In this document: positions 1-64,000 of the stretch, in pieces
Numbering within the stretch: the stretch's first letter is position 1
Layout: each line of letters begins with the position of its first letter
Assembly: GCF_018343775.1 (NCBI RefSeq)
Contig: NZ_CP074349.1
Span: 3,896,001-3,960,000 of the forward strand
Direction of reading: 5' to 3'
DNA: 64,000 bases
Source of the DNA: Pseudomonas cichorii
GTDB lineage: Bacteria; Pseudomonadota; Gammaproteobacteria; Pseudomonadales; Pseudomonadaceae
Position numbers and translations under genes: made by a program
The notes under the pieces: model-generated
The model's database searches: none
What the model saw: only the letters and a program-made list of their open reading frames with translations
Told to the model about the DNA's origin: nothing

Positions 1-770
1 ATCTCTCCGTAAACGCACGTGACGCAATGCTTCAGGGAGGAACGATGCGCATATCTGCCAGCACGTCGCTGGTCGGCAATGGGCACCGTTCAAAGCTTCC
101 GCCAGGTGAGTACCTGTGCCTGTCTGTCGTGGACACTGGCATTGGCATGGACGCCGCAACCCTCGCCCGCGCGGTGGAGCCATTCTTTTCCACCAAGGGT
201 GTCGGCAAAGGGACTGGTCTTGGCCTTTCAATGGTGCATGGGCTGGCATCACAGCTGAACGGAGCACTCACGATTCAGAGTTCGCCCGGTTTCGGGACGA
301 ACGTCGAGCTGTGGTTGCCGCGCAGTACGACCGAGTCAACAGTGGCTTTGCGCATTGTCGAGGCGTCGGAGCCGCGATTGACACACGGGATCGCGCTGTT
401 GGTCGATGATGAAGAACTGGTACGCGCCAGCACCTCGTACATGCTGGCCGAGTTGGGCTACAGCGTGATCGAGGCCGCGTCAGGCGAAGAGGCCATGCAG
501 TTGATGGCCCACGGGGAGCCATTTGATCTGCTCGTCACGGACCATCTCATGCCGGGCATCAGTGGGACCGATCTGGCCAGAGTGGTTCAGCGCTCCAGAC
601 CTGAGACCGCGATCCTGCTCGTCTCCGGCTATGCGGAACGTGAGGGCCTTGATCCAGACCTGCCGCGGCTCACCAAACCGTTTCGCAAGAGCGAGCTCGC
701 AGCAAGCCTTTCCCCACTCCGCGGCGAGTTCCCGAACGAGGATCCTGAAGCCAAGGTCGTGGCGCCCTGA
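1..770 (+). CDS. Hybrid sensor histidine kinase, 3' part (5' end outside window)
   Basis: Open from the left edge. The in-frame bases before the first ATG at 27 encode LSVNARDAM, the N box of a histidine kinase ATPase domain, so the gene starts upstream of the window. The G1 box (DTGIGM), F box (FFSTK) and G2 box (GTGLGLSMVHG) follow, then a C-terminal receiver domain with the acidic pair VDDEE, phospho-acceptor Asp in LLVTDHLMPG and the conserved Lys in LTKPF. This is the end of a hybrid kinase that can autophosphorylate and pass phosphate to its own receiver. The sensory part is not visible, so the signal is unknown. The gene stops at 768-770, right at the edge of a MITE-like repeat. Confidence 0.93.
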   Translation, partial: LSVNARDAMLQGGTMRISASTSLVGNGHRSKLPPGEYLCLSVVDTGIGMDAATLARAVEPFFSTKGVGKGTGLGLSMVHGLASQLNGALTIQSSPGFGTNVELWLPRSTTESTVALRIVEASEPRLTHGIALLVDDEELVRASTSYMLAELGYSVIEAASGEEAMQLMAHGEPFDLLVTDHLMPGISGTDLARVVQRSRPETAILLVSGYAEREGLDPDLPRLTKPFRKSELAASLSPLRGEFPNEDPEAKVVAP

Positions 771-919
771 TCGGCGTCAGGGTATGGATGAATCACTTTG
801 TGGGAGATCGCTTGCTGGCGACTTCATGTACAGGCGCAGGATATCTGCCGGTTTTTAGGCCTTTTCGCCAGCAAGCTGCCTCCCACACGTTTTGTTTGTG
901 CCTTAACTGATCGGCATTA
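771..919. repeat. MITE-like/BIME element, inverted relative of 52558-52713
   Basis: An inner pair of inverted arms (799-818 and 869-888) carries the REP-like words gcttgctggcga and tcgccagcaagc. Its right end, CCTTAACTGATCGGCATTA (901-919), is the reverse complement of the left end of the element at 52558-52713, and the two elements match over most of their length in opposite orientation. The left end is degenerate and abuts the kinase stop codon. It may also act as a transcript-end hairpin for the kinase gene. Confidence 0.7.
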
Positions 920-950
920 AAGCGTAGCCCGCCCCCCAATCGCCAGAAAC

Positions 951-976
951 AAAAAAGCCCGGCGAACCGGGCTTTC
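951..976 (-). terminator. Rho-independent terminator of the lipoprotein gene
   Basis: Stem AGCCCGG / CCGGGCT around a short loop (956-973). Read on the minus strand it is followed by a T6 run. It lies 17 bases beyond the stop codon of the minus-strand gene ending at 993. Confidence 0.85.
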
Positions 977-992
977 TAAAGCTGGGTACTGA

Positions 993-1328
993 TTATTTAG
1001 CAGTCTTCAGCTTGATAACATCACCGGATACGGTGGTGGTGTAGCCGTTCAGGACCCAGGCCCAGAACCACTTTTCCTGTACTTGAGTATTGATCAGCGC
1101 ATCGCCACCTTTCGCCTGGATGGCAGAGTTTTGAGCGCGAACAAAACGATCGTTCTGACGAATAGGGATCAGACCGAAAAGCATCAGGCCCGTAGCGCTT
1201 GCTTCACTGTGGCCAACGACGGTGTACTGGTTGCTATCGTATTGCTGAGTCTTCATTGCGGTGCCGGTGCAACCCGCTAGAACCAGACCACATACTGCAG
1301 AAGCGATGATTTTACTGACGAACTTCAC
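993..1328 (-). CDS. Small conserved lipoprotein of unknown function
   Basis: A 111-residue product. I chose the GTG at 1328 (VKFVSKIIAS...) because it puts the signal peptide directly at the N-terminus; a longer frame exists up to 1361. The signal peptide ends in a lipobox, LVLAGC, so the protein should be lipidated and anchored in the envelope. The remaining ~90 residues are unrecognised apart from a glycine/alanine-rich stretch near a short hydrophobic patch (TGLMLFGLIPI). It is a single-gene unit with its own terminator at 951-976. No function is proposed. Confidence 0.8.
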   Translation of the reverse strand: MKFVSKIIASAVCGLVLAGCTGTAMKTQQYDSNQYTVVGHSEASATGLMLFGLIPIRQNDRFVRAQNSAIQAKGGDALINTQVQEKWFWAWVLNGYTTTVSGDVIKLKTAK

Positions 1329-1536
1329 GATGTTTCCCCATGATATAAAACCCGAATCCAATTATCGGGCGGCGACACTTTACCCGAAGAGTTCAAACGT
1401 TTGACACTTTTTACACCTATGTTCCCTGAGCACACGCCGTTCTCGTATGGGTATATATCGGCCCCCTGAGCAAAGTTGAGGATTCATATCCAGGCGGGAT
1501 TCAATCGGTAAGCAATAACACCTGAGCAGATCTGAC

Positions 1537-3951
1537 TCAAAACTCCAGTTGCGCCGAAAAAGCAATCGTCCGCGGATCCCCCAGATAGCTGGTATTGAGC
1601 CAATACTTCTTGTCCGTCAGGTTGCTCACGTTCGCTCGCAGGGTCAGGCTGTTGTCGCCCAGCGGCAGGCGGTAGCGGGCTCCGGCGTCGAATGTGGTGA
1701 AGGCTGGCAAGGTGTAGTTGTTGGCCTCGTCGGCGTATTGCTTGCCGGTGTAGAACGCGCCGCCGGTCACGGCAAAGCCTGGTGCGGAGGCGATGTCGTA
1801 TTCGGCATAGACCTTGGCCAGTTGTTTGGCCACGTTGATGGGTGAGTTGCCGTCGTTTGCCGAATTTGAGCTCTTTTTCACCTCGGGATCAAGCAGGGTA
1901 AGGCCGCTGACGAGCGTCAGTTGCGGGGTGACTTTGCCCGTAACGCTGAATTCCAGGCCATTGTTCTCCTGCAGGCCGTCAGCGACGTAAAGACGAGCCG
2001 TGTTGCGGAAAGCATTAGGCTTTTCAATGTTGAACAGCGCCAGCGTCACCAGCGTGTCGCCGAGACTGGCCTTGGCTCCGATTTCGTATTGTTCGCTGAT
2101 CTGCGGCGCCAGAGCGGTCCCGGCGTTGATTGCGTTGGCGGGTGCGACGCTGCCACTTTGCAAACCTTCTATATAGGTGGCATAGGTGGTCAGCCAGGGC
2201 ACTGGCTTGTAAATCAGCGACACGCTGGGTGAGGTCAGGCTTTTGTCATATTCGGTCTTGCGCGGCGTGCTGGTCGTAGTGGCGAAATTGTTGGTGTAGG
2301 CAATGATCTGGGTGTGGGTTGCACCGAGGATGGTCGACCACTGTTCGTTGAATGTGATGATGTCGCCGATCAACAGGTTGTGGGTGTCGCTGGTACTGGA
2401 GAGGTGCCGGGCACCATGACCAATGGAATAACCCGGCTTGCTCACCTGCGGCTGCTGGCTGAGCGATACGGCGGGGCCGGTCACTGAGGTTTGTTGCTGA
2501 CTCGGGGTATGGTCGGTGTACATCAGGGTGCGCGCGGTATTGCCCTGATAGCCCAGCGTCAACTTGTGATCCAGCGGGCCCGTTGCGAACTGCGAGTCTA
2601 GAAACAGATAGCCTGAGTACTCGCGGGTTTCCAGAGGGGCAAAAGCATACAGCGGTTGTGTGTACATGCCTGGCGCATCGATCTGCGGGCCGGTGTAGGT
2701 GTATTCCTGGGTGTATTGCTGTGCGGCAAAAGCTGCACGCAGGCTGAACGTGTCGTTCAAGCGCCATTTGGCCCGCACGCCTGCCTTGTCGGTCTGATTG
2801 TCGGAGAAAGCCCATTTCTGGCTGTACAGCTTGTCGGTATCCAGTGATGACGCGCTTGGGCGATACGCTTCGTTGGCGAAGAACCAATAGCTGGTCAGGC
2901 CGCGGGTCTGGCTTTCCTTGTGAGAGGCGTCGAACTGGATCTGCAGGTCGTCGCTGACGTTCCAGTCCAGTGCCAGGCTGACCATCTGCCGACGACGCTT
3001 CTGCAGATCGAGGGCGGTTTCGCCATCCTGAGTCAGGACATTGAGTCGGTACGCGAACTTGCCTTCACTATCGATCGGGCCACCGAAGTCGCCGTGCAGG
3101 TAGTAGTTTTCGCCACCCGCATTGCCGAGTGTGACACTGTTGTAGCGCTCATAGGTCGGCCGTTTGAGCACGTAGTTGGCCAACCCGCCGGGAGACGCCG
3201 GGCCATACAGGAAACCGGTGAGGCCGGTGACCACTTCCAGTTGTTCGGTGTCTTCGATGAAGTTACCGCCATCGGCAAGGGTGCTGAAACGCAGACCGTC
3301 GTTGGCGATGTTCAGGCTGGAAGAGCCACCGAAACCCCGAATGGTGATAGCACTGGCGTAGCCGGCGGTTTTAGGGGAGTAAAGCTGGGCAAAGGGGTTG
3401 CGTTTGAACACATCGTCGGTCGAGGTGGCCTGCAGGTTCTTGAGCAGCGCCTGGGAGGTCACGCTCATGGAGTAAGGCGTGTCCTGTAGTTTCATGCCGC
3501 CCAGAGCGCCGACATTACTGATGTTTTCGCTCACATAGCCTGCGGCTTCAGAGCCTTCGGCCGTGGTGCGGGCGTTGATATCGACATTGGGCATCGTCAG
3601 CGTGCCGACCTCGGTACTGACTTTAACCAACCCATACACCCGATCACCCAGTTGCACAGCCCCAAGCCCGGAACCCGCCAGCAGTTTGGCGAGACCTTGC
3701 TCAGCGCTGTAATCCCCCTCCAATCCCGGTGAGCTCAACCCCTGAGCCAGCTCCGGGGCGAATTGCACAGTGATTCTCGCCTGCGAACTGAAACCGGCCA
3801 GCGCCTGGGACAGACTCGCTGCCTGGACGCTGTAATGCCGGATCGCTCCGTCTGCCTGGGCACGCAGCGGCTGAGCGGCCAAAGCAAAGGTCAGCAATGA
3901 CAATGCGAGCGTGTTGCGTGTGGCCGCGCGCAGGGTACGAGAATGGGTCAT
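1537..3951 (-). CDS. TonB-dependent siderophore receptor with N-terminal STN signalling domain
   Basis: An 804-residue outer-membrane receptor. A signal peptide (residues ~1-32) is followed by a secretin/TonB N-terminal (STN) domain (about 38-115), a plug domain (about 145-250) and a 22-strand-type beta barrel that ends in the expected terminal aromatic residue (AQLEF). The STN domain marks it as a transducing receptor: besides importing a ferric chelate, it should signal to the FecR-type regulator encoded just upstream (4027-4959), which controls the FecI-type sigma factor. It resembles the FpvA/FoxA class; the exact ligand cannot be read from the sequence. A 75-base gap separates it from fecR, so it could have its own sigma-dependent promoter. 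Confidence 0.93.
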   Translation of the reverse strand: MTHSRTLRAATRNTLALSLLTFALAAQPLRAQADGAIRHYSVQAASLSQALAGFSSQARITVQFAPELAQGLSSPGLEGDYSAEQGLAKLLAGSGLGAVQLGDRVYGLVKVSTEVGTLTMPNVDINARTTAEGSEAAGYVSENISNVGALGGMKLQDTPYSMSVTSQALLKNLQATSTDDVFKRNPFAQLYSPKTAGYASAITIRGFGGSSSLNIANDGLRFSTLADGGNFIEDTEQLEVVTGLTGFLYGPASPGGLANYVLKRPTYERYNSVTLGNAGGENYYLHGDFGGPIDSEGKFAYRLNVLTQDGETALDLQKRRRQMVSLALDWNVSDDLQIQFDASHKESQTRGLTSYWFFANEAYRPSASSLDTDKLYSQKWAFSDNQTDKAGVRAKWRLNDTFSLRAAFAAQQYTQEYTYTGPQIDAPGMYTQPLYAFAPLETREYSGYLFLDSQFATGPLDHKLTLGYQGNTARTLMYTDHTPSQQQTSVTGPAVSLSQQPQVSKPGYSIGHGARHLSSTSDTHNLLIGDIITFNEQWSTILGATHTQIIAYTNNFATTTSTPRKTEYDKSLTSPSVSLIYKPVPWLTTYATYIEGLQSGSVAPANAINAGTALAPQISEQYEIGAKASLGDTLVTLALFNIEKPNAFRNTARLYVADGLQENNGLEFSVTGKVTPQLTLVSGLTLLDPEVKKSSNSANDGNSPINVAKQLAKVYAEYDIASAPGFAVTGGAFYTGKQYADEANNYTLPAFTTFDAGARYRLPLGDNSLTLRANVSNLTDKKYWLNTSYLGDPRTIAFSAQLEF

Positions 3952-4026
3952 GGAGCAAAATGTCCTTTGGTGATTACAGATTCACTACTAAGGACGGGCA
4001 CCGTGAAAAAACGGGCCAAAAAAAGA

Positions 4027-4959
4027 TCATGCCTTGCTCACCGTCACCCAATAACGGGTTCGATAACTCACTGTCACCGGGAGAGTGGTCGGCAGCGCGG
4101 CGAGAATGGCATCGCTGTTGTCGAGCTGGAAGCCACCGCTGATACGCAAAGCCGATGCACTTTCATCACAATGCAGTCGGCCTGGGCGATAGCGGGTCAG
4201 CTCCTGGAGGAAATCGCGCAGCGGCAAGTTATCAGCCACCAGTTCGCCTTGTGTCCAGCGTGTAGCCAGTTCGCTGGCAGGGCGTAACGGGCCGAAGGCC
4301 GCAGCGCTGAAAGACACTTGCTCTCCCGCCTCCACAACCTGTGGCGCTGTCTGCGCAGGCGTAGCCCGAACCCGGCCTTGCAGCACCGCCAGCTGTGTGG
4401 TGCCACTGAGCTGGCGCACACTGAAGCGCGTCCCCAAAGGCTCCATAAGCCCTTGTTCACTGGCCACACGCAAAGGACGTGTATCGACGCCGGTGCTGAT
4501 CAATATCTCCCCGCGAACCAAGCGGATCAACCGCTGCCCGGCATCGAATTGCACGTCGATGGCGCTGTCGGTGTTGAGGTCGACCACACTTCCATCAGCG
4601 AGTGTCAGTTGCTGCCGTTCGCCTGTGCGGGTGCGGTAGTCAGCCATCCAGCCCTGCTCGGTGCCAAAGCGATACCCAAGGTAGCCAGCGGGCGCAATGG
4701 CGGCCAACACCAGCAGCGTCTTCAAGACCTGGCGCCGTTCGCGGTTGAGAGTCCCCATGGCAATGGAGGGCGGCAGACCACCCAGTTGCTGTTGCACATG
4801 CTGTACCCGCTGCCAAGCACGCTCATGCTCGGGGTCGGCCGCACGCCACCGAGCACAGGCCTGCTGTTGCGCGGGGCTCAGAGACTGCTCATGCATCAGC
4901 ACAAGCCAATGGGCGGCCTGGCGTGCGACGTCACGACTGATCGGGGCCTGCGCGGACAT
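4027..4959 (-). CDS. FecR-type anti-sigma/sigma regulator
   Basis: 310 residues. The N-terminal cytoplasmic part (about 10-75, the DUF4880-type region HWLVLMHEQSLSP) binds the sigma factor. A single membrane segment lies near residues 92-110 (VLKTLLVLAAIAPAGYLGY), and the periplasmic FecR domain follows with the usual TADGSVVDLNTDSAI-like motif. It relays occupancy of the STN receptor to the ECF sigma factor. Its ATG overlaps the sigma stop codon (TAATG at 4959), so the two are translationally coupled. The order sigma, FecR, receptor is the classical iron surface-signalling arrangement. Confidence 0.92.
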   Translation of the reverse strand: MSAQAPISRDVARQAAHWLVLMHEQSLSPAQQQACARWRAADPEHERAWQRVQHVQQQLGGLPPSIAMGTLNRERRQVLKTLLVLAAIAPAGYLGYRFGTEQGWMADYRTRTGERQQLTLADGSVVDLNTDSAIDVQFDAGQRLIRLVRGEILISTGVDTRPLRVASEQGLMEPLGTRFSVRQLSGTTQLAVLQGRVRATPAQTAPQVVEAGEQVSFSAAAFGPLRPASELATRWTQGELVADNLPLRDFLQELTRYRPGRLHCDESASALRISGGFQLDNSDAILAALPTTLPVTVSYRTRYWVTVSKA

Positions 4960-5465
4960 TAAAGCGTCACGTCGCTCAGGATGCAGGCTTCAAAGGCAGT
5001 GGCCATATGACGTTTGACGGTACGCTCACCAATGCCCAACTGTCGGGCGATCTGCACATAGGTCAGGCCATCGAGCTGTGCCAATAGAAACACCGCACGT
5101 ACGACAGGTTTAAGGCGGTCAAGCAAGGCGTCGAGCTGGAACAGCGTTTCGCGCATCTGCCATTGATCTTCCGGCGACAGGGAAAAGGCTTCGGGCATCG
5201 TGGCGAGCATGTCGAGATAGGCCCGCTCCAGCGACTGCCGACGGAAATAGTCGCAAACCAGCCGCTGGCCCACCGTCGCCAGATAGGCCCGCGGACGGTC
5301 CAGGGTCAGGGTTTCGCCGGTTCTACGCTGCGAAGTGAGAATACGGAGGAAGGTGTCATGTGCCAGGTCCGCCGCCTGGCTGTTGCAACCCAGGCGACGA
5401 TAAAGCCAGCCCGTCAGCCAGCTATTGTGCTCTGCATAGAGAAGCCCTATACGATCCTCGCCCAC
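4959..5465 (-). CDS. FecI-family ECF sigma factor
   Basis: 168 residues with region 2 (DLAHDTFLRILTS, residues ~33-45) and a C-terminal region 4 helix-turn-helix (LTYVQIARQLGIGERTVKRHM). It directs RNA polymerase to the promoter of the receptor gene when released or activated by the partner FecR. A near-consensus Fur box lies about 35 bases upstream (5499-5517), so the whole cassette should be switched on by iron starvation. Length and layout are typical of the FecI group. Confidence 0.93.
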   Translation of the reverse strand: MGEDRIGLLYAEHNSWLTGWLYRRLGCNSQAADLAHDTFLRILTSQRRTGETLTLDRPRAYLATVGQRLVCDYFRRQSLERAYLDMLATMPEAFSLSPEDQWQMRETLFQLDALLDRLKPVVRAVFLLAQLDGLTYVQIARQLGIGERTVKRHMATAFEACILSDVTL

Positions 5466-5498
5466 GACTTGCCTCCCGAAAGAAGCGGCGATAATAAT

Positions 5499-5517
5499 TG
5501 ATAATGATTCTCATATC
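5499..5517. promoter_or_regulatory. Fur box in front of the ECF sigma gene
   Basis: The sequence TGATAATGATTCTCATATC closely matches the Fur consensus GATAATGATAATCATTATC and sits just upstream of the minus-strand start at 5465, where a promoter is expected. Confidence 0.8.
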
Positions 5518-5784
5518 AATGCGGATTCACAGTGCGGACTCCAGCCTGGGATCACTCTGGAAACTGGACCTTTGCCCAACATTGCTCAATCCAGTCGCAC
5601 TGAGGGACGTGCCTTGTCTGACAGGTAGCGAGGGCTGGCACAAAACACATTCGGCATGACACCAATGCGCCGGGCAACCATTATTACCATCACGAGCAAT
5701 AGCGTGGGCGGCCAGCCTGTCTCAATGAGCGTTGAGGATAAGTCTTGTCACCCGCGGTCTTCGGAAGCAGGTTGCCAAATCGAG
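5518..5784. other. Intergenic stretch with no recognised gene
   Basis: The gap between the Fur box and the TetR operator holds no open frame with a ribosome binding site, no terminator-like hairpin and no repeat that I can support. It presumably contains the divergent promoters. Confidence 0.5.
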
Positions 5785-5800
5785 TAGACGACTGGTCGGT
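5785..5800. promoter_or_regulatory. Candidate operator O1 of the TetR regulator (autoregulation)
   Basis: TAGACGACTGGTCGGT shares 13 of 14 leading bases with the site at 6428-6443 in front of nemA. It lies 22 bases before the tetR start codon. Confidence 0.65.
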
Positions 5801-5822
5801 TTCTATCTACAATCCCCACCCT

Positions 5823-6404
5823 ATGAAAAAGCAAGCCCAAGACATGCGACAGCACATCATCGATGTAGCCAAGTCGCTGATGACGAACAAAGGTTACACC
5901 GCCGTCGGCCTCGCAGAGGTGCTGAACGCTGCCGGCGTGCCCAAAGGCTCGTTCTATTACTACTTCAAATCGAAGGAAGAGTTCGGTCAGGCGCTGCTCG
6001 AAGAGTATTTTGCCGACTATCTGTCTCGGGTAGATTCACGCATGGCGAACCCCGGCAGTGGTGCTGAACGGTTGGTTGCGTACTTTGATTACTGGATCGA
6101 AACCCAAGGTACGGATCTGCCGGAGGGCAAATGCCTGGTCGTGAAACTGGGGGCTGAGGTCTGCGATTTGTCTGAAGACATGCGCCATGTCCTTGAAAAA
6201 GGTACAGCGAAGATCATTCAGCGGATCACGGCCTGCACCGAACGAGGGATTGCGGACGGCAGTATCAACACGGATGAGAAGCCCGAAGTCTTTGCCGAAT
6301 CCCTTTATCAGCTTTGGCTGGGTGCTTCGCTCCTGGCGAAGGTCAACAAATCTTCAGCGCCCTTCGACACAGCCATGAACCTGACAAAACGTCTGCTCCA
6401 GTGA
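5823..6404 (+). CDS. nemR: TetR/AcrR-family repressor (NemR-like)
   Basis: 193 residues from the ATG at 5823 (MKKQAQDMRQHI). I preferred this to an in-frame start at 5745 because the helix-turn-helix then begins at the N-terminus, as is usual, and because the longer version would translate across the operator at 5785. The DNA-binding helices are TAVGLAEVLNAAGVPKGSFYYYF (residues ~24-47), diagnostic of the family. The ligand domain has a Cys in GKCLVVKLGAEVC, in the region where NemR-like proteins sense electrophiles; that link is inference. It lies 57 bases upstream of nemA in the same direction, and both genes carry the same palindromic operator. Confidence 0.85.
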   Translation: MKKQAQDMRQHIIDVAKSLMTNKGYTAVGLAEVLNAAGVPKGSFYYYFKSKEEFGQALLEEYFADYLSRVDSRMANPGSGAERLVAYFDYWIETQGTDLPEGKCLVVKLGAEVCDLSEDMRHVLEKGTAKIIQRITACTERGIADGSINTDEKPEVFAESLYQLWLGASLLAKVNKSSAPFDTAMNLTKRLLQ

Positions 6405-6427
6405 CGCTGGTTTTTTTGCCTACCAAC

Positions 6428-6443
6428 TAGACGACCGGTCGAA
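6428..6443. promoter_or_regulatory. Candidate operator O2 of the TetR regulator at nemA
   Basis: TAGACGACCGGTCGAA contains the perfect 10-bp palindrome CGACCGGTCG (6432-6441). It lies 19 bases upstream of the nemA ATG and matches the site before tetR. Confidence 0.7.
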
Positions 6444-6461
6444 TACATACAGGTAACCATC

Positions 6462-7565
6462 ATGAATGACCACAGCCTCCACACCGATCTGTTCTCCCCT
6501 ACACGCATGGGTTCCATTGAGCTCGCCAACCGGATTGTGATGGCGCCCGTCACCCGCAGTCGTTATGAAGAAGATGGCGTCCCGAATGAAATGCACGCCA
6601 CTTATTACGCACAGCGCGCCACGGCAGGCCTGATTGTGGCCGAAGCGACCAATATCTCCGCGCAGGGCCGAGGCTATGCAGCGACTCCCGGCATCTGGAG
6701 TGAGGAACAGGTTGCAGGCTGGCGCAAAGTCACCGATGCCGTACATGCGGCAGGTGGAAAAATCGTCAGTCAGCTCTGGCACGTAGGACGGTTCTCCACT
6801 GTCGACCTGCAACCGGACCGCCAGGCTCCCGTAGCACCATCAGCCATCAAGGCAGAGGGAAACACCTACACGACTGAGGGCTTCGTACCTGTCTCCATGC
6901 CTCGCGCTCTGGAAACCGACGAAATTCCGGGAATCATCGAGCAGTACACACGGGCTGCCGAGAACGCCAAACGTGCTGGCTTCGATGGCGTTGAAGTGCA
7001 CTCAGCCAACAGTTACTTGCTGGATCAGTTTCTGCGGGACTCCACCAATCAACGCACCGACTCATACGGCGGTTCGATAGAGAACCGCGCCCGCCTGCCT
7101 CTGGAAGTAACCCGGGCCATTGTCGATATCTGGGGCAGTGATCGTGTAGGCATCCGCCTTTCACCCGTCACGCCCGATGCCGGCAACACCAAACCGGACA
7201 GCAACGTGATGGGGCTGCACGGTTATCTGATCCGGCAGTTGAACACCTTCAATCTGGCCTATTTGCACTTCGTCGAAGGTGCTACCGCAACCTCGCGTGA
7301 AGTCCCGGAAGGTGTCGATATGGACGCATTGAGCGCTCTGTTCGATGGGCCTTTCATTGGCAATAACAACTATGACTTCAAGATGGCCGTCGAGCGCAGG
7401 GCACAGGACAAGATCGACGCTGTAGCGTTCGGGCGCCTGTTCATTGCCAACCCTGATCTGGTCAAGCGGCTGCGTTATGGCGCCGCTCTGAGCATTGCCC
7501 CTCGCGAGTCCTATTACGGCGGTGGTGCAAAAGGCTACATCGATTGGCCGCCAGGCAACTTCTGA
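6462..7565 (+). CDS. nemA: Old yellow enzyme, N-ethylmaleimide reductase/alkene reductase
   Basis: 367 residues forming an FMN-binding TIM barrel. Visible motifs are the N-terminal LFSPTRMGSIELANRIVMAPVTRSR, the substrate-activating pair HSAN (a His/Asn pair, FDGVEVHSANSYLLDQFLRD), and the C-terminal FMN phosphate region FGRLFIANPDLV. The family uses NADPH to reduce activated C=C bonds, nitro-esters and quinones, and protects against electrophiles. It is preceded by a TetR gene with matching operators and followed 56 bases later by a small NTF2-like gene, so a repressor-detoxification unit is likely. Length is normal for the family. Confidence 0.93.
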   Translation: MNDHSLHTDLFSPTRMGSIELANRIVMAPVTRSRYEEDGVPNEMHATYYAQRATAGLIVAEATNISAQGRGYAATPGIWSEEQVAGWRKVTDAVHAAGGKIVSQLWHVGRFSTVDLQPDRQAPVAPSAIKAEGNTYTTEGFVPVSMPRALETDEIPGIIEQYTRAAENAKRAGFDGVEVHSANSYLLDQFLRDSTNQRTDSYGGSIENRARLPLEVTRAIVDIWGSDRVGIRLSPVTPDAGNTKPDSNVMGLHGYLIRQLNTFNLAYLHFVEGATATSREVPEGVDMDALSALFDGPFIGNNNYDFKMAVERRAQDKIDAVAFGRLFIANPDLVKRLRYGAALSIAPRESYYGGGAKGYIDWPPGNF

Positions 7566-7621
7566 CACCAGCCCGACTTATCCCACCCGTTTACCCAACA
7601 TCACTTCAGGAGAAGTACTTC

Positions 7622-8008
7622 ATGAGCAAAAATATCAAGACCGTTCCGACTCAGGACTACAATGCCGTCATTGCCACGGCCAGCAAATATGTCGAAGGCT
7701 TGCGAGTCGGCAGCGTCGATGCCATCGCTGAAGCCTTCCACGCCGACGCCGTGATGTACGGCTTCACCAATGGAGAATTGCTGGGTGGCCCGATAGAAAA
7801 TCTATACACATTCGTCGAAAAGAATGGCACGGCCCCCGACATCGTTACGCGCCTCGATGTACTGGCCATAACACCGACCACTGCCGTCGTCCGGATTGAT
7901 ATGGAAAAAGACGCCATCGGTGCCGATTACAACGACTACCTGACCCTGATCAAGATCGACAGCGACTGGAAAGTCATTGCCAAGGTTTATCATCAGTTTG
8001 AAAGTTAA
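7622..8008 (+). CDS. NTF2-like/putative lumazine-binding protein
   Basis: 128 residues from the ATG at 7622, behind a good ribosome binding site (CAGGAGAAG). The fold is the cone-shaped NTF2/SnoaL type: an N-terminal helix (YNAVIATASKYVEGLRVGSVDAIAEAFHADAVMYG) and a C-terminal strand pattern with DYLTLIKIDSDWKVIAKVYHQF, which is characteristic of the putative lumazine-binding family PF12893. Such proteins act as small ligand-binding or isomerase-like accessories. Its position behind nemA suggests a role with the old yellow enzyme; that is inference from context. Confidence 0.8.
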   Translation: MSKNIKTVPTQDYNAVIATASKYVEGLRVGSVDAIAEAFHADAVMYGFTNGELLGGPIENLYTFVEKNGTAPDIVTRLDVLAITPTTAVVRIDMEKDAIGADYNDYLTLIKIDSDWKVIAKVYHQFES

Positions 8009-8126
8009 TCAGGAAGGAGGGCTTATTGACTCTGGTCATCGGCCCTACTCTTTCAACGATTAAACGGCATCTATCAGGTATTCGGCATTAGAGTGGGGGG
8101 CAACCCGATGCAGGCAGAAGAAGCAT

Positions 8127-8618
8127 TCAAACCAGCCCCCCCACCCACTGCCAAGGCGCCATCTTCGTCACCATGATCAGTACGATAACGAACATCCCCG
8201 CAAAACCCAGCACGCCCATCCAGAACCACTTCCGGTAAATCGACCGATACTCCGCCCCCAATTCTGCACCCGAGTTGACTGCGGCCAGAGCCATCGCCTG
8301 CAATTGATTTTGCAGGATCAGCACCGGCAGCCAGAGTGAGCCGACACACAGGAAAATCACCAGCGAGGTCAGTACCCATTCCGTGGTCAGGGGCAGGCCC
8401 ATGATGCGGGTCAGCAGGTAACCGGTGATGATCTGCACAAAACCCGCCGGGGTGGTAATCCAGGTGTCAAAGCGCACCACCATTCTGGCGACATGTGCGA
8501 TGACGTGCGGGTTGGCAGTGCGGCTTGCGGCGATCAGGTAAAGGTAAGACCCCATGCCGAAACCAAACAGGAAAATCGCCGCGATGATGTGGGTGTATTT
8601 CAGGAGAAGATAAGTCAT
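8127..8618 (-). CDS. DUF2269-family inner membrane protein
   Basis: 163 residues with four hydrophobic segments (about 6-26, 50-72, 82-102 and 130-152). The start MTYLLLKYTHIIAAIFLFG with an early His, and a second conserved region around RFDTWITTPAGFVQIITGYLL, are typical of DUF2269 proteins. Conserved His/Arg residues in the membrane hint at cofactor binding, but no function is established. It begins 10 bases after the stop of the saccharopine-dehydrogenase-like gene and is probably co-transcribed with it. Confidence 0.8.
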   Translation of the reverse strand: MTYLLLKYTHIIAAIFLFGFGMGSYLYLIAASRTANPHVIAHVARMVVRFDTWITTPAGFVQIITGYLLTRIMGLPLTTEWVLTSLVIFLCVGSLWLPVLILQNQLQAMALAAVNSGAELGAEYRSIYRKWFWMGVLGFAGMFVIVLIMVTKMAPWQWVGGLV

Positions 8619-8627
8619 CGGTCAGCG

Positions 8628-9749
8628 CTACGTGTCGGAAAACTGTACTGACAGATGGATATTCAACGGCTCGTTGATCGCTGCCAGGTACTCGTCAACG
8701 GTAATCTCTCCCACGCAGGCCCGGGCACCGGGTTCAGGCTTGTAACCGCGATTGACCTTTTCCATCAGGGCGACGGCTGCACAACTGGGAATTTCCGGCC
8801 CTTTGTCATTGGAAGCCGTCAATTGCACCGTCATCAGCAACGGCCTGGCGTCATGGTCGCCGCCGTGAACATCAATGAACATCGCACTTTTTCCGTCACC
8901 AAAACGCTCAAACCACGTCCCCCAGCGATGCAGCCTCGCAGCCCACACAGGAACAGAACGGATCAACCCCGCCTTCACTGCCAGAGCCAGCAAATAGTTG
9001 GCGACACCTCCGAGTTTCAAGCCCGACCCGGCCTTGAAGCTCAGGTTCCTGGCGCCATAGCGCCCGGCAAAAATATCCATATCGGGGACATCGACATTGG
9101 CCAGGAGCCGGGTGCCCATCATCGGCATCTTGCGCAAGGTCAGTCCCTGCCAGCCCGGCACCGCATGCACCTGCCCTTCCTTGAGCTGGCTGATCGGCTT
9201 GCCGGCGTACGCCAGCACACCTTCTATGGTCGACAGGCCCGGCATTTTCGCTGACGAAGAAATGCCATGGTTGATGGTGTCGATGCGGGTAAAGCGATGG
9301 CGGTGTTGATCGATGATGGCCGAAGACAGCGAAGGCACGGAACTGCAACCGCTGAAGATCGCCACGCCCGCCGCTCTGGCGCGTGCATCGAGCGCTGAAA
9401 TGCCGTTGACGAAGTGGCGGCAGTCGGACAAGTCGCAGTAATTGACGCCAGCCTCGATGCAGGACTCGGCAATGGCATAGGATTGCCCCTGAAACGGGCC
9501 AGCCGTATGAATCACCCAATCGATCCCCATTTGCACCAGGACCGGTTGTAGCTCTGCGCTCATGGCGTTGCCACACCAACCTTGCACGGCCTTGCCAGAC
9601 TGCCGCCCAAGCGCCTCGACCTTTCGGGAAAGTTTTTGCGCATCACGCCCTGTAATGACCAGTTCGATATCGGGTACAGCAGCGAGATGCCGACAAATGA
9701 TACTGCCGAAATTTCCATAGCCACCAACCACCATCACCCTGAGCGTCAT
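8628..9749 (-). CDS. Saccharopine dehydrogenase-like NAD(P)-binding protein
   Basis: 373 residues from the ATG at 9749 (MTLRVMVVGGYGNFGSIICRHL). The Rossmann glycine motif GGYGNFG lies at residues 8-14, which is why I rejected the longer frame reaching 9878. The next segments (DIELVITGRDAQKL; WVIHTAGPFQGQSY; CIEAGVNYCDLSD) are the standard saccharopine-dehydrogenase fold signatures of this oxidoreductase superfamily. Substrate is unknown; the C-terminal half is not diagnostic. It is followed by the DUF2269 membrane protein in what looks like a two-gene operon. Confidence 0.82.
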   Translation of the reverse strand: MTLRVMVVGGYGNFGSIICRHLAAVPDIELVITGRDAQKLSRKVEALGRQSGKAVQGWCGNAMSAELQPVLVQMGIDWVIHTAGPFQGQSYAIAESCIEAGVNYCDLSDCRHFVNGISALDARARAAGVAIFSGCSSVPSLSSAIIDQHRHRFTRIDTINHGISSSAKMPGLSTIEGVLAYAGKPISQLKEGQVHAVPGWQGLTLRKMPMMGTRLLANVDVPDMDIFAGRYGARNLSFKAGSGLKLGGVANYLLALAVKAGLIRSVPVWAARLHRWGTWFERFGDGKSAMFIDVHGGDHDARPLLMTVQLTASNDKGPEIPSCAAVALMEKVNRGYKPEPGARACVGEITVDEYLAAINEPLNIHLSVQFSDT

Positions 9750-9939
9750 GCGCAACTTCCCGATATCCGTTGATTCATGCGGCGGCAGCTTCGCTGATAT
9801 CCCGCAGGCGTTCAAGTTGAGAGGCTCGCAGCACGGTTCCTGATGCCATTTCTCGGGGGCAGTCGGGTCATGCATCACGTGTGGGAAGCCGCTTGCTGGC
9901 GACAGGGCCGCTGAGTTTTATGGAAAACTCGGATCGACG

Positions 9940-9957
9940 TATAGCCAAAGGCTTACA
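9940..9957 (+). promoter_or_regulatory. Candidate GacA upstream activating site of RsmX-like copy 1
   Basis: TATAGCCAAAGGCTTACA has an exact right half (CTTACA) and a partial left half of the GacA consensus TGTAAG-N6-CTTACA. It is centred about 66 bases before the predicted start of the RNA and is conserved in all three copies. Confidence 0.55.
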
Positions 9958-10013
9958 CGAGCCGGAGACAATTCGCTCTTTCTGCCCTTCGAGAAGGCTC
10001 GTAAGATTGGATC

Positions 10014-10127
10014 CAACAACTGGTGAACAAGGAGTTCGCCAGGATCAAGGATGATCGACCATGGCCCGGAGGGCTGCCGACAGGGAGTTGGAATGGTCTT
10101 TGGAAAAACCCGCTTCGGCGGGTTTTT
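10014..10127 (+). ncRNA. rsmX: RsmX-like GGA-rich regulatory small RNA, copy 1
   Basis: About 114 bases, placed by a -10 box TAAGAT (10002-10007) and a strong terminator with stem AACCCGC-TTCG-GCGGGTT followed by T5 (10104-10127). The RNA carries at least seven GGA motifs, three of them exposed in hairpin loops: GAAC-AAGGA-GTTC, GATC-aaggat-GATC and GCCC-GGA-GGGC. This is the architecture of RsmX/Y/Z RNAs, which titrate the translational repressors RsmA/E under GacS/GacA control. The same sequence, including its promoter, recurs at 10518 and 11578. P. syringae strains are known to carry several rsmX paralogues. The family call rests on GGA loops, size, terminator and the GacA-like site, not on a database match. 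Confidence 0.75.
10104..10127 (+). terminator. Terminator of RsmX-like copy 1
   Basis: Stem AACCCGC / GCGGGTT closed by a TTCG tetraloop and followed by a T run. Confidence 0.85.
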
Positions 10128-10174
10128 ATTTGCCTGCAGAAAAGTGAGCCTGACGGCTCAGCGCCTCATCTCCC

Positions 10175-10336
10175 TCACTGCAAACCTGCAGGGGCCGCCT
10201 CTTGAGCGGATTCAGCAGCCATTTTCAATCGGTCAGCCTTGCAGATGTATTTAGGCTTGCTCTTGGGTGCCAGTTTGGCACTGGCCTTCTTGGCGTGAGC
10301 CTTTAATAGCTGCTGGATCTTTTTACGACGATTCAT
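10175..10336 (-). CDS. DUF2986-family small basic protein
   Basis: 53 residues, translated by hand from the ATG at 10336: it begins MNRRKKIQQLLKAHAKKASA and continues KLAPKSKPKYICKADR, ending at a TGA at 10175. The Lys/Arg-rich start and the KSKPKYI motif are hallmarks of DUF2986 proteins, which are small, highly basic and of unknown function. It sits alone on the minus strand between the first two RsmX-like RNA genes. The high charge would suit nucleic acid or ribosome association, but that is inference only. Confidence 0.8.
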   Translation of the reverse strand: MNRRKKIQQLLKAHAKKASAKLAPKSKPKYICKADRLKMAAESAQEAAPAGLQ

Positions 10337-10443
10337 GTTTTCTACTCAGCGTGTGAACGCCTGAATGATATCAGCTTGAGATATCGGACCAGAGCCCTGA
10401 AGAGCCGGTTGATCAGCGGTCATGGAAAATTTCACAGCCGACG

Positions 10444-10461
10444 TATAGCCAAAGGCTTACA
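10444..10461 (+). promoter_or_regulatory. Candidate GacA upstream activating site of RsmX-like copy 2
   Basis: Identical to the site at 9940-9957 (TATAGCCAAAGGCTTACA) and at the same distance from the predicted RNA start. Confidence 0.55.
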
Positions 10462-10517
10462 CGAACCGAGGACAATTCGCTCTTTTTGCCCTTCAAGAAG
10501 GCTCGTAAGATTGGATC

Positions 10518-10630
10518 CAACAACTGGTGAACAAGGAGTTCGCCAGGATCAAGGACGATCGACCATGGCCCGGAGGGCTGCCGGCAGGGAGTTGGAATGG
10601 TCTTTGGAAAACCCGCTTCGGCGGGTTTTT
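10518..10630 (+). ncRNA. rsmX: RsmX-like GGA-rich regulatory small RNA, copy 2
   Basis: Near-identical to copy 1. The -10 box is TAAGAT (10506-10511) and the terminator lies at 10608-10630. GGA-loop hairpins are at 10529-10541 (GAAC-AAGGA-GTTC), 10547-10560 (GATC-AAGGAC-GATC) and 10568-10578 (GCCC-GGA-GGGC). The third hairpin of the series and the linkers add further GGA motifs (GGGAG, TTGGAAT, TTGGAAA). Differences from copy 1 include an A/G change in the GATC hairpin loop and one A fewer before the terminator. The repeated block spans the upstream activating site to the terminator, so each copy should be an independent transcription unit. Confidence 0.75.
10608..10630 (+). terminator. Terminator of RsmX-like copy 2
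   Basis: Same hairpin as copy 1 (ACCCGC-TTCG-GCGGGT) followed by T5. Confidence 0.85.
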
Positions 10631-10968
10631 ATTTGCCTGTAGAAAAGTGAAAGCCGGTTTTCAGCAAGCGGTCACCTCGCCTCTCCCGAAACAAGGTTCA
10701 GTGAGCACACAGCCGATTTCGGAGTGAGCCTCACTTCATACAAAGCCTGCAAATCCTTTTAAAGCCCAATGATGCCGATGCCGGGATTATACAATCCCGT
10801 GCATAACGCCTTGCAGCCTCTTGCGATGCGGCAGAAGACGCTCCCGAATAGAATGAGCCGACTCCAAGCCAATACGAAAACTTCAAGTTACAGACTTGGC
10901 TGATAGCGCAAGAAAACCAACGCGCCCTGCTTTCGGCAATGCATGCACTTTTAATGCAGCCATGAACA

Positions 10969-10997
10969 TTGACTTTATATAAACACCCGCCTCTATC
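10969..10997 (+). promoter_or_regulatory. Putative sigma-70 promoter of the lipoprotein gene at 11019
   Basis: TTGACT (10969-10974), a 17-base spacer, then TCTATC (10992-10997), 21 bases before the ATG. The remainder of the stretch 10631-10968 holds no gene I can support. Confidence 0.45.
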
Positions 10998-11018
10998 GTT
11001 TAACAGAGAAGCCATACT

Positions 11019-11414
11019 ATGAGCGTATTTAAATCCACGTTATTCATGTTTTCAATAGTGATTCTGGCCGCATGTTCCACACAGCCTCCGGCTATCAAAA
11101 AGGGTGAGTCCGTCGTTCATCTACAGGCGCAGGCTGGCAATGAAATGACCGCCAGGCGGCTGGATCAGCAGCGCGCCCAAAGCCTGACGCAGTTTCAGGT
11201 ATCGGAAGGAAAACACGAACTGGAGTTAGGCCTTGTGCAAATGGGCTACCAACAAAGTCAGCGCCGTTGCGTGGCGACTCTCGCTTATGACAACTTCATG
11301 GCTGACCAGCGTTATACATTGATTGAGAAAAGCTCTGGCGCGGATATACACATAGCGCTTATTGACAGCGATGGAAAAACACTGACCCAAACCAGACAAG
11401 TAGCGTGCCTGTAA
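11019..11414 (+). CDS. Small lipoprotein of unknown function
   Basis: 131 residues. The signal peptide MSVFKSTLFMFSIVILAAC ends in a lipobox (LAAC at about 16-19), followed by STQPP, so lipidation at Cys19 is expected. The mature part contains a polar region rich in Gln and a beta-rich end with two further cysteines (RRCVATLAY and the terminal QVACL), which could form a disulfide. I do not recognise a family. It lies between RsmX-like copies 2 and 3 and has base composition lower in GC than its neighbours. Confidence 0.75.
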   Translation: MSVFKSTLFMFSIVILAACSTQPPAIKKGESVVHLQAQAGNEMTARRLDQQRAQSLTQFQVSEGKHELELGLVQMGYQQSQRRCVATLAYDNFMADQRYTLIEKSSGADIHIALIDSDGKTLTQTRQVACL

Positions 11415-11503
11415 TCAAGCAAAGCCCTCTCTCTTATAAAGCCAAGCGGACCACCGCTCTGACATCCCACACCCGGGATGGAGCAGGGAAATTTCAGGCA
11501 ACG

Positions 11504-11521
11504 TATAGCCAAAGGCTTACA
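11504..11521 (+). promoter_or_regulatory. Candidate GacA upstream activating site of RsmX-like copy 3
   Basis: TATAGCCAAAGGCTTACA again, at the same distance from the predicted RNA start as in copies 1 and 2. Confidence 0.55.
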
Positions 11522-11577
11522 CGAACCGAGGACAATTCGCTCTTTTTGCCCTTCGCGAAGGCTCGTAATATTGGATC

Positions 11578-11691
11578 CAACAACTGGTGAACAGGGAGTT
11601 CGCCAGGATCAAGGACGATCGACCATGGCCCGGAGGGCTGCCGGCAGGGAGTTGGAATGGTCTTTGGAAAAACCCGCTTCGGCGGGTTTTT
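11578..11691 (+). ncRNA. rsmX: RsmX-like GGA-rich regulatory small RNA, copy 3
   Basis: Third copy of the block. Its -10 box is TAATAT (11566-11571), nearer to consensus than the TAAGAT of the other two. The first loop reads cAGGGA instead of AAGGA, still holding a GGA. The terminator is at 11668-11691. It is separated from copy 2 by about 950 bases that include a lipoprotein gene. Spacing and conservation suggest duplication of a complete gene with its regulatory region. Confidence 0.75.
11668..11691 (+). terminator. Terminator of RsmX-like copy 3
   Basis: Stem AACCCGC-TTCG-GCGGGTT followed by a T run. Confidence 0.85.
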
Positions 11692-11726
11692 ATTTGCCTG
11701 TAGAAAACACGATGGGTGTACGCCCC

Positions 11727-11750
11727 TTCGCGAATGAATTCGCTCCCACA
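11727..11750. repeat. REP element (single)
   Basis: TTCGCGAATGAATTCGCTCCCAC, the common REP word of this genome, between RsmX-like copy 3 and the LysR gene end. Confidence 0.7.
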
Positions 11751-11785
11751 AGGCCCCTTCCACAGATTGTGACATCGCCCGTTTT

Positions 11786-12661
11786 TTACGCAGGCACCAG
11801 CGTCTCCAGCAGCCACGACCCTGCCGGTCCCAGGCTGCGCTGGCGTGACCAGATCACATCCACCGCCGAACTGCGCGGCCAGCCGGGCACCTTGAGCTCC
11901 TTCAGCAGCCCGCTGGCGTAGCGCGACACCAGCCAGCGCGGCAAGGCCGACCAGCCAAAGCCGAATCCCGCCATGTCCATCAACAACAGATAATTGGGCG
12001 CCGACCAGTTGCTGTAGCCACTGGTGGGCAAGTCGTCGGTGGGGATGCTGTGGTCAATCAAGGTATTGAGGCGCAGCGCCCGGTATTCGGACAGTTGCTG
12101 ATAATTGACCTGCTCCAGCGCAGCAAGCGGATGGGTGTGGGCGACGAACAGACCGAAGTCCGCACGCTCGACAATGGTTGCGTGGCCGATTTCCGGCGGG
12201 TAGCTCGCCTGTGCCGACAACAGTCCCAGAGACGCCCTGCCCGACTGGATCAGGTTGATCGCATCGCCGTGCTCGGCAAACACGCACTCCAGCTCCAGTT
12301 CGGGAAAGCGCTGGTCCAGTTCCGTCATACGCACTTCGAACTCGGAAAACTGGTTGGCATCGGACAGCACCAGAGTCAGGCGCGGCTCGGCACCTGCCGC
12401 CAGACGCCCGGCGGTACGGCGCAGGCGATCCGAAGCACTGAGCACATCCTCGACGCGCCCCAGCATGGCCTTGCCCGCTTCGGTCAGGACCGGCTGACGG
12501 GCGGAACGGTCGAACAGTTCCAACCCCAGATCGATTTCCAGGCGGGCAATGGCTTCGCTGATGGTGGACTGGCTCTTGCCCAGGCGACGGGCAGCGGCGC
12601 TGAAAGAACCCAGTTCGACGATCTGGGCAAAGGCTTCAAGGGCTTCGGGTGAAAAACTCAT
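11786..12661 (-). CDS. LysR-family transcriptional regulator
   Basis: 291 residues from the ATG at 12661 (MSFSPEALEAFAQIVELGSFSAAA). The N-terminal helix-turn-helix is SFSAAARRLGKSQSTISEAIARLE, followed by the LysR linker and a substrate-binding domain. It diverges from a PACE-family efflux gene with a 99-base gap that contains a 15-bp dyad typical of LysR operators (12674-12688). Control of the efflux gene, as with AceR/AceI in Acinetobacter, is a reasonable inference. A start further upstream is open but would run through the dyad. Confidence 0.88.
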   Translation of the reverse strand: MSFSPEALEAFAQIVELGSFSAAARRLGKSQSTISEAIARLEIDLGLELFDRSARQPVLTEAGKAMLGRVEDVLSASDRLRRTAGRLAAGAEPRLTLVLSDANQFSEFEVRMTELDQRFPELELECVFAEHGDAINLIQSGRASLGLLSAQASYPPEIGHATIVERADFGLFVAHTHPLAALEQVNYQQLSEYRALRLNTLIDHSIPTDDLPTSGYSNWSAPNYLLLMDMAGFGFGWSALPRWLVSRYASGLLKELKVPGWPRSSAVDVIWSRQRSLGPAGSWLLETLVPA

Positions 12662-12673
12662 GGACGACCTGCT

Positions 12674-12688
12674 ATCGGTTTTTCCGAT
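12674..12688. promoter_or_regulatory. Candidate LysR operator between lysR and PACE genes
   Basis: ATCGG-TTTTT-CCGAT, a perfect dyad with 5-bp arms and a 5-bp centre, located 13 bases from the lysR start and about 72 bases from the efflux gene start. Confidence 0.55.
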
Positions 12689-12760
12689 GGAAACGATTTT
12701 CACTTTAGCCCAATGACCGATGAGAATGCACCCATACCGCAACACAAAAGGTCATCTGTA

Positions 12761-13243
12761 ATGAGCCAGACAAACCACGATCGCCCAGCTGTACCCAGCA
12801 AATCCTTCAAGGAGCGCATCCTGCATGCGAGCTTGTTCGAGGTGTGCGGCGTAATCATGATCGCGCCGTTGCTGGCCTGGATCATGGGGCATTCGCTCGG
12901 CATGATGGGGGCCATGACGGTGATGATTTCCACAGTGGCCATGATCTGGAACATGGTCTACAACGCCCTGTTCGACAGACTGCGCGCCCGACTCGGTTTC
13001 AGCATGACCCTGGGCAAGCGCGCACTTCATGCCCTGGGTTTTGAAGGCGGGCTGATTCTCGCCGTGGTGCCTCTGGCAGCCTGGTGGTTGTCCATCAGCC
13101 TGCTTGAAGCCTTCCTGCTGGATATCGGTATTCTGCTGTTGTTCCTGCCTTACACCATGCTGTTCAACTGGGCCTACGACCTCGTACGCGAGCGGGTCAT
13201 GCAGCGCCGCCTGTCCAGATGTGGCGAGGCCTCACGGTCCTGA
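12761..13243 (+). CDS. PACE-family multidrug/biocide efflux transporter
   Basis: 160 residues from the ATG at 12761 (MSQTNHDRPAV). Four transmembrane segments form two tandem bacterial-transmembrane-pair domains: helices near residues 28-46 and 50-72, then 88-106 and 114-134. The diagnostic motif of each PACE repeat is visible: RILHASLFEVCGVIMIAPLLAW with the essential Glu in the first helix, and WNMVYNALFDRL; the second repeat has RALHALGFEGGLILAVVPLAAW and FNWAYDLVRERV. Proteins of this family export chlorhexidine and related cationic compounds or polyamines. Confidence 0.88.
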   Translation: MSQTNHDRPAVPSKSFKERILHASLFEVCGVIMIAPLLAWIMGHSLGMMGAMTVMISTVAMIWNMVYNALFDRLRARLGFSMTLGKRALHALGFEGGLILAVVPLAAWWLSISLLEAFLLDIGILLLFLPYTMLFNWAYDLVRERVMQRRLSRCGEASRS

Positions 13244-13320
13244 ATGCATTTGCCGTTGGATTGCAATGAAAGGGTTCGGGCACAATCATCGGCCCACAGC
13301 GACGATAAGGTCTGTCCGAC

Positions 13321-14154
13321 ATGACCACGGAAATTCTCAAACTGGCTGCCTTCAGCGACGGCGATCAAGGCGGCAACCCGGCCGGTGTATGGATTGGCGA
13401 TGCGCTGCCCGATGACAGCACCATGCAGCGCATTGCAGCCGAGGTCGGCTTTTCGGAAACGGCTTTCGCGGCCCCGCTGGACGATGGATGGCGCGTACGC
13501 TACTTCTCGCCCTTGGCCGAAGTGCCCTTCTGCGGCCATGCCACCATTGCTCTGGGCGCCGCACTGGCCGCGCAGCAAGGCGACGGGCTGTTCAAGCTGA
13601 CCCTCAATCAGGCGCAGATCACGGTCGAAGGCCATGCCCATGGGTCACTGACCTCAGCCGCCTTGCAGTCGCCACCCACCCATAGCAAAGCCATAAGCCC
13701 GCAATTGCTGGAGGAAGCCTTGAACCTGTTCGGCTATGAGCGCAGTGATCTGGATGAACGCATTCCACCCGCAGCGATCAACGGCGGCGCCGGGCATCTG
13801 GTACTGGCGCTCAAAAGCCGCTCAAAGCTCAAGGCCATGCAATACGATCAGGAAGCCGGACGCCAATTGATGGTGCGCGAAGGCTGGGCCACCATCGTGC
13901 TGGTGTTTGCCGAAACCGAGCAGTTCTTCCATACCCGCAATCCGTTCGCCTTTGGCGGTGTCTACGAAGACCCGGCCACCGGCGCGGCAACAGCAGCGCT
14001 GGGCGGCTACCTGCGTGATATCGGTTGGCCCCACGGCGGCGTTATCGACATTCTGCAAGGCGAAGACATGGGCAGCCCGTCACGCCTGCGCGCCGAAATC
14101 CCGGAACAGATCGGCAGTTCGATCCGAGTGTCGGGGATGGCGCGCAAGCTGTAG
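13321..14154 (+). CDS. PhzF-family isomerase-like protein
   Basis: 277 residues with the PhzF diaminopimelate-epimerase-like fold. Key spots are GNPAGVW near residue 20, the catalytic-type Glu in VGFSETAFA (about residue 45), the FSPLAEVPFCGHAT motif (where the family has F-P-E/V-CGHAT), and the C-terminal DPATGAATAALGGYL. PhzF enzymes isomerise by acid-base proton transfer. No phenazine genes are nearby, so this is one of the widespread PhzF-like paralogues and its substrate is unknown. It is followed convergently by an MFS gene six bases away. Confidence 0.88.
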   Translation: MTTEILKLAAFSDGDQGGNPAGVWIGDALPDDSTMQRIAAEVGFSETAFAAPLDDGWRVRYFSPLAEVPFCGHATIALGAALAAQQGDGLFKLTLNQAQITVEGHAHGSLTSAALQSPPTHSKAISPQLLEEALNLFGYERSDLDERIPPAAINGGAGHLVLALKSRSKLKAMQYDQEAGRQLMVREGWATIVLVFAETEQFFHTRNPFAFGGVYEDPATGAATAALGGYLRDIGWPHGGVIDILQGEDMGSPSRLRAEIPEQIGSSIRVSGMARKL

Positions 14155-14160
14155 AAAGCT

Positions 14161-15312
14161 TCAGGTTTTGAGCTGGCTGCCACTGATCGCTACGCCCAGC
14201 AGCATCACGGCAACGATCATGAACGCCAGCTCCAGGCTGCTGACATGGGCAATAAAGCCGATGGCGGCCGGCCCGACCAGAATCCCGGCGTAACCGACCG
14301 TGGTGATGGCCGGGATCGCAACACTTTCCGGCATGGTGGTCTGCCGACCGACCGCGCTGTAGCAGACCGGCACGATATTCGAGCAACCGGCGCCCACCAA
14401 GGCATAGCCCAACAGAGCCGCTTCCCAGGCTGGCACCAGCGTGGCAATCGCCAGACCGCTGGCAGCGCACAACCCGCCCAGAATGATGACCCGGTTGGAA
14501 CCGAGCCTGCGCACCACAGCATCGCCAAAAAGACGCCCAAAGGTCATGGTCACGGCAAATACGGCGTAACCCAGCCCGGCATAGGACGTTTCAACACCCC
14601 TCAGCGAGCTGAGGAACACCGCGCTCCAGTCAAGCATCGCCCCTTCGGCGAGAAACACGGTGAAGCACAGCAGGCCGATGAACAGCACCACGCCACGGGG
14701 AATCGCGAAGGCAGGCCCCTCGGACTTGCTGCCATAAGGCAACAGATGTGGCGTGGCCTTGGCCAGTGCGGCAAGTGTCAGCACAACCACCACCAGCATC
14801 GCCACCAGCGGCGAAGCCCCCAGGGTCAGCAAGATGCTGACGCCACCGGCCCCGACAATACCGCCCAGGCTGAACAGGCCATGAAAGCCCGACATCATGG
14901 TCTTGCCGCTGGCCCGCTCGACAATGACCGCCTGGATATTGGCCGTGCAATCCACACCGCCCATGCTCGCGCCGAACAGAAACAGGGTCGCCACCAGCAG
15001 CGGCAGGCTAGAGACAGTGGCCAGCAAGGGCAGGCACAGACAGATCAACAGGGTCGAAATGACCAGCAAGCGGCGGCAACCGTAACGCGACGCCAGCGCA
15101 CCCGCCAAAGGCATGGACAGGATCGAGCCCATCCCCAGGCACAGCAACAACAAACCCAGTGTGCCGTCATCCAGTCCGACACGGGCCTTGGCATAAGGCA
15201 CCAGAGGTGCCCAGGAGGCGACGCTGAAACCTGCAATGAAAAACGCTATCCGGGTGGAAGACTGCTCCTGCCGGGCCTTTGCTATCGGGGCCTCGTGGCT
15301 GAAAGAGGTCAT
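14161..15312 (-). CDS. MFS transporter (YbjJ-like)
   Basis: 383 residues from the ATG at 15312, which follows a strong AAGGAG. The longer frame to 15369 lacks this signal. About 12 hydrophobic segments, the MFS motif GRLFGDAVVRRLGSNR between the middle helices, and repeated small-residue helices (LLLLCLGMGSILSMPLAGALASRYG at about residues 53-77) indicate a major facilitator. It resembles the YbjJ/FucP-like branch. Substrate is unknown. Confidence 0.85.
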   Translation of the reverse strand: MTSFSHEAPIAKARQEQSSTRIAFFIAGFSVASWAPLVPYAKARVGLDDGTLGLLLLCLGMGSILSMPLAGALASRYGCRRLLVISTLLICLCLPLLATVSSLPLLVATLFLFGASMGGVDCTANIQAVIVERASGKTMMSGFHGLFSLGGIVGAGGVSILLTLGASPLVAMLVVVVLTLAALAKATPHLLPYGSKSEGPAFAIPRGVVLFIGLLCFTVFLAEGAMLDWSAVFLSSLRGVETSYAGLGYAVFAVTMTFGRLFGDAVVRRLGSNRVIILGGLCAASGLAIATLVPAWEAALLGYALVGAGCSNIVPVCYSAVGRQTTMPESVAIPAITTVGYAGILVGPAAIGFIAHVSSLELAFMIVAVMLLGVAISGSQLKT

Positions 15313-15395
15313 GCAAACTCCTTGAGAACACCAGACAGAATCGTGCTGGCGAGCCCGACAGCCTAGCAAAGTCAGAGACTATTGCAGACCGCACA

Positions 15396-15479
15396 GGAGC
15401 GATTTTATCCGCGAAAGCACCATTAAAGGCGCCGCACTCTCTTTGGCTTCACTGGCCTCTCGCGAATAAATTCGCTCCT
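15396..15479. repeat. REP pair (BIME)
   Basis: Two oppositely oriented REP words, GGAGCGATTTTATCCGCGAA (15396-15415) and TCGCGAATAAATTCGCTCCT (15460-15479), between the divergent MFS and rarD genes. Confidence 0.75.
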
Positions 15480-15576
15480 ACTGCCTGCAGAAATACTCCA
15501 GCTATTTTCAAACCTTCGCACTAGACTACGCACCTTTGCAGTGCATCCCGCTCGCCCATCCATCAAAGAGGCCGCT

Positions 15577-16461
15577 GTGTATAAAGGTGTCGTGCTGTCG
15601 GTCATGGCGTCGGTGCTGTTCGCCGTCATGTACTTCTATACCTCACTGATGACACCCCTGACCGGCGAGGAAATCTTCGGTTGGCGCATGTTGCTGACCG
15701 TGCCTTGTGCCACGCTGTTCATGCTGGTCAGTGGCGACTGGAAACTGGTGCGGGCACTGGCCGGGCGCATCTGGCGTCAGCCGCTGCTGGTGTTTGGCAT
15801 CCTGCTGTCTTCGCTGCTGCTAGGCGCGCAACTGCTGATCTTCATGTGGGCGCCATTGCACGGGCGCAGCCTGGAAGTGTCCCTGGGTTATTTCCTGCTG
15901 CCGCTGACCATGATCGCCACGGGCCGTATCGTGTACGGCGAACACCTGTCGCATCTGCAGAAGATCGCCGCTTCGCTAGCCCTGATCGGCGTGGGCCACG
16001 AACTGTGGCGGCTGGGCAGTTTCTCCTGGGAAACCCTGCTGGTGGCGCTGGGTTATCCGCTCTACTTCGTCCTGCGACGCAAGCTCAAGACCGATAACCT
16101 GGGCGGGCTGTGGTTCGACATGCTGTTCATGCTGCCCATCGGCCTGTGGTTCATTGCCAACGGCAATCCGATGGCGGCTCAGGACGAACCCAAACTCTAC
16201 TTTCTGATCCCGCTGCTGGGCATCATCAGCGCCTCGGCCCTGATCAGCTACATCCTTTCCAGCCGCATTCTGCCGTTCAGTCTGTTCGGCCTGCTCAGCT
16301 ATGTGGAGCCCGTACTGCTGGTGTGTGTCGCGCTGCTGCTGGGTGAAAGCATTGGCCGTGATGAATGGCTGACCTACCTGCCGATCTGGCTGGCGGTGGT
16401 GGTGCTGGTCATTGAGGGCGCCAGGCATATGCTGGCCCAACGTCGTCGGGATGCTGCCTGA
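15577..16461 (+). CDS. rarD: RarD-like drug/metabolite transporter (EamA family)
   Basis: 294 residues from a GTG at 15577 (VYKGVVLSVMASVLFAVMYFYTSLM), chosen because AAAGAGG lies 5 bases before it. Ten hydrophobic helices in two EamA repeats are visible. The N-terminal motif FGWRMLLTVPCATL and the GRSLEVSLGYFLLPL segment are typical of RarD, a permease of unknown natural substrate once linked to chloramphenicol sensitivity. It is flanked by REP elements and converges on zapE. Confidence 0.88.
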   Translation: MYKGVVLSVMASVLFAVMYFYTSLMTPLTGEEIFGWRMLLTVPCATLFMLVSGDWKLVRALAGRIWRQPLLVFGILLSSLLLGAQLLIFMWAPLHGRSLEVSLGYFLLPLTMIATGRIVYGEHLSHLQKIAASLALIGVGHELWRLGSFSWETLLVALGYPLYFVLRRKLKTDNLGGLWFDMLFMLPIGLWFIANGNPMAAQDEPKLYFLIPLLGIISASALISYILSSRILPFSLFGLLSYVEPVLLVCVALLLGESIGRDEWLTYLPIWLAVVVLVIEGARHMLAQRRRDAA

Positions 16462-16473
16462 ACGTCAGGCCGA

Positions 16474-17589
16474 TCAATGCCCGGTAAAACGCTCCAGTTG
16501 CATTTCCTGCAGGCGACTGAGGGTGCGGCGAAAGGCAAACGACAGATACCCCTGGGTGTACAGCTCCTCCATGGAAGTCTGCGCCTCGATATACAGCGGG
16601 ATGCGCCGGTCGTAGCACTCGTCCACCAAAGCGATGAAGCGCCGCACACCGTCGTCGTTGGGTGACAGTTGCGGCAATTGCCGATCCCCCGCCACGACCT
16701 GCTCGACACCATCCTCGGTGCCACGGGCAATCTTCGCTTCGCGCTGAGCCGCGCTCAGGGCCGGGACCTCGCCAAGCAGGATCACCGAGAAACGATCGCA
16801 CAACGCAATGAAATCCATGGCCGCCAGGGGTTGCTCACACAGATCCCGGTAACGGCACCAGACCGTGGTGTCGGTGTGCTGCACCACGTTGATGCTGCGA
16901 TAACCGAGCATCACCTGCGAGTCATACACCGCCTGCCCGCCACTCAGCGCCTTGAAGATATCCCCCAGCGCACTGGCCTGCCCCGGCTCGGCAACCCAGT
17001 AACGCTGATGCAACTGGCCGGGATGCAGACGATGATCTTCGCCACCGTCCACGGTCACCACATCCATGTACTGCTGGATTGCAGCGATGGCGGGCAGGAA
17101 TCGCTCGCGGTTATGGCCGTGGCTGTACAACTGATCTGGTGGCTGGTTGGAGGTACAGACCAGCACCACGCCTTCCTCGAACATGACCTGCAACAGGCCG
17201 CCGAGAATCACCGCATCGCCGATATCGGTGACGAACAACTCATCGAAACACAGCACCCGCACCTCGCGGGCCAGCTCACAGGCAACGACTTTCAGCGGCT
17301 GGGGCGTGCCCATCAGCTCGAACATGCGCTTGTGGACCCAGCGCATGAAGTGATGAAAATGCTGACGCCGGGCCGGTACGCTCAGGCTGTCGAAAAAACG
17401 GTCCATCAGCCAGGTCTTGCCGCGCCCGACAGGCCCCCACAGATAAACGCCCCTGGGTGTCGTGCCCTTCTGCACCAGCGCCAGGTAGCACCCCTGCAAT
17501 TGTCGGGCAGCCTGAAGTTGCGCCTCGTCAGGCTGAAAACCACGCTGGACCGCTCGTTCATAAGCATCCAGAGGAGACACGACATCCAT
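16474..17589 (-). CDS. zapE: ZapE, AFG1-like ATPase of cell division
   Basis: 371 residues. Walker A is GPVGRGKTWLMD (residues ~52-63) and Walker B lies in VLCFDELFVTDIGDA; a sensor region CTSNQPPDQLY follows. The family ATPase in E. coli binds FtsZ and is needed for division under stress. Length and motifs are standard. The ATG at 17589 follows AAGGTGCG. It converges with rarD 12 bases away. Confidence 0.92.
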   Translation of the reverse strand: MDVVSPLDAYERAVQRGFQPDEAQLQAARQLQGCYLALVQKGTTPRGVYLWGPVGRGKTWLMDRFFDSLSVPARRQHFHHFMRWVHKRMFELMGTPQPLKVVACELAREVRVLCFDELFVTDIGDAVILGGLLQVMFEEGVVLVCTSNQPPDQLYSHGHNRERFLPAIAAIQQYMDVVTVDGGEDHRLHPGQLHQRYWVAEPGQASALGDIFKALSGGQAVYDSQVMLGYRSINVVQHTDTTVWCRYRDLCEQPLAAMDFIALCDRFSVILLGEVPALSAAQREAKIARGTEDGVEQVVAGDRQLPQLSPNDDGVRRFIALVDECYDRRIPLYIEAQTSMEELYTQGYLSFAFRRTLSRLQEMQLERFTGH

Positions 17590-17763
17590 CGAAAACGCAC
17601 CTTAGGCTTCAGGAAAGTTTGCCAGCATATAGAAGCACGAGGCAGATGATAGTCGCACATGACGTCTTTTTAACTGGTCGATTAAACGCATATTTCGTAA
17701 CATCTGCACCCTTCTTTTGTATGCCGACGGCTGTAACGCAGTACGTTCGCCCTCAGGTAAGTC

Positions 17764-19209
17764 ATGAAACCACTCCGTATCCGCACCGAAGTCCTGGCCG
17801 GACTCACCACTTCCTTTGCCTTGGTGCCCGAGTGCATCGCCTTCGCCCTGGTGGCTCATCTCAACCCGCTGATGGGGCTTTATGGCGCATTTATCATCTG
17901 TACCCTGACTGCCCTGTTCGGCGGGCGTCCGGGCATGATTTCCGGCGCGGCGGGCTCCATGGCCGTGGTGATCGTGGCCCTGGTGGTGCAACACGGTGCG
18001 CAGTACCTGCTCGCCACAGTGATACTTGGCGGGCTGATCATGATTGCCTTCGGCCTGCTGCGCCTGGGCAAGCTGGTGCGCATGGTGCCCTATTCGGTCA
18101 TGCTCGGCTTCGTCAACGGCCTGGCCATTGTCATCGCCCTGGCGCAAATGGAGCACTTCAAGAACGGCGGTGTCTGGCTGAGCGGCCAGAGCCTGTACCT
18201 GATGCTGGGGCTGGTTGCCCTGACCATGGCCATCGTCTACCTGCTGCCCCGCCTGACCCGTGCCGTACCACCGGCACTGGTGGCGATACTCAGTGTGGGT
18301 CTGCTGGTGTACCTGCTGAAACTGCCGACTCATACCCTGGGTGATATGGCGCGCATCGCCGGTGGCCTTCCGACCCTGGCCTTGCCCGACATACCGTGGA
18401 ACCTGGAAACCTTGCAGATCGTGGCGCCCTATGCCGTGCTGATGGCAATGGTAGGCCTGCTGGAAACCCTGCTGACACTGAACCTCACCGATGAAATCAC
18501 CGAAAGCCGTGGCCATTCCAACCGCGAGTGCATGGCCCTGGGCGCAGCCAACATGGTGTCCGGATTCTGCGGCGGCATGGGCGGTTGCGCCATGATCGGC
18601 CAGACAGCCATCAACCTCAGCTCTGGCGGGCGCGGTCGACTGTCCGGCGTTGTGGCTGGCGTGATGATCCTGATGTTCGTGCTGTTCCTGTCGCCGCTGA
18701 TCGAGCGCATTCCGCTGGCGGCGCTGGTAGGCGTGATGTTTGTGGTGTCCCAGCAGACCTTTGCCTGGGCTTCGTTGCGGGTGCTGCACAAGATCCCCAC
18801 GAACGACATGCTGGCGATCATCGCCGTGACCATCGTCACCGTGCTCACCGATCTGGCCGCAGCGGTCGTCTTCGGCGTCATCATCGCGGCCCTCAACTTT
18901 GCCTGGCAGCAAGCCCGCGAACTCTACGCCGACACTCATCTGGAGCAGGACGGCAGCAAGATCTACCTGATGCATGGCACCCTGTTCTTTGCGTCCACCA
19001 CGCCGTTTCTCAACCAGTTCGACCCGGCCAGCGACCCGCAGAACGTCACCATTGACTGCCGTCATCTGAACTTCGTCGACTACTCTGCCATTGCCGCGCT
19101 GAAAACCCTGCGCGAACGCTATAGCAACGCCGGGAAACACTTGCGTGTGATCCATCTGTCCGAGCGCTGCAAGAAACTGCTCAAACGCGCCGGAGCGCAT
19201 GACAACTGA
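17764..19209 (+). CDS. SulP-family inorganic anion transporter with STAS domain
   Basis: 481 residues. The N-terminal SLC26/SulP transport domain begins without the usual long cytosolic lead (MKPLRIRTEVLAGLTTSFALVPECIAFALVA, residues 1-31), has 10-12 helices, and is followed by a STAS domain (about 395-481) with the DCRHLNFVDYSAIAALKTL signature. Members carry sulfate, bicarbonate or dicarboxylates; the substrate here is not deducible. The start is preceded by CAGGTAAGTC. It is transcribed divergently from zapE and is followed by ampC in the same direction after ~100 bases. Confidence 0.9.
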   Translation: MKPLRIRTEVLAGLTTSFALVPECIAFALVAHLNPLMGLYGAFIICTLTALFGGRPGMISGAAGSMAVVIVALVVQHGAQYLLATVILGGLIMIAFGLLRLGKLVRMVPYSVMLGFVNGLAIVIALAQMEHFKNGGVWLSGQSLYLMLGLVALTMAIVYLLPRLTRAVPPALVAILSVGLLVYLLKLPTHTLGDMARIAGGLPTLALPDIPWNLETLQIVAPYAVLMAMVGLLETLLTLNLTDEITESRGHSNRECMALGAANMVSGFCGGMGGCAMIGQTAINLSSGGRGRLSGVVAGVMILMFVLFLSPLIERIPLAALVGVMFVVSQQTFAWASLRVLHKIPTNDMLAIIAVTIVTVLTDLAAAVVFGVIIAALNFAWQQARELYADTHLEQDGSKIYLMHGTLFFASTTPFLNQFDPASDPQNVTIDCRHLNFVDYSAIAALKTLRERYSNAGKHLRVIHLSERCKKLLKRAGAHDN

Positions 19210-19312
19210 GCGGTCTGAAACACATGGGTCATATCTTGAGAAAGAACGTTTATTGAGCCCTTTCATGCAAGTGGTAGGGTCTGCTCCCTCACCGAATACG
19301 AGGAAGCTTCAA

Positions 19313-20494
19313 ATGCAATGGATCAAAGCATGTGCTGCACCGGCACTGCTGCTCATGGCCAGCAGCGTCGCCGTTGCCGAGAGCAAGACGCCGGCTCTTG
19401 ATAAAACCGTGCATGACGCAATCAGCAGCGTCATGCAGCAGTACAACATTCCCGGAATGGCCATTGCCATCACCGAAAATGGCCAGCGACACTTCTATGA
19501 CTACGGGGTCTCTTCCAGAGACATCCAGGAGAAAGTCAGCAACGACACGCTGTTTGAGCTGGGCTCGATCAGCAAGCTCTTCACCGCAACCCTCGCCACC
19601 TGGGCTCAAGCCAACGGCCAGCTTTCCCTGACCGCCAGCATCGACACCTATATTCCCCAGTTGTACGGCAGCCGGTTGGGCAAGGTGCCACTCTTTCATC
19701 TGGGCACCCACACTGCCGGTGGCTTTCCACTGCAGTTTCCCGAAACGGTACGGGATAACGAGCAGATGATGAGCTACTTCAAGGCCTGGCAGCCCCAATA
19801 CTTGCCCGGCGCTCACCGCAGCTACGCCAACCCCAGTATTGGCCTACTGGGCATGATCGCGGCCGACCGCATGAAACGGCCGTTCAACGTCGCGATGGAA
19901 CAGCATCTGTTCCCGGCACTGGGCATGACCAACAGCTACCTCGATGTGCCTGCCAACCGGCAGTCCTGGTATGCGCAGGGTTACAACAGACAGGACGCAG
20001 CCGTCAGGCTGAACCCCGGTGTACTGGCCGCAGAAGCCTATGGCATGAAGTCCGGCAGCGGTGACCTGATCCGCTTTGTCGAAGCGAACATGGGCATGGT
20101 GCAGACGTCTCCCGCGCTGCAACGTGCCCTTGCAGACACCCGGATCGGCTATTTCAAATCAGGCTCCATGACTCAGGACCTGATCTGGGAACAGTACGAT
20201 GCCCCCCTCACACTGGATGCGTTGCTCGAAGGCAACTCCAGCAAGATGGCTTACGAAACCCAGCCAGCCACAGCCTTGAATCCGCCCCTTGCTCCCCGGC
20301 AGAACGTCTGGATCAACAAGACCGGCTCGACCAATGGTTTTGGTGGATACATCGCTTTTGTGCCCGCCAGGAAACTCGGCATCGTGATCCTGGCCAACAA
20401 GAACTACCCCAACGAAGCACGGGTTCGCATCGCGTATCGCATCCTCAGTGAGCTGGACTGTTGCTCGTTACCAAAGGAACCGCAAACCCGGTAG
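19313..20494 (+). CDS. ampC: Class C beta-lactamase
   Basis: 393 residues from the ATG at 19313 (MQWIKACAAPALLLMASSVAVAES), giving a 23-residue Sec signal peptide. All three active-site motifs are present: SISK (the nucleophilic Ser in ELGSISKLFTA), YAN (SYANPSIG) and KTG (NKTGSTNGFGGYIAF). The enzyme is periplasmic and hydrolyses cephalosporins. A start further upstream is open but would overlap the SulP gene. No ampR lies next to it, so the usual divergent AmpR control is not seen here. Confidence 0.94.
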   Translation: MQWIKACAAPALLLMASSVAVAESKTPALDKTVHDAISSVMQQYNIPGMAIAITENGQRHFYDYGVSSRDIQEKVSNDTLFELGSISKLFTATLATWAQANGQLSLTASIDTYIPQLYGSRLGKVPLFHLGTHTAGGFPLQFPETVRDNEQMMSYFKAWQPQYLPGAHRSYANPSIGLLGMIAADRMKRPFNVAMEQHLFPALGMTNSYLDVPANRQSWYAQGYNRQDAAVRLNPGVLAAEAYGMKSGSGDLIRFVEANMGMVQTSPALQRALADTRIGYFKSGSMTQDLIWEQYDAPLTLDALLEGNSSKMAYETQPATALNPPLAPRQNVWINKTGSTNGFGGYIAFVPARKLGIVILANKNYPNEARVRIAYRILSELDCCSLPKEPQTR

Positions 20495-20513
20495 AAGCGA
20501 ATTCATTCGCGAA
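20494..20513. repeat. REP element (single)
   Basis: GAAGCGAATTCATTCGCGAA directly after the ampC stop codon. Confidence 0.7.
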
Positions 20514-20643
20514 GGTCAGGTACATCCGACCGATATATGCCGTTTGAAACACTGCCTTTCGCTCCTACGGAATACCGCTCTTCATACCTGAACCTGACCT
20601 GAACAGCATAGGCATCACCGGAAAAACAACTGGCTCTCATTCG

Positions 20644-20662
20644 GGAATGAGTATCATTATGT
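20644..20662. promoter_or_regulatory. Fur box in front of the efe operon
   Basis: Inside this stretch AATGAGTATCATTAT matches the inner 15 bases of the Fur consensus (AATGATAATCATTAT) at 13 positions. It lies about 70 bases upstream of efeU. Confidence 0.8.
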
Positions 20663-20728
20663 TACTTATTGTTTCAGCCAAACAGCCCGCTGGAACACCT
20701 CACCCCGAAGCCTTTACCCCGGTGAACC

Positions 20729-21577
20729 ATGCTTGTTCCGTTTTTGATCATGCTGCGCGAAGGCATTGAAGCCGCGCTTATCGTTGGCATCATCGCCAGT
20801 TACCTGAAACAGACCGGCCGCGGCGAGTGGATGCCTGCGGTGTGGATCGGCGTATTTCTCGCCGCTGCCCTGGCCCTGTTCGTCGGCGGTGGCCTTGAGC
20901 TGATGAGCGCCGAATTTCCGCAAAAGCAGCAAGAGCTGTTCGAGGGCATCGTCGGTCTGGTGGCCGTCGGCATCCTCAGTTCCATGGTGTTCTGGATGCG
21001 CAAGGTAGCCCGCTCCATCAAGCATGCCTTGCATGCCTCCCTGGACGCCGCCCTTGCCGGCTCGAAAAACCAGACTTACGCCCTGATCGCCATGGTGTTC
21101 TTCGCCGTGGCCCGCGAAGGCCTGGAAACCGTTTTCTTCCTGCTCGCCGTCTTCCAGCAGAGCGAAGGTTCCAGCGCACCCTTGGGTGCCCTGCTCGGCC
21201 TGCTGCTGGCCATCGGTTTCGGCGTGGCAATCTACAGCGGCAGCATGCGCCTGAACCTCGGCCTGTTCTTCCGCTGGACCGGGCTGTTCATCCTCGTGGT
21301 TGCTGCCGGGATTCTGTCCAACTCCGTGCAGGCGCTGCATGAAGCCGGTGTGTGGAACCACTTGCAGGATGTGGTCATCGACTTCAGCGCAACCCTGCCG
21401 ATGGATGGCCCACTCGGCTCGGTGCTCGCCGGCATGTTCGGTTATCAGGACGCGCCGACCGTCAGCACCCTGAGTGCCTACCTGATCTACCTGATCGGTG
21501 CGCTGGTGCTGTTTTTTCTGCCCCACACCCCGACAGCAAAACAACAGCACTCCCCCACTTCCGTCACGAACGAATAA
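20729..21577 (+). CDS. efeU: EfeU, FTR1-family iron permease
   Basis: 282 residues, seven hydrophobic helices. The two REXXE iron-binding motifs of the FTR1 family are present: REGIE in the first helix (residues ~10-14) and REGLE in the fourth (around residue 131). EfeU passes iron through the inner membrane after extracytoplasmic handling by EfeO and EfeB, which follow in the operon. The gene starts at an ATG downstream of a Fur box, so induction by iron limitation is expected. Confidence 0.95.
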   Translation: MLVPFLIMLREGIEAALIVGIIASYLKQTGRGEWMPAVWIGVFLAAALALFVGGGLELMSAEFPQKQQELFEGIVGLVAVGILSSMVFWMRKVARSIKHALHASLDAALAGSKNQTYALIAMVFFAVAREGLETVFFLLAVFQQSEGSSAPLGALLGLLLAIGFGVAIYSGSMRLNLGLFFRWTGLFILVVAAGILSNSVQALHEAGVWNHLQDVVIDFSATLPMDGPLGSVLAGMFGYQDAPTVSTLSAYLIYLIGALVLFFLPHTPTAKQQHSPTSVTNE

Positions 21578-21585
21578 GGGCCTAC

Positions 21586-22794
21586 ATGTCAAACACGTCC
21601 TCTGAGCTTTCCGGTAAAGCCAGGCCTCCCCGTGCCTTGCGATTGGCCGTCGCCGGCTCTGTGATCCTGATGATCGCTGCCGGCGGACTCTTCTACTACG
21701 CCTCGCAGGTGGCTTCGAAAAAACGGGCTGCCAACAGCGGCAACGAAACCGTGGTCAACATCCACGCCCACAACTGCGAACCCAACACACTGACCGTGCC
21801 TGCGGGCAAGAATGCCTTTCGCATCGTCAACCGCTCCGAACGTGCCGTGGAATGGGAAATTCTCGATGGCGTGCTGGTGGTCGAAGAACGGGAAAACATC
21901 GCGCCCGGCCTGAGCCAGGTGATCAACGCCAACTTGCAGCCCGGCGACTACGCCATCACCTGCGGCCTGCTGAGCAACCCGCGTGGCACCTTGCATGTCA
22001 CCCCGACAGCCGAGTCGGAAGCCAAGGCAAAAGCGCGTCCGTCCATGGTGGCGTTTATCGGCCCGCTGTCCGAATACCGCGTGTACCTGAGCCAGCAAAG
22101 TTCGGCGCTGATCAAGGCGGTCGCTGTCTTGCAGCAGGCTATCGAAGCCGGTGACCTGAGCGCAGCACAAGCAGCGTACACCCCGGCGCGCACGCTTTAT
22201 CAGCGCATTGCCCCTGCCGCACAACGCCTGGCCGAGCTGGACAACGCCATCAACGCCCGCGCCGACTACTACGAAAAACGCGAGCAAGACCCAGGCTTCG
22301 GCGGCTTCCATCGCATCGAATACGCCCTGTTCCAGCAACGCAACGTCGAAGGCCTCGCCCCCGTGGCGCAGCGCCTGCAAACCGATGTCACCAGCCTCAA
22401 GCAGCAACTGCTGGCGCAGACACTGGCACCGGAACAACTGGCCGATATCGTCGCCCGCAACATGCGCAGCCTGGCTGAAGTGCGCAGCAAGGGTGAAGAA
22501 GAGCGCTACAGCCACAGCGACCTCAATGGCTTTGCCGCCAATCTGGAAGGCATACGCAAGGTCATCGACCTGTTGCGTCCGCTGCTGGCCAAGAGCGCAG
22601 GCGCCCAGTTGCAGCGCATCGACAGCGCATCGAGCGCTCTGGATGAACAACTCAAGGCACTGAAAACCGACGACGGCTATCGCCCTTACGATCAGGTCGA
22701 TGCAGCGCAGCGCCAATCGATAGGCGACAAGGCCAAGGCTCTGGCCGATGCGCTCGACGGAATCGACTCGGCCCTCGGCCTCTCCGACCTCTGA
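21586..22794 (+). CDS. efeO: EfeO, cupredoxin plus M75 domain iron-handling protein
   Basis: 402 residues. One N-terminal membrane segment or signal anchor (about 20-42, VAGSVILMIAAGGLFYYAS) precedes a cupredoxin-like domain (about 50-140) with two Cys in positions typical of EfeO (AHNCEPNTL; ITCGLLSN), then an imelysin/M75 domain to the end. The HXXE metal motif reads HRIE in GGFHRIEYALF. EfeO is a periplasmic iron-binding partner of EfeU. It starts 9 bases after efeU. Confidence 0.93.
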   Translation: MSNTSSELSGKARPPRALRLAVAGSVILMIAAGGLFYYASQVASKKRAANSGNETVVNIHAHNCEPNTLTVPAGKNAFRIVNRSERAVEWEILDGVLVVEERENIAPGLSQVINANLQPGDYAITCGLLSNPRGTLHVTPTAESEAKAKARPSMVAFIGPLSEYRVYLSQQSSALIKAVAVLQQAIEAGDLSAAQAAYTPARTLYQRIAPAAQRLAELDNAINARADYYEKREQDPGFGGFHRIEYALFQQRNVEGLAPVAQRLQTDVTSLKQQLLAQTLAPEQLADIVARNMRSLAEVRSKGEEERYSHSDLNGFAANLEGIRKVIDLLRPLLAKSAGAQLQRIDSASSALDEQLKALKTDDGYRPYDQVDAAQRQSIGDKAKALADALDGIDSALGLSDL

Positions 22795-22816
22795 CCGATG
22801 TGAACAAGTGACTACG

Positions 22817-24127
22817 ATGAAAAACCCGGAATCCGATAACGCCCCCCACTCCCTTCAGCGCCGCCGCGTTCTGCTAGGGCTGGGTGCTGCCGGTGCCGCA
22901 CTGGCAGGCAGCAGCCTGAGCAGCAACGCTTTGGCCGCCTCCACCGCCCAGGTCACCGAAGCACCCAACAGCGACAAGACCCAGGACCACAATGCGTTCC
23001 ACGGCATCCACCAGAGCGGCATCGTCAACCCGCGTCCGGCCGCAGGCATGCTGGTGGCTTTCGATGTGCTGGCAGCTGATCGTGAAGACCTGGAGCGCAT
23101 GTTCCGCACCCTCAACGAACGCATCGCCTTTCTGATGACCGGCGGCCCGGTGGCCGAGGTCGATCCGAAGCTGCCGCCGCTGGACTCGGGCATCCTTGGC
23201 CCGGTGGTCACCCCGGACAACCTGACTATCACGGTTTCGGTGGGCGAATCCCTGTTCGATGAGCGCTTTGGTCTGACTGCCGTCAAACCCAAGCGCCTGA
23301 GCCGCATGACAGGTTTCCCCAACGATGCGCTGGAAGCCAGCAGTTGCCACGGCGACCTGAGCATCCAGTTCTGCTCCAACACCCCGGACACCAACATTCA
23401 TGCCCTGCGCGATATCGTCAAGAACCTGCCGGACCTGCTGCTGGTGCGCTGGAAACAGGAAGGCACGGTGCCGGCCCAGGCACCCAAAAAGCCAGGCCAG
23501 CCAGCGGAAAGTGCGCGCAACTTCCTGGGCTTCCGTGACGGCTCGGCCAACCCGGATTCCAACAACCAGAAGACCATGAACGAGCTGGTCTGGGTCCAGC
23601 CCGGCAGCGACGAGCCGGCCTGGGCCGCCCACGGCAGCTATCAGGCGGTGCGGCTCATCCGCAACTTCGTCGAGCGCTGGGACCGCACGCCCTTGCAGGA
23701 GCAGGAATCCATTTTCGGCCGCACCAAGAGCACCGGCGCGCCCATGGACGGCAAAGTGGAAAGCGACGTGCCGAACTATGCAGCCGACCCGCACGGCAAG
23801 AAGACCCGCATGGACTCGCACATCCGCCTGGCCAACCCGCGCACGCCGGAAACCCAGCGCAACCTGATCCTGCGTCGTCCATTCAACTACTCCAACGGCG
23901 TCAACAAGAACGGCCAGCTCGACATGGGCCTGCTGTTCATCTGCTACCAGAGCGACCTGGAAAAAGGCTTCATCACCGTGCAGACCCGCCTCAACGGCGA
24001 GCCGCTGGAGGAATACCTCAAGCCGTTCGGCGGCGGCTATTTCTTCACCCTGCCCGGCGTGACCGGCGACAAGGATTTTATTGGCCGCTCATTGCTGGCC
24101 GCCTCAGCGACTGCCCAAACCGCATGA
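22817..24127 (+). CDS. efeB: EfeB, Tat-exported DyP-type haem peroxidase
   Basis: 436 residues. A twin-arginine signal is visible ([17 protein letters not shown] at about 15-31). The DyP motif GXXDG is present as GFRDG ([10 protein letters not shown]). The enzyme uses haem in the periplasm and works with EfeU/EfeO in acid-favoured ferrous iron uptake. The start is not marked by a clear ribosome site; a GTG three codons upstream (22808) is possible. Its stop overlaps an ATG of the next frame. Confidence 0.92.
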
Positions 24128-24156
24128 CCTTCAATCACCTGACCCGGAAGACAACC

Positions 24157-24981
24157 ATGAACAAAACGCCTCTGGCTTTGCTGCTGACCCTTGGCTTGCT
24201 TCAGACCCCGATGGCGGCGTTCGCTGCCACGGCGCCGCTGGATCTGGTCGGCCCGGTTTCGGACTACAAAATCTACGTCACCGAAAACATCGATGAACTG
24301 GTCAGCCACACCAAGGAATTCACCGACGCCGTCAAGAAAGGCGACATCGCCACGGCCAAGAAGCTCTACGCACCCACTCGGGTCTATTACGAATCGGTAG
24401 AACCGATTGCCGAGCTGTTCAGCGACCTGGATGCGTCCATCGACTCCCGTGTCGACGACCACGAGCAAGGCGTTGAAGCCGAAGACTTCACTGGCTTCCA
24501 CCGTCTGGAATATGCCCTGTTCTCGCAGAACACCACCCAGAACCAAGGCCCGATTGCCGACAAGCTGATGGCTGACGTGAACGACCTGCAAGCCCGCGTA
24601 GCCGACCTGACCTTCCCACCGGAGAAAGTCGTCGGCGGTGCTGCCGCATTGCTGGAAGAAGTCGCCGCCACCAAGATCTCCGGCGAAGAAGACCGCTACA
24701 GCCATACCGACCTGTATGACTTCCAGGGCAACATCGACGGCGCGAAGAAAATCGTCGACCTGTTCCGTCCGCAGATCGAGAAACAGGATAAGGCCTTCGC
24801 CACCAAGGTCGACAAGAACTTCGCCACCGTGGACAAGATCCTGGCCAAGTACAAGACCAAAGAGGGTGGCTTCGAAACCTATGACAAAGTGAAGGAAAAC
24901 GACCGCAAGGCACTGGTCGGCCCGGTCAACACGCTAGCCGAAGACCTGTCTACCTTGCGCGGGAAACTGGGATTGAATTGA
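24157..24981 (+). CDS. efeM: EfeM-type M75 protein (EfeO without cupredoxin)
   Basis: 274 residues from the ATG at 24157, preceded by GGAAG. A Sec signal peptide ([23 protein letters not shown]) leads into a single imelysin/M75 domain. HXXE is HRLE in [11 protein letters not shown], and the region [20 protein letters not shown] matches the EfeO family end-region. The protein parallels the C-terminal half of EfeO at 21586 but lacks a cupredoxin domain. Such short forms are called EfeM. An alternative start at 24124 overlaps the efeB stop by ATGA. Confidence 0.88.
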
Positions 24982-24992
24982 CTCACAACCTC

Positions 24993-25045
24993 TTCGCGAA
25001 TGAATTCGCTCCTTCACCCCCTGTAGGAGCGGATTTATCCGCGAA
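24993..25045. repeat. REP pair (BIME), convergent gene border
   Basis: TTCGCGAATGAATTCGCTCC (24993-25012) and GGAGCGGATTTATCCGCGAA (25026-25045) form inverted arms between the convergent efeM and molybdoenzyme genes. The hairpin may serve both transcripts as an end. Confidence 0.75.
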
Positions 25046-25060
25046 GAAACCAGCGAACAC

Positions 25061-25831
25061 TCAAATCCCGCTAAACCAGTTATACCCCTGATCTTCCCAA
25101 TACCCGCCAGGATTCTCGTTGCTCACGAATATCTCGACGATATGTTTGGGGTTCTTGAAGCCCAGTTTGGTGGGCACTCGCACCCGCAACGGGTAGCCGT
25201 AATCAGGCGGCAAGGCGACTTCGCCAAAGTCCAGCGCCAGCAAGGTCTGTGGATGCAGGGCCGAGGGCATGTCCAGGCTTGAGTAATAACGGTCGGCGCA
25301 CTTGAAGCCAACGAAACGCGCCGTGGTATCCGCACCGATGTATTCCAGAAAGGTCCTGAGCGGCACGCCACCCCACTGCCCGATGGCGCTCCAGCCTTCG
25401 ATGCAGATAAGCCGTGTGATGTCGGTGCGTTGCGGCAGTTTGCGCAGGGCTTCCAGCGTCCATGGCTGCTTGTCTCGCACCAGCCCCGAAACCGCCAGCC
25501 GATAGTCGGACAGCTCCACTTCGGGCACGTTGTATTCCGGGTAGAACGCATTGAACGGAAACGGGTTGGTGATCTGCGCCTTGCTGTAGGTCGGTGCCAG
25601 CTTCTGGCCGCTGAACAGCCAGGCCTGAACCCGATCGTTCCAGCGCGACATGGCCCACAGCGCTCTGTCCACCTGATCGCCATCCTGCAGGTTGCAGCCG
25701 GTCAGCATCGACATGGCACCCACCGTCAGCCCGGCGCGCAGGAACGAACGGCGCTGGATATCCATCAGTTGCTTCTGTTGTGCAGGCTCAAGACGGATGC
25801 GCTGGGTGATGCGTTTACGAGGTTCATTCAT
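25061..25831 (-). CDS. Sulfite-oxidase-fold molybdopterin oxidoreductase (MsrP-like)
   Basis: 256 residues. A Tat-like signal is present (RRSFLRAGLTVGAMSMLTGC, residues ~27-47), with a Cys after MLTG that could also be lipidated. The molybdopterin-binding core includes the Mo-ligating Cys in TRLICIEGWSAIGQWGG and the downstream PTKLGFKNPKHI motif. With the cytochrome b gene that precedes and overlaps it, the pair resembles MsrPQ, the periplasmic methionine sulfoxide reductase, though it could equally be another small molybdoenzyme. Its start overlaps the cytochrome gene stop by eight bases. Confidence 0.86.
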   Translation of the reverse strand: MNEPRKRITQRIRLEPAQQKQLMDIQRRSFLRAGLTVGAMSMLTGCNLQDGDQVDRALWAMSRWNDRVQAWLFSGQKLAPTYSKAQITNPFPFNAFYPEYNVPEVELSDYRLAVSGLVRDKQPWTLEALRKLPQRTDITRLICIEGWSAIGQWGGVPLRTFLEYIGADTTARFVGFKCADRYYSSLDMPSALHPQTLLALDFGEVALPPDYGYPLRVRVPTKLGFKNPKHIVEIFVSNENPGGYWEDQGYNWFSGI

Positions 25832-26447
25832 GGCCGGGGTTTCCGTTTTCAGCCGGCAGACGCCCGCCAGTAATCATGGGCAACAAAGTACGCGGGACCA
25901 GCACGACCAGTGCCAGGTGAACGATAACGAATGCGCCGATGGCCGACATCGCGCCGAAATGCACCCAGCGGGCAGCGTCGTAGCCGCCCATCAGGCTGGC
26001 CAGTTCCTGAAACTGCACCGGTTTCCACATCGCCAGCCCGGACAGTACGATCAATACACCCATGGCCAGCACCAGCCAGTACATCAGGCGTTGCACGGCG
26101 TTGTAACGGCCTTTGATATGGGCCAGACGAAAGCGCAAGGCATCGGCAATATCGCGCTTCACCTCGGCGGAACGTACCGGCAGCAGGTCACGCTTGAAGT
26201 GGCGGCTGAACACGCCATACAGCACATAAACCAGCCCATTGATCACCAGCAGCCACATCACTGCAAAATGCCACGCAATCGAACCACCCAGCCAGCCGCC
26301 GAGGGTGAGTGATTTGGGAAAGGTAAAAGCCATCAGCGGCGCAGCGTTATAAATCGCCCAGCCGCTCATGAACATACAGACCATGCCCACGGCATTGACC
26401 CAATGGGTCAGGCGTACGGGCCAAGGGTGAATAGGACGGGTTTTCAT
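25824..26447 (-). CDS. Cytochrome b561-type membrane subunit
   Basis: 207 residues from the ATG at 26447 (MKTRPIHPWPVRLTHWVNAVG), which has AGAGAAAA upstream. There are four hydrophobic helices (about 15-35, 60-80, 112-133 and 154-176) with His residues positioned as haem ligands: HW in helix 1, HF in helix 2, and H in helices 3 to 4 (RWVHFGAM and IVHLALV). It should pass electrons from the quinone pool to the molybdoenzyme encoded next. Confidence 0.86.
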   Translation of the reverse strand: MKTRPIHPWPVRLTHWVNAVGMVCMFMSGWAIYNAAPLMAFTFPKSLTLGGWLGGSIAWHFAVMWLLVINGLVYVLYGVFSRHFKRDLLPVRSAEVKRDIADALRFRLAHIKGRYNAVQRLMYWLVLAMGVLIVLSGLAMWKPVQFQELASLMGGYDAARWVHFGAMSAIGAFVIVHLALVVLVPRTLLPMITGGRLPAENGNPGHE

Positions 26448-26473
26448 GATTTTCTCTACCTGAAGCTGTAGGC

Positions 26474-26517
26474 GCGCATTCATTCGCGAAATGTGTCGCG
26501 AATGAATTCGCTCCCAC
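26474..26517. repeat. REP pair (BIME)
   Basis: GCGCATTCATTCGCGAA and TCGCGAATGAATTCGCTCCC in inverted orientation, inside the operon between the periplasmic protein and cytochrome genes. It may lower distal expression. Confidence 0.7.
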
Positions 26518-26524
26518 GTATCAA

Positions 26525-27130
26525 TCACATCGGTGGGGTGTACCCATCCTTGCCCACTGCAATCCCGCGTGCGGACTTGCCGTCATCGGCCGGGAACAGC
26601 ACGATTTTCGCGCCCGCTTTCAACTCGCTGCGCTGGCCCGGCTCGACGTAGGCAATCGGCACATCTTCCGGCACCACCAACTGTTTCTCGCCGCCCTTGT
26701 AGAGCACGCTCAAGGTACGGCCATTGGCTTTGGACAGGGTGCCCACCGTGCCATTGGTCATGGTGCCGGTGCTGCCATCGGCGTTTTCCCAACCGTAGTG
26801 GCCTTCGCCGCTGCCTTTGAGGCTGGCTTCAAATACGGTGACTTCCAGCGCCTTGAGCGTACCGTCGGCCTGGGGAATAGCCGCCGAGCCGACGAAGCTT
26901 TCTGGCTTGATGGTGTCCAGGTCTGCCTTGGAAACCAGACGGATGCCGGTCTTTTCGGTCAGTTGAATGCTCTGGTGCTGGCCGGCACGGGTAGTGAAAT
27001 TCAAGGTGTCGGCCTGAAGGCTCTCGACCGTGCCACGCATCGGTTTGACCACCGGCAGATCAGCGGCCTGGGTCATGACGGCGGCACTGAGCAACAGCAG
27101 GCCGAAGGTAGTGGAAAGCGCAGTCTTCAT
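26525..27130 (-). CDS. Periplasmic protein of unknown function in the MsrPQ-like operon
   Basis: 201 residues, starting at an ATG with AGGGAATAACC upstream. The Sec signal peptide MKTALSTTFGLLLLSAAVMTQA is clear. The mature protein shows short beta-rich repeats (GTVESLQADTLNFTTRAGQ; GTVGTLSKANGRTLSVLYKGG), consistent with small OB-like barrels. I do not recognise an established function. It is the first gene of the minus-strand operon leading to the cytochrome and molybdoenzyme, and the divergent promoter region carries a pair of CopR-type boxes. Confidence 0.75.
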   Translation of the reverse strand: MKTALSTTFGLLLLSAAVMTQAADLPVVKPMRGTVESLQADTLNFTTRAGQHQSIQLTEKTGIRLVSKADLDTIKPESFVGSAAIPQADGTLKALEVTVFEASLKGSGEGHYGWENADGSTGTMTNGTVGTLSKANGRTLSVLYKGGEKQLVVPEDVPIAYVEPGQRSELKAGAKIVLFPADDGKSARGIAVGKDGYTPPM

Positions 27131-27202
27131 CGGTTATTCCCTGGCAGATTGAGTGGAGCGCCATCATTGCTCCGCTACCGGTACTGAAAAATGACCCGCC
27201 CA

Positions 27203-27254
27203 TGACATTTTTGTCATTCTCGAAACCGGACCAGTCAATGACAAAAATGTCACC
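27203..27254. promoter_or_regulatory. Two inverted CopR-type boxes between divergent operons
   Basis: TGACATTTTTGTCATT (27203-27218) and AATGACAAAAATGTCA (27237-27252) are exact reverse complements of each other. Each fits the published CopR box pattern TGACA-N4-TGT-N-AT. They lie between the periplasmic-protein operon and the response-regulator gene, 73 to 130 bases from either start codon. Confidence 0.75.
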
Positions 27255-27332
27255 GACTCGCCGCTGGCAACTGGGTAGACTGCCGGCACCGGCGCGATTG
27301 ATGGCGCCAGCCAGAGTGTAGCCAGCGTAACG

Positions 27333-28028
27333 ATGCATATCCTGCTGATTGAAGACGACACCAAGACCGGCGAGTACCTGAAAAAGGGCCTCGGCGAATC
27401 CGGCTATCAGGTCGACTGGGCACAACACGGCGCCGACGGCCTGCACATGGCCCTGGAAAACCGTTACGACCTGATCGTGCTGGACGTGATGCTGCCCGGC
27501 ATCGATGGCTGGCAGATCATCGAGGTGCTGCGCGCAAAACAGGATGTGCCGGTGCTGTTTCTCACGGCACGGGATCAATTGCAGGACCGGATTCGCGGCC
27601 TGGAGCTGGGTGCCGACGACTATCTGGTCAAGCCCTTCTCCTTCACCGAACTGCTGCTGCGCATCCGCACCATCCTGCGCCGGGGCGTGGTGCGTGAGGC
27701 CGATCACTTCCATCTGGCCGATCTGGAGCTGGACCTGCTGCGCCGCCGCGTCACCCGCCAGCAGCAGGTCATCGTCCTGACCAACAAGGAGTTCGCCCTG
27801 TTGCATCTGTTGTTGCGCCGCGAAGGCGATGTGCTGTCCAGGGCACAAATCGCCTCCGAAGTCTGGGACATGAATTTCGACAGCGACACCAATGTGGTGG
27901 ATGTGGCCATCAAGCGCCTGCGCAGCAAGGTCGACCTGCCCTACCCGATCAAGCTCATCCATACCGTGCGCGGCATCGGTTACGTCTGCGAGGTACGGCC
28001 ATGCACCCCGGACGCCAGCCATCCCTGA
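27333..28028 (+). CDS. OmpR-family response regulator of the CopR/HprR heavy-metal or redox type
   Basis: 231 residues. The receiver domain (1-~115) has the acidic pair in [11 protein letters not shown], the phospho-acceptor Asp in [10 protein letters not shown] and the Lys in LVKPFSF. The C-terminal winged helix (about 125-222) ends in the classical [10 protein letters not shown]. The sequence [18 protein letters not shown] is typical of the CopR/CusR/HprR branch. It overlaps the partner kinase gene by 28 bases and reads away from two CopR-type boxes. Because the divergent operon looks MsrPQ-like, control of redox repair in the style of E. coli HprRS is a good candidate role. Confidence 0.88.
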
Positions 28029-29392
28029 CCCTGCGTTCGACCCTGGCCTTTGCGCTGGTGGCGATGTTCACCGTGGGCGGTGCGGGGCTGTATCTGTATG
28101 AGGCGATGAAACAGAGCGTCCTGCAGCGCAGCGACCATGCGGTGCTCGCCCGGCTGGATCACTTTCGCAAACTGCTGCGCTATGACCTGACCCTGGACAA
28201 CCTCAAGGCCAGCCCGCAGTTGTTCGAGAACATGCTCGACAGCGAAGAGGACATTTTCATCATTGGCGAACCGGGCAAGCCGCCGGTGATTGCCGTGAAC
28301 CCGCAACGCGCTCCGCTGCCGGAACTGCCAACGGCCGCTCAGGACCAGCCCCTGAGTACCAGCGACATGCGTAGCGGCATGAGCCTGCAAGGTGTGCCGC
28401 TGCGGGCGGCAGCGTCCCTGGCGATGTCCAACGGCGTGGAGTTGCGCTTGCAGGCCGCGCACCTGATGGTCAAGGAAATGGCCATGCTCGCCAGTTTCCG
28501 CGAACGCATCTATGCCGCCATGACGCTGACCTTTGTGCTGACGGCCTTGCTGGGGTACGTGCTGTTGCGACGCGGCTTGCGCCCGCTGCGGCAGATGGCA
28601 GCCCATGCAGCCGGTATCTCCCCGACCAGCCTGCATAACCGCCTCGATACCCGCAACACGCCGGTGGAGCTGCAACAACTGAGCGACGCCTTCAACGCCA
28701 TGCTCGACCGGCTGGATGACGGCTATCAACGCCTGACGCAGTTTTCCGCCGATCTGGCCCACGAGATCCGCACCCCGGTGGGTTCGCTGATGGGGCATTG
28801 CCAGGTCGCATTGCGCCAGACTCGCAGCGTCGATGACTATCAAGCCTTGCTGGCCTCCAACCTTGAAGAGCTGGAGCGGATTTCACGGCTGGTGGAGAGC
28901 ATTCTGTTCCTGGCTCGTGCCGACGAGGCCCAGGCGGTTCTGAAACGTCAGCCGCTGCAATTGCAGGACGAACTGCAACGAGTGACGGGCTATTTCGAAG
29001 GGCTTGCCGAAGAGCGGCAACTGGAGCTGCATGCCAGTGGCCAGGGCAAGCTGGACGCCGACCCGATCCTGCTGCGCCGGGCCTTGAGCAACCTGGTCGC
29101 CAACGCTATCCGCTATGCCGACGAAGGCAGCCAGGTTCTGATACGAGTCGTGTCCTTCAAGCATGAACAGCGGATCGAAGTGGAAAACCAGGGGCCCGTG
29201 CTGCCCGCTGCAACCCTGGACCGGCTGTTCGACCGTTTCTACCGTGGCGACTCATCGCGCCACGAAAGCTCCGATTCCAACGGCCTGGGGCTGGCCATCG
29301 TGGCGGCGATCATGCATTTGCATGGAGGTCGCGTCGAAGTCGCGCAGCCAAAGGCCGGGAGAATCTGCTTCAGCCTGGTATTTACCGGTTAA
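28001..29392 (+). CDS. Heavy-metal/redox-type sensor histidine kinase
   Basis: 463 residues. Two membrane helices (about 12-32 and 165-187) enclose a periplasmic domain, followed by HAMP (about 188-240), the H box [13 protein letters not shown], the N-box region [15 protein letters not shown], and the G2-box sequence [17 protein letters not shown]. The layout matches CusS/CopS/HprS-type kinases. The ATG at 28001 lies inside the end of the response-regulator gene, with GAGG before it, so translation is coupled. Its stop overlaps the convergent lyase gene by four bases. Confidence 0.88.
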
Positions 29393-30057
29393 GCCTTCTT
29401 GTCGTGGGCAATGGTCAGCTTGTAGAACGTAGCCGCGCCCCCTTCAGTCGTGTACCCGGTGTTGTCCTGGGTATAGACCCCCGCCTTGAAGTAGAACAGC
29501 TTGGTGCTCCAGGTCGAGTCCAGGCTGGCGTTCCAGATATGGTCGTAGGCATTGACCGTGAGACTCCCGCCAGGCGTCAGGTGGATGCTGTAATCGAAGC
29601 GCTCATTGAGCGGAACACCCTGAGCAATCATGATGACTTCGATTTCTGCACCCGGGCTGCGTCGAAACTTGGCGACGATATTACCGGTCTGCAACTTCTC
29701 CTTGAACTGGTACTCGACCTTGAGCAACGGCTCGGTGCTGCCGTAACAGTGGATCTGGCCAATCACGATCTTGCCGCTGGAAGGCACCTGGTTGACGGTC
29801 AGCGAAGCCCGCAGAAAATTGTCCGCACTCGGGTAAGCCCAGTTGTGGGCTCGACCATCCGCCGTGGTCTCGCGCAACTCGGTACGCGGGTACTTGGCAT
29901 TTTCCGTGGTAGAGCCGGTAACCGGTGCCCAGAAAAACAGGGTATTTCCTGAGCGGAAATAACCATCCTCATAGCCACCCATGAGTTTCGGGGTGTCGAT
30001 GGTAGTGGCTGGTGTCCCGACAGGTACGGACAAATTCCAGGTGGCGAGGTCGATCAT
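29389..30057 (-). CDS. Alginate lyase-type polysaccharide lyase, family PL7
   Basis: 222 residues. The three PL7 active-site motifs are present: RTELRE (RXEXR, around residue 79), QIH (catalytic His region, around 102) and YFKAGVYTQ (around residue 191). PL7 enzymes cleave alginate by beta-elimination. There is no signal peptide in the visible start (MIDLATWNLSVPVG), as in some Pseudomonas relatives, so its location is uncertain. It is a single-gene unit opposite the kinase. Confidence 0.9.
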   Translation of the reverse strand: MIDLATWNLSVPVGTPATTIDTPKLMGGYEDGYFRSGNTLFFWAPVTGSTTENAKYPRTELRETTADGRAHNWAYPSADNFLRASLTVNQVPSSGKIVIGQIHCYGSTEPLLKVEYQFKEKLQTGNIVAKFRRSPGAEIEVIMIAQGVPLNERFDYSIHLTPGGSLTVNAYDHIWNASLDSTWSTKLFYFKAGVYTQDNTGYTTEGGAATFYKLTIAHDKKA

Positions 30058-30508
30058 GGGGTTGCTCGCAAGGTGCGCAGTGGCACCGGCAGGATGGCTC
30101 TGGAACGGGCGTTCTGCGCCCGCTGGATTCGTCCTGACTATCGGCTGAAACGTTTATTTTTTAAACATCGACCCACGGCAAATTGGCGTCAAAAGAAAGT
30201 CACACAACCCCCAAAGCCATTACTTTGATGTCATTTGTACCGAAAGTTTGACAAGTGGGGTTTTTGCTCTAAGCGGCCATTTATTTGGAAATGATCACAA
30301 ACGGATCGCGTCATTTTTTTGAATAGCCACCGCCAGAATGGCTGTTTTTTGCGAGAGTTTACCGACAGACGGTAGCAATTATTTTTAAAAATCCAGGCAC
30401 TTTTCACACCACGGGCTGTCATGACGACCGTTCATCGCCTTTTGGACACAGCAAAAGCCCCCCGACCGCATAGCTTCCGGCGATACATTTCCTTGGGTTA
30501 TACGGGCC
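30058..30508. other. Intergenic stretch, AT-richer, no recognised gene
   Basis: About 450 bases between the divergently placed lyase start and the HD-GYP gene end. Only short low-GC runs and a few weak dyads are visible. No coding frame has a credible ribosome binding site, and no terminator-like hairpin is visible apart from the adjacent REP. Confidence 0.5.
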
Positions 30509-30532
30509 CCTCGCGAATGAATCCGCTCCTGC
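30509..30532. repeat. REP element (single)
   Basis: TCGCGAATGAATCCGCTCCT directly after the stop codon of the minus-strand response regulator gene. Confidence 0.7.
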
Positions 30533-31879
30533 TCAGACAGCACAAAGAACCGGTTCTGGCAGGCGAATGAACACGGTATAGGTCGCGCCCTCCATTTCCT
30601 CGAAGGCAATCAGCTTCTCGACCAGAAGCTCGCTGAGCACCTTGCCGGCATTGAGCAGGAGCATGCCGTTATCGGCGTTGAGGTTACGGGCCAGCACCAT
30701 GCCCGCACTCAACTCACGAGGTTTCATGGCCTTGACCAGCGGATCGCCCAGGGTGATATCGGAGCGGTAGACCGCGCAGGCCTTGATGAACGCATCCAGC
30801 AGACCTGGGTCATACCAGCGCCCGCTGTACTGGCGAATAAACACCAGCGCTTCGTCGCTGTTCATGCGCCGCTGAAGGATCAGGCCATGCTGCAACTCGA
30901 TGAAGTCCACCGCCAGCTTGAGCAGGCGCGAACCGAAGGGAATCGCCTCGCCCTTGAGCCGGTCCGCAAACCCCGTGCCGTCCCAGTGCTCCTGATGGTG
31001 CAGAATCAAGCGGGCTGCATCGCGCATGGGGTCCAGGGTCATGAGCAATGATTCGCTCTGCTTCGGATAATCCCGATAGCGCTCACGCTCGGTGTGGGAT
31101 AACTGGTCGACAGGCGAAACGATCATGTTGTCGCTCCAGCCGAGCTTGCCGATATTGTGCAGCGCGGCCGCCATACACAGGTCGCGTCGGCTGGCTTCGT
31201 CCAGCCCGTGAACCTGGCAGTAGGTGCGCACCAGATCGATGATTTGCCGGTTGGTCTGCTTGTCCGCCGGCAGGCGCTGATTGACCAGCAACGAAAAAAG
31301 CTCGGTGCTAGTGGCATAGCTGTGCTTGAGTTCGTCGTAGGCCAGGTCGAGCATGTCGGCGGTCTGCTGCACCTCGGACGTACGCGCCAGCACGCGCTTC
31401 TCCAGGGTGGCATTGAGCAGTTGCAGCGCTTCGTTCTGGTCGTGGGTCAGTTGTTCGAGACGTTGCCGCTCACGCTCGGAATGCTGATGGGCCAGGGACT
31501 GACGCAAGGTCAGCAGCATGTCCTCGTCATTCCAGGGCTTGCTGATGTAGCGATGAATACCACCTTCGTTGATCGCCTTGACGATCATGTCCAGGTCCGC
31601 ATAACCGGTCAGCAGCAGGCGCATGGTGCCGGGATACAGCACATGGATGCGGGCCAGCAACGTCGAGCCGTCCATGTGCGGCATGCGTGCGTCGCTCATC
31701 ACCAGGTCGATGGGGTGTTGCGCCATGATGCTCAGGGCTTCTTCGCCACTGTTGGCGCAGTGAATGGTGTACCCCTGGGTTCGCAGCAGACGACGCAGGC
31801 TGCTGAGAATCAGCTCCTCGTCGTCGACCAGAAGCACGTTGGGCTTGAATGCACAGGCAGAAACAGACTTGTCGTCCAT
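30533..31879 (-). CDS. Response regulator with degenerate HD-GYP domain
   Basis: 448 residues from the ATG at 31879 (MDDKSVSACAFKPNVLLVDDEE). The receiver domain is complete, with DD at 19-20, phospho-acceptor Asp63 (VMSDARMPH) and Lys114 (ISKPW). A coiled coil follows (about 125-180), then an HD-GYP-like domain: AALHNIGKLG at 238-247 and HHQEHWDGTGFADRL at 294-308. The catalytic HD dyad is HN (241-242), and the GYP motif is GFA. Active HD-GYP proteins degrade cyclic di-GMP. Losing the Asp ligand suggests a binding or regulatory rather than catalytic role; this is inference. It diverges from a histidine kinase (32088) that is probably its partner. Confidence 0.85.
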   Translation of the reverse strand: MDDKSVSACAFKPNVLLVDDEELILSSLRRLLRTQGYTIHCANSGEEALSIMAQHPIDLVMSDARMPHMDGSTLLARIHVLYPGTMRLLLTGYADLDMIVKAINEGGIHRYISKPWNDEDMLLTLRQSLAHQHSERERQRLEQLTHDQNEALQLLNATLEKRVLARTSEVQQTADMLDLAYDELKHSYATSTELFSLLVNQRLPADKQTNRQIIDLVRTYCQVHGLDEASRRDLCMAAALHNIGKLGWSDNMIVSPVDQLSHTERERYRDYPKQSESLLMTLDPMRDAARLILHHQEHWDGTGFADRLKGEAIPFGSRLLKLAVDFIELQHGLILQRRMNSDEALVFIRQYSGRWYDPGLLDAFIKACAVYRSDITLGDPLVKAMKPRELSAGMVLARNLNADNGMLLLNAGKVLSELLVEKLIAFEEMEGATYTVFIRLPEPVLCAV

Positions 31880-32087
31880 CGCGAGTACCTCGCTCAGCGG
31901 TAGTGGCACATTTGTTCTTGTGAAGTGCCAGATCATCATGCGCTTGCATCTTGCCTTGAGCATAGCGGGCTATTGAAAAATAGTGGCACTTTGCAATTAT
32001 TTCCGATGAAAGCTCACCCGCAGCGCTATGCTCAAGTCAGTCAGGGACGCTTCCTGTCATCCACTCGACCGTTGCCGCAGGTGTGCC

Positions 32088-33485
<1,398 letters not shown>

Positions 33486-33541
33486 CGCACGGCGCCACGA
33501 CCCTCGGGAAATTTACGGTTGACGGAAAGACTTTGTTACAG

Positions 33542-33571
33542 GATATTATTAGTTAGCAAGCTATTAATATC
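33542..33571. promoter_or_regulatory. 30-bp near-perfect palindrome, candidate MarR operator
   Basis: The arms are GATATTA... and ...TAATATC with a central AGC/GCT region. 12 of 15 paired positions are complementary. It lies about 40-70 bases before the MarR gene, and a related word (CTAACAATATCG, then CTAACTAA) follows at 33577-33599. Confidence 0.7.
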
Positions 33572-33612
33572 CTCACTAACAATATCGTCCCTAACTAAAT
33601 CCCCGGTTCCCC

Positions 33613-34065
33613 ATGTCACTCGATTCACTTCACAGGGCCATCAGCAGCAGTATGGTCGCCGCCTCCCGCCAATGGCGGCGCATCTGCCATGCCACGCTGT
33701 CCACCTATGGCATCTCGGAAGCCTGTGCAGGTCCGCTGCTGGCCATTGCGCGCCTGGGCGACGGCGTGCATCAGGTGAAAGTGGCCCAGGCCGCCGGTAT
33801 GGAAAGCCCGACCCTGGTGCGTCTGCTGGATCAGCTGTGCGCATCCGGCATCGTCTGCCGCACCGAAGACCCCAACGACCGCCGCGCCAAGGCCTTGAGC
33901 CTGACCGAAGACGGCCGCAAGCTGGCCGGTGCGATCGAACAGGAACTGACTCGCCTGCGCGCCGATGTGCTCAAGGGCCTCGACGTTGCCGACCTCGAAG
34001 CCACCTTGCGCGTCTGCAAGGCCTTCGCCGATGCGGCTCACCCCGACAACGCAGGCCAGTCGTGA
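33613..34065 (+). CDS. MarR-family repressor of the efflux operon
   Basis: 150 residues with a winged helix: the recognition part is VKVAQAAGMESPTLVRLLDQLCASG, and the wing is IVCRTEDPNDRRAKALSLTEDGR. MarR proteins repress nearby efflux genes and are released by phenolic ligands. It is the first gene of a five-gene operon in which each stop overlaps the next start by four bases. A palindrome at 33542-33571 is the likely operator. Confidence 0.9.
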   Translation: MSLDSLHRAISSSMVAASRQWRRICHATLSTYGISEACAGPLLAIARLGDGVHQVKVAQAAGMESPTLVRLLDQLCASGIVCRTEDPNDRRAKALSLTEDGRKLAGAIEQELTRLRADVLKGLDVADLEATLRVCKAFADAAHPDNAGQS

Positions 34066-36149
34066 ACGGCTTCTTCGCAGGATTTCCACCTGCCCGCGAC
34101 TGGTTCTATGGCGTGCGCACCTTCGCCGCCGCCATGCTCGCGCTGTATATCGCGCTGCTCATGGAAATGCCACGGCCGTACTGGGCCATGGCGACGGTCT
34201 ATATCGTGTCCAGCCCGTTCGTCGGCCCCACCAGTTCCAAGGCACTGTATCGCGCACTGGGAACACTCGCCGGTGCCGCCGCCTCGGTATTGCTGGTGCC
34301 GATTTTCGTGCAGACGCCTTTGCTGCTGGCGATTGTGATCGGCCTGTGGACCGGCACGCTGCTGTTTCTCTCCCTGCATCTGCGCACCGCCAACAGCTAC
34401 GCGCTGATGCTGGCCGGCTACACCATGCCGCTGATTTCCCTGCCGGTGGTGGACAACCCGCAAGCGGTCTTCGAGATTGCCGTCTCGCGTACCGAAGAGA
34501 TTTTCCTGGGCATCATCTGCGCCGCCGTGGTCGGTGCCATGTTCTGGCCTCGTCGCCTGAAACCGGTGTTCCAGGCCACGACTGAAAAATGGTTCAGCGA
34601 TGCCAGCGCCTACAGCGAGCGCTTTCTGGGCCGCAGTGCCCAGGCCGAAGAAGTCGGCGCACTGCGCAACTCCATGGTCGGCAGCTTCAACTCGCTGGAG
34701 CTGATCATCAGCCAGTTGAGCCATGAGGGCACCCGCAAGCAGACCGTGCGCAATGCCATGGAACTGCGCGGGCGCATGATTCACCTGCTGCCGGTGATCG
34801 ACGCCCTGGACGATGCGCTCTGGGCACTGGAGCGCCGCACGCCTGAGCTGCTGGCCAGCCTCTCGCCGTTGCTGGTGGAAACCCGCAACTGGCTGGGCAA
34901 CACCGCCAACGGCCCGCAACGGGAACAATGGCAAGTGCTGCACCACGAGCTGGAACGTCTGCAACCCGACTCCGGGCAACTGGATGAGCGGGAACAACTG
35001 CTGCTTTCCAATGCGCTGTTCCGGCTGGGCGAATGGATCGACCTGTGGCTGGACTGCCGCACCTTGCAATACGCCATCGACACCGACGATCAAACGCCCT
35101 GGCGCGCCGTCTACCGGCACTGGCGTCTGGGCCGGCTTACGCCGTTTCTGGATCGAGGCCTGATGCTGTATTCGGTGGTTTCGACGGTGCTGGCAATTAT
35201 CGTCGCCTCGATGTTGTGGATCCTGCTGGGCTGGAAAGACGGCGCCAGCGCCGTGGCCCTGGCAGCGGTGTCCTGCAGCTTCTTTGCCGCCATGGACGAC
35301 CCGGCACCGCAAATCTACCGGTTCTTTTTCTGGACGCTGCTGTCGGTGGTGTTCGCCAGCCTGTACCTGTTCGTGGTGCTGCCCAACCTGCATGATTTCC
35401 CGATGCTGGTACTGGCCTTTGCCGTGCCGTTCATTTGTGTAGGTACGTTGACGGTGCAGCCGCGCTTCTTTCTCGGCACGCTGCTGACCATCGTCAACAC
35501 CTCGTCCTTCATCAGCATCCAGAGCGCTTATGACGCCGACTTTCTGAACTTCCTCAACGCCAATCTGGCCGGGCCTGCCGGTCTGTTGTTCGCCTTTATC
35601 TGGACGCTGGTGTTCCGCCCGTTCGGCGTCGAATTGGCCCTCAAGCGCCTGATCCGTTTCAGTTGGCGCGACATCGTGAGCCTGAGCAAACCGGCCACGC
35701 TGGCCGAGCACCGGCACATGGGCGTGCAGATGCTCGACCGCCTGATGCAACAACTGCCGCGCCTGACCATCACGGCGCAGGATACGGGCATTGCCCTGCG
35801 CGAACTGCGGGTCGCCCTCAATATGCTCGATCTGCGGGCTTATACGCCGCGAGCCACACTCGTTGCCCAGAGCTTGCTGAATCAGGTGGTGGATGAAGTC
35901 GGCCGCTATTTCAAAGCCTGCATCAAGGCAGACGAACGCTTGCCAGCGCCCAAAGGCTTGCTGATGACCATGGACCGGGCGCGTCGCTCGCTCACCGCTC
36001 AATCGATGGGCCAGGACCCGGCGCGCACTCACCTGCTGCATGCCCTGAGCGGCCTGCGCCTGGCGCTGTTGCCGGGGGTCGAGATCGTCAGCGTTGCCGG
36101 GGAAACCACTGAACAACCGCCCTATGGCATCGATGGAGCGCCGTCATGA
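34062..36149 (+). CDS. FUSC-family efflux permease (AaeB-like)
   Basis: 695 residues from a GTG at 34062 that overlaps the MarR stop (GTGA). There are two groups of membrane helices (about 20-165 and 375-530), each followed by a cytosolic segment, typical of fusaric-acid-resistance/AaeB permeases. The start GFFAGFPPARDWFYGVRTFAAAMLALYIAL and the middle SMLWILLGWKDGASAVALAAVSCSFFAAMDDP are diagnostic. With the DUF1656, HlyD and OMF proteins it forms a tripartite pump for aromatic acids. Confidence 0.93.
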   Translation: MNGFFAGFPPARDWFYGVRTFAAAMLALYIALLMEMPRPYWAMATVYIVSSPFVGPTSSKALYRALGTLAGAAASVLLVPIFVQTPLLLAIVIGLWTGTLLFLSLHLRTANSYALMLAGYTMPLISLPVVDNPQAVFEIAVSRTEEIFLGIICAAVVGAMFWPRRLKPVFQATTEKWFSDASAYSERFLGRSAQAEEVGALRNSMVGSFNSLELIISQLSHEGTRKQTVRNAMELRGRMIHLLPVIDALDDALWALERRTPELLASLSPLLVETRNWLGNTANGPQREQWQVLHHELERLQPDSGQLDEREQLLLSNALFRLGEWIDLWLDCRTLQYAIDTDDQTPWRAVYRHWRLGRLTPFLDRGLMLYSVVSTVLAIIVASMLWILLGWKDGASAVALAAVSCSFFAAMDDPAPQIYRFFFWTLLSVVFASLYLFVVLPNLHDFPMLVLAFAVPFICVGTLTVQPRFFLGTLLTIVNTSSFISIQSAYDADFLNFLNANLAGPAGLLFAFIWTLVFRPFGVELALKRLIRFSWRDIVSLSKPATLAEHRHMGVQMLDRLMQQLPRLTITAQDTGIALRELRVALNMLDLRAYTPRATLVAQSLLNQVVDEVGRYFKACIKADERLPAPKGLLMTMDRARRSLTAQSMGQDPARTHLLHALSGLRLALLPGVEIVSVAGETTEQPPYGIDGAPS

Positions 36150-36355
36150 TTGGTGATCTGGATATCAGCGGCATTTTCGTGCCCACCTTTCTGGCGATCA
36201 TGGGCATCGCCTACCTGCTGTTTCTGGGGCTGCACGCCGTCTTGTCGCGCGCCCACTTCTACCGCCTGGTGTGGCACCGGGCTTTGTTCAACGTAGGTCT
36301 ATACGCTTTGTTGCTCGGCGCCGTGGATACTCTCAGTCGATACCTGATGACATGA
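36146..36355 (+). CDS. DUF1656 small membrane protein (AaeX-like)
   Basis: 69 residues with two hydrophobic segments (about 11-33 and 46-64). It starts MIGDLDISGIFVPTFLAIMGIAYL, and ALFNVGLYALLLG precedes the end, as in AaeX. The ATG overlaps the FUSC stop (ATGA), and its own stop overlaps the HlyD start. It is a regular companion of AaeAB-type pumps with undefined function. Confidence 0.9.
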   Translation: MIGDLDISGIFVPTFLAIMGIAYLLFLGLHAVLSRAHFYRLVWHRALFNVGLYALLLGAVDTLSRYLMT

Positions 36356-37236
36356 AAAAACCATTACTGACTTTGGGCCGTGTGGTCCTGACCCTGCTCG
36401 TTGTGCTGCTGGCTTCCGTCGTCGTCTGGCGCATGGTGATGTACTACATGTATGCGCCCTGGACCCGGGACGGCCATATCCGCGCCGATATCGTGCAGAT
36501 CGCGCCGGACGTGTCCGGCCTGATCCAGAAAGTCGACGTGGGCGACAACCAGCAGGTCAGCAAGGGCCAGGTGTTGTTCACCATCGATCAGGACCGCTTC
36601 CAGCTGGCCTTGCGTCAGGCTCAGGCAACGGTTGCCGAACGCCAGGAAACCTGGGAACAGGCACGCCGGGAGAACAAGCGTAACAAGGGCCTGGGCAACC
36701 TAGTGGCCCGCGAACAACTGGAAGAGAGCCAGTCCCGTGAAGCCCGAGCCCTGTCGGCCCTCAATGAAGCAAAGGTGGCAGTAGATGCCGCACAGCTGAA
36801 TCTGGATCGTTCAGTGATCCGCAGCCCAGTGGACGGCTACCTCAACGACCGTGCGCCGCGCACCCATGAGTTCGTGTCGGCAGGCCGCGCCGTGTTGTCG
36901 GTGGTAGATACGGCGTCCTTCCACATCGACGGCTACTTCGAGGAAACCAAGCTGGACGGCATTCATATCGGCCAGAGCGTGGACATCCGCGTGGTCGGCG
37001 ACAACGCACGCCTGACCGGGCATGTGGTGAGCATCGTCGCCGGTATCGAAGACCGCGACCGTACCAGCGGCTCGAACCTGCTGCCCAACGTCAACCCGGC
37101 GTTCAGTTGGGTGCGTCTGGCGCAGCGCATTCCGGTGCGCATCGCCTTTGACGAGGTGCCTTCGGACTTCCGCATGATCGCCGGGCGTACCGCCACGGTA
37201 TCGATCATCGACGACCGTCAGGGAGCGGCACAATGA
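36352..37236 (+). CDS. HlyD-family periplasmic adaptor (AaeA-like)
   Basis: 294 residues from the ATG at 36352. One N-terminal membrane helix (about 9-30) precedes the biotinyl-lipoyl-like domain (VQIAPDVSGLIQKVDVGDNQQVSKGQVLFTID), a short coiled coil (about 75-135) and a second lipoyl half (RSPVDGYLNDRAPRTHEFVSAGRAVLSVVD). It links the inner-membrane permease to the outer-membrane channel. The start and stop overlap its neighbours by four bases. Confidence 0.93.
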   Translation: MKKPLLTLGRVVLTLLVVLLASVVVWRMVMYYMYAPWTRDGHIRADIVQIAPDVSGLIQKVDVGDNQQVSKGQVLFTIDQDRFQLALRQAQATVAERQETWEQARRENKRNKGLGNLVAREQLEESQSREARALSALNEAKVAVDAAQLNLDRSVIRSPVDGYLNDRAPRTHEFVSAGRAVLSVVDTASFHIDGYFEETKLDGIHIGQSVDIRVVGDNARLTGHVVSIVAGIEDRDRTSGSNLLPNVNPAFSWVRLAQRIPVRIAFDEVPSDFRMIAGRTATVSIIDDRQGAAQ

Positions 37237-38645
37237 AACACGCTACGCACATGGCCACGCTGGGGTTGGGTTTACTGTTGTCGGCCTGCCAGATGGTCGG
37301 GCCTGATTATGATCTGCCCAAGGACGGCGCGATCAATCGCCCGGACCTGCAAGGCGAACTGGCGGGCCAGTCGGTCAATACCGTTTCGGCACCGGTGCCG
37401 GAACACTGGTGGCGCTTGTATAAGGACCCGCGACTCGATGAACTGGTGCAACAGGCCATGGCCTCCAACACCGACCTGCGAATCGCCGCCGCCAACCTGC
37501 AACGCGCCCGCTATCAAACGGCCGAAGCCCAGGCCGCCGGTGGTTTTACCAACAGCGCAACAGTCGGTGTCCAGCGCTTGCAGGAATCGGGTGAAGCCTT
37601 TCTGCTGGCCGACAAGGTACCGGTCGCCAATGTCGGCGATGTGGGGCTGACCACGTCCTATCAGTTCGACCTGTTCGGGACCTTGCAACGCGGTATCGAA
37701 GCCGCCCAGGCCAATATCGATGCCAGCCAGGCCGCCGCCGATACGGCACGCATCACCCTGGTGGCCGATGTCGTGCGGGCCTACACGCAGATCTGCGCCG
37801 CCAATGAAGAACATGACATCGCTCAGGAGTCGCTGAACCTGCAACAACAGAGCGTGACCCTCAACCAGCGCCTGCGCGATGCAGGGCGCGGCGATGAAAC
37901 CCAGGTCACCCGCTCACAGACGCAATTCAAATCCCTGCGCGCCGAGCTGCCACGCTACGAAGCCATGCGTCAGGCCGGGTTGTTCCGCCTGTCGATGCTG
38001 CTGGCCCGACCAGTGGAAAAACTGCCTGCCGGGGTCAGCACCTGCAATGAGCTGCCACATATTGCGCAAGTCATGCCGGTGGGCGACGGCGCAGCATTGC
38101 TCAAACGCCGCCCCGATGTGCGCCAGGCAGAGCGTCATCTGGCCATGGCCACCGCGCAGATCGGCGTCGCCACAGGCGAGCTGTACCCGGACATCAGCAT
38201 CGGCGCGACCATCGGCAGCATCGGCATCCTCGAAAACCTCGGTAAACCGGCGGCCAATCGCTGGGGTTTTGGCCCGCTGCTGAACTGGACCGTCCCGTCC
38301 AATGGCTCACGCGCCCGCATCCATCAGGCCGAAGCCTCGACCCAGGCGGCACTGGCGCGCTTCGATGGCGTGGTCCTCAATGCCATTCGCGAAACCCAGA
38401 CCGGCCTTGCGCAATACACCGCCCTGCTAGACCGCCGCGACGCCTTGAAAGATGCCGAACAATCGGCACAGGAAGCCGCCGACCAGACCCACCGCTTCTA
38501 TAAAGCTGGCCGCGCCTCCTTCCTGGCCGACCTTCAGGCCACCCGCACCTACACCGACGTCCGCGCACAGTTGGCGGCGGCCAATACCCAGGTGGCCATG
38601 GGGCAGATTGATCTGTTTCTGGCGCTAGGTGGGGGTTGGCAATAG
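37233..38645 (+). CDS. Outer-membrane efflux channel lipoprotein (OprM/NodT family)
   Basis: 470 residues. The lipoprotein signal ends at Cys19 (LGLGLLLSACQMVGP), and two TolC-like repeats follow with the WWRLYKDPRLDELVQQAMASNTDLRIA and RRPDVRQAERHLAMATAQIGVATGELYPDISI signatures. It forms the outer-membrane duct of the pump. It is the last of the five coupled genes; its ATG overlaps the HlyD stop. Confidence 0.93.
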   Translation: MKHATHMATLGLGLLLSACQMVGPDYDLPKDGAINRPDLQGELAGQSVNTVSAPVPEHWWRLYKDPRLDELVQQAMASNTDLRIAAANLQRARYQTAEAQAAGGFTNSATVGVQRLQESGEAFLLADKVPVANVGDVGLTTSYQFDLFGTLQRGIEAAQANIDASQAAADTARITLVADVVRAYTQICAANEEHDIAQESLNLQQQSVTLNQRLRDAGRGDETQVTRSQTQFKSLRAELPRYEAMRQAGLFRLSMLLARPVEKLPAGVSTCNELPHIAQVMPVGDGAALLKRRPDVRQAERHLAMATAQIGVATGELYPDISIGATIGSIGILENLGKPAANRWGFGPLLNWTVPSNGSRARIHQAEASTQAALARFDGVVLNAIRETQTGLAQYTALLDRRDALKDAEQSAQEAADQTHRFYKAGRASFLADLQATRTYTDVRAQLAAANTQVAMGQIDLFLALGGGWQ

Positions 38646-39215
38646 GATCGGGATCATGTGCAGGGCCGAACTCATTCGGGAAGACCTGACATACGGCCCT
38701 AATAGATGTCGTTTGAAGGCGTCTTCGCCAATGAACTCGTGCCCATCAAATCAAACGTGACCCGCGCCCCACTGCAAAACTTTGGCGCCAGGCAATATAA
38801 AACCCTCCTCTTTAATAACGGCTCGAAAACAGGGCAGCACGCATTGGCCTGCGGGTATCAGCGCCCTGTTTCAACCCACAGAAAATTTAACGACGCTTGG
38901 GCTTGCGAGCAGTTTTCAATAATGCTATTAAATAGCAGAGCCATCATATGGCCATCAATCTGAAAACTATAATCAAGGATGACCGCCATGCATGGCGTAC
39001 TTCTCTTTCAGTAGATAACCATTCGGTTCTACGCCCCTTGTCGTCTGTCGAGAACACTGCCTTGCAGCGTCATCTGGCATGTTCTTCACGCCCCCTACCA
39101 CACCGATAGAAAACCGACTGGATGTTATTCCGGTCTTCCCTTTGTTGTGCCTGTGCACTTATTGCACACAGACCAACAGAATTTTTACTGACTTCATCAA
39201 CCTGAGGTAAACATC
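38646..39215. other. Intergenic stretch of 570 bases, no recognised gene
   Basis: Lower GC than the operon before it. A short open frame at 38706-38963 lacks a ribosome site and family features. The end carries the strong ribosome site GAGGTAAACATC of the phospholipase gene. The region may hold the promoter and marks the start of a segment with different composition. Confidence 0.5.
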
Positions 39216-40649
39216 ATGGGCTGGCCAGGCAAAGGTGTCGATTATTACGCTTACGTGGAAACCAACGACTTTACTACCCTCTTCCAGCAACCCACCGATT
39301 TGGGTGATAAAACGGCCTCCTATCAACTTGATACGCCGAACACGATGCAACATGGAAACCTTCAAATCTCGGAAAGCGATATCGGTATTCTCTCGCACAC
39401 CGGACGCTATAAGTGGCAAATTTCAAAGAACCAGAAACCGATAGCGAACAGGTATGCAGATATTGCACCCTTTACCGGAAACCTTGGCGATACCACCATG
39501 GGCAACATGCTGCAGACCCCCTCTCTGTTCGGGCAGGGCTGGGCGATTTCCTATGGTTTTTACGACAGCGGAAGCGGAAGCGGCGGTCTCACCAACCAGG
39601 ACCAGTCTTATGTATACGCCACAGGCGACATGTCAGGCTGGATGGGAGATCTCGCAAACAGCATGGGAGCGGCACTGAAAGAAAAACCGTTTTCCACCTT
39701 TGCATTGCCGGGTGCCCATGACGCCGGCATGTTTGACCCGACACTGATCACAAAACTGTTGGATGACGCAGAGTTCGTATCCACCATCGCAAGCATGCTT
39801 CCTCCTCCTATCGGCCCCATCGCTTTCATCGCCTCTCTGAGCAAACCCAATGCCTTGCGCGCAATCATCAACCTGGCGTTTACCCAGAAAGACAACATCA
39901 CCGCACAACTCAACCTGGGGACCCGATACTTCGACTTCCGTCCGGGATATTGCTATCAGAACATTACGGACGGTATCTATCACCAGCACAACCTGATTCC
40001 AGGTTATTCGTATCAGAGCTTCCTGCAAGACATACTGAACTGGCTGGCTCAGCACCCGACGGAAATTGTCGTCATCAGCCCGAACTTCCAGGGGTTCGCA
40101 CAAGACACAATGAAACCAGCACCCGATGTACTCGACGGGATGCTCAATACTGCACTGGCCAACACCAAGACACAGGGCAAGATCGTACCCGGCTACAAGG
40201 GGGACCTTGCCTCAAGTTATGCAACGCTGCTCTCGCAATCGAAACGCCTGATCCTGCTACCGCAGACCAAATCTGGCAATGACGCCACAAAGTACGACTC
40301 CTACAACGGCAGTTACACCACAACAGACGTCAACAACATTCTGACTGCACTCAATGGCATGAACGCCTCCGCTCAAGCCAAAAACGACTACACCGTACTG
40401 CAACTTCAAGGAACAGCCAGTGGAGTGGACGGGGCAGCCGGTCCCGCCATTGTGACCCTGAGCGATGCCTCTTCTCCGTTGATGTCAACCAAGCCGGGAT
40501 TCGACTTCCATACCTATCCGTGGCTGGTCGAGAACGTCGCCAGCAATCTGAGCGCATCGGGACTTGTCGTCTTTCTCAACGACTTCTGTGACAACGCCCT
40601 GGCTTCCATTGCGAAACAGATCACACAGGTCAGAGCCAGCAAACTCTAG
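39216..40649 (+). CDS. PI-PLC X-domain phosphodiesterase without signal peptide
   Basis: 477 residues. An N-terminal ~150-residue beta-rich segment with no signal peptide (MGWPGKGVDYYAYVETND) precedes a PI-PLC-X-like TIM barrel. Catalytic signatures are FALPGAHDAGMFD (first His), LNLGTRYFDFRPGYC (Arg/Asp pair) and IYHQHNLIP (second His). Typical bacterial members cleave phosphatidylinositol or related lipids. The lack of an export signal means it is cytosolic or uses a signal-independent route. 74 bases later a second phospholipase-type gene starts in the same direction. Base use looks lower in GC than the core neighbours. Confidence 0.82.
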   Translation: MGWPGKGVDYYAYVETNDFTTLFQQPTDLGDKTASYQLDTPNTMQHGNLQISESDIGILSHTGRYKWQISKNQKPIANRYADIAPFTGNLGDTTMGNMLQTPSLFGQGWAISYGFYDSGSGSGGLTNQDQSYVYATGDMSGWMGDLANSMGAALKEKPFSTFALPGAHDAGMFDPTLITKLLDDAEFVSTIASMLPPPIGPIAFIASLSKPNALRAIINLAFTQKDNITAQLNLGTRYFDFRPGYCYQNITDGIYHQHNLIPGYSYQSFLQDILNWLAQHPTEIVVISPNFQGFAQDTMKPAPDVLDGMLNTALANTKTQGKIVPGYKGDLASSYATLLSQSKRLILLPQTKSGNDATKYDSYNGSYTTTDVNNILTALNGMNASAQAKNDYTVLQLQGTASGVDGAAGPAIVTLSDASSPLMSTKPGFDFHTYPWLVENVASNLSASGLVVFLNDFCDNALASIAKQITQVRASKL

Positions 40650-40723
40650 TTATCCGCTAATTCAAGCCTTTGTAACAAGCCTGACAATAACAGCCAACTC
40701 TCGCATGTAAGGGAAGTACCAGC

Positions 40724-42709
40724 ATGGGCACAAAACACAACGCGACCCTTTTCATCACCAATGACACGGGCGGAAATGCCGACATTATTCTGTTCCATAC
40801 AGACTCAAACGACCAAAGACAGTCTGGGCAATGGGCTGCACAGCCGGGACAAACTGTCGGCCCACTGGAGGTTACTTTTGAAACAGGTCTGGATGTCATT
40901 GATGTTCTGGATTACTGGTCCGTCATGGTCAACGTCAGGGATGGTGAATCGCCAGGCTACTACGCCAATACAGGCACAGCGGCAAACAATTACAAGAAGG
41001 AATGCCAACTGCAAAGCAAGGATGCAGGGCAAACCATTACCCTGTCTGTGAGCACCGCGAAGTTCAATATTGCATTGAAGTCAGGTGGGTGCAGTGATGG
41101 TATGAAAAAGCTGGCCCCCGCTGCCGCTACCCCCATCACCCACGTATTTGTCGTCATGCTGGAAAACCATTCGTTCGACAATATATTCGCCATGTCCGGG
41201 ATTCCGGGCATAACGGCAGCCACGACCAATGACTCGAACACCTACAAGGAAGACGTCTATAACGTTCAGGCCAGCGCGCCCGTCAGCATGCCAAGCGATC
41301 CGGGGCACGAGTTCAATGATGTGTTAGAACAACTGACCGGGGGCTCCGACTGTGTCAAAGGTCAACCTTATCCCACCATCAACAATTCCGGGTTCGCTTC
41401 AAGCTACGCAACATCAACAACGGAATACCCGAAAAAAGCGCCATCGCCCGAAGACGTCATCGATGTCATGTCGTGCTTCGACACACGGACTCAACTGCCT
41501 GTCATCTATAACCTGGCGACCGAATTCGCTATATGCGATCACTGGCACTCTTCCATTCCGGGACCGACGTGGCCGAACCGCTTCTTCGTTCATGGCGCTT
41601 CTTCGGCCGGCTTCGACGACAGCCCGAAACAGGATCAGATGCTCACCTGGGAAACAACCGATGGATTTGTATACCCCAACGGGTCCATTTTCCAACGACT
41701 CAAAGATGCCAACATCCAATACAGGATCTACAACGACGCTCAGGTTCAGCCAAAAACCTATCTAAGCCTGTACAGCGATCAGCCTGAACGAGGAACACCA
41801 CTGGGTGCGGTCCCACAGGTGGCCGCCCTTAAAGGCCTGTCAGTGTTTGATATTGAATCCCTTCAGCACTTTGCGGACGACCTGCAACAACCCTACCCGT
41901 TTTCCTACACGTTCATAGAGCCTCATTACGGGAGTGCCAGTACTGATTATGCAGGCGGCTCATCACAGCACCCGATGGATGACGTCTATGGTGGAGAGCA
42001 CTTGCTGCAGGCCGTCTATGCCGCTATCCGCAACTCGCCTTACTGGAACACCAGTCTGTTGATCGTCACTTACGACGAACATGGCGGTCTCTATGACTCG
42101 GTCGCGCCGGGAACAATAACTGCGCCGGGTGATAAATTTCCCGCAGCCAACAACACCCATGGTTTCGACTTCACGACAGCAGGCGTTCGAGTGCCAGCCA
42201 TAGTGGCATCTCCGCTGATTCCCAAAGGCACGGTGGACTCAACGCTTTACGACCATGCCTCGGTTCCTGCGCTGCTGGAGAAACTCTGGGGCCTGCCCCC
42301 CTTGACGCAGCGAGACGCCAATGCCAATACCCCTTTGCACCTGCTCTCGCTGGCCACGCCACGCGATACACCAAGCGCACTGGCCAACCCGAAGGCTCCC
42401 GTGAAAGAAACCAGGGCGACACCGGGCGCAACCGAGAACGCTGCAACTCTGGCCAACCCTGTTCCCGTTTCCGGAAATCTGGCGGGCACCCTGGCCATTC
42501 TTCGCAAAATGGATGCAGAGTTGTCAGCAGGCAAACCTGCCGGGCTGCTTCCCGAGCAAAACCTGGCTGCCGTCGGACTGCTTGCTGCCACAGGCCAGGT
42601 CGCCACCGTCAAGACACTGGGTAACGCAGAGCAATATGCCGAACAGGTTCTGGATAAAGTACATCACGCAAAAGTACTGAGAGGGCTCGCAGAAGCTGAC
42701 AGAAGCTGA
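40724..42709 (+). CDS. Phosphoesterase-family (phospholipase C/AcpA-type) enzyme with N-terminal beta domain, no signal peptide
   Basis: 661 residues. Residues ~5-125 form an unrecognised beta-sandwich-like domain (NATLFITNDTGGNADIILFH). The phosphoesterase domain (PF04185 type) runs from about 138 to 555, with metal-site motifs FVVMLENHSFDNIF and VTYDEHGGLYDSV and the internal PTWPNRFFVHG. The C-terminal ~100 residues are Ala/Pro-rich and low complexity at first. Family members are usually Tat-exported; this one has no signal sequence. It follows the PI-PLC-like gene by 74 bases and is probably co-transcribed with it. Paired action on lipids is inferred. Confidence 0.82.
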   Translation: MGTKHNATLFITNDTGGNADIILFHTDSNDQRQSGQWAAQPGQTVGPLEVTFETGLDVIDVLDYWSVMVNVRDGESPGYYANTGTAANNYKKECQLQSKDAGQTITLSVSTAKFNIALKSGGCSDGMKKLAPAAATPITHVFVVMLENHSFDNIFAMSGIPGITAATTNDSNTYKEDVYNVQASAPVSMPSDPGHEFNDVLEQLTGGSDCVKGQPYPTINNSGFASSYATSTTEYPKKAPSPEDVIDVMSCFDTRTQLPVIYNLATEFAICDHWHSSIPGPTWPNRFFVHGASSAGFDDSPKQDQMLTWETTDGFVYPNGSIFQRLKDANIQYRIYNDAQVQPKTYLSLYSDQPERGTPLGAVPQVAALKGLSVFDIESLQHFADDLQQPYPFSYTFIEPHYGSASTDYAGGSSQHPMDDVYGGEHLLQAVYAAIRNSPYWNTSLLIVTYDEHGGLYDSVAPGTITAPGDKFPAANNTHGFDFTTAGVRVPAIVASPLIPKGTVDSTLYDHASVPALLEKLWGLPPLTQRDANANTPLHLLSLATPRDTPSALANPKAPVKETRATPGATENAATLANPVPVSGNLAGTLAILRKMDAELSAGKPAGLLPEQNLAAVGLLAATGQVATVKTLGNAEQYAEQVLDKVHHAKVLRGLAEADRS

Positions 42710-42719
42710 TCAAAAAAGG

Positions 42720-42752
42720 CTGGCGCTTGCGTACAGTGTTACGCAAGCGCCA
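42720..42752. terminator. Strong hairpin after the phosphoesterase gene
   Basis: A 13-bp perfect stem TGGCGCTTGCGTA / TACGCAAGCGCCA with a six-base loop, 11 bases after the stop codon. On the plus strand it is followed by A-rich sequence and lacks a T run. On the minus strand a T6 run follows. It may end or protect the upstream mRNA. Confidence 0.55.
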
Positions 42753-42817
42753 AAAGAAAATGGATTCTTCCTGACGCAGGGCATTAAGCTTTCTCCATAT
42801 TCATTGCGAGAGCCCTC

Positions 42818-43651
42818 ATGAACACCACCCTCAGCCGCCGCGAGCGGCTGCACAGCATCATTTTCCAGACCGACACACCCGCCGGGCGGCGTTTTGACAA
42901 GATTCTGCTGGTTGTCATTCTGCTCAGCCTGCTGGTGACCATGGTCGACAGCATTCAGGACATCCACCGCGACTACGCTGCCCTGCTCACCTATATCGAG
43001 TGGGGCTTTACGCTGGTTTTCGCCATCGAGTACATCCTGCGCCTCTACTGTTCGCCAAGGCCGCTGAAATACGCTTTCAGCTTCTATGGCCTGGTGGACC
43101 TGCTGGCCATCGTGCCGGGTGTATTGGCGATCTACTACAGCGATGCCCAATACCTGCTGATCGTGCGGATCATCCGCATGCTGCGTATCTTCCGGGTACT
43201 CAAGCTGAGTCCTTATCTGAAACAGGCCCACTATCTGGTGGAAGCCCTGCGTGGCAGCAAGCAGAAGATCATCGTGTTTCTGGTCAGCGTCTCGACTCTG
43301 GTCACCGTGTTCGGCACCCTGATGTACGTGATCGAAGGCCCGCAACATGGGTTCACCAGCATCCCCAAAGGCATTTACTGGGCTATCGTGACCCTGACCA
43401 CCGTGGGCTTCGGCGATATCGTGCCCAAGACACCGCTGGGGCAAATGGTCTCGTCGGTAGTGATGATCATCGGTTACTCGATCATTGCCGTACCCACCGG
43501 TATATTCACCGCCGAACTGGCCAATGCCATGCGCGGTGAACAGTTGAAACACGACTGCCCGGTCTGCGTGAAAAAGCACCATGAGCATGGCGCCGCGTTC
43601 TGTTCGCGGTGCGGCAATGCGCTGTTTCCCAAGGCGCAAGAGCAGGCATAA
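42818..43651 (+). CDS. Voltage-gated K+ channel-like protein with C-terminal zinc ribbon
   Basis: 277 residues. Six membrane segments are arranged as in Kv-type channels, with an S4-like Arg-rich helix (VRIIRMLRIFRVLKL) and the K+ filter TVGFGD (TLTTVGFGDIVPK). The C-terminal tail has a zinc-ribbon-like CPVC...CSRCG arrangement (about residues 246-268). It is a cytoplasmic-membrane ion channel. The start at 42818 (ATG) is the first good one; upstream lies the hairpin at 42720. Function in Pseudomonas is not established. Confidence 0.88.
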   Translation: MNTTLSRRERLHSIIFQTDTPAGRRFDKILLVVILLSLLVTMVDSIQDIHRDYAALLTYIEWGFTLVFAIEYILRLYCSPRPLKYAFSFYGLVDLLAIVPGVLAIYYSDAQYLLIVRIIRMLRIFRVLKLSPYLKQAHYLVEALRGSKQKIIVFLVSVSTLVTVFGTLMYVIEGPQHGFTSIPKGIYWAIVTLTTVGFGDIVPKTPLGQMVSSVVMIIGYSIIAVPTGIFTAELANAMRGEQLKHDCPVCVKKHHEHGAAFCSRCGNALFPKAQEQA

Positions 43652-43753
43652 GCAAATACGTTTTTAATCTTTATGAGGCCAATGCTCAGCGGCTATAGTC
43701 GCGGCATTACGCCATCAGCCTATAACAATGACTGTCAACTCAAGGAATCCGCA

Positions 43754-44752
43754 GTGAAAAAAATCTTCGCCGCCTCGCTACTGGCCGCAGGCCTGGCTTT
43801 TGCCAGTGCCGCACAGGCCGCCCCGACTCTGCTCAACGTCTCCTACGACGTGATGCGTGACTTCTACAAGGACTACAACAGCGCCTTCCAGAAGCACTGG
43901 AAAGCCGAGCACAAGGAAGACGTCACGGTGCAGATGTCCTTCGGTGGGTCGAGCAAGCAGGCGCGTTCCGTGATCGATGGCCTGCCGGCTGACGTCATCA
44001 CCATGAACATGGCCACCGACATCAATGCCCTGGCCGACAATGGCGAACTGGTGCCGAAGAACTGGGTAACACGCCTGCCGAACAACAGCGCGCCCTTCAC
44101 TTCTGCCACTGTGTTCATCGTGCGCAAAGGCAACCCGAAAGCGCTGAAAGACTGGCCGGACCTGATCAAGGATGGCGTCGAAGTCATCGTGCCGAACCCG
44201 AAAACCTCGGGCAACGGCCGCTACACCTACCTGTCGGCCTGGGGTTACACCCTGAAGAACGGCGGCGATGAAGCGGCTGCCCGCAAGTTCGTCGGCCAAC
44301 TGTTCAAACACGTGCCGGTGCTGGATACCGGCGGTCGTGGCGCAACCACCACCTTCATGACCAACCAGATCGGCGACGTACTGGTGACCTTCGAGAACGA
44401 AGCGGAAATGATCGCCCGCGAGTTCGGCCGCGACCAGTTTGAAGTCGTTTACCCGAGCGTTTCCGCCGAAGCCGAGCCGCCTGTAAGCGTGGTCGACAAG
44501 GTCGTGGACAAGAAAGAGTCCCGCGCACTGGCCGAAGGCTACCTGAAATACCTGTGGTCCCCTGAAGCCCAGGAAATCGCCGCCAACAACTACCTGCGCC
44601 CACGCGACGCAACCGTGTTGGCCAAGTACAAGGATCGCTTCCCGAAAGTCGACTTCCTGTCCGTAGAGAAAACCTTCGGTGACTGGCGCACCGTGCAGAA
44701 GACCCACTTTGTTGACGGTGGCGTGTTCGATCAGATTTATTCGGGCAAGTAA
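43754..44752 (+). CDS. sbp: Periplasmic sulfate-binding protein
   Basis: 332 residues from a GTG at 43754 (VKKIFAASLLAAGLAFASAAQA), chosen because AAGGA lies 8 bases upstream and the signal peptide then begins at once. The mature protein begins APTLLNVSYDVMRDFYKDYNSAFQKHW, with FGGSSKQARSVIDGLPADV and NPKTSGNGRYTYLSAWGY, all strongly conserved in Sbp/CysP. It delivers sulfate to the CysTWA transporter, not encoded here. A terminator-like hairpin follows. Confidence 0.94.
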   Translation: MKKIFAASLLAAGLAFASAAQAAPTLLNVSYDVMRDFYKDYNSAFQKHWKAEHKEDVTVQMSFGGSSKQARSVIDGLPADVITMNMATDINALADNGELVPKNWVTRLPNNSAPFTSATVFIVRKGNPKALKDWPDLIKDGVEVIVPNPKTSGNGRYTYLSAWGYTLKNGGDEAAARKFVGQLFKHVPVLDTGGRGATTTFMTNQIGDVLVTFENEAEMIAREFGRDQFEVVYPSVSAEAEPPVSVVDKVVDKKESRALAEGYLKYLWSPEAQEIAANNYLRPRDATVLAKYKDRFPKVDFLSVEKTFGDWRTVQKTHFVDGGVFDQIYSGK

Positions 44753-44760
44753 GTAAATAC

Positions 44761-44798
44761 AGGCCTCACCGGCGCTATCGCGCGGGTGGGGCCTTTTC
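44761..44798 (+). terminator. Terminator of sbp
   Basis: GGCCTCACC / GGTGGGGCC-type stem with an inner CGCGC loop, followed by TTTTC, 8 bases after the sbp stop. Confidence 0.75.
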
Positions 44799-45020
44799 AT
44801 TCGTAACAAAACGCTTGCACACCCCAGACATAATCGCTATAAACATGCCACACAAGCACGCTCAGTACTTGAATATGGATATGATCATGTCGACACAGGG
44901 AAGGTGTTCAATACCCAAGTGTATTCACACTTAGACCTCCACTTACTTAAATGCATGCGCCTGAACATGACCGCATAACAGCGTGTCAATCTTTCGACGC
45001 GCGCCTATTAAAGACAGAAC
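44799..45020. other. Intergenic stretch before the twin secreted-protein genes
   Basis: AT-rich, with short direct repeats (GTATTCACACTTAG) and no supported gene. The promoter of the first twin gene should lie near its right end. Confidence 0.45.
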
Positions 45021-45113
45021 AAAAATAATACCTTTTTCAAAAAAGGGACACGGCTACGCCTGATTGAAAGCTTAAAACTTTAAAATCATCGCCAACACCA
45101 AAAGGATTTTCAC
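45021..45113 (+). promoter_or_regulatory. Conserved 5' leader of secreted-protein gene A
   Basis: This ~93-base segment includes a small hairpin (CCTTTTTC-AAAAAAGG), the words GGCTACGCCTG, TTGAAAGCTTAAAAC and GCCAACACCAAAAGGATTT, and the ribosome site. It recurs almost unchanged before gene B (45571-45662). Confidence 0.65.
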
Positions 45114-45536
45114 ATGTTCAAGAATACCTGCCTGGCTCTCTTTGCAACAGCCGTACTGGCCACGGGCAATGCCTATGCGGCCTGTGCCAACCTCAACATC
45201 AACAGCAGCGGCGCTGGCGTGACCGCCCAAAGTCAGGCCGTTGTCTATGGTCCCTACAACATTACATGTGCAGGACCGCAGAATTTCACATTCCAGGATT
45301 TGTCGGCGACAAACAGCAATAACACGATCAAACACATCTTCGAGAAACAGAACGGTTCTACCTGGACTGTCGTTTCCAGCAGCACCAGCACCGGAGCAGC
45401 CTCCGTCACCAAAAGCTTTTTCATCAGCACTAACGGCACTTACCGCTATCGGATAGAAAACGCCGGCACCTCGACTATCGCGAACTGGACAATGAGCGGC
45501 CGGATTACCCTGTTCACCATTCCGGGCACGTTCTAA
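45114..45536 (+). CDS. Small secreted protein A (paralogue of B), function unknown
   Basis: 140 residues. A Sec signal peptide (MFKNTCLALFATAVLATGNAYA) is followed by a mature ~118-residue beta-rich protein with two cysteines (AACANLNI; ITCAGPQNF) that could form a disulfide. Motifs shared with gene B are VVYGPY, TCA, KHIFEKQNG-TWTV and GTYRYRIENAGT, ending with ANWTxSGRI. I do not recognise a family; the YGPY and RYRIEN words recall carbohydrate-binding or jelly-roll folds only loosely. It and B are tandem duplicates about 50% alike. Confidence 0.75.
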   Translation: MFKNTCLALFATAVLATGNAYAACANLNINSSGAGVTAQSQAVVYGPYNITCAGPQNFTFQDLSATNSNNTIKHIFEKQNGSTWTVVSSSTSTGAASVTKSFFISTNGTYRYRIENAGTSTIANWTMSGRITLFTIPGTF

Positions 45537-45570
45537 CCCCTCTCGCATTAAAGCCCTTTACATCGTTAAC

Positions 45571-45662
45571 AAAAACAATACCTTTTTAAAAAAAGGAATA
45601 AGGCTACGCCTGCTTGAAAGCTTAAAACCTTAAATCATTGCCAACACCAAAAGGATTTACAC
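45571..45662 (+). promoter_or_regulatory. Conserved 5' leader of secreted-protein gene B
   Basis: It matches the 45021-45113 leader through its hairpin (CCTTTTT-AAAAAAAGG) and the CTACGCCTG and CCAACACCAAAAGGATTT words. The duplication therefore included the upstream region. Confidence 0.65.
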
Positions 45663-46058
45663 ATGCTCAAGAAGACTTTCCTGGCCCTCTTTGCGACTGC
45701 CGTATTGGCCACGACCAATGCCTATGCCGCCTGTATCAACCTCAACATCAACCGCAGCGGTTCCGATGTTTACCCTCAGGGTGAGACCGTTGTCTATGGT
45801 CCCTACACCACTTCATGCGCGGCAACACAGACCTTCAGGTTGCAGGACTTGTCGTCACGATTTGTCACCAACAATATCAAGCACATTTTCGAGAAACAGA
45901 ACGGTGCCACCTGGACCGTCATTTCCAGCACCACTAGCTATGGTGGCGCATCGCTGAGCTTTTACGCCCCCACTCCAGGCACCTACCGCTACCGGATCGA
46001 AAACGTAGGCACCACGCCTATCGCGAACTGGACAGCGAGTGGCAGAATCTCCATCTAA
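45663..46058 (+). CDS. Small secreted protein B (paralogue of A), function unknown
   Basis: 131 residues, signal peptide MLKKTFLALFATAVLATTNAYA. The mature part is closely similar in layout to protein A but shorter at the C-terminus (ends SGRISI). The two conserved cysteines are retained (ACINLNI; TSCAATQ). The gene pair shares leaders and spacing, which suggests a recent local duplication with divergence of the surface loops. Role unknown; secretion is the only property I would assert. Confidence 0.75.
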   Translation: MLKKTFLALFATAVLATTNAYAACINLNINRSGSDVYPQGETVVYGPYTTSCAATQTFRLQDLSSRFVTNNIKHIFEKQNGATWTVISSTTSYGGASLSFYAPTPGTYRYRIENVGTTPIANWTASGRISI

Positions 46059-46127
46059 CTGAACAGTCTGGCAGTGAGTACGGTGTACTCCTGCCAGGCT
46101 TCATGATCGGTTTGAACATCCTTCTAT

Positions 46128-46174
46128 AGCGAATTCATTCGCGAAAAATGTCTTCGCGGATAAATCCGCTCCTA
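46128..46174. repeat. REP pair (BIME)
   Basis: AGCGAATTCATTCGCGAA and TCGCGGATAAATCCGCTCCT in inverted orientation, after the secreted-protein genes. Confidence 0.75.
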
Positions 46175-46332
46175 CCCCATCGCCCACCGCAAGCTTATGA
46201 AATGCCGAAAATATAGGACGTTTCTTACAGTCTTATCCCTTTCATGCGCATGAACTTTCCTAGAAAATCCTACCCCCTTGCATGGGTGTTTTTGGCTCTC
46301 TAGGCTGTGTCGGTCACTGCATATCAGTGATC

Positions 46333-46507
46333 GGGTTTAGCAGCCCTCAGGACATAAATCACCATGCAAAAGTACCGCTTATGGCGGCTTTGCGTGGGGC
46401 ACCTTCGGGTGCGCCGGTTTTTGGTGATTTTTCCCCGGTCTGCTAACCCGCGACAAAGCCGCCACCCTCAATCGTTTAGCAGCGAGTGAAAGGTGGCCTA
46501 ACCAGGA
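46333..46507 (+). promoter_or_regulatory. Structured leader (pseudoknot-capable) of the DUF3077 gene
   Basis: The leader contains several long-range complementary pairs: GGGTTTAGCAG (46333-46343) with CTGCTAACCC (46440-46449); AAATCACC (46356-46363) with GGTGATTT (46423-46430); hairpin GCACC-TTCG-GGTGC (46399-46412); GGCGGCTTTG (46383-46392) with CAAAGCCGCC (46454-46463), which crosses the first pair as a pseudoknot; and GCCACC (46461-46466) with GGTGGC (46492-46497), which competes with the previous one just before the ribosome site (AGGAAAG, 46503-46509). A second TTTAGCAG (46475-46482) could replace the first. The pattern looks like a cis-regulatory RNA with alternative folds. No ligand or named class is recognised. 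Confidence 0.6.
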
Positions 46508-46518
46508 AAGAAATCATC

Positions 46519-46731
46519 ATGAAAAAAGTAACCCCCGATCCACCAGGCAATACACTCGAAGAATCCCTACTACATGTCTCCGATCTGCTGCGTTGCGCAG
46601 CCGCTACCGCCTACGAATCCGGCGACAGCCTCAACGGCCCGAAACGCGACCTGGCCTTTTCCGTCGTACATTTGATCGGCATGGCCCGAACCGAACTCGA
46701 CCGCTCGCTGGAACGGGTTGAGCCACGCTGA
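46519..46731 (+). CDS. DUF3077-family small protein
   Basis: 70 residues from the ATG at 46519 (MKKVTPDPPGNTLEESLLHVSDLL), preceded by AGGAAAG. The motif SLLHVSDLLRCAAATAYESGDSL...KRDLAFSVVHLIGMARTELD is that of DUF3077, common in Pseudomonas and of unknown function. It is soluble and helical. It sits behind an unusually structured leader, which suggests post-transcriptional control. An in-frame start at 46486 is possible but lies inside the structured region. Confidence 0.8.
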   Translation: MKKVTPDPPGNTLEESLLHVSDLLRCAAATAYESGDSLNGPKRDLAFSVVHLIGMARTELDRSLERVEPR

Positions 46732-46940
46732 CGCTACCGCAGTAGGAGATCACCCGCCGCCTTGGCACCGCGCTGTCGCGCAGCAAACAGAGGAAGGTGT
46801 AAGCGTGCTTGCCCTGGGCGGCACTCCGACGATCGAGTGCGAAGCGCTCACAAAATCTACGACTGCTACGCAGCCGATCAAGGGCAAGCGCGCCCCTACA
46901 GAAAAGCCTTTTAATTCATGATGTTGCATTTATGTTTGAT

Positions 46941-47021
46941 GGGAGCGAATTTATTCGCGAGAGGCCCGTACATCCGAAGAAAATGTATCGCCTTCAATGA
47001 CGTCTCGCGGATAAATCCGCT
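46941..47021. repeat. REP pair (BIME)
   Basis: GGGAGCGAATTTATTCGCGA (46941-46960) and CTCGCGGATAAATCCGCTT (47004-47022) in inverted orientation. Confidence 0.75.
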
Positions 47022-47028
47022 TACAGAC

Positions 47029-47045
47029 TAATACCGATCGGTTAA
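47029..47045. repeat. Solo end of the MITE-like element
   Basis: TAATACCGATCGGTTAA matches the terminal repeat of the element at 52558-52713 (TAATACCGATCAGTTAA). No matching second end is found nearby. Confidence 0.55.
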
Positions 47046-47534
47046 ATCTCTGGAAGAGTGGGAAGCTCCCAAAATGGGGTAGTCGGCGCTTACGTCCTTG
47101 CATATGCCGCGTGCGGATTTAGTTGCGCCGTGCTGAAGGCCTCAAAGTCACATTGTTAGCAAACTGGCCTTCAGGCGTTTGCTCCGATGGGTATAGGTGA
47201 GTGCTTTGCCATATTTATAGCTCTTTGTTCTAAGCCGCTACAGGCGAGTCGATTTTCCGTTGACTATGCTTGCAGCGGAATATCTACCTTGGTGATGATA
47301 CGGAGAAACAGTCGCATGGATGCTACGGTCAATCAGCGTACTCCATTCACGTTGGCATTCCTGCCGAAGGTGTTCACTCCATTTGTTGCACGCTGGCGAA
47401 CCTGTGCGCGCACGAGCGGCGTCTCCGTTCGTTCGCGATATATTTTTCTAAACCAGCGCCCCCTTGAGACTAAAAACTCCTGCCAGACTTTGCTGCTGTC
47501 TCGCACACTATATAAAAGGTAATCAGGATGATTT

Positions 47535-48086
47535 ATGTACATACCCTCTAACCCAAAAGTTATACAAGCTGTCGCCGAAGACGGGTTTGTGCGGCGTTGG
47601 AGCTTTTGGCTGCCGCTTATTATAGCGACTCTTTTGGTTTATTTAAGCCCTGAGGAGCCTACATCTTTAGGCGATACCTTGAGATTATTGACATGGCTGC
47701 CAGTTGCTATTTTCCCTTCAATAGATGTTTGGGCCAGTAGATCTTTGTTTCCTGAAAGTACAAGGGTGCTTTTTTCCTTTTTTGCCTATGCATCGATTTA
47801 CTATGCTTTCTTGGTTGCGGGCTGGGAAAAATACAAACAGACATTTATAGGGGAGCATGACTCTCCTAAAAGGCATCTCAAACCTTTGGTTGTCATGTTA
47901 TATCTATTACCGCCACTATTGCTGTTCAGCGTGGCACTTCCCGCTGAAGAGAAATGTTTGAACCTGTGTATTTACGAATCAAGGACTCTACAACTTATCT
48001 ATACATTCTTATTATCTTTTTGGTTGGGCTTTGGCCTAGCCTCACTGTATTGGTGGATAAGGAATTTCTCAAGAATTCATTTTTAA
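47535..48086 (+). CDS. Four-helix membrane protein preceding the RTX gene (candidate immunity/partner)
   Basis: 183 residues. Four hydrophobic segments at about residues 22-40, 76-98, 116-136 and 152-172. There is no signal peptide and no recognised family. The start MYIPSNPKVIQAV follows AGGATGATTT. It ends 19 bases before the RTX gene in the same direction, so co-transcription is likely. The pairing of an RTX protein with a small membrane protein recalls toxin and immunity pairs, but nothing in this protein proves such a role. Low GC compared with core genes. Confidence 0.7.
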   Translation: MYIPSNPKVIQAVAEDGFVRRWSFWLPLIIATLLVYLSPEEPTSLGDTLRLLTWLPVAIFPSIDVWASRSLFPESTRVLFSFFAYASIYYAFLVAGWEKYKQTFIGEHDSPKRHLKPLVVMLYLLPPLLLFSVALPAEEKCLNLCIYESRTLQLIYTFLLSFWLGFGLASLYWWIRNFSRIHF

Positions 48087-48105
48087 AATATAAGAGAGGT
48101 TTGCC

Positions 48106-51100
48106 ATGGCTAGTTCGCAAATAGATTACTCCACGTTTGAGCCTGACTGGTGGGACGGCGTTGGCGTTTCTGCTGAAGCAGTTAAAGGTGGAATTGAACA
48201 AGCGATCTATGAAGCCTATGGCGGGAGTATCTCTGACGCAAATAGAAAAGCGCTGGCAGACGCCGCTTACCAGCACTATCTGGCACAAAGCGCCATGAAG
48301 GCTTCGGCCGCGGCTGCCAGAGAGGCGTTGCAGCACGCCGATCTGCCTGATTCTCAGTTGTATAAAAACGCGGCGGCAACGGCCAAGGCCTATGAGTCGA
48401 TTGCAAAAAATGCAATCGGTGAAGCGAATCAGATCATGAGCAATGCCAATGCCAGTGCCGCATTGACAACCAACCTGAGTCGATTGGCCTCAGCGCTGGG
48501 CCCGGCCATCAATATTGCCCAGTTGGGTGTGGCGATGAACACGGGGGACGCTTATGAGGTAGGCAAGACGGCAGTCACCGTATTGGCCGGCATGGCCATC
48601 GGGTCACTCGCGGCCAGCGCAATGGCCGCCGCAGGCGCCCCGATACTGGCCGCGACGGCAGCATCAATCGTGCTAGGGTTCGCCGCCAGCAAGTTCTGGG
48701 GCTGGCTGTGGGACAGCGGCGGTGCTGATTATTACGGCGTGACGCGGGGTGATGAATTCGGCCTCGGCAGTATTGGCGCGGGCTTGGCATCTCTGCTCTC
48801 GACTCTATTCAGCCAAGCCGAAGGCACGGTATCACCCGTGATACTGGATCTGGATGGTGACGGTGTCGAAACCATCAGTGTGAAAGCAGGCATTCATTTT
48901 GATCACGATGGCAACGGCACTGCGGAAACTACCGGCTGGGTTGGAAGGGACGACGGCCTGCTTGTTTGGGACCGAAATGATAACGGGCAGATAGACAATG
49001 GAAATGAGCTTTTTGGCAATAATTCCATCTTGTCGAATGGGCAGCGAGCCGCAAACGGTTTTGCGGCGCTGGCTGAGTTAGACAACAACCATGATGGGAA
49101 AATCGACGCCAATGACAACGCTTTTTCCAAACTGCAGATCTGGAGAGACCTTAATAGTGATGCGAAGGTTAATACCGGGGAACTGCTCAGCCTGAGCGCG
49201 GCAAATATCACGAGCTTAAACACGGCCTATAGCAATGGTTCCGCCGTCGACCCGCAGGGAAACAAAGCTCTCCAAGTCGGGCAGTATACGGATGCGAACG
49301 GGGTCATTCTTGGCATGAATGACATCTGGTTCAACGCCGACTTGCTCAATACCGTTGACGCTATGCCCGTGGCGGTGTCCGAGGAAATTGCAAGCCTGCC
49401 GAACTTTGCAGGCCTGGGTAACGTGAAAAGCTTGCACCAGACCATGGCCAAAGACAGCTCGGGCACTCTGGTCAACTTGGTCAAGGCTTTGAAGCAGGAC
49501 GTCTACTCAGCTGAAAACAGCGACTTGATCGATCAGTTGATTTTCAAGTGGACAGGGGCGGATGCTTACGCCGTAAACAGTCGGGGGGAGTATTTTGCGG
49601 ATGGCCGGAAACTTTATGCGCTCGAAGCATTTCTAGCGAAATCCTTTATCCAGAGCAGTGGGACGAATGAAGGGTTGCCTAACCCTGGACCCAACTCTGC
49701 TGAAGTGCTGATGCAGGCTTATGAGAAGCTCAGAAATCACATTATGGAGTCATTCGTGTTTGAAATCCGCTTGAAACCCTATTTTCAGGCGATGAATATA
49801 ACGCTGACAACATCTGGTTTTTCATTCGATTTCGCTGCAGCCACAACCGCCTTCAACTTCGCTTTTGAGCAAGCACAAGGCGCCTCCCGGGAATTGGTCG
49901 TCATCGACTTGCTTCACTTCAGTGATATTCCGGATATTAAAGATAGGTTCTCATCCTCTGATTTGCTGACTGACCTCGCCAATCGCCTGTCGAGCGCTGA
50001 GCGTATGGATCTGTTCTCCCGCGTGCCGAATCTGATAGTCGGATCATCCGGTGACGATCAACTGATAGCACTGAATGACAAGAGCTACGTGCTGATTTCC
50101 GGCACCGGCAATGATGAACTCTTGGGCGGCAACCTGCATGACCGACTGAAAGGAGGCTCCGGCAACGACAAGCTAAGCGGTGGAGCCGGGAACGACGTGT
50201 TGGATGGCGGCACGGGCAATGACTTCCTTAGCGGAGATACAGGCTCAGACACCTACGTATTCAAGCTGGGCGATGGTAGGGACACGATCAACGAAGACAG
50301 TGTCTACGGTTCGGAAACCGATATCCTGAAGTTTGGCGAGGGCATTATTGCGTCCGACATCACCGCCACTCGGCTGGGTACCAGTCTGGTACTGAGCCAC
50401 CGAAATGGCCAGGATCAGATTACTTTCAGCAACTGGTTTTATGCCACCGGCGGTCGCTATCAGGTCGAGCAGTTTGAGTTTGCTGACGGCACAGTGTGGA
50501 CCAGCGCAATGGTCGCCGCTCCGCTCTTGAGACTAATCGGCGGCGACGGGAACGATGTGCTAACCGGTATCAGTGCGGCGTTTAACCAGTCGCTGTCGGG
50601 GGGGGCCGGGAGTGACACCTTGAACGGTGGTGCTGGATCTGATGTCCTGGAGGGTGGCACCGGCAACGATATCCTCAGTGGCGGTATGGGTGGGGACACC
50701 TACCTCTTCAAGCTGGGGGACGGCCGCGACACCATCAACGAAGACAATGTCTACAGTCCGGAAACCGATATCCTGAAGTTTGGCGAGGGCATTATTGCGT
50801 CTGACATCACAGCCACTCGGGTGGGGACCAGTCTGGTGCTGAGCCACCGCAATGGCCAGGATCAGATCACTTTCAGCAACTGGTTTTATGCAACCGGCGG
50901 TCGCTACCAAGTCGAGCGGTTTGAATTCAGTAACGGTACTATTTTGACAAGCGCCGAGGTATCCAAGCAACTGCTGGAACTGGTGGGCGGAGACGGCGAT
51001 GACGTGCTGACGGGTGTCAGCAGTACGCTGTCGCAAGTCATTCGTGGGGGAGCAGGCCATGACGTCATCACCGCCGGCGCGGGTGCCGATCTGTTGGAGG

Positions 51101-52332
51101 GTGGCACCGGCAACGATATTCTCAGTGGTGGTATGGGTGGGGACACCTACCTCTTCAAGCTGGGCGACGGTCGCGACACCATCAACGAAGACAATGTCTA
51201 CAGTCCGGAAACCGATATCCTGAAGTTTGGCGAGGGCATTATTGCGTCTGACATCACCGCCACTCGGGTGGGGACCAGTCTGGTGCTGAGCCACCGCAAT
51301 GGCCAGGATCAGATCACTTTCAGCAACTGGTTTTATGCAACCGGCGGTCGCTACCAGGTCGATCGATTCGAGTTCGCCGACGGCACCGTCTGGACCAGCG
51401 CAATGGTCGCAGCTCCGCTCTTGAGACTAATCGGCGGCGACGGGGACGATGTGCTAACCGGTATCAGTGCGGCGTTTAACCAGTCGCTGTCAGGGGTTGC
51501 CGGGAGTGACACCTTGAACGGTGGTGCTGGATCTGATGTCCTGGAGGGTGGCACCGGCAACGATATCCTCAGTGGCGGTATGGGTGGGGACACCTACCTC
51601 TTCAAGCTGGGCGACGGTCGCGACACCATCAACGAAGACAATGTCTACGGTTCGGAAACCGATATCCTCAGGTTCGGCGATGGCATTCTGGCTTCCGACA
51701 TCACGGTAGCACGTGTCGGCGTCAATCTGGTGCTGAGCCATCGCAATGGCCAAGATCAAGTGACCCTCAATAACTGGTTCTATACCACCGGCAGTCGCTA
51801 CCGGATCGAGCGATTCGAGTTTGCTGACGGTTCACTGTTGACCAGCGACCACATGACGGCCATGGCCAGTACCGTGGGCACTGATACCATCACGGGCTCT
51901 GGTATCAGTGATCGATTGCAAGGTGGTAAAGGTAATGATCTGCTCCAAGGCGGGGACGGTGCTGATACTTACGTTTTCACGGCGGGTGACGGACAAGACA
52001 CCATCAACAACTTTTCTGCGACACCTGATGACACTGATGTCCTGAGTATCGAAGGGATTTCGACCACCAATCTTTGGCTGTCTCGTGAAGGCAGTAACTT
52101 GCTCATCGATGTGACGGGCTCCGATGATCGGGTCACTATCAAGGACTGGTACTTGGGGGCATCCCAGAAAGTCGATCTCATCCAGGCGGAGGGGGCGTCG
52201 TTGTATGCGAACGCCGTGGATAACCTAGTCAACGCGATGGCTGCTTTCGGCGCTCCGGCATCAGGAGAAATCAATCTCACGCAAAGCCAGCGTGAGCAAC
52301 TGAATGCGGTGATTGCTGCGAATTGGCATTGA
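48106..52332 (+). CDS. RTX-type calcium-binding protein with tandem HCBP repeats
   Basis: 1408 residues. Residues ~1-120 are helical and Ala-rich. A hydrophobic stretch (about 153-200: TVLAGMAIGSLAASAMAAAGAP, then the Trp-rich FWGWLWDSGG) could enter membranes. An EF-hand-like Ca2+ region follows (about 246-365: LDLDGDGVE, DHDGNGTAE, DRNDNGQID, DNNHDGKID). From ~640 come RTX nonapeptides (GGXGXDXLX) and four tandem 149-residue units (700-848, 849-997, 998-1146, 1147-~1281) of the pattern DTYLFKLGDGRDTINED...VLSHRNGQDQITFSNWFY. A diverged unit and a C-terminal tail follow, as in type I secretion substrates. No HlyB/HlyD genes are in the window. A toxin or bacteriocin role is possible, an adhesive or structural role equally so. 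Confidence 0.85.
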   Translation: MASSQIDYSTFEPDWWDGVGVSAEAVKGGIEQAIYEAYGGSISDANRKALADAAYQHYLAQSAMKASAAAAREALQHADLPDSQLYKNAAATAKAYESIAKNAIGEANQIMSNANASAALTTNLSRLASALGPAINIAQLGVAMNTGDAYEVGKTAVTVLAGMAIGSLAASAMAAAGAPILAATAASIVLGFAASKFWGWLWDSGGADYYGVTRGDEFGLGSIGAGLASLLSTLFSQAEGTVSPVILDLDGDGVETISVKAGIHFDHDGNGTAETTGWVGRDDGLLVWDRNDNGQIDNGNELFGNNSILSNGQRAANGFAALAELDNNHDGKIDANDNAFSKLQIWRDLNSDAKVNTGELLSLSAANITSLNTAYSNGSAVDPQGNKALQVGQYTDANGVILGMNDIWFNADLLNTVDAMPVAVSEEIASLPNFAGLGNVKSLHQTMAKDSSGTLVNLVKALKQDVYSAENSDLIDQLIFKWTGADAYAVNSRGEYFADGRKLYALEAFLAKSFIQSSGTNEGLPNPGPNSAEVLMQAYEKLRNHIMESFVFEIRLKPYFQAMNITLTTSGFSFDFAAATTAFNFAFEQAQGASRELVVIDLLHFSDIPDIKDRFSSSDLLTDLANRLSSAERMDLFSRVPNLIVGSSGDDQLIALNDKSYVLISGTGNDELLGGNLHDRLKGGSGNDKLSGGAGNDVLDGGTGNDFLSGDTGSDTYVFKLGDGRDTINEDSVYGSETDILKFGEGIIASDITATRLGTSLVLSHRNGQDQITFSNWFYATGGRYQVEQFEFADGTVWTSAMVAAPLLRLIGGDGNDVLTGISAAFNQSLSGGAGSDTLNGGAGSDVLEGGTGNDILSGGMGGDTYLFKLGDGRDTINEDNVYSPETDILKFGEGIIASDITATRVGTSLVLSHRNGQDQITFSNWFYATGGRYQVERFEFSNGTILTSAEVSKQLLELVGGDGDDVLTGVSSTLSQVIRGGAGHDVITAGAGADLLEGGTGNDILSGGMGGDTYLFKLGDGRDTINEDNVYSPETDILKFGEGIIASDITATRVGTSLVLSHRNGQDQITFSNWFYATGGRYQVDRFEFADGTVWTSAMVAAPLLRLIGGDGDDVLTGISAAFNQSLSGVAGSDTLNGGAGSDVLEGGTGNDILSGGMGGDTYLFKLGDGRDTINEDNVYGSETDILRFGDGILASDITVARVGVNLVLSHRNGQDQVTLNNWFYTTGSRYRIERFEFADGSLLTSDHMTAMASTVGTDTITGSGISDRLQGGKGNDLLQGGDGADTYVFTAGDGQDTINNFSATPDDTDVLSIEGISTTNLWLSREGSNLLIDVTGSDDRVTIKDWYLGASQKVDLIQAEGASLYANAVDNLVNAMAAFGAPASGEINLTQSQREQLNAVIAANWH
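50203..51990 (+). repeat. 447-bp tandem repeats inside the RTX gene
   Basis: Four units begin at 50203, 50650, 51097 and 51544 (GAG/GATGGYGGCACCGGCAAYGA). The inner units are nearly identical at the nucleotide level over most of their length, e.g. the blocks starting TGAAGTTTGGCGAGGGCATT at 50329, 50776 and 51223. They vary mainly at the RTX loops. Such identity implies recent expansion or gene conversion and may vary between strains. Confidence 0.9.
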
Positions 52333-52557
52333 TCGATACGCCGGACCAGAGAGCGAGCTTACCTAAGCGTACCCTCTGGTCAGGCACCTACAACTACCGC
52401 CGTAGCATTCGCTTCGCGATCTAGGCGGGCGCTGCTGGAAAATGCTTCGTTTGAAGGTAAATCGATGAATTAACAGTGGGTAAGGTCCGATTATTTGATC
52501 GGGCGAGCGTTTTTTGAACTTCAATGACGTCTCGCGGATAAATCCGCTCCTACCCGC
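52333..52557. other. Intergenic stretch after the RTX gene
   Basis: 225 bases with a REP at its end. A weak inverted pair (ACCAGAGAGCG / TACCCTCTGGT, 52345-52381) follows the RTX stop and could end the transcript. There is no coding frame. Confidence 0.45.
52531..52553. repeat. REP element (single)
   Basis: CTCGCGGATAAATCCGCTCCTAC; the preceding 11 bases (TTCAATGACGT) also match those before the REP at 47004. Confidence 0.75.
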
Positions 52558-52713
52558 TAATACCGATCAGTTAAGGCACAAACAAAACGTGTGGGAGGCA
52601 GCTTGCTGGCGACTTGAGCGTACAGACGCAGAATATCTGCCGGTTTCACAGACCTCTTCGCCAACAAGCTGCCTCTCACAAAGTGATCTATGTGACCTTT
52701 ACTGATCGGCATT
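52558..52713. repeat. MITE-like element with terminal inverted repeats and REP-like core
   Basis: Left end TAATACCGATCAGTTAAGG (52558-52576) and right end CCTTTACTGATCGGCATT (52696-52713) are imperfect inverted repeats. The core holds the inverted arms GTGGGAGGCAGCTTGCTGGCG and CGCCAACAAGCTGCCTCTCAC (52591-52679). An inverted relative lies at 771-919. The element carries no gene and has the size and form of a MITE or long BIME. Confidence 0.75.
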
Positions 52714-52736
52714 TCACCTACCCGCCGATCAGTCAA

Positions 52737-53138
52737 TCAATTACCAAACTGCCTCCCCAACCCCGCCGGAACCCCACTGGCATCTGTCGCCTGCCATGGG
52801 CCATCAGGGCGAGTGGACCAGCTCCAGCCGTTGTTCCATTGGTAGTAGGTGCGCTGGCGGTAGAAGGTATTGGGCTGGTCGTCCATCACGTACACGCCCA
52901 TGCGCGCATCCCAGTGGCTGTTGCCGCCCGGTGGCGGGGCGAAGCTGGCGGAGGTTTTCGGCGCAGGTGCCGGGGCCTTGGGCGGGGTTTTGGGGGTGGT
53001 CGGGCGTGGGCTGCCGGGTTGCTGGCTGCCCGGCAAGGACTGGATGGGTTCCTGGCCATGGGGTTCGGGTGGCTGAACCGCACAAGCACTCAAACCAAGA
53101 GCCAGACCCAATAAGGTAATGCGTGCGGTGCGGTACAT
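52737..53138 (-). CDS. Small lipoprotein with proline-rich linker
   Basis: 133 residues. The signal peptide ends in a lipobox (LGLALGLSAC at about residues 10-19). A Pro-rich linker (PRPTTPKTPPKAPAPAP, residues ~44-60) follows, then a compact C-terminal end rich in Trp, Tyr and Gly (YYQWNNGWSWSTRPDGPWQA). It starts 10 bases after ccmI and is probably the last gene of the ccm transcript. No function is recognised. Confidence 0.78.
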   Translation of the reverse strand: MYRTARITLLGLALGLSACAVQPPEPHGQEPIQSLPGSQQPGSPRPTTPKTPPKAPAPAPKTSASFAPPPGGNSHWDARMGVYVMDDQPNTFYRQRTYYQWNNGWSWSTRPDGPWQATDASGVPAGLGRQFGN

Positions 53139-53148
53139 AAGCGATTCT

Positions 53149-54336
53149 CTATTTGTCTGGACTGTCGATAGTTAACGCCTGCTGTGCCGTGATGCTACTG
53201 GCCAGTGGCTGGCTGCGGCCGATCCACTCACCGGTGGTTGGCTGCCCTGCACGGGACACCCGTGCAACCAGTTGGACTTGCGCAAAGTTCGACAGTTTCA
53301 GTTGCGGCATCATTGCGTCGGAATCACCCAGTTCGACCTGCGCCGGCAGGTCGGCCACGGTGATGCGCTTGACCGCCAGAGGTGCCGGTGGGCCATTCAC
53401 GGCACGGGCAAAGATGAAGACGCTGTCGCCCGGCTGGACACTGGCCTTGAGCGCAGGTGCCAGATCGACACGCACTTTGATGCGCGCAGCATCGGCAACG
53501 GCCGGAGCCGCCTGTACCCCCAGGTTTTCGCGGGCGCGGGCAATGCCGCCTTCCAGTGCTGAGCGGGACGGGTCCTGCGGAGGTAATACGCTCAGCAGAC
53601 GCGTCCAGTAATCCACCGCGACCTGATAGCGCTCGCTTTCAAAGGCGGCGATACCCAAGAGCCCAAGACTGGTGGCCTCTCGCGGATCGGCTGTGAGGGC
53701 TTCGTCGGTCAGGGCCTGGACCTGAGGTGTGAATCGCTTGTCGCTGGCGAAGTACAAGGCCTGCGCCCATTGCCCCAGCAGTTCCGGCTGACGCCCGGCC
53801 AGGGCCACGGCGCGCTCGAGCATTTTCGCGGCATCGCCCGGACGTTCCTGGGCCATGTAGCTGCGGGCCAGAAAGTAAAAGCCTTCGGCAGAATCCGGCT
53901 GAGCCTCGACCGTGCGCTCAAGACGCCGGGTCATGTCCGCCAGGGAAGTCGGCGGCTGGGAGAACTCACGGGCCAGTTCGACCTTGTCGCTGGCCCCGTA
54001 ATGCAGGTACAGCCCCAGGCCCAGAACCGGCACCAATACCGCCGCCAGCAAAGGCAGGGACTTGCCCAGCCGCGAGTTGCGCACAGGGCCGGTGTCTTCG
54101 GTATCAGCCAACAGTTCCCGTGCAGCCTCGGCACGACCGCTCTGCATTTGCGCGTCCGATAACACGCCCTCCTCCTGCTGACCTTGCAACTCGGCCACGC
54201 GCTCCTGATACAGGGCGACGTTAAGGGCTGTGCGGTCCTCTTCGGGTTGCACATGACGACCGCGCAGGACCGGGATCAACAAGAAACTCAGGGCCATCAG
54301 CAACAACAGACCGGCTGCCATCCAGAAATCGATCAT
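53149..54336 (-). CDS. ccmI: Cytochrome c maturation protein CcmI
   Basis: 395 residues. Two membrane segments at the N-terminal side (about 4-24 and 96-113) bracket a leucine-zipper-like cytosolic loop with [21 protein letters not shown], and a periplasmic TPR domain (about 135-260) presents apocytochrome c to CcmF/H. The C-terminal ~120 residues form a beta-rich domain as in Pseudomonas CcmI. Its ATG overlaps the ccmH stop. Confidence 0.93.
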
Positions 54337-54803
54337 TCTCGGTTTTTATCCAACAGGTGGGCGAGGCGCTGACGCTCCTCGTCGGAAAGAACATCGGCTT
54401 CTTCGCGTTGCTCACTGCGACGACGCCCCACAATCACGCCAATCACGACCAGCCCCACAAGCAGCAACGCGGCCGGACCGAACCAGAGCAGCCAGGTGCG
54501 TGAACTCAGTTGCGGGTTGTAGCGCACGAACTCGCCGTAACGATTGACCATGAACTCGACGATCTGCTGATTGCTCTGGCCTTCACCGAGCATGCGGTAG
54601 ATTTCCTTGCGCAGGTCGGCGGCAATCGGCGCGTTAGAGTCGGCGAGGTCCTGGTTCTGGCATTTGGGGCAGCGCAGCTCCTTGGTCAGTTCGCTGTAAC
54701 GGGCACGCTCGGCTTCATCGCGAAACTGATAGGCATCGATGGCCGCATTGGCGAAACCGACCAGACCAAGGCTCAGGACAGCGGCAGTCAACCAGCGCTT
54801 CAT
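54333..54803 (-). CDS. ccmH: CcmH, thiol oxidoreductase for apocytochrome c
   Basis: 156 residues. A signal peptide (about 1-20) leads to the LRCXXCQ motif ([17 protein letters not shown]), followed by a C-terminal membrane segment (about 106-124). CcmH reduces apocytochrome c CXXCH cysteines before haem attachment. The gene overlaps ccmG and ccmI by four bases each. Confidence 0.94.
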
Positions 54804-55336
54804 GGCCTGGCCTCATCGACCAGCGCCTGATACAGCCCGGCCAGTTTGTCTCGCCAGACCGTCTCGTCGATCACGCCGACGTATTTATGGCGGATGATGC
54901 CCTTGCTGTCGATCAGGAAGGTTTCCGGCGCGCCATAGACGCCCAGGTTCACGCCCAGCGAGCCTGCTTCGTCGCGGATATTGAGCTGATAGGGATTGTG
55001 GAAATCCTTGAGCCACTTGATCGCGTCGGCGTTCACATCCTTGTAGTTGATGCCGTAGATCACCACGCCTTGCTGCATCAGTTTGTTGAGCACCGGATGC
55101 TCAACACGACAGGCAATGCACCAGGTTCCCCAGACGTTCACCAGTGCCGGTTTGCCCAACAGGTCGGCACGGGTCAATACCTTGTCACTCTCGACCTGCG
55201 GCAGGGAGAACTCGGGAAACGGCTTGTCGATCAGCGCCGAAGGCAGCTCGGCGGGGTCCAGGTACAGACCGCGATAGAGAAACACTGCGACAACTAGAAA
55301 GATTGCCAGTGGCAGCACCATGATCCAACGCTTCAT
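54800..55336 (-). CDS. ccmG: CcmG/DsbE thioredoxin-like protein
   Basis: 178 residues. One N-terminal membrane anchor (about 4-24) is followed by a thioredoxin fold with the active site WGTWCIACRVEHP and the family-specific GVYGAPETFLID. It keeps the CcmH/apocytochrome thiols reduced. Overlaps its neighbours by ATGA. Confidence 0.95.
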   Translation of the reverse strand: MKRWIMVLPLAIFLVVAVFLYRGLYLDPAELPSALIDKPFPEFSLPQVESDKVLTRADLLGKPALVNVWGTWCIACRVEHPVLNKLMQQGVVIYGINYKDVNADAIKWLKDFHNPYQLNIRDEAGSLGVNLGVYGAPETFLIDSKGIIRHKYVGVIDETVWRDKLAGLYQALVDEARP

Positions 55337-57306
55337 ACCGCGGCTCCCGTCATGCCCAGCGCGTCACTCACTTTGTTTTTGACCTTGACCCGATAACGCC
55401 TGTCCATGGCTGCCAGAATGCCGCCAAGACCGGTCAGCAGGCCACCGAACCAGATCCAGCGCACGAACGGTTTGACGTGGACACGCACCGCCCAGGCGCC
55501 GTTACCCAAGGGCTCGCCAAGGGCGACATACAGATCGCGGGTGAAGCCGGCGTCGATACCTGCCTCGGTCATCATCGATTGCTGCACGGTGTAGAAACGT
55601 TTTTCCGGGTGCAGCGTCGAAATGACCTTGCCATCCTGCAAGACCCGCACAGTGCCGCGATCCGAGGTGAAATTCGGCCCTTCGTAGTGCCTGGCTCCCT
55701 CGAACACGAACTGATAGCCGCCCAGTTCGGTGGACTCGCCGGGGGCCAGACGCAGATCCCGCTCGGCACTGTTCTGGCTCGACAGCACGACACCCAGGGC
55801 GCAGACCGCAATCCCGATGTGCGCCAATTGCATGCCCCAATAGCTGCGGCTCAGGCCGCGAGCGCCCTTGAGCAAACCTTTGTGGCGCGTCTTGTCCAGG
55901 AGGTCCCGAACACCCGCCAGCAGTACCCAGGCCGCCAGCATGAAGGTGGCCATCACCGCCCAGTGGAAATCCCCCAGCACGAAACCGGCAACAACCGCCA
56001 AGACCGCACTGCCGATCAGCACCGGTGCCAGCATGCTCACCAGCCATTTGAGTGGCGTGTCTTTCCAGCGCACCAGCACGCCGACCGCCATCACCACCAT
56101 CAACAGCCCCATGAGCGGCACGAACAGCGCATTGAAGTACGGCGGGCCGACGGACATCTTGGCGCCGCTCACGGCATCGAGCACCAGTGGATAGAGCGTG
56201 CCGAGCAGAATCATGGAGGCCGCGACGATCAGCACCAGGTTATTGCCCAGCAGCAGCGTCTCGCGGGACCACAGGCCAAAGCCCACCTGGCTTTTCACCA
56301 CCGGGGCACGGACAGCGAACAGCGTCAGCGAGCCACCGACCACCATCAGCAGAAAGATCAGAATGAACACGCCACGCTCGGGATCGGAGGCGAAAGCATG
56401 CACGGAGGTCAGCACGCCGGAGCGCACCAGGAAGGTCCCCAGCAGGCTCAGGGAAAACGCTGCAATGGCCAGCAATACTGTCCAGCTTTTGAAGACACCG
56501 CGCTTTTCCGTGACCGCCAGCGAGTGAATCAGCGCCGTGCCCACCAGCCAGGGCATAAAGGAGGCATTCTCTACCGGATCCCAGAACCACCAGCCGCCCC
56601 AGCCCAGTTCGTAATAGGCCCACCAGGAACCCAGGGTGATGCCGATCCCCAGAAACGCCCAGGCGACGATGGTCCAGGGACGCGACCAGCGCGCCCAGGC
56701 CGCATCCAGGCGCCCGCCCAGCAAGGCTGCAATAGCAAAGGCGAAGGCCACCGAGAAACCGACATAGCCCATATACAGCATCGGCGGATGCACGATCAGA
56801 CCGATGTCCTGCAACAACGGGTTGAGATCCCGGCCATTGGCCGGCACCTGCGGCAGGATGCGCGAGAACGGGTTGGAGGTCAGGATCAGGAACGACAGAA
56901 AGCCGACGCTGATCATGCCCATCACTGCCAGCACCCGCGCCAGCATGATCTGCGGCAATTGTCGGGAGAAGACCGATACGGCGAAGGTCCAGCCGCTGAG
57001 AATCAAGGCCCAGAGCAGCAAGGAGCCTTCATGGGCACCCCAGACGGCACTGAACTTGTAATACCAGGGCAAGGCGCTGTTGGAGTTCTGCGCGACGTAG
57101 GCCACCGAAAAATCGTCGACCATGAAGGCATAGGTCAGGCAGCCGAACGCAAAGACCAGAAAGCTGAATTGCCCCCAGGCCGCGGGACGCGCCAGCCCCA
57201 TCCAGAGGCGGTCGCCTCGCCAGGCCCCCAGTAGCGGCACGATGGCCTGCACGATAGACAGGCACAGCGCCAGAATCATGGCCAGATGGCCGAGTTCAGG
57301 AATCAT
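55333..57306 (-). CDS. ccmF: CcmF, haem lyase subunit
   Basis: 657 residues with about 14 membrane helices. The tryptophan-rich haem-handling WWD region is present (ELGWGGWWFWDPVENASFMPWL) together with conserved His residues for haem b binding. It joins haem from CcmE to apocytochrome c. The start follows the ccmE stop after three bases. Confidence 0.95.
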   Translation of the reverse strand: MIPELGHLAMILALCLSIVQAIVPLLGAWRGDRLWMGLARPAAWGQFSFLVFAFGCLTYAFMVDDFSVAYVAQNSNSALPWYYKFSAVWGAHEGSLLLWALILSGWTFAVSVFSRQLPQIMLARVLAVMGMISVGFLSFLILTSNPFSRILPQVPANGRDLNPLLQDIGLIVHPPMLYMGYVGFSVAFAFAIAALLGGRLDAAWARWSRPWTIVAWAFLGIGITLGSWWAYYELGWGGWWFWDPVENASFMPWLVGTALIHSLAVTEKRGVFKSWTVLLAIAAFSLSLLGTFLVRSGVLTSVHAFASDPERGVFILIFLLMVVGGSLTLFAVRAPVVKSQVGFGLWSRETLLLGNNLVLIVAASMILLGTLYPLVLDAVSGAKMSVGPPYFNALFVPLMGLLMVVMAVGVLVRWKDTPLKWLVSMLAPVLIGSAVLAVVAGFVLGDFHWAVMATFMLAAWVLLAGVRDLLDKTRHKGLLKGARGLSRSYWGMQLAHIGIAVCALGVVLSSQNSAERDLRLAPGESTELGGYQFVFEGARHYEGPNFTSDRGTVRVLQDGKVISTLHPEKRFYTVQQSMMTEAGIDAGFTRDLYVALGEPLGNGAWAVRVHVKPFVRWIWFGGLLTGLGGILAAMDRRYRVKVKNKVSDALGMTGAAV

Positions 57307-57309
57307 GGC

Positions 57310-57777
57310 TCAACCCTGCTTCGATGGTGTGGGGGATGGAGCCGGAGCGGACTGACCGCTTTCCTGCAACGCCTTGGTCACTTCGGGCGGCATGTACTTC
57401 TCGTCATGCTTGGCCAGCACTTCATCAGCCACGACCACGCCCTCGGCGTTGAGTTTGCCCAGCGCGACAATGCCCTGCCCTTCACGGAACAGATCCGGCA
57501 GGATACCGCGGTAGGTGATGGTCACCGACTTGCTGAAATCGGTGACCACAAAGCGCACATCCAGCGAATCGGCCGAACGTTGCAGCGAGCCCTTCTCCAC
57601 CATTCCGCCTGCCCGGATGCGCGTGTCCAGCGGCGCTTCGCCGTTGGCGATCTGGGTCGGGGTGTAAAACAGGTTGATGTTTTCCTTCAGGGCACTGAGC
57701 GCCAGGGCCAGGGTAATCCCGACTCCGGCCAGTATCGCGAGGATGATCAACAGACGCTTTTTGCGCAGCGGGTTCAC
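57310..57777 (-). CDS. ccmE: CcmE, periplasmic haem chaperone
   Basis: 155 residues. An N-terminal membrane anchor (about 9-28) precedes an OB-fold domain with the covalent haem-binding His in [13 protein letters not shown]. The ATG overlaps the ccmD stop. Confidence 0.95.
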
Positions 57778-57950
57778 TTCTTGCTCTCCCAGCGCAGACG
57801 ACGCGCCTCTTGTTGCAGGTAGCGCCGACGCGCCAGTAATGGCAGCGCCACGTTGAGAATCAGCACGAACAGGCAGATCCCGTAAGCCGACCAGACGAAC
57901 AGGCCATGACGGCCCATGGCCAGAAAATCAGCGAATGACTCGAAACTCAC
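57774..57950 (-). CDS. ccmD: CcmD, small membrane protein of the CcmABCD complex
   Basis: 58 residues from a GTG at 57950 that overlaps the ccmC stop (GTGA). The sequence [19 protein letters not shown] with one membrane helix and a basic tail ([15 protein letters not shown]) is typical of CcmD. A longer frame to 58019 is open but lies inside ccmC. Confidence 0.9.
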
Positions 57951-58792
57951 TGTGCGCCTCCGCTGTTTGAAGAGGTCGGACTCTGACCCAGGCTGTTGAG
58001 GATTTCGGCTTTCACCCAACTGGTCCGCGACTCGCGCTTGAGCACTTCAAGGCGCATGCGCACCAGCAGGACCGCACCGAAGAAGCAGTAGAAGCCCAAT
58101 GTCGTGAACAGCAGCGGCAGCCACATTTCAGCGGGCATTGCCGGTTTTTCCGTCAGGGTGAAAGTCGCGCCCTGATGCAGGGTATTCCACCACTCCACCG
58201 AGTACTTGATGATCGGAATGTTCACGACCCCGACGATGGCGAGCACCGCACAGGCTTTGGCGGCACTGTCGCGGTTGGTGATGGCGTTGCCCAGAGCGAT
58301 CAGCCCGAAGTACAGGAACAGCAGAATCAGCATGGACGTCAGGCGTGCATCCCACACCCACCATGAACCCCAGGTCGGCTTGCCCCAGATGGCTCCGGTG
58401 ACCAGCGCCACGGCCGTCATCCAGGCGCCGATGGGCGCCGCGCTCTGCAATGCGACATCGGCCAGCTTCATCTTCCAGACCAGACCGACCACGCCACAGA
58501 CTGCCAGCATCACGTAACAGGACTGGGCCAGCATGGCAGAGGGAACGTGGATGTAGATGATGCGAAAGCTGTTGCCCTGCTGGTAGTCAGGCGGCGCAAA
58601 GGCCAGGCCCCAGACCGTGCCGGTGCCGATCAGCAGCACGGCGGCAATGCTGAGCCAGGGCAACATGCGCCCACTGATGCCATAAAACCACTTCGGCGAA
58701 CCGAGCTTGTGGAACCAGGCCCAACTGATGCTGTTTTTCATCACGCTGCTTTTCATCACGGTGTATCCCGGGTTTTTACTGATGGCCGGCAT
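57947..58792 (-). CDS. ccmC: CcmC, haem transporter/handler
   Basis: 281 residues if started at the ATG at 58792, which has GAGG seven bases before it. Later ATGs at 58756 and 58741 ([21 protein letters not shown]) give the length closer to other CcmC proteins, so the true start is uncertain. There are six membrane helices and the WWD motif [23 protein letters not shown]. The protein delivers haem to CcmE. Confidence 0.93.
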
Positions 58793-58813
58793 TTGCCAGC
58801 CTCAGAACCTCAA

Positions 58814-59485
58814 TTATTCGCCGACGCTGATCTTCAGGCCGGCGGCTATTGCAAAGGGTGTCAGGGTTACAGCCAAAGCGGTCAGGCTACCAAGCCAGAG
58901 TAGATAACCGGTTGCCGGCATGCCTTGCAGTGCGGCTTGCAATGCGCCACTGCCCAGGATCAGTACCGGGATATACAGCGGCAGGATCAACAAGGCGAGC
59001 AACAGGCCACCCCGCTTCAAACCGACTGTCAGTGCGGCTCCGACTGCCCCCAGCAAACTCAGCACTGGCGTTCCCAGTAGCAGGGAAAACAGCAGAACCG
59101 GCAAGCATTGGGTGGGCAGGCCGAGCATGAGCGCCAGCAACGGCGCCAACAATACCAGTGCCAGCCCGGAAAAAACCCAGTGTGCCAGCACTTTGGCCAG
59201 AACAAGAAGCGCCAGAGGGTGTGGCGAAAGGACCCATTGCTCCAGTGATCCGTCCTCGAAATCACTGCGGAACAGGCCGTCCAGCGAGAGCAGGACCGAT
59301 AAAAGCGCCGCGACCCAGAGCAGCCCTGGCGACAAGGTTTGCAACAATTGAGTCTGCGGGCCGACCGCCAGTGGGAACAATGCAATCACGATAGCGAAAA
59401 AAACCAGTGGGTTGAGCAGCTCCGCCGGGCGACGCACAAGCAGACGCGCCTCACGGGCGAGCAGAAGGGTAAAGACATTGCTCAT
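58814..59485 (-). CDS. ccmB: CcmB, ABC-type permease of cytochrome c maturation
   Basis: 223 residues from the ATG at 59485, which overlaps the ccmA stop (ATGA). Six hydrophobic helices, with the conserved [18 protein letters not shown] cytosolic loop of the CcmB family. It works with CcmA to power release of holo-CcmE. Confidence 0.93.
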
Positions 59486-60123
59486 ACCGACCACTGTCCC
59501 AGATCAATATCCCGATAACCCGCCGGAATGCGGGTCAGTGTGTGATGGGTGGTCATGACGATCATTCCGCCTTGTTCACAGTGTTGGGCCAGATGGTTTT
59601 CCAGTTGCGCGACACCCTGTTTGTCCAGGGCGGTGAAAGGCTCGTCGAGAATCCAGATCGGCGGCGCCGCCAGATACAGACGCGCCAGTGCAACTCGACG
59701 CTGCTGACCGGCGGAGAGGGTATGGCACGGCACGTCCTCGAAACCCTGCAAACCCACGGCACCGAGCGCCTGCCAGATATCAGGCGCCTGCACCGGCTGA
59801 TGCAGGGCACAGAGCCAGCTGAGGTTTTCTGCCGGAGTCAGCAAATCCTTGATCCCGGCGGCATGGCCGATCCACAGCAGGTTGCGGGCAAGCTCGGCAC
59901 GCTGGCCTTCAAGGGGCCGGCCATTGAGGCGGACTTCTCCGGTTGTGGGCTGCATCAGGCCGGACAACAACCTGAGGAGGCTGGTCTTGCCACTGCCATT
60001 GGGCCCGCTGATCTGCACCATGTCGCCCGTTTCGAGGCGCAATTCAAGGTTCTCGAACAGCATGCGCCAGTCGCGTTCGCAGGACAGACTTGTCGCTTCC
60101 AGAAGAGGTGTCGCCAGGGTCAT
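59482..60123 (-). CDS. ccmA: CcmA, ABC ATPase of cytochrome c maturation
   Basis: 213 residues from the ATG at 60123 ([20 protein letters not shown]). Walker [13 protein letters not shown], signature [16 protein letters not shown] and Walker [14 protein letters not shown] are all present. It is the first gene of the nine-gene operon, and the divergent FliK-like gene begins 190 bases away. A start at 60174 is also open. Confidence 0.93.
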
Positions 60124-60312
60124 CGAGGGCTTCCAGCATGGCATTGGCACGTCGAGGGACAACGTACAGGACACGGACAGAGAAAGGGAGGGTTCAAGTC
60201 GGCATTGAAACAGCCGTTACATTGGTGCAACTTTATCTCCGGGCCATGCGTGGCCGACATTATACATGTGTGTCCTGATACCAAGAGGGCAACTTCCACA
60301 GGTCGAGATTCA

Positions 60313-61893
60313 ATGACGGGTGATATCACCAGCGTTCCTGCCGCGGCACCGACTACCGCCCTGTTGAAGGCAACGGTGACTCAGGCGCAGGTCCTGACCT
60401 TGCTGCAAGCGGCAGAAAATCTGGTGCCCGAAGGCCAGACTGCCGAAGCCGAGGTGCTGACCCTCAAACAGGTCAATCAGCAATTCCAGTTACTGCTCAG
60501 GCTGGCCCTCAGCAATGGTAGCCAGACCAACCTGCCGGTCAACAGCAGCCTCCCCTTCACGCCAGGCACCACCCTGCAAGTGGCTCAAGCATCGCCCAAT
60601 GAACTGACGCTGACCTTGCAGCAGATCAACAATGCGTTGAAAAACTCGCAGACCAGCATCGATCTCAAACAATTACCGGTGGGCTCCCTGCTGCAAGGCA
60701 AGGTCATGACCAGCCAGGTTGTCAATCAACTGGCCGGAGCACAGAGCTATCGCTCGATCGTGATGCTGCTCAATACCGCTCAGGCCGGCATTATCCTGAC
60801 CATCGAGAGCCCCAAGCCGCTGACTGTAGGCAGCCTGCTCAGCGCTCAGGTGCAGGGCAACCAGTCGTTGAACTTCGTGCCCCTGCCCGGCCGTCTCGAT
60901 CAACTGGCGGTCGCGCAGCAACTGGCCACTCAACAGAATCGTCAGGGCTCGCTGGAAAACCTGATTGCGGCTCTGCAAAACCTGCCGCGCGGCAATACAG
61001 CGATTCCCGCGCCATTGCAGGCCAGTATCAACCAGTTGCTGGCCGGCATTCCCGATATCGAGCAGATGAGAACATCGGGGAATGTAGCCCAGGCACTCAA
61101 TGCCAGCGGCATGTTCATGGAGGCCAAGTTGCTGGCGGGCCTGAACCCGATGCAGGCACCGGACATGAAGGCCAACCTGATGCGCCTGATCGCCCAGATA
61201 TTGCCCGAACTGCCGGGTAACGCCTCTTACAATGCGGCGGCTGCCTCCAACATGCTGACGCGAGTCATCCCCAGCACGATCCGCAACGCCCTGGGCACGC
61301 TGGGCCTGGTAGCACCGCGCCCGCAACCGACCAGCTTCCCCCTGCCCTCGCGCGATGTAAGCGGTGGTGACAAGGAAGAGGATCTGGAAATACTCCTCAA
61401 ACTTGCAGCGGCGGCAGTGTCGCGCCTGCAAAGCCATCAACTGGGCGGCCTGGAGCAGACCCGTACCAATGCCGACGGCACGCAGGTCACCACCTGGCAG
61501 ATGGAAGTGCCGATGCGCAACGCCCATGACATCGTGCCTTTGCAGGTCAAGATGCAGCGTGAGGACGCACCGGAACAGGAAACCGCCGAGGACCAGGACA
61601 GCAACGAAGTCAAAGGGCCTCGGGAAAAGCTCTGGCGCATAGAGCTGGCGTTCGATCTGGAGCCGTTGGGGCCTTTGCAGGTCAGTGCGCAGTTGATCAG
61701 TGGCACGCTGTCCAGCCATCTCTGGGCCGAACGCCCCAACAGTGCAGCCTTGATCGGCCAGGAACTGGGTTATCTGCGTGAACGGCTGATCGCCTGTGGT
61801 CTGGCAGTAGGCGAACTGGCTTGCAGCCACGGAGCCCCACCCCAAGGCCCGCGCACCACTCTTGAACAACGCTGGATCGACGAGAACGCCTGA
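60313..61893 (+). CDS. FliK-like flagellar hook-length control family protein
   Basis: 526 residues from the ATG at 60313 (MTGDITSVPAAAPTTALL), preceded by AGGTCGAG. The N-terminal and middle parts are Gln/Ala/Leu-rich and likely extended. The C-terminal ~150 residues (LWRIELAFDLEPLGPLQVSAQLISGTLSSHLWAE) match the FliK C-terminal domain that recognises FlhB. The next gene codes a FlhB-C-like protein, which supports the family assignment. It is not near other flagellar structural genes in this window and may be a paralogue of the main FliK. Confidence 0.8.
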   Translation: MTGDITSVPAAAPTTALLKATVTQAQVLTLLQAAENLVPEGQTAEAEVLTLKQVNQQFQLLLRLALSNGSQTNLPVNSSLPFTPGTTLQVAQASPNELTLTLQQINNALKNSQTSIDLKQLPVGSLLQGKVMTSQVVNQLAGAQSYRSIVMLLNTAQAGIILTIESPKPLTVGSLLSAQVQGNQSLNFVPLPGRLDQLAVAQQLATQQNRQGSLENLIAALQNLPRGNTAIPAPLQASINQLLAGIPDIEQMRTSGNVAQALNASGMFMEAKLLAGLNPMQAPDMKANLMRLIAQILPELPGNASYNAAAASNMLTRVIPSTIRNALGTLGLVAPRPQPTSFPLPSRDVSGGDKEEDLEILLKLAAAAVSRLQSHQLGGLEQTRTNADGTQVTTWQMEVPMRNAHDIVPLQVKMQREDAPEQETAEDQDSNEVKGPREKLWRIELAFDLEPLGPLQVSAQLISGTLSSHLWAERPNSAALIGQELGYLRERLIACGLAVGELACSHGAPPQGPRTTLEQRWIDENA

Positions 61894-62213
61894 TGAGCCT
61901 ACCTGACCACATGCCTCGTCAGGCCATCGCCCTGACCTACGACGGCCAAAAGGCCCCGACACTGAGCGCCAAAGGCGACGATCAACTGGCGGAAGCGATT
62001 CTGGCGATTGCCCGGGAGCATGAAGTCCCGATCTACGAAAATGCCGAGCTGGTCAAATTGCTGGCGCGCCTGGAACTGGGCGACAGCATCCCCGAGCCGC
62101 TGTACCTGACCATCGCCGAAATCATCGCGTTTGCCTGGCACCTCAAAGGCAAGTTCCCGGCAGGCCAGGACCCGAATGCACCGCCGATCGAGCGGGATAT
62201 CACGCCTCGGTAA
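61893..62213 (+). CDS. FlhB C-terminal-domain-like protein
   Basis: 106 residues. It corresponds to the cytoplasmic FlhB/EscU end: QAIALTYDGQKAPTLSAKGDDQLAEAILAIAREHEVPIYENAELVKLLARLELGDSIPEPLYLTIAEIIAFAW. The NPTH autocleavage site of true FlhB is not present; the region reads YDGQKAPTLSAKG. The first base of its ATG is the last base of the FliK-like stop (TGATG), so they are coupled. It may stand in for FlhB-C in regulating export of substrates. Confidence 0.85.
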   Translation: MSLPDHMPRQAIALTYDGQKAPTLSAKGDDQLAEAILAIAREHEVPIYENAELVKLLARLELGDSIPEPLYLTIAEIIAFAWHLKGKFPAGQDPNAPPIERDITPR

Positions 62214-62226
62214 ACACGCGCCCCCG

Positions 62227-62247
62227 TGAGCGAATTCATTCGCGAAG
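62227..62247. repeat. REP element (single)
   Basis: TGAGCGAATTCATTCGCGAAG, 13 bases after the FlhB-like stop. Confidence 0.7.
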
Positions 62248-62285
62248 GAACCATGAAGACGCTTGCGCCGGATGTACCGGCCTCA

Positions 62286-62340
62286 TCGCGGATAAATCCA
62301 CTCCCACAACGCTAGCCTGTGGGAGTGGATTTATCCGCGA
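62286..62340. repeat. REP pair with 23-bp perfect arms
   Basis: The arms 62286-62308 and 62318-62340 are exact reverse complements (TCGCGGATAAATCC... / ...GGATTTATCCGCGA) with a nine-base loop. It lies between convergent genes and could end both transcripts. Confidence 0.85.
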
Positions 62341-62356
62341 CGGGGATTGAAAGCTG

Positions 62357-62761
62357 TTACTGATCCGCAGTATTGCGATGCAGCTTGCTCATCAATTGCG
62401 CTTCGGCCTGGGTCAGGCCGCAGGATTGAGTCAGCTCATCGACACTTGCTCCCATGCCGACCAGGCGTGCGGCCTGGGCGAAGGACAGCGTGGAGGGATC
62501 GCGCTGTTCAAGGGCCGTGAGCTTGTCAGGCAGCGGTGCAACCATCGCACGCAACTCATGCAGGTCTTCCCCCATGCGCACCGTGCCGTTCTGGAAGGTG
62601 TCCACACGCTTGGCCAACTCCCGGATCCGCTGGTCCCGCAAGGCACTGGCCTCATCACGCTCAGCGTCAAGAACCCGCTGACGTTTGGTATGAGCCAGGA
62701 ACATTCCCAGGGTCACGACCCAGAGAATGCCCAGGAAGACAACTGCCGCCTCAAGAATCAA
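62357..62761 (-). CDS. DUF2802 membrane-anchored protein
   Basis: 134 residues from a TTG at 62761 (encoding MILEAAVVFLGILWVVTLGMFLA), which follows the CheW stop by one base and has GGAG nine bases before it. One N-terminal membrane helix precedes a coiled coil (about 30-85) and a C-terminal helical domain (FAQAARLVGMGASVDELTQSCGLTQAEAQLM) as in DUF2802. It is regularly found behind the second cheW of Pseudomonas. The rare TTG start is worth noting. Confidence 0.85.
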   Translation of the reverse strand: MILEAAVVFLGILWVVTLGMFLAHTKRQRVLDAERDEASALRDQRIRELAKRVDTFQNGTVRMGEDLHELRAMVAPLPDKLTALEQRDPSTLSFAQAARLVGMGASVDELTQSCGLTQAEAQLMSKLHRNTADQ

Positions 62762-63241
62762 TCAGATGTTCTCCAGCTCGGACCACTCTTCTTCGGACAT
62801 CATCTTGTCCAGCTCGACCAGAATCAGCAGCTCGCCGTTCTTGTTGCAGACGCCCTGAATGAACTTGGCGGTTTCGTCGTTGCCCACGTTCGGCGCGGTT
62901 TCGACTTCGGACTGACGCAGGTAAACCACTTCCGCCACGCTGTCGACCAGAATACCGACGACCTGCTTGTCAGCTTCGATGATCACGATACGGGTGTTGT
63001 CGCTGACTTCCACCGGAGCCAGGCCGAAGCGCTGACGGGTGTCGATCACGGTCACGACGTTACCGCGCAGGTTGATGATGCCCAGCACATAGCTTGGCGC
63101 ACCCGGCACAGGAGCGATTTCGGTGTAACGCAGCACTTCCTGAACCTGCATCACGTTGATGCCGTACGACTCATTGTCCAGGCGGAAAGTCACCCACTGC
63201 AGGATAGGATCTTCGGAACCTTGTGCAGACGTCTTATTCAT
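62762..63241 (-). CDS. cheW: Chemotaxis coupling protein CheW
   Basis: 159 residues. The CheW SH3-like double barrel shows VTFRLDNESYGINVMQVQEVLRY, ILGIINLRGNVVTVIDTRQRFGL and VDSVAEVVYLRQSEVE, and the end is typical of gamma-proteobacterial CheW in polar arrays. It links CheA to chemoreceptors. It is preceded by a ParP-like gene and followed by DUF2802. Confidence 0.95.
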   Translation of the reverse strand: MNKTSAQGSEDPILQWVTFRLDNESYGINVMQVQEVLRYTEIAPVPGAPSYVLGIINLRGNVVTVIDTRQRFGLAPVEVSDNTRIVIIEADKQVVGILVDSVAEVVYLRQSEVETAPNVGNDETAKFIQGVCNKNGELLILVELDKMMSEEEWSELENI

Positions 63242-63298
63242 ACCGCTAACCCCTCACGTGTGTACTCTGCGGGCAACGCCTCTGGCGCCAACCCATGA

Positions 63299-64000
63299 TT
63301 ATCTCGATTTGTTCAACTGCTTGACCGCGCCACTGGCTATCAACTCGGCCAACTCTGCAACATCCACCAACGCGCACATATGCTCGATCACTGTTCCCGC
63401 CAGCCATGGACGCTGACCACGATGGCCCCGCCATTTGATCTCGGCAGGATCGAGGCGCAGTGAACGGCTGACCTGATGCACGGCCAGCCCCCACTCGTAG
63501 CCTTGAACCGAGATCACGTACTGCAATCCCTGGCGAAAATCGTCGCGGTAGCGATCAGGCATGATCCAGCGCGCTGTATCCAATACTTTCAGGTTGCCTG
63601 CCTGGCTGGGCAGGATCCCGAGAAACCAGTCCGGTTGCCCGAACAGGGGTGTCAACTCCTGGCCTGCCAGAGGGTAGATCGACCCCAGGCATATCAGCGG
63701 TACGGCCAGCGTCAAACCCGCTACATCAAACAACAGACACTCGAAAGGCTCGTCGGCCCAGGCCGGACGTCCTTCCCGGTTCGGCGGTGGAGTCGGCGTG
63801 CGTTGTTCACCCGTGGTGCTCAACTGGACGACAGGCTCGACCACTTCCACTTTCGGCACTGCAACTTCGGCAACGACCACCGGCGCCGGCACCTCTACAG
63901 GTACCTCTACAGGTACCTCGACAGGCGTCACCACCGGAACAACAACCGGCGCCGCCACTGCAACGGGTACAGCCACCGGAGCGGGTGCCGCAACGGCCAC
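63299..64000 (-). CDS. ParP-like CheW-domain protein, 3' part (5' end outside window)
   Basis: 233 residues visible. The right part is a low-complexity Val/Pro/Ala linker, which includes a 12-base repeat (about 63889-63924) giving VEVPVEVPVEVP. The C-terminal ~140 residues form a CheW-like domain (FECLLFDVAGLTLAVPLICLGSIYPL; WGLAVHQVSRSLRLDP). Together with the neighbouring cheW and DUF2802 this matches ParP, which tethers chemotaxis arrays to the cell pole with ParC. The start and any N-terminal part lie beyond the window. Confidence 0.85.
   Translation of the reverse strand: MAVAAPAPVAVPVAVAAPVVVPVVTPVEVPVEVPVEVPAPVVVAEVAVPKVEVVEPVVQLSTTGEQRTPTPPPNREGRPAWADEPFECLLFDVAGLTLAVPLICLGSIYPLAGQELTPLFGQPDWFLGILPSQAGNLKVLDTARWIMPDRYRDDFRQGLQYVISVQGYEWGLAVHQVSRSLRLDPAEIKWRGHRGQRPWLAGTVIEHMCALVDVAELAELIASGAVKQLNKSR

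Follow-up and report, generated by a model that had tools for sequence, protein, structure and literature searches.

We found three rsmX genes, each with a terminator and a GacA-like upstream site of its own, within 1.75 kb of a Pseudomonas cichorii chromosome. We consider it about 75% probable that these genes act, as predicted, as sponges for RsmA/E when GacA is active, and that their number and neighbors have likely been driven by recombination. Coordinates refer to the window, that is, the entire 64,000-nt stretch of DNA that was analyzed.

Three rsmX genes and their upstream sites

The Rfam covariance model of rsmX (RF02144, gathering cut-off of 56 bits) matched all three genes over their full length on the forward strand, with 119.5 bits for copy 1 (10015-10128), 109.4 bits for copy 2 (10519-10631), and 117.1 bits for copy 3 (11579-11692). 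A previous sequence-only reading of this DNA had claimed three near-identical RsmX-type genes within 1.75 kb and had named this model as the check. The matches, far over the cut-off at all three sites, bear the claim out, as does a repeat comparison within the window, which placed 9937-10143, 10441-10647, and 11501-11707 in one 207-nt direct-repeat family. Ungapped identity to copy 1 was 87% for copy 2, which has a one-base deletion, and 95% for copy 3. Between pairs, the copies differ at 7-12 of about 210 positions and share identical runs of 56-77 nt; in hairpin 1 it is the loop that varies, in hairpin 2 the stem, and the -10 region is variable as well. With the RsmY model (RF00195), the cluster copies reached 27.0-35.1 bits against a gathering cut-off of 57. 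RsmZ/PrrB (RF00166, gathering cut-off of 44) had no match in the cluster, and its single match in the genome is at C1:1425647.

Each 113-114-nt RNA contains seven GGA motifs, in line with the earlier count of at least seven. In minimum-energy folds, four of the seven are predicted to lie in apical loops in every copy; looped GGA motifs had been claimed before, but at three per RNA rather than four. None of 200 shuffles folded as well as the copies (z of -5.51, -4.53, and -4.40 for copies 1, 2, and 3), and both the GGA count and the predicted fold are alike across the three. Hairpin 3 of the cluster copies (region 10069-10080 of the window) is predicted to have a 5-bp stem and a GGA triloop, whereas in a distant rsmX copy of the genome the predicted stem is shorter and the loop has 5 nt.

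The same 18-base GacA-like site starts 75 nt ahead of each gene on the forward strand (9940-9957, 10444-10461, and 11504-11521). When we searched the genome with a pattern made from this site, six places were found, and none with a reversed control. Five of the six sit 74-75 nt before the five rsmX genes of the genome, with the 18-mer identical in 5/5. The sixth, C1:3857624, was treated as chance, there being no Rfam family over cut-off in its 3-kb locus. By eye, the published GacA site of P. brassicacearum has the same base at 16 of the 18 positions (excerpt of PMC7911923).

Further downstream, a possible -10 box could be picked out by eye on the forward strand of each copy, namely TAAGAT in copies 1 and 2 (10002-10007 and 10506-10511) and TAATAT in copy 3 (11566-11571). 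The sequence-only reading ranked the -10 box of copy 3 as the best and suggested that the copies may differ in strength. By eye, both versions agree with TATAAT at four of six positions, copy 3 being only more AT-rich, so neither the ranking nor the proposed difference in strength is supported. Moreover, TAATAT is found in the copy next to the SDH-like gene in P. cichorii MAFF 302096 and in the copy next to the LysR gene in P. capsici, which implies that the -10 version does not follow position. A sigma-70 scan found no promoter for the copies, and a generic terminator scan did not list their TTCG hairpins (10104-10127, 10608-10630, and 11668-11691); our promoter and terminator calls therefore rest on the sequence and the Rfam alignment. 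The upstream site, the TTCG terminator, and the coordinates proposed earlier agree with the sequence.

Gac/Rsm components and the predicted switch

The 5.98-Mb chromosome carries five rsmX genes, one rsmY over the cut-off, and one rsmZ, with the window cluster accounting for three of these seven rsmX/Y/Z genes. The rsmY gene lies outside the cluster (RF00195, 129 bits). Four CsrA-family genes are present, as is gacA, which adjoins uvrC (NF007018, 315.7 bits, cut-off of 280). Across the genus, a search with stricter filters for large sets gave rsmX matches at E <=0.001 in 336 of 398 Pseudomonas genomes and over the cut-off in 234 of them. All 12 relatives, which were chosen for high rsmX scores, had four to six matches, one of the six in relative G018 being below the cut-off. 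A search of window 1-20000 at E <=0.1 showed the three copies but no counterpart to a faint rsmX-like match in G018 (C1:3787188, 35.4 bits, below the cut-off). At loci L166, L167, and L172 of relatives, rsmX pairs of another subtype lie about 1.0, 1.0, and 1.8 kb apart; spaced rsmX pairs therefore exist elsewhere too. The distant rsmX has the Pseudomonas sRNA P34 (RF02405) some 1.5 kb away, both in the window's genome (L038:7912-8296) and in G018 (L037:7300-7647).

The cluster is probably a dispersed, recombining rsmX array that feeds an ordinary Gac/Rsm switch. The upstream site and the precedent of published strains make control of the three copies by GacA plausible. Following the published mechanism, GacA would activate each copy, the rsmX RNAs would display looped GGA motifs, and RsmA/E would be drawn off target mRNAs. 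The dose of sponge might be additive across copies, in the sense of the dosage control that the sequence-only reading proposed. In excerpts of the published work, mutation of gacA lowers all five rsmX in P. amygdali pv. phaseolicola 1448A (PMC7600136), rsmX-1 and rsmX-2 of P. brassicacearum NFM421 are lost without gacA by Northern blot (PMC7911923), and a gacA mutant of P. savastanoi NCPPB 3335 has no consistent rsmX fall (PMC10875052).

Excerpts from the same literature describe rsmX1-5 in P. syringae, including the tandem rsmX-3/rsmX-4 (PMC7911923, PMC7366521, PMC7952654). Strains DC3000, 1448A, and B728a resemble our genome in that the RNA family is shared, each genome has five copies, and the RNAs are published as GacA-activated sponges (PMC7911923, PMC7952654, PMC7600136). 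The tandem pair of P. syringae, however, is given as about 290 bp apart, whereas the three copies here are separated by protein genes and span 1.75 kb, at a locus where 25 other Pseudomonas genomes showed no rsmX. Moll et al. in 2010 are said, in papers that cite them, to have reported five rsmX in DC3000. The pair in P. brassicacearum NFM421 is likewise a local duplication with a GacA site per copy, the one matched here in 16/18 bases; the excerpt differs from our case in describing two copies that are 75% identical and directly adjacent, with no intervening genes (PMC7911923). Lastly, RsmZ1-7 of Azotobacter vinelandii are, in an excerpt, also an amplified family of Rsm sponge RNAs, although the family is RsmZ and not rsmX (PMC7366521).

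Arrangements of the locus in related genomes

The cluster is bordered by an SDH-like gene (S, 8628-9749, reverse strand; PF03435, 43.9 bits) and a LysR-type regulator gene (R, 11786-12745, reverse strand; PF00126 and PF03466). Between copies 1 and 2 lies a small DUF2986 gene (D, 10175-10336, reverse strand), for which PF11661 gave 67.6 bits on a 49-residue piece (10190-10336) and whose stop codon is by eye at 10175-10177. Between copies 2 and 3 lies a gene for a PA0061/PA0062-family lipoprotein (L, 11019-11414, forward strand; NF052250, 84.8 bits, cut-off of 55), which had no match in a Pfam search. With x standing for rsmX, the order in the window is S-x-D-x-L-x-R.

Of 80 loci that surround a relative of the LysR gene, we examined the 28 of Pseudomonas and left out the other 52. 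Using blastn with 11 rsmX queries, rsmX-like DNA was found at 3 of the 28, namely in P. capsici Pc19-1 (three copies), P. cichorii MAFF 302096 (three), and P. cichorii ICMP 3353 (one), and all seven copies were confirmed by Rfam. At the remaining 25 Pseudomonas loci, several of which span <10 kb on one side, blastn found no rsmX-like DNA. Two copies are present at the locus in G018. In the P. cichorii/P. capsici group, the copy numbers of five genomes, the window's included, are hence 3, 3, 3, 2, and 1, with MAFF 302096 and G370, which have the same layout, counted once. Identity of the LysR gene to that of the window is 93-95% in P. capsici/P. cichorii and 98% in G018.

Each of the five genomes has its own arrangement. 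Read in the direction of the window, the order is S-x-D-x-R in G018, S-x-D-x-F-x-R in P. capsici, and S-x-L-x-D-F-x-R in MAFF 302096, where F denotes 4 kb of DNA containing an FG-GAP protein gene and another LysR-like frame; in ICMP 3353 it is S-(C4 RNA, small frame, REP-like pair)-x-R. All rsmX copies in the five arrangements point in one direction. The majority of changed edges abut an rsmX, and genes lying between the copies have been exchanged, acquired, or dropped. Two changed edges are not at an rsmX, these being D-F in MAFF 302096, where a search for an rsmX remnant found none, and S-C4 in ICMP 3353. In addition, spacers D and L of MAFF 302096 match those of the window only partly. A search of 13 genomes for the FG-GAP protein of F found it in two, the window's own not among them. 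Elsewhere in G018 (L193, C1:2280000-2298000), a diverged F-like FG-GAP gene (78%) occurs about 3.4 kb from an SDH-like gene fragment with two stops, and no rsmX at cut-off was found at this F-like module.

In the P. syringae group, the SDH-like gene (66-70% identity) is about 21-68 kb away from the closest rsmX of its contig in 7/7 of the searched genomes that have this gene. This implies that, among the genomes examined, S-x-R is peculiar to the P. cichorii/P. capsici group. Relatives of lipoprotein L matched at E <=1e-8 in 218 of 398 genomes of the genus. We took 10 lipoprotein loci of about 3.4 kb each, and the eight outside the window's genome and G370 held no rsmX-like DNA; the lipoprotein as such is thus not an rsmX partner.

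Just past copy 3, at 11727-11750 on the forward strand, is a REP-like dispersed 24-mer that recurs at 303 other places, giving 304 genome copies at <=3 mismatches and none with a reversed control. Another pattern, which we take to be the common Pseudomonas REP, matched the window eight times, always with 3 mismatches and never closer (1.18 matches expected). A C4 antisense RNA, a phage-type immunity RNA, lies at 46377-46469 on the forward strand (RF01695, 74.1 bits), and the frames around it gave no phage family in Pfam. C4 RNA was also found near the rsmX locus of G018 (L178:6678-6762) and beside rsmX in ICMP 3353 (L057:11661-11745). At 48106-52332, also on the forward strand, is a frame of 1408 residues in which Pfam finds RTX calcium-binding repeats and a C-terminal RTX domain.

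Probable recombination and the origin of the copies

Direct repeats with identical runs as long as those between the window's copies are reasonable substrates for homologous recombination, by which the DNA in between would be deleted or duplicated. Homologous recombination between the ~190-bp direct repeats probably caused the rearrangements; if copies 2 and 3 of the window crossed over, for instance, the order of G018 would be the outcome. In a stronger version, which we put forward tentatively and at less than even odds, the rsmX copies would be the recombination anchors of a small-RNA-bounded cassette array, in which crossovers swap, gain, or drop modules and reset the copy number from one to three. 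The D-F and S-C4 edges, which are free of rsmX, and the partial matches of D and L in MAFF 302096 argue against recombination at rsmX edges. It is conceivable, if rather doubtful, that REP elements or the insertion of mobile DNA cause the shuffling instead of rsmX-rsmX recombination. Such a cause would fit the perfect REP copy beside copy 3 and the REP-like pair and C4 RNA between S and rsmX in ICMP 3353, and the REP repeats adjoining the cluster could be the true recombination sites; against it, the x-D, D-x, x-L, and L-x edges of the window are by eye without REP and lie at rsmX ends.

The cluster might also be a recent, plain tandem amplification in this lineage that was retained for dose, with the genes between copies being incidental. 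While the few differences among the window's copies and the tandem rsmX pairs in excerpts of the literature suit this explanation, the copies are separated by protein genes of different kinds. Furthermore, the D-x junction copy of the window shows 10 differences to its G018 counterpart and 12 to its P. capsici counterpart, whereas the own copies of these genomes differ among themselves by 29 in G018 and 14-22 in P. capsici. The D-x copies are thus closer across genomes than the copies within G018 or P. capsici are among themselves, and at least two copies seem to predate this strain. The window's three copies also form no clade in the best tree, although a clade constraint was not rejected (p-AU 0.0997). 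We therefore regard plain tandem amplification as unlikely. The sequence-only reading had spoken of a locally amplified rsmX cluster, which is apt insofar as the rsmX genes are clustered but not as a description of plain amplification, given the protein genes between the copies and the other genes and orders in relatives.

The tree, built from 39 cassettes, places the 12 cluster copies on one side (support 89/79, not starred), with several inner forks unsettled. A group of 21 (100/99, starred, with a long-branch warning) unites the cluster copies with the distant 5.83-Mb copy and tandem rsmX (P. cerasi, G313). The distant rsmX site holds a tandem pair in G018 and one copy in the window's genome. 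As judged from the cassette tree and this comparison of distant sites, the five rsmX here probably do not correspond to the five of P. syringae. Orthology position by position was sought with the tree and a table of differences and was given up, the cassettes being too short. The outer two copies share private states in MAFF 302096 and in P. capsici. Such states number 7 in 10 same-genome pairs vs 10 in 56 other pairs, and 1102 of 20000 label shuffles reached 7; homogenization within genomes was thus not significant, and concerted evolution by gene conversion was dropped. The private states of the outer copies hint at gene conversion in a manner that is suggestive only.

Two further explanations concern what the copies do. 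Their roles could be split by affinity for the four CsrA-family proteins or by timing, as might be expected from the variation in hairpin 1, hairpin 2, and the -10 region, and from the unequal rsmX expression described in excerpts for P. savastanoi (PMC10875052) and 1448A (PMC7600136). However, the three copies are alike in GGA count and predicted fold, and RsmX1, RsmX5, RsmY, and RsmZ of DC3000, according to an excerpt, bound a given RsmA protein alike (PMC6715622). We thus hold such diversification to be quite improbable. That one or more copies are silent relics appears very unlikely to us. Inactivity would agree with -10 boxes at 4/6, a sigma-70 scan without a promoter, and a copy number that ranges from one to three in relatives, but each of the three copies has kept an intact upstream site, fold, set of GGA motifs, and terminator. 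Activator-dependent promoters, besides, often lack a good -35, which also counts against relics.

Multi-copy rsmX is in print, in excerpts on P. syringae and P. brassicacearum, so the RNA and its multiplicity are already known and what is added here is the locus. In the literature on rsmX, GacA, copy number, and P. cichorii, this arrangement was not found among the titles and abstracts listed. The copy number of rsmX is known to vary among pseudomonads, and how the change happens is little described in the literature examined. With five arrangements of one locus in five relatives, the gain and loss of copies becomes traceable step by step, and the locus lets one ask whether the dose of sponge tracks copy number and whether a small-RNA gene is a recombination site.
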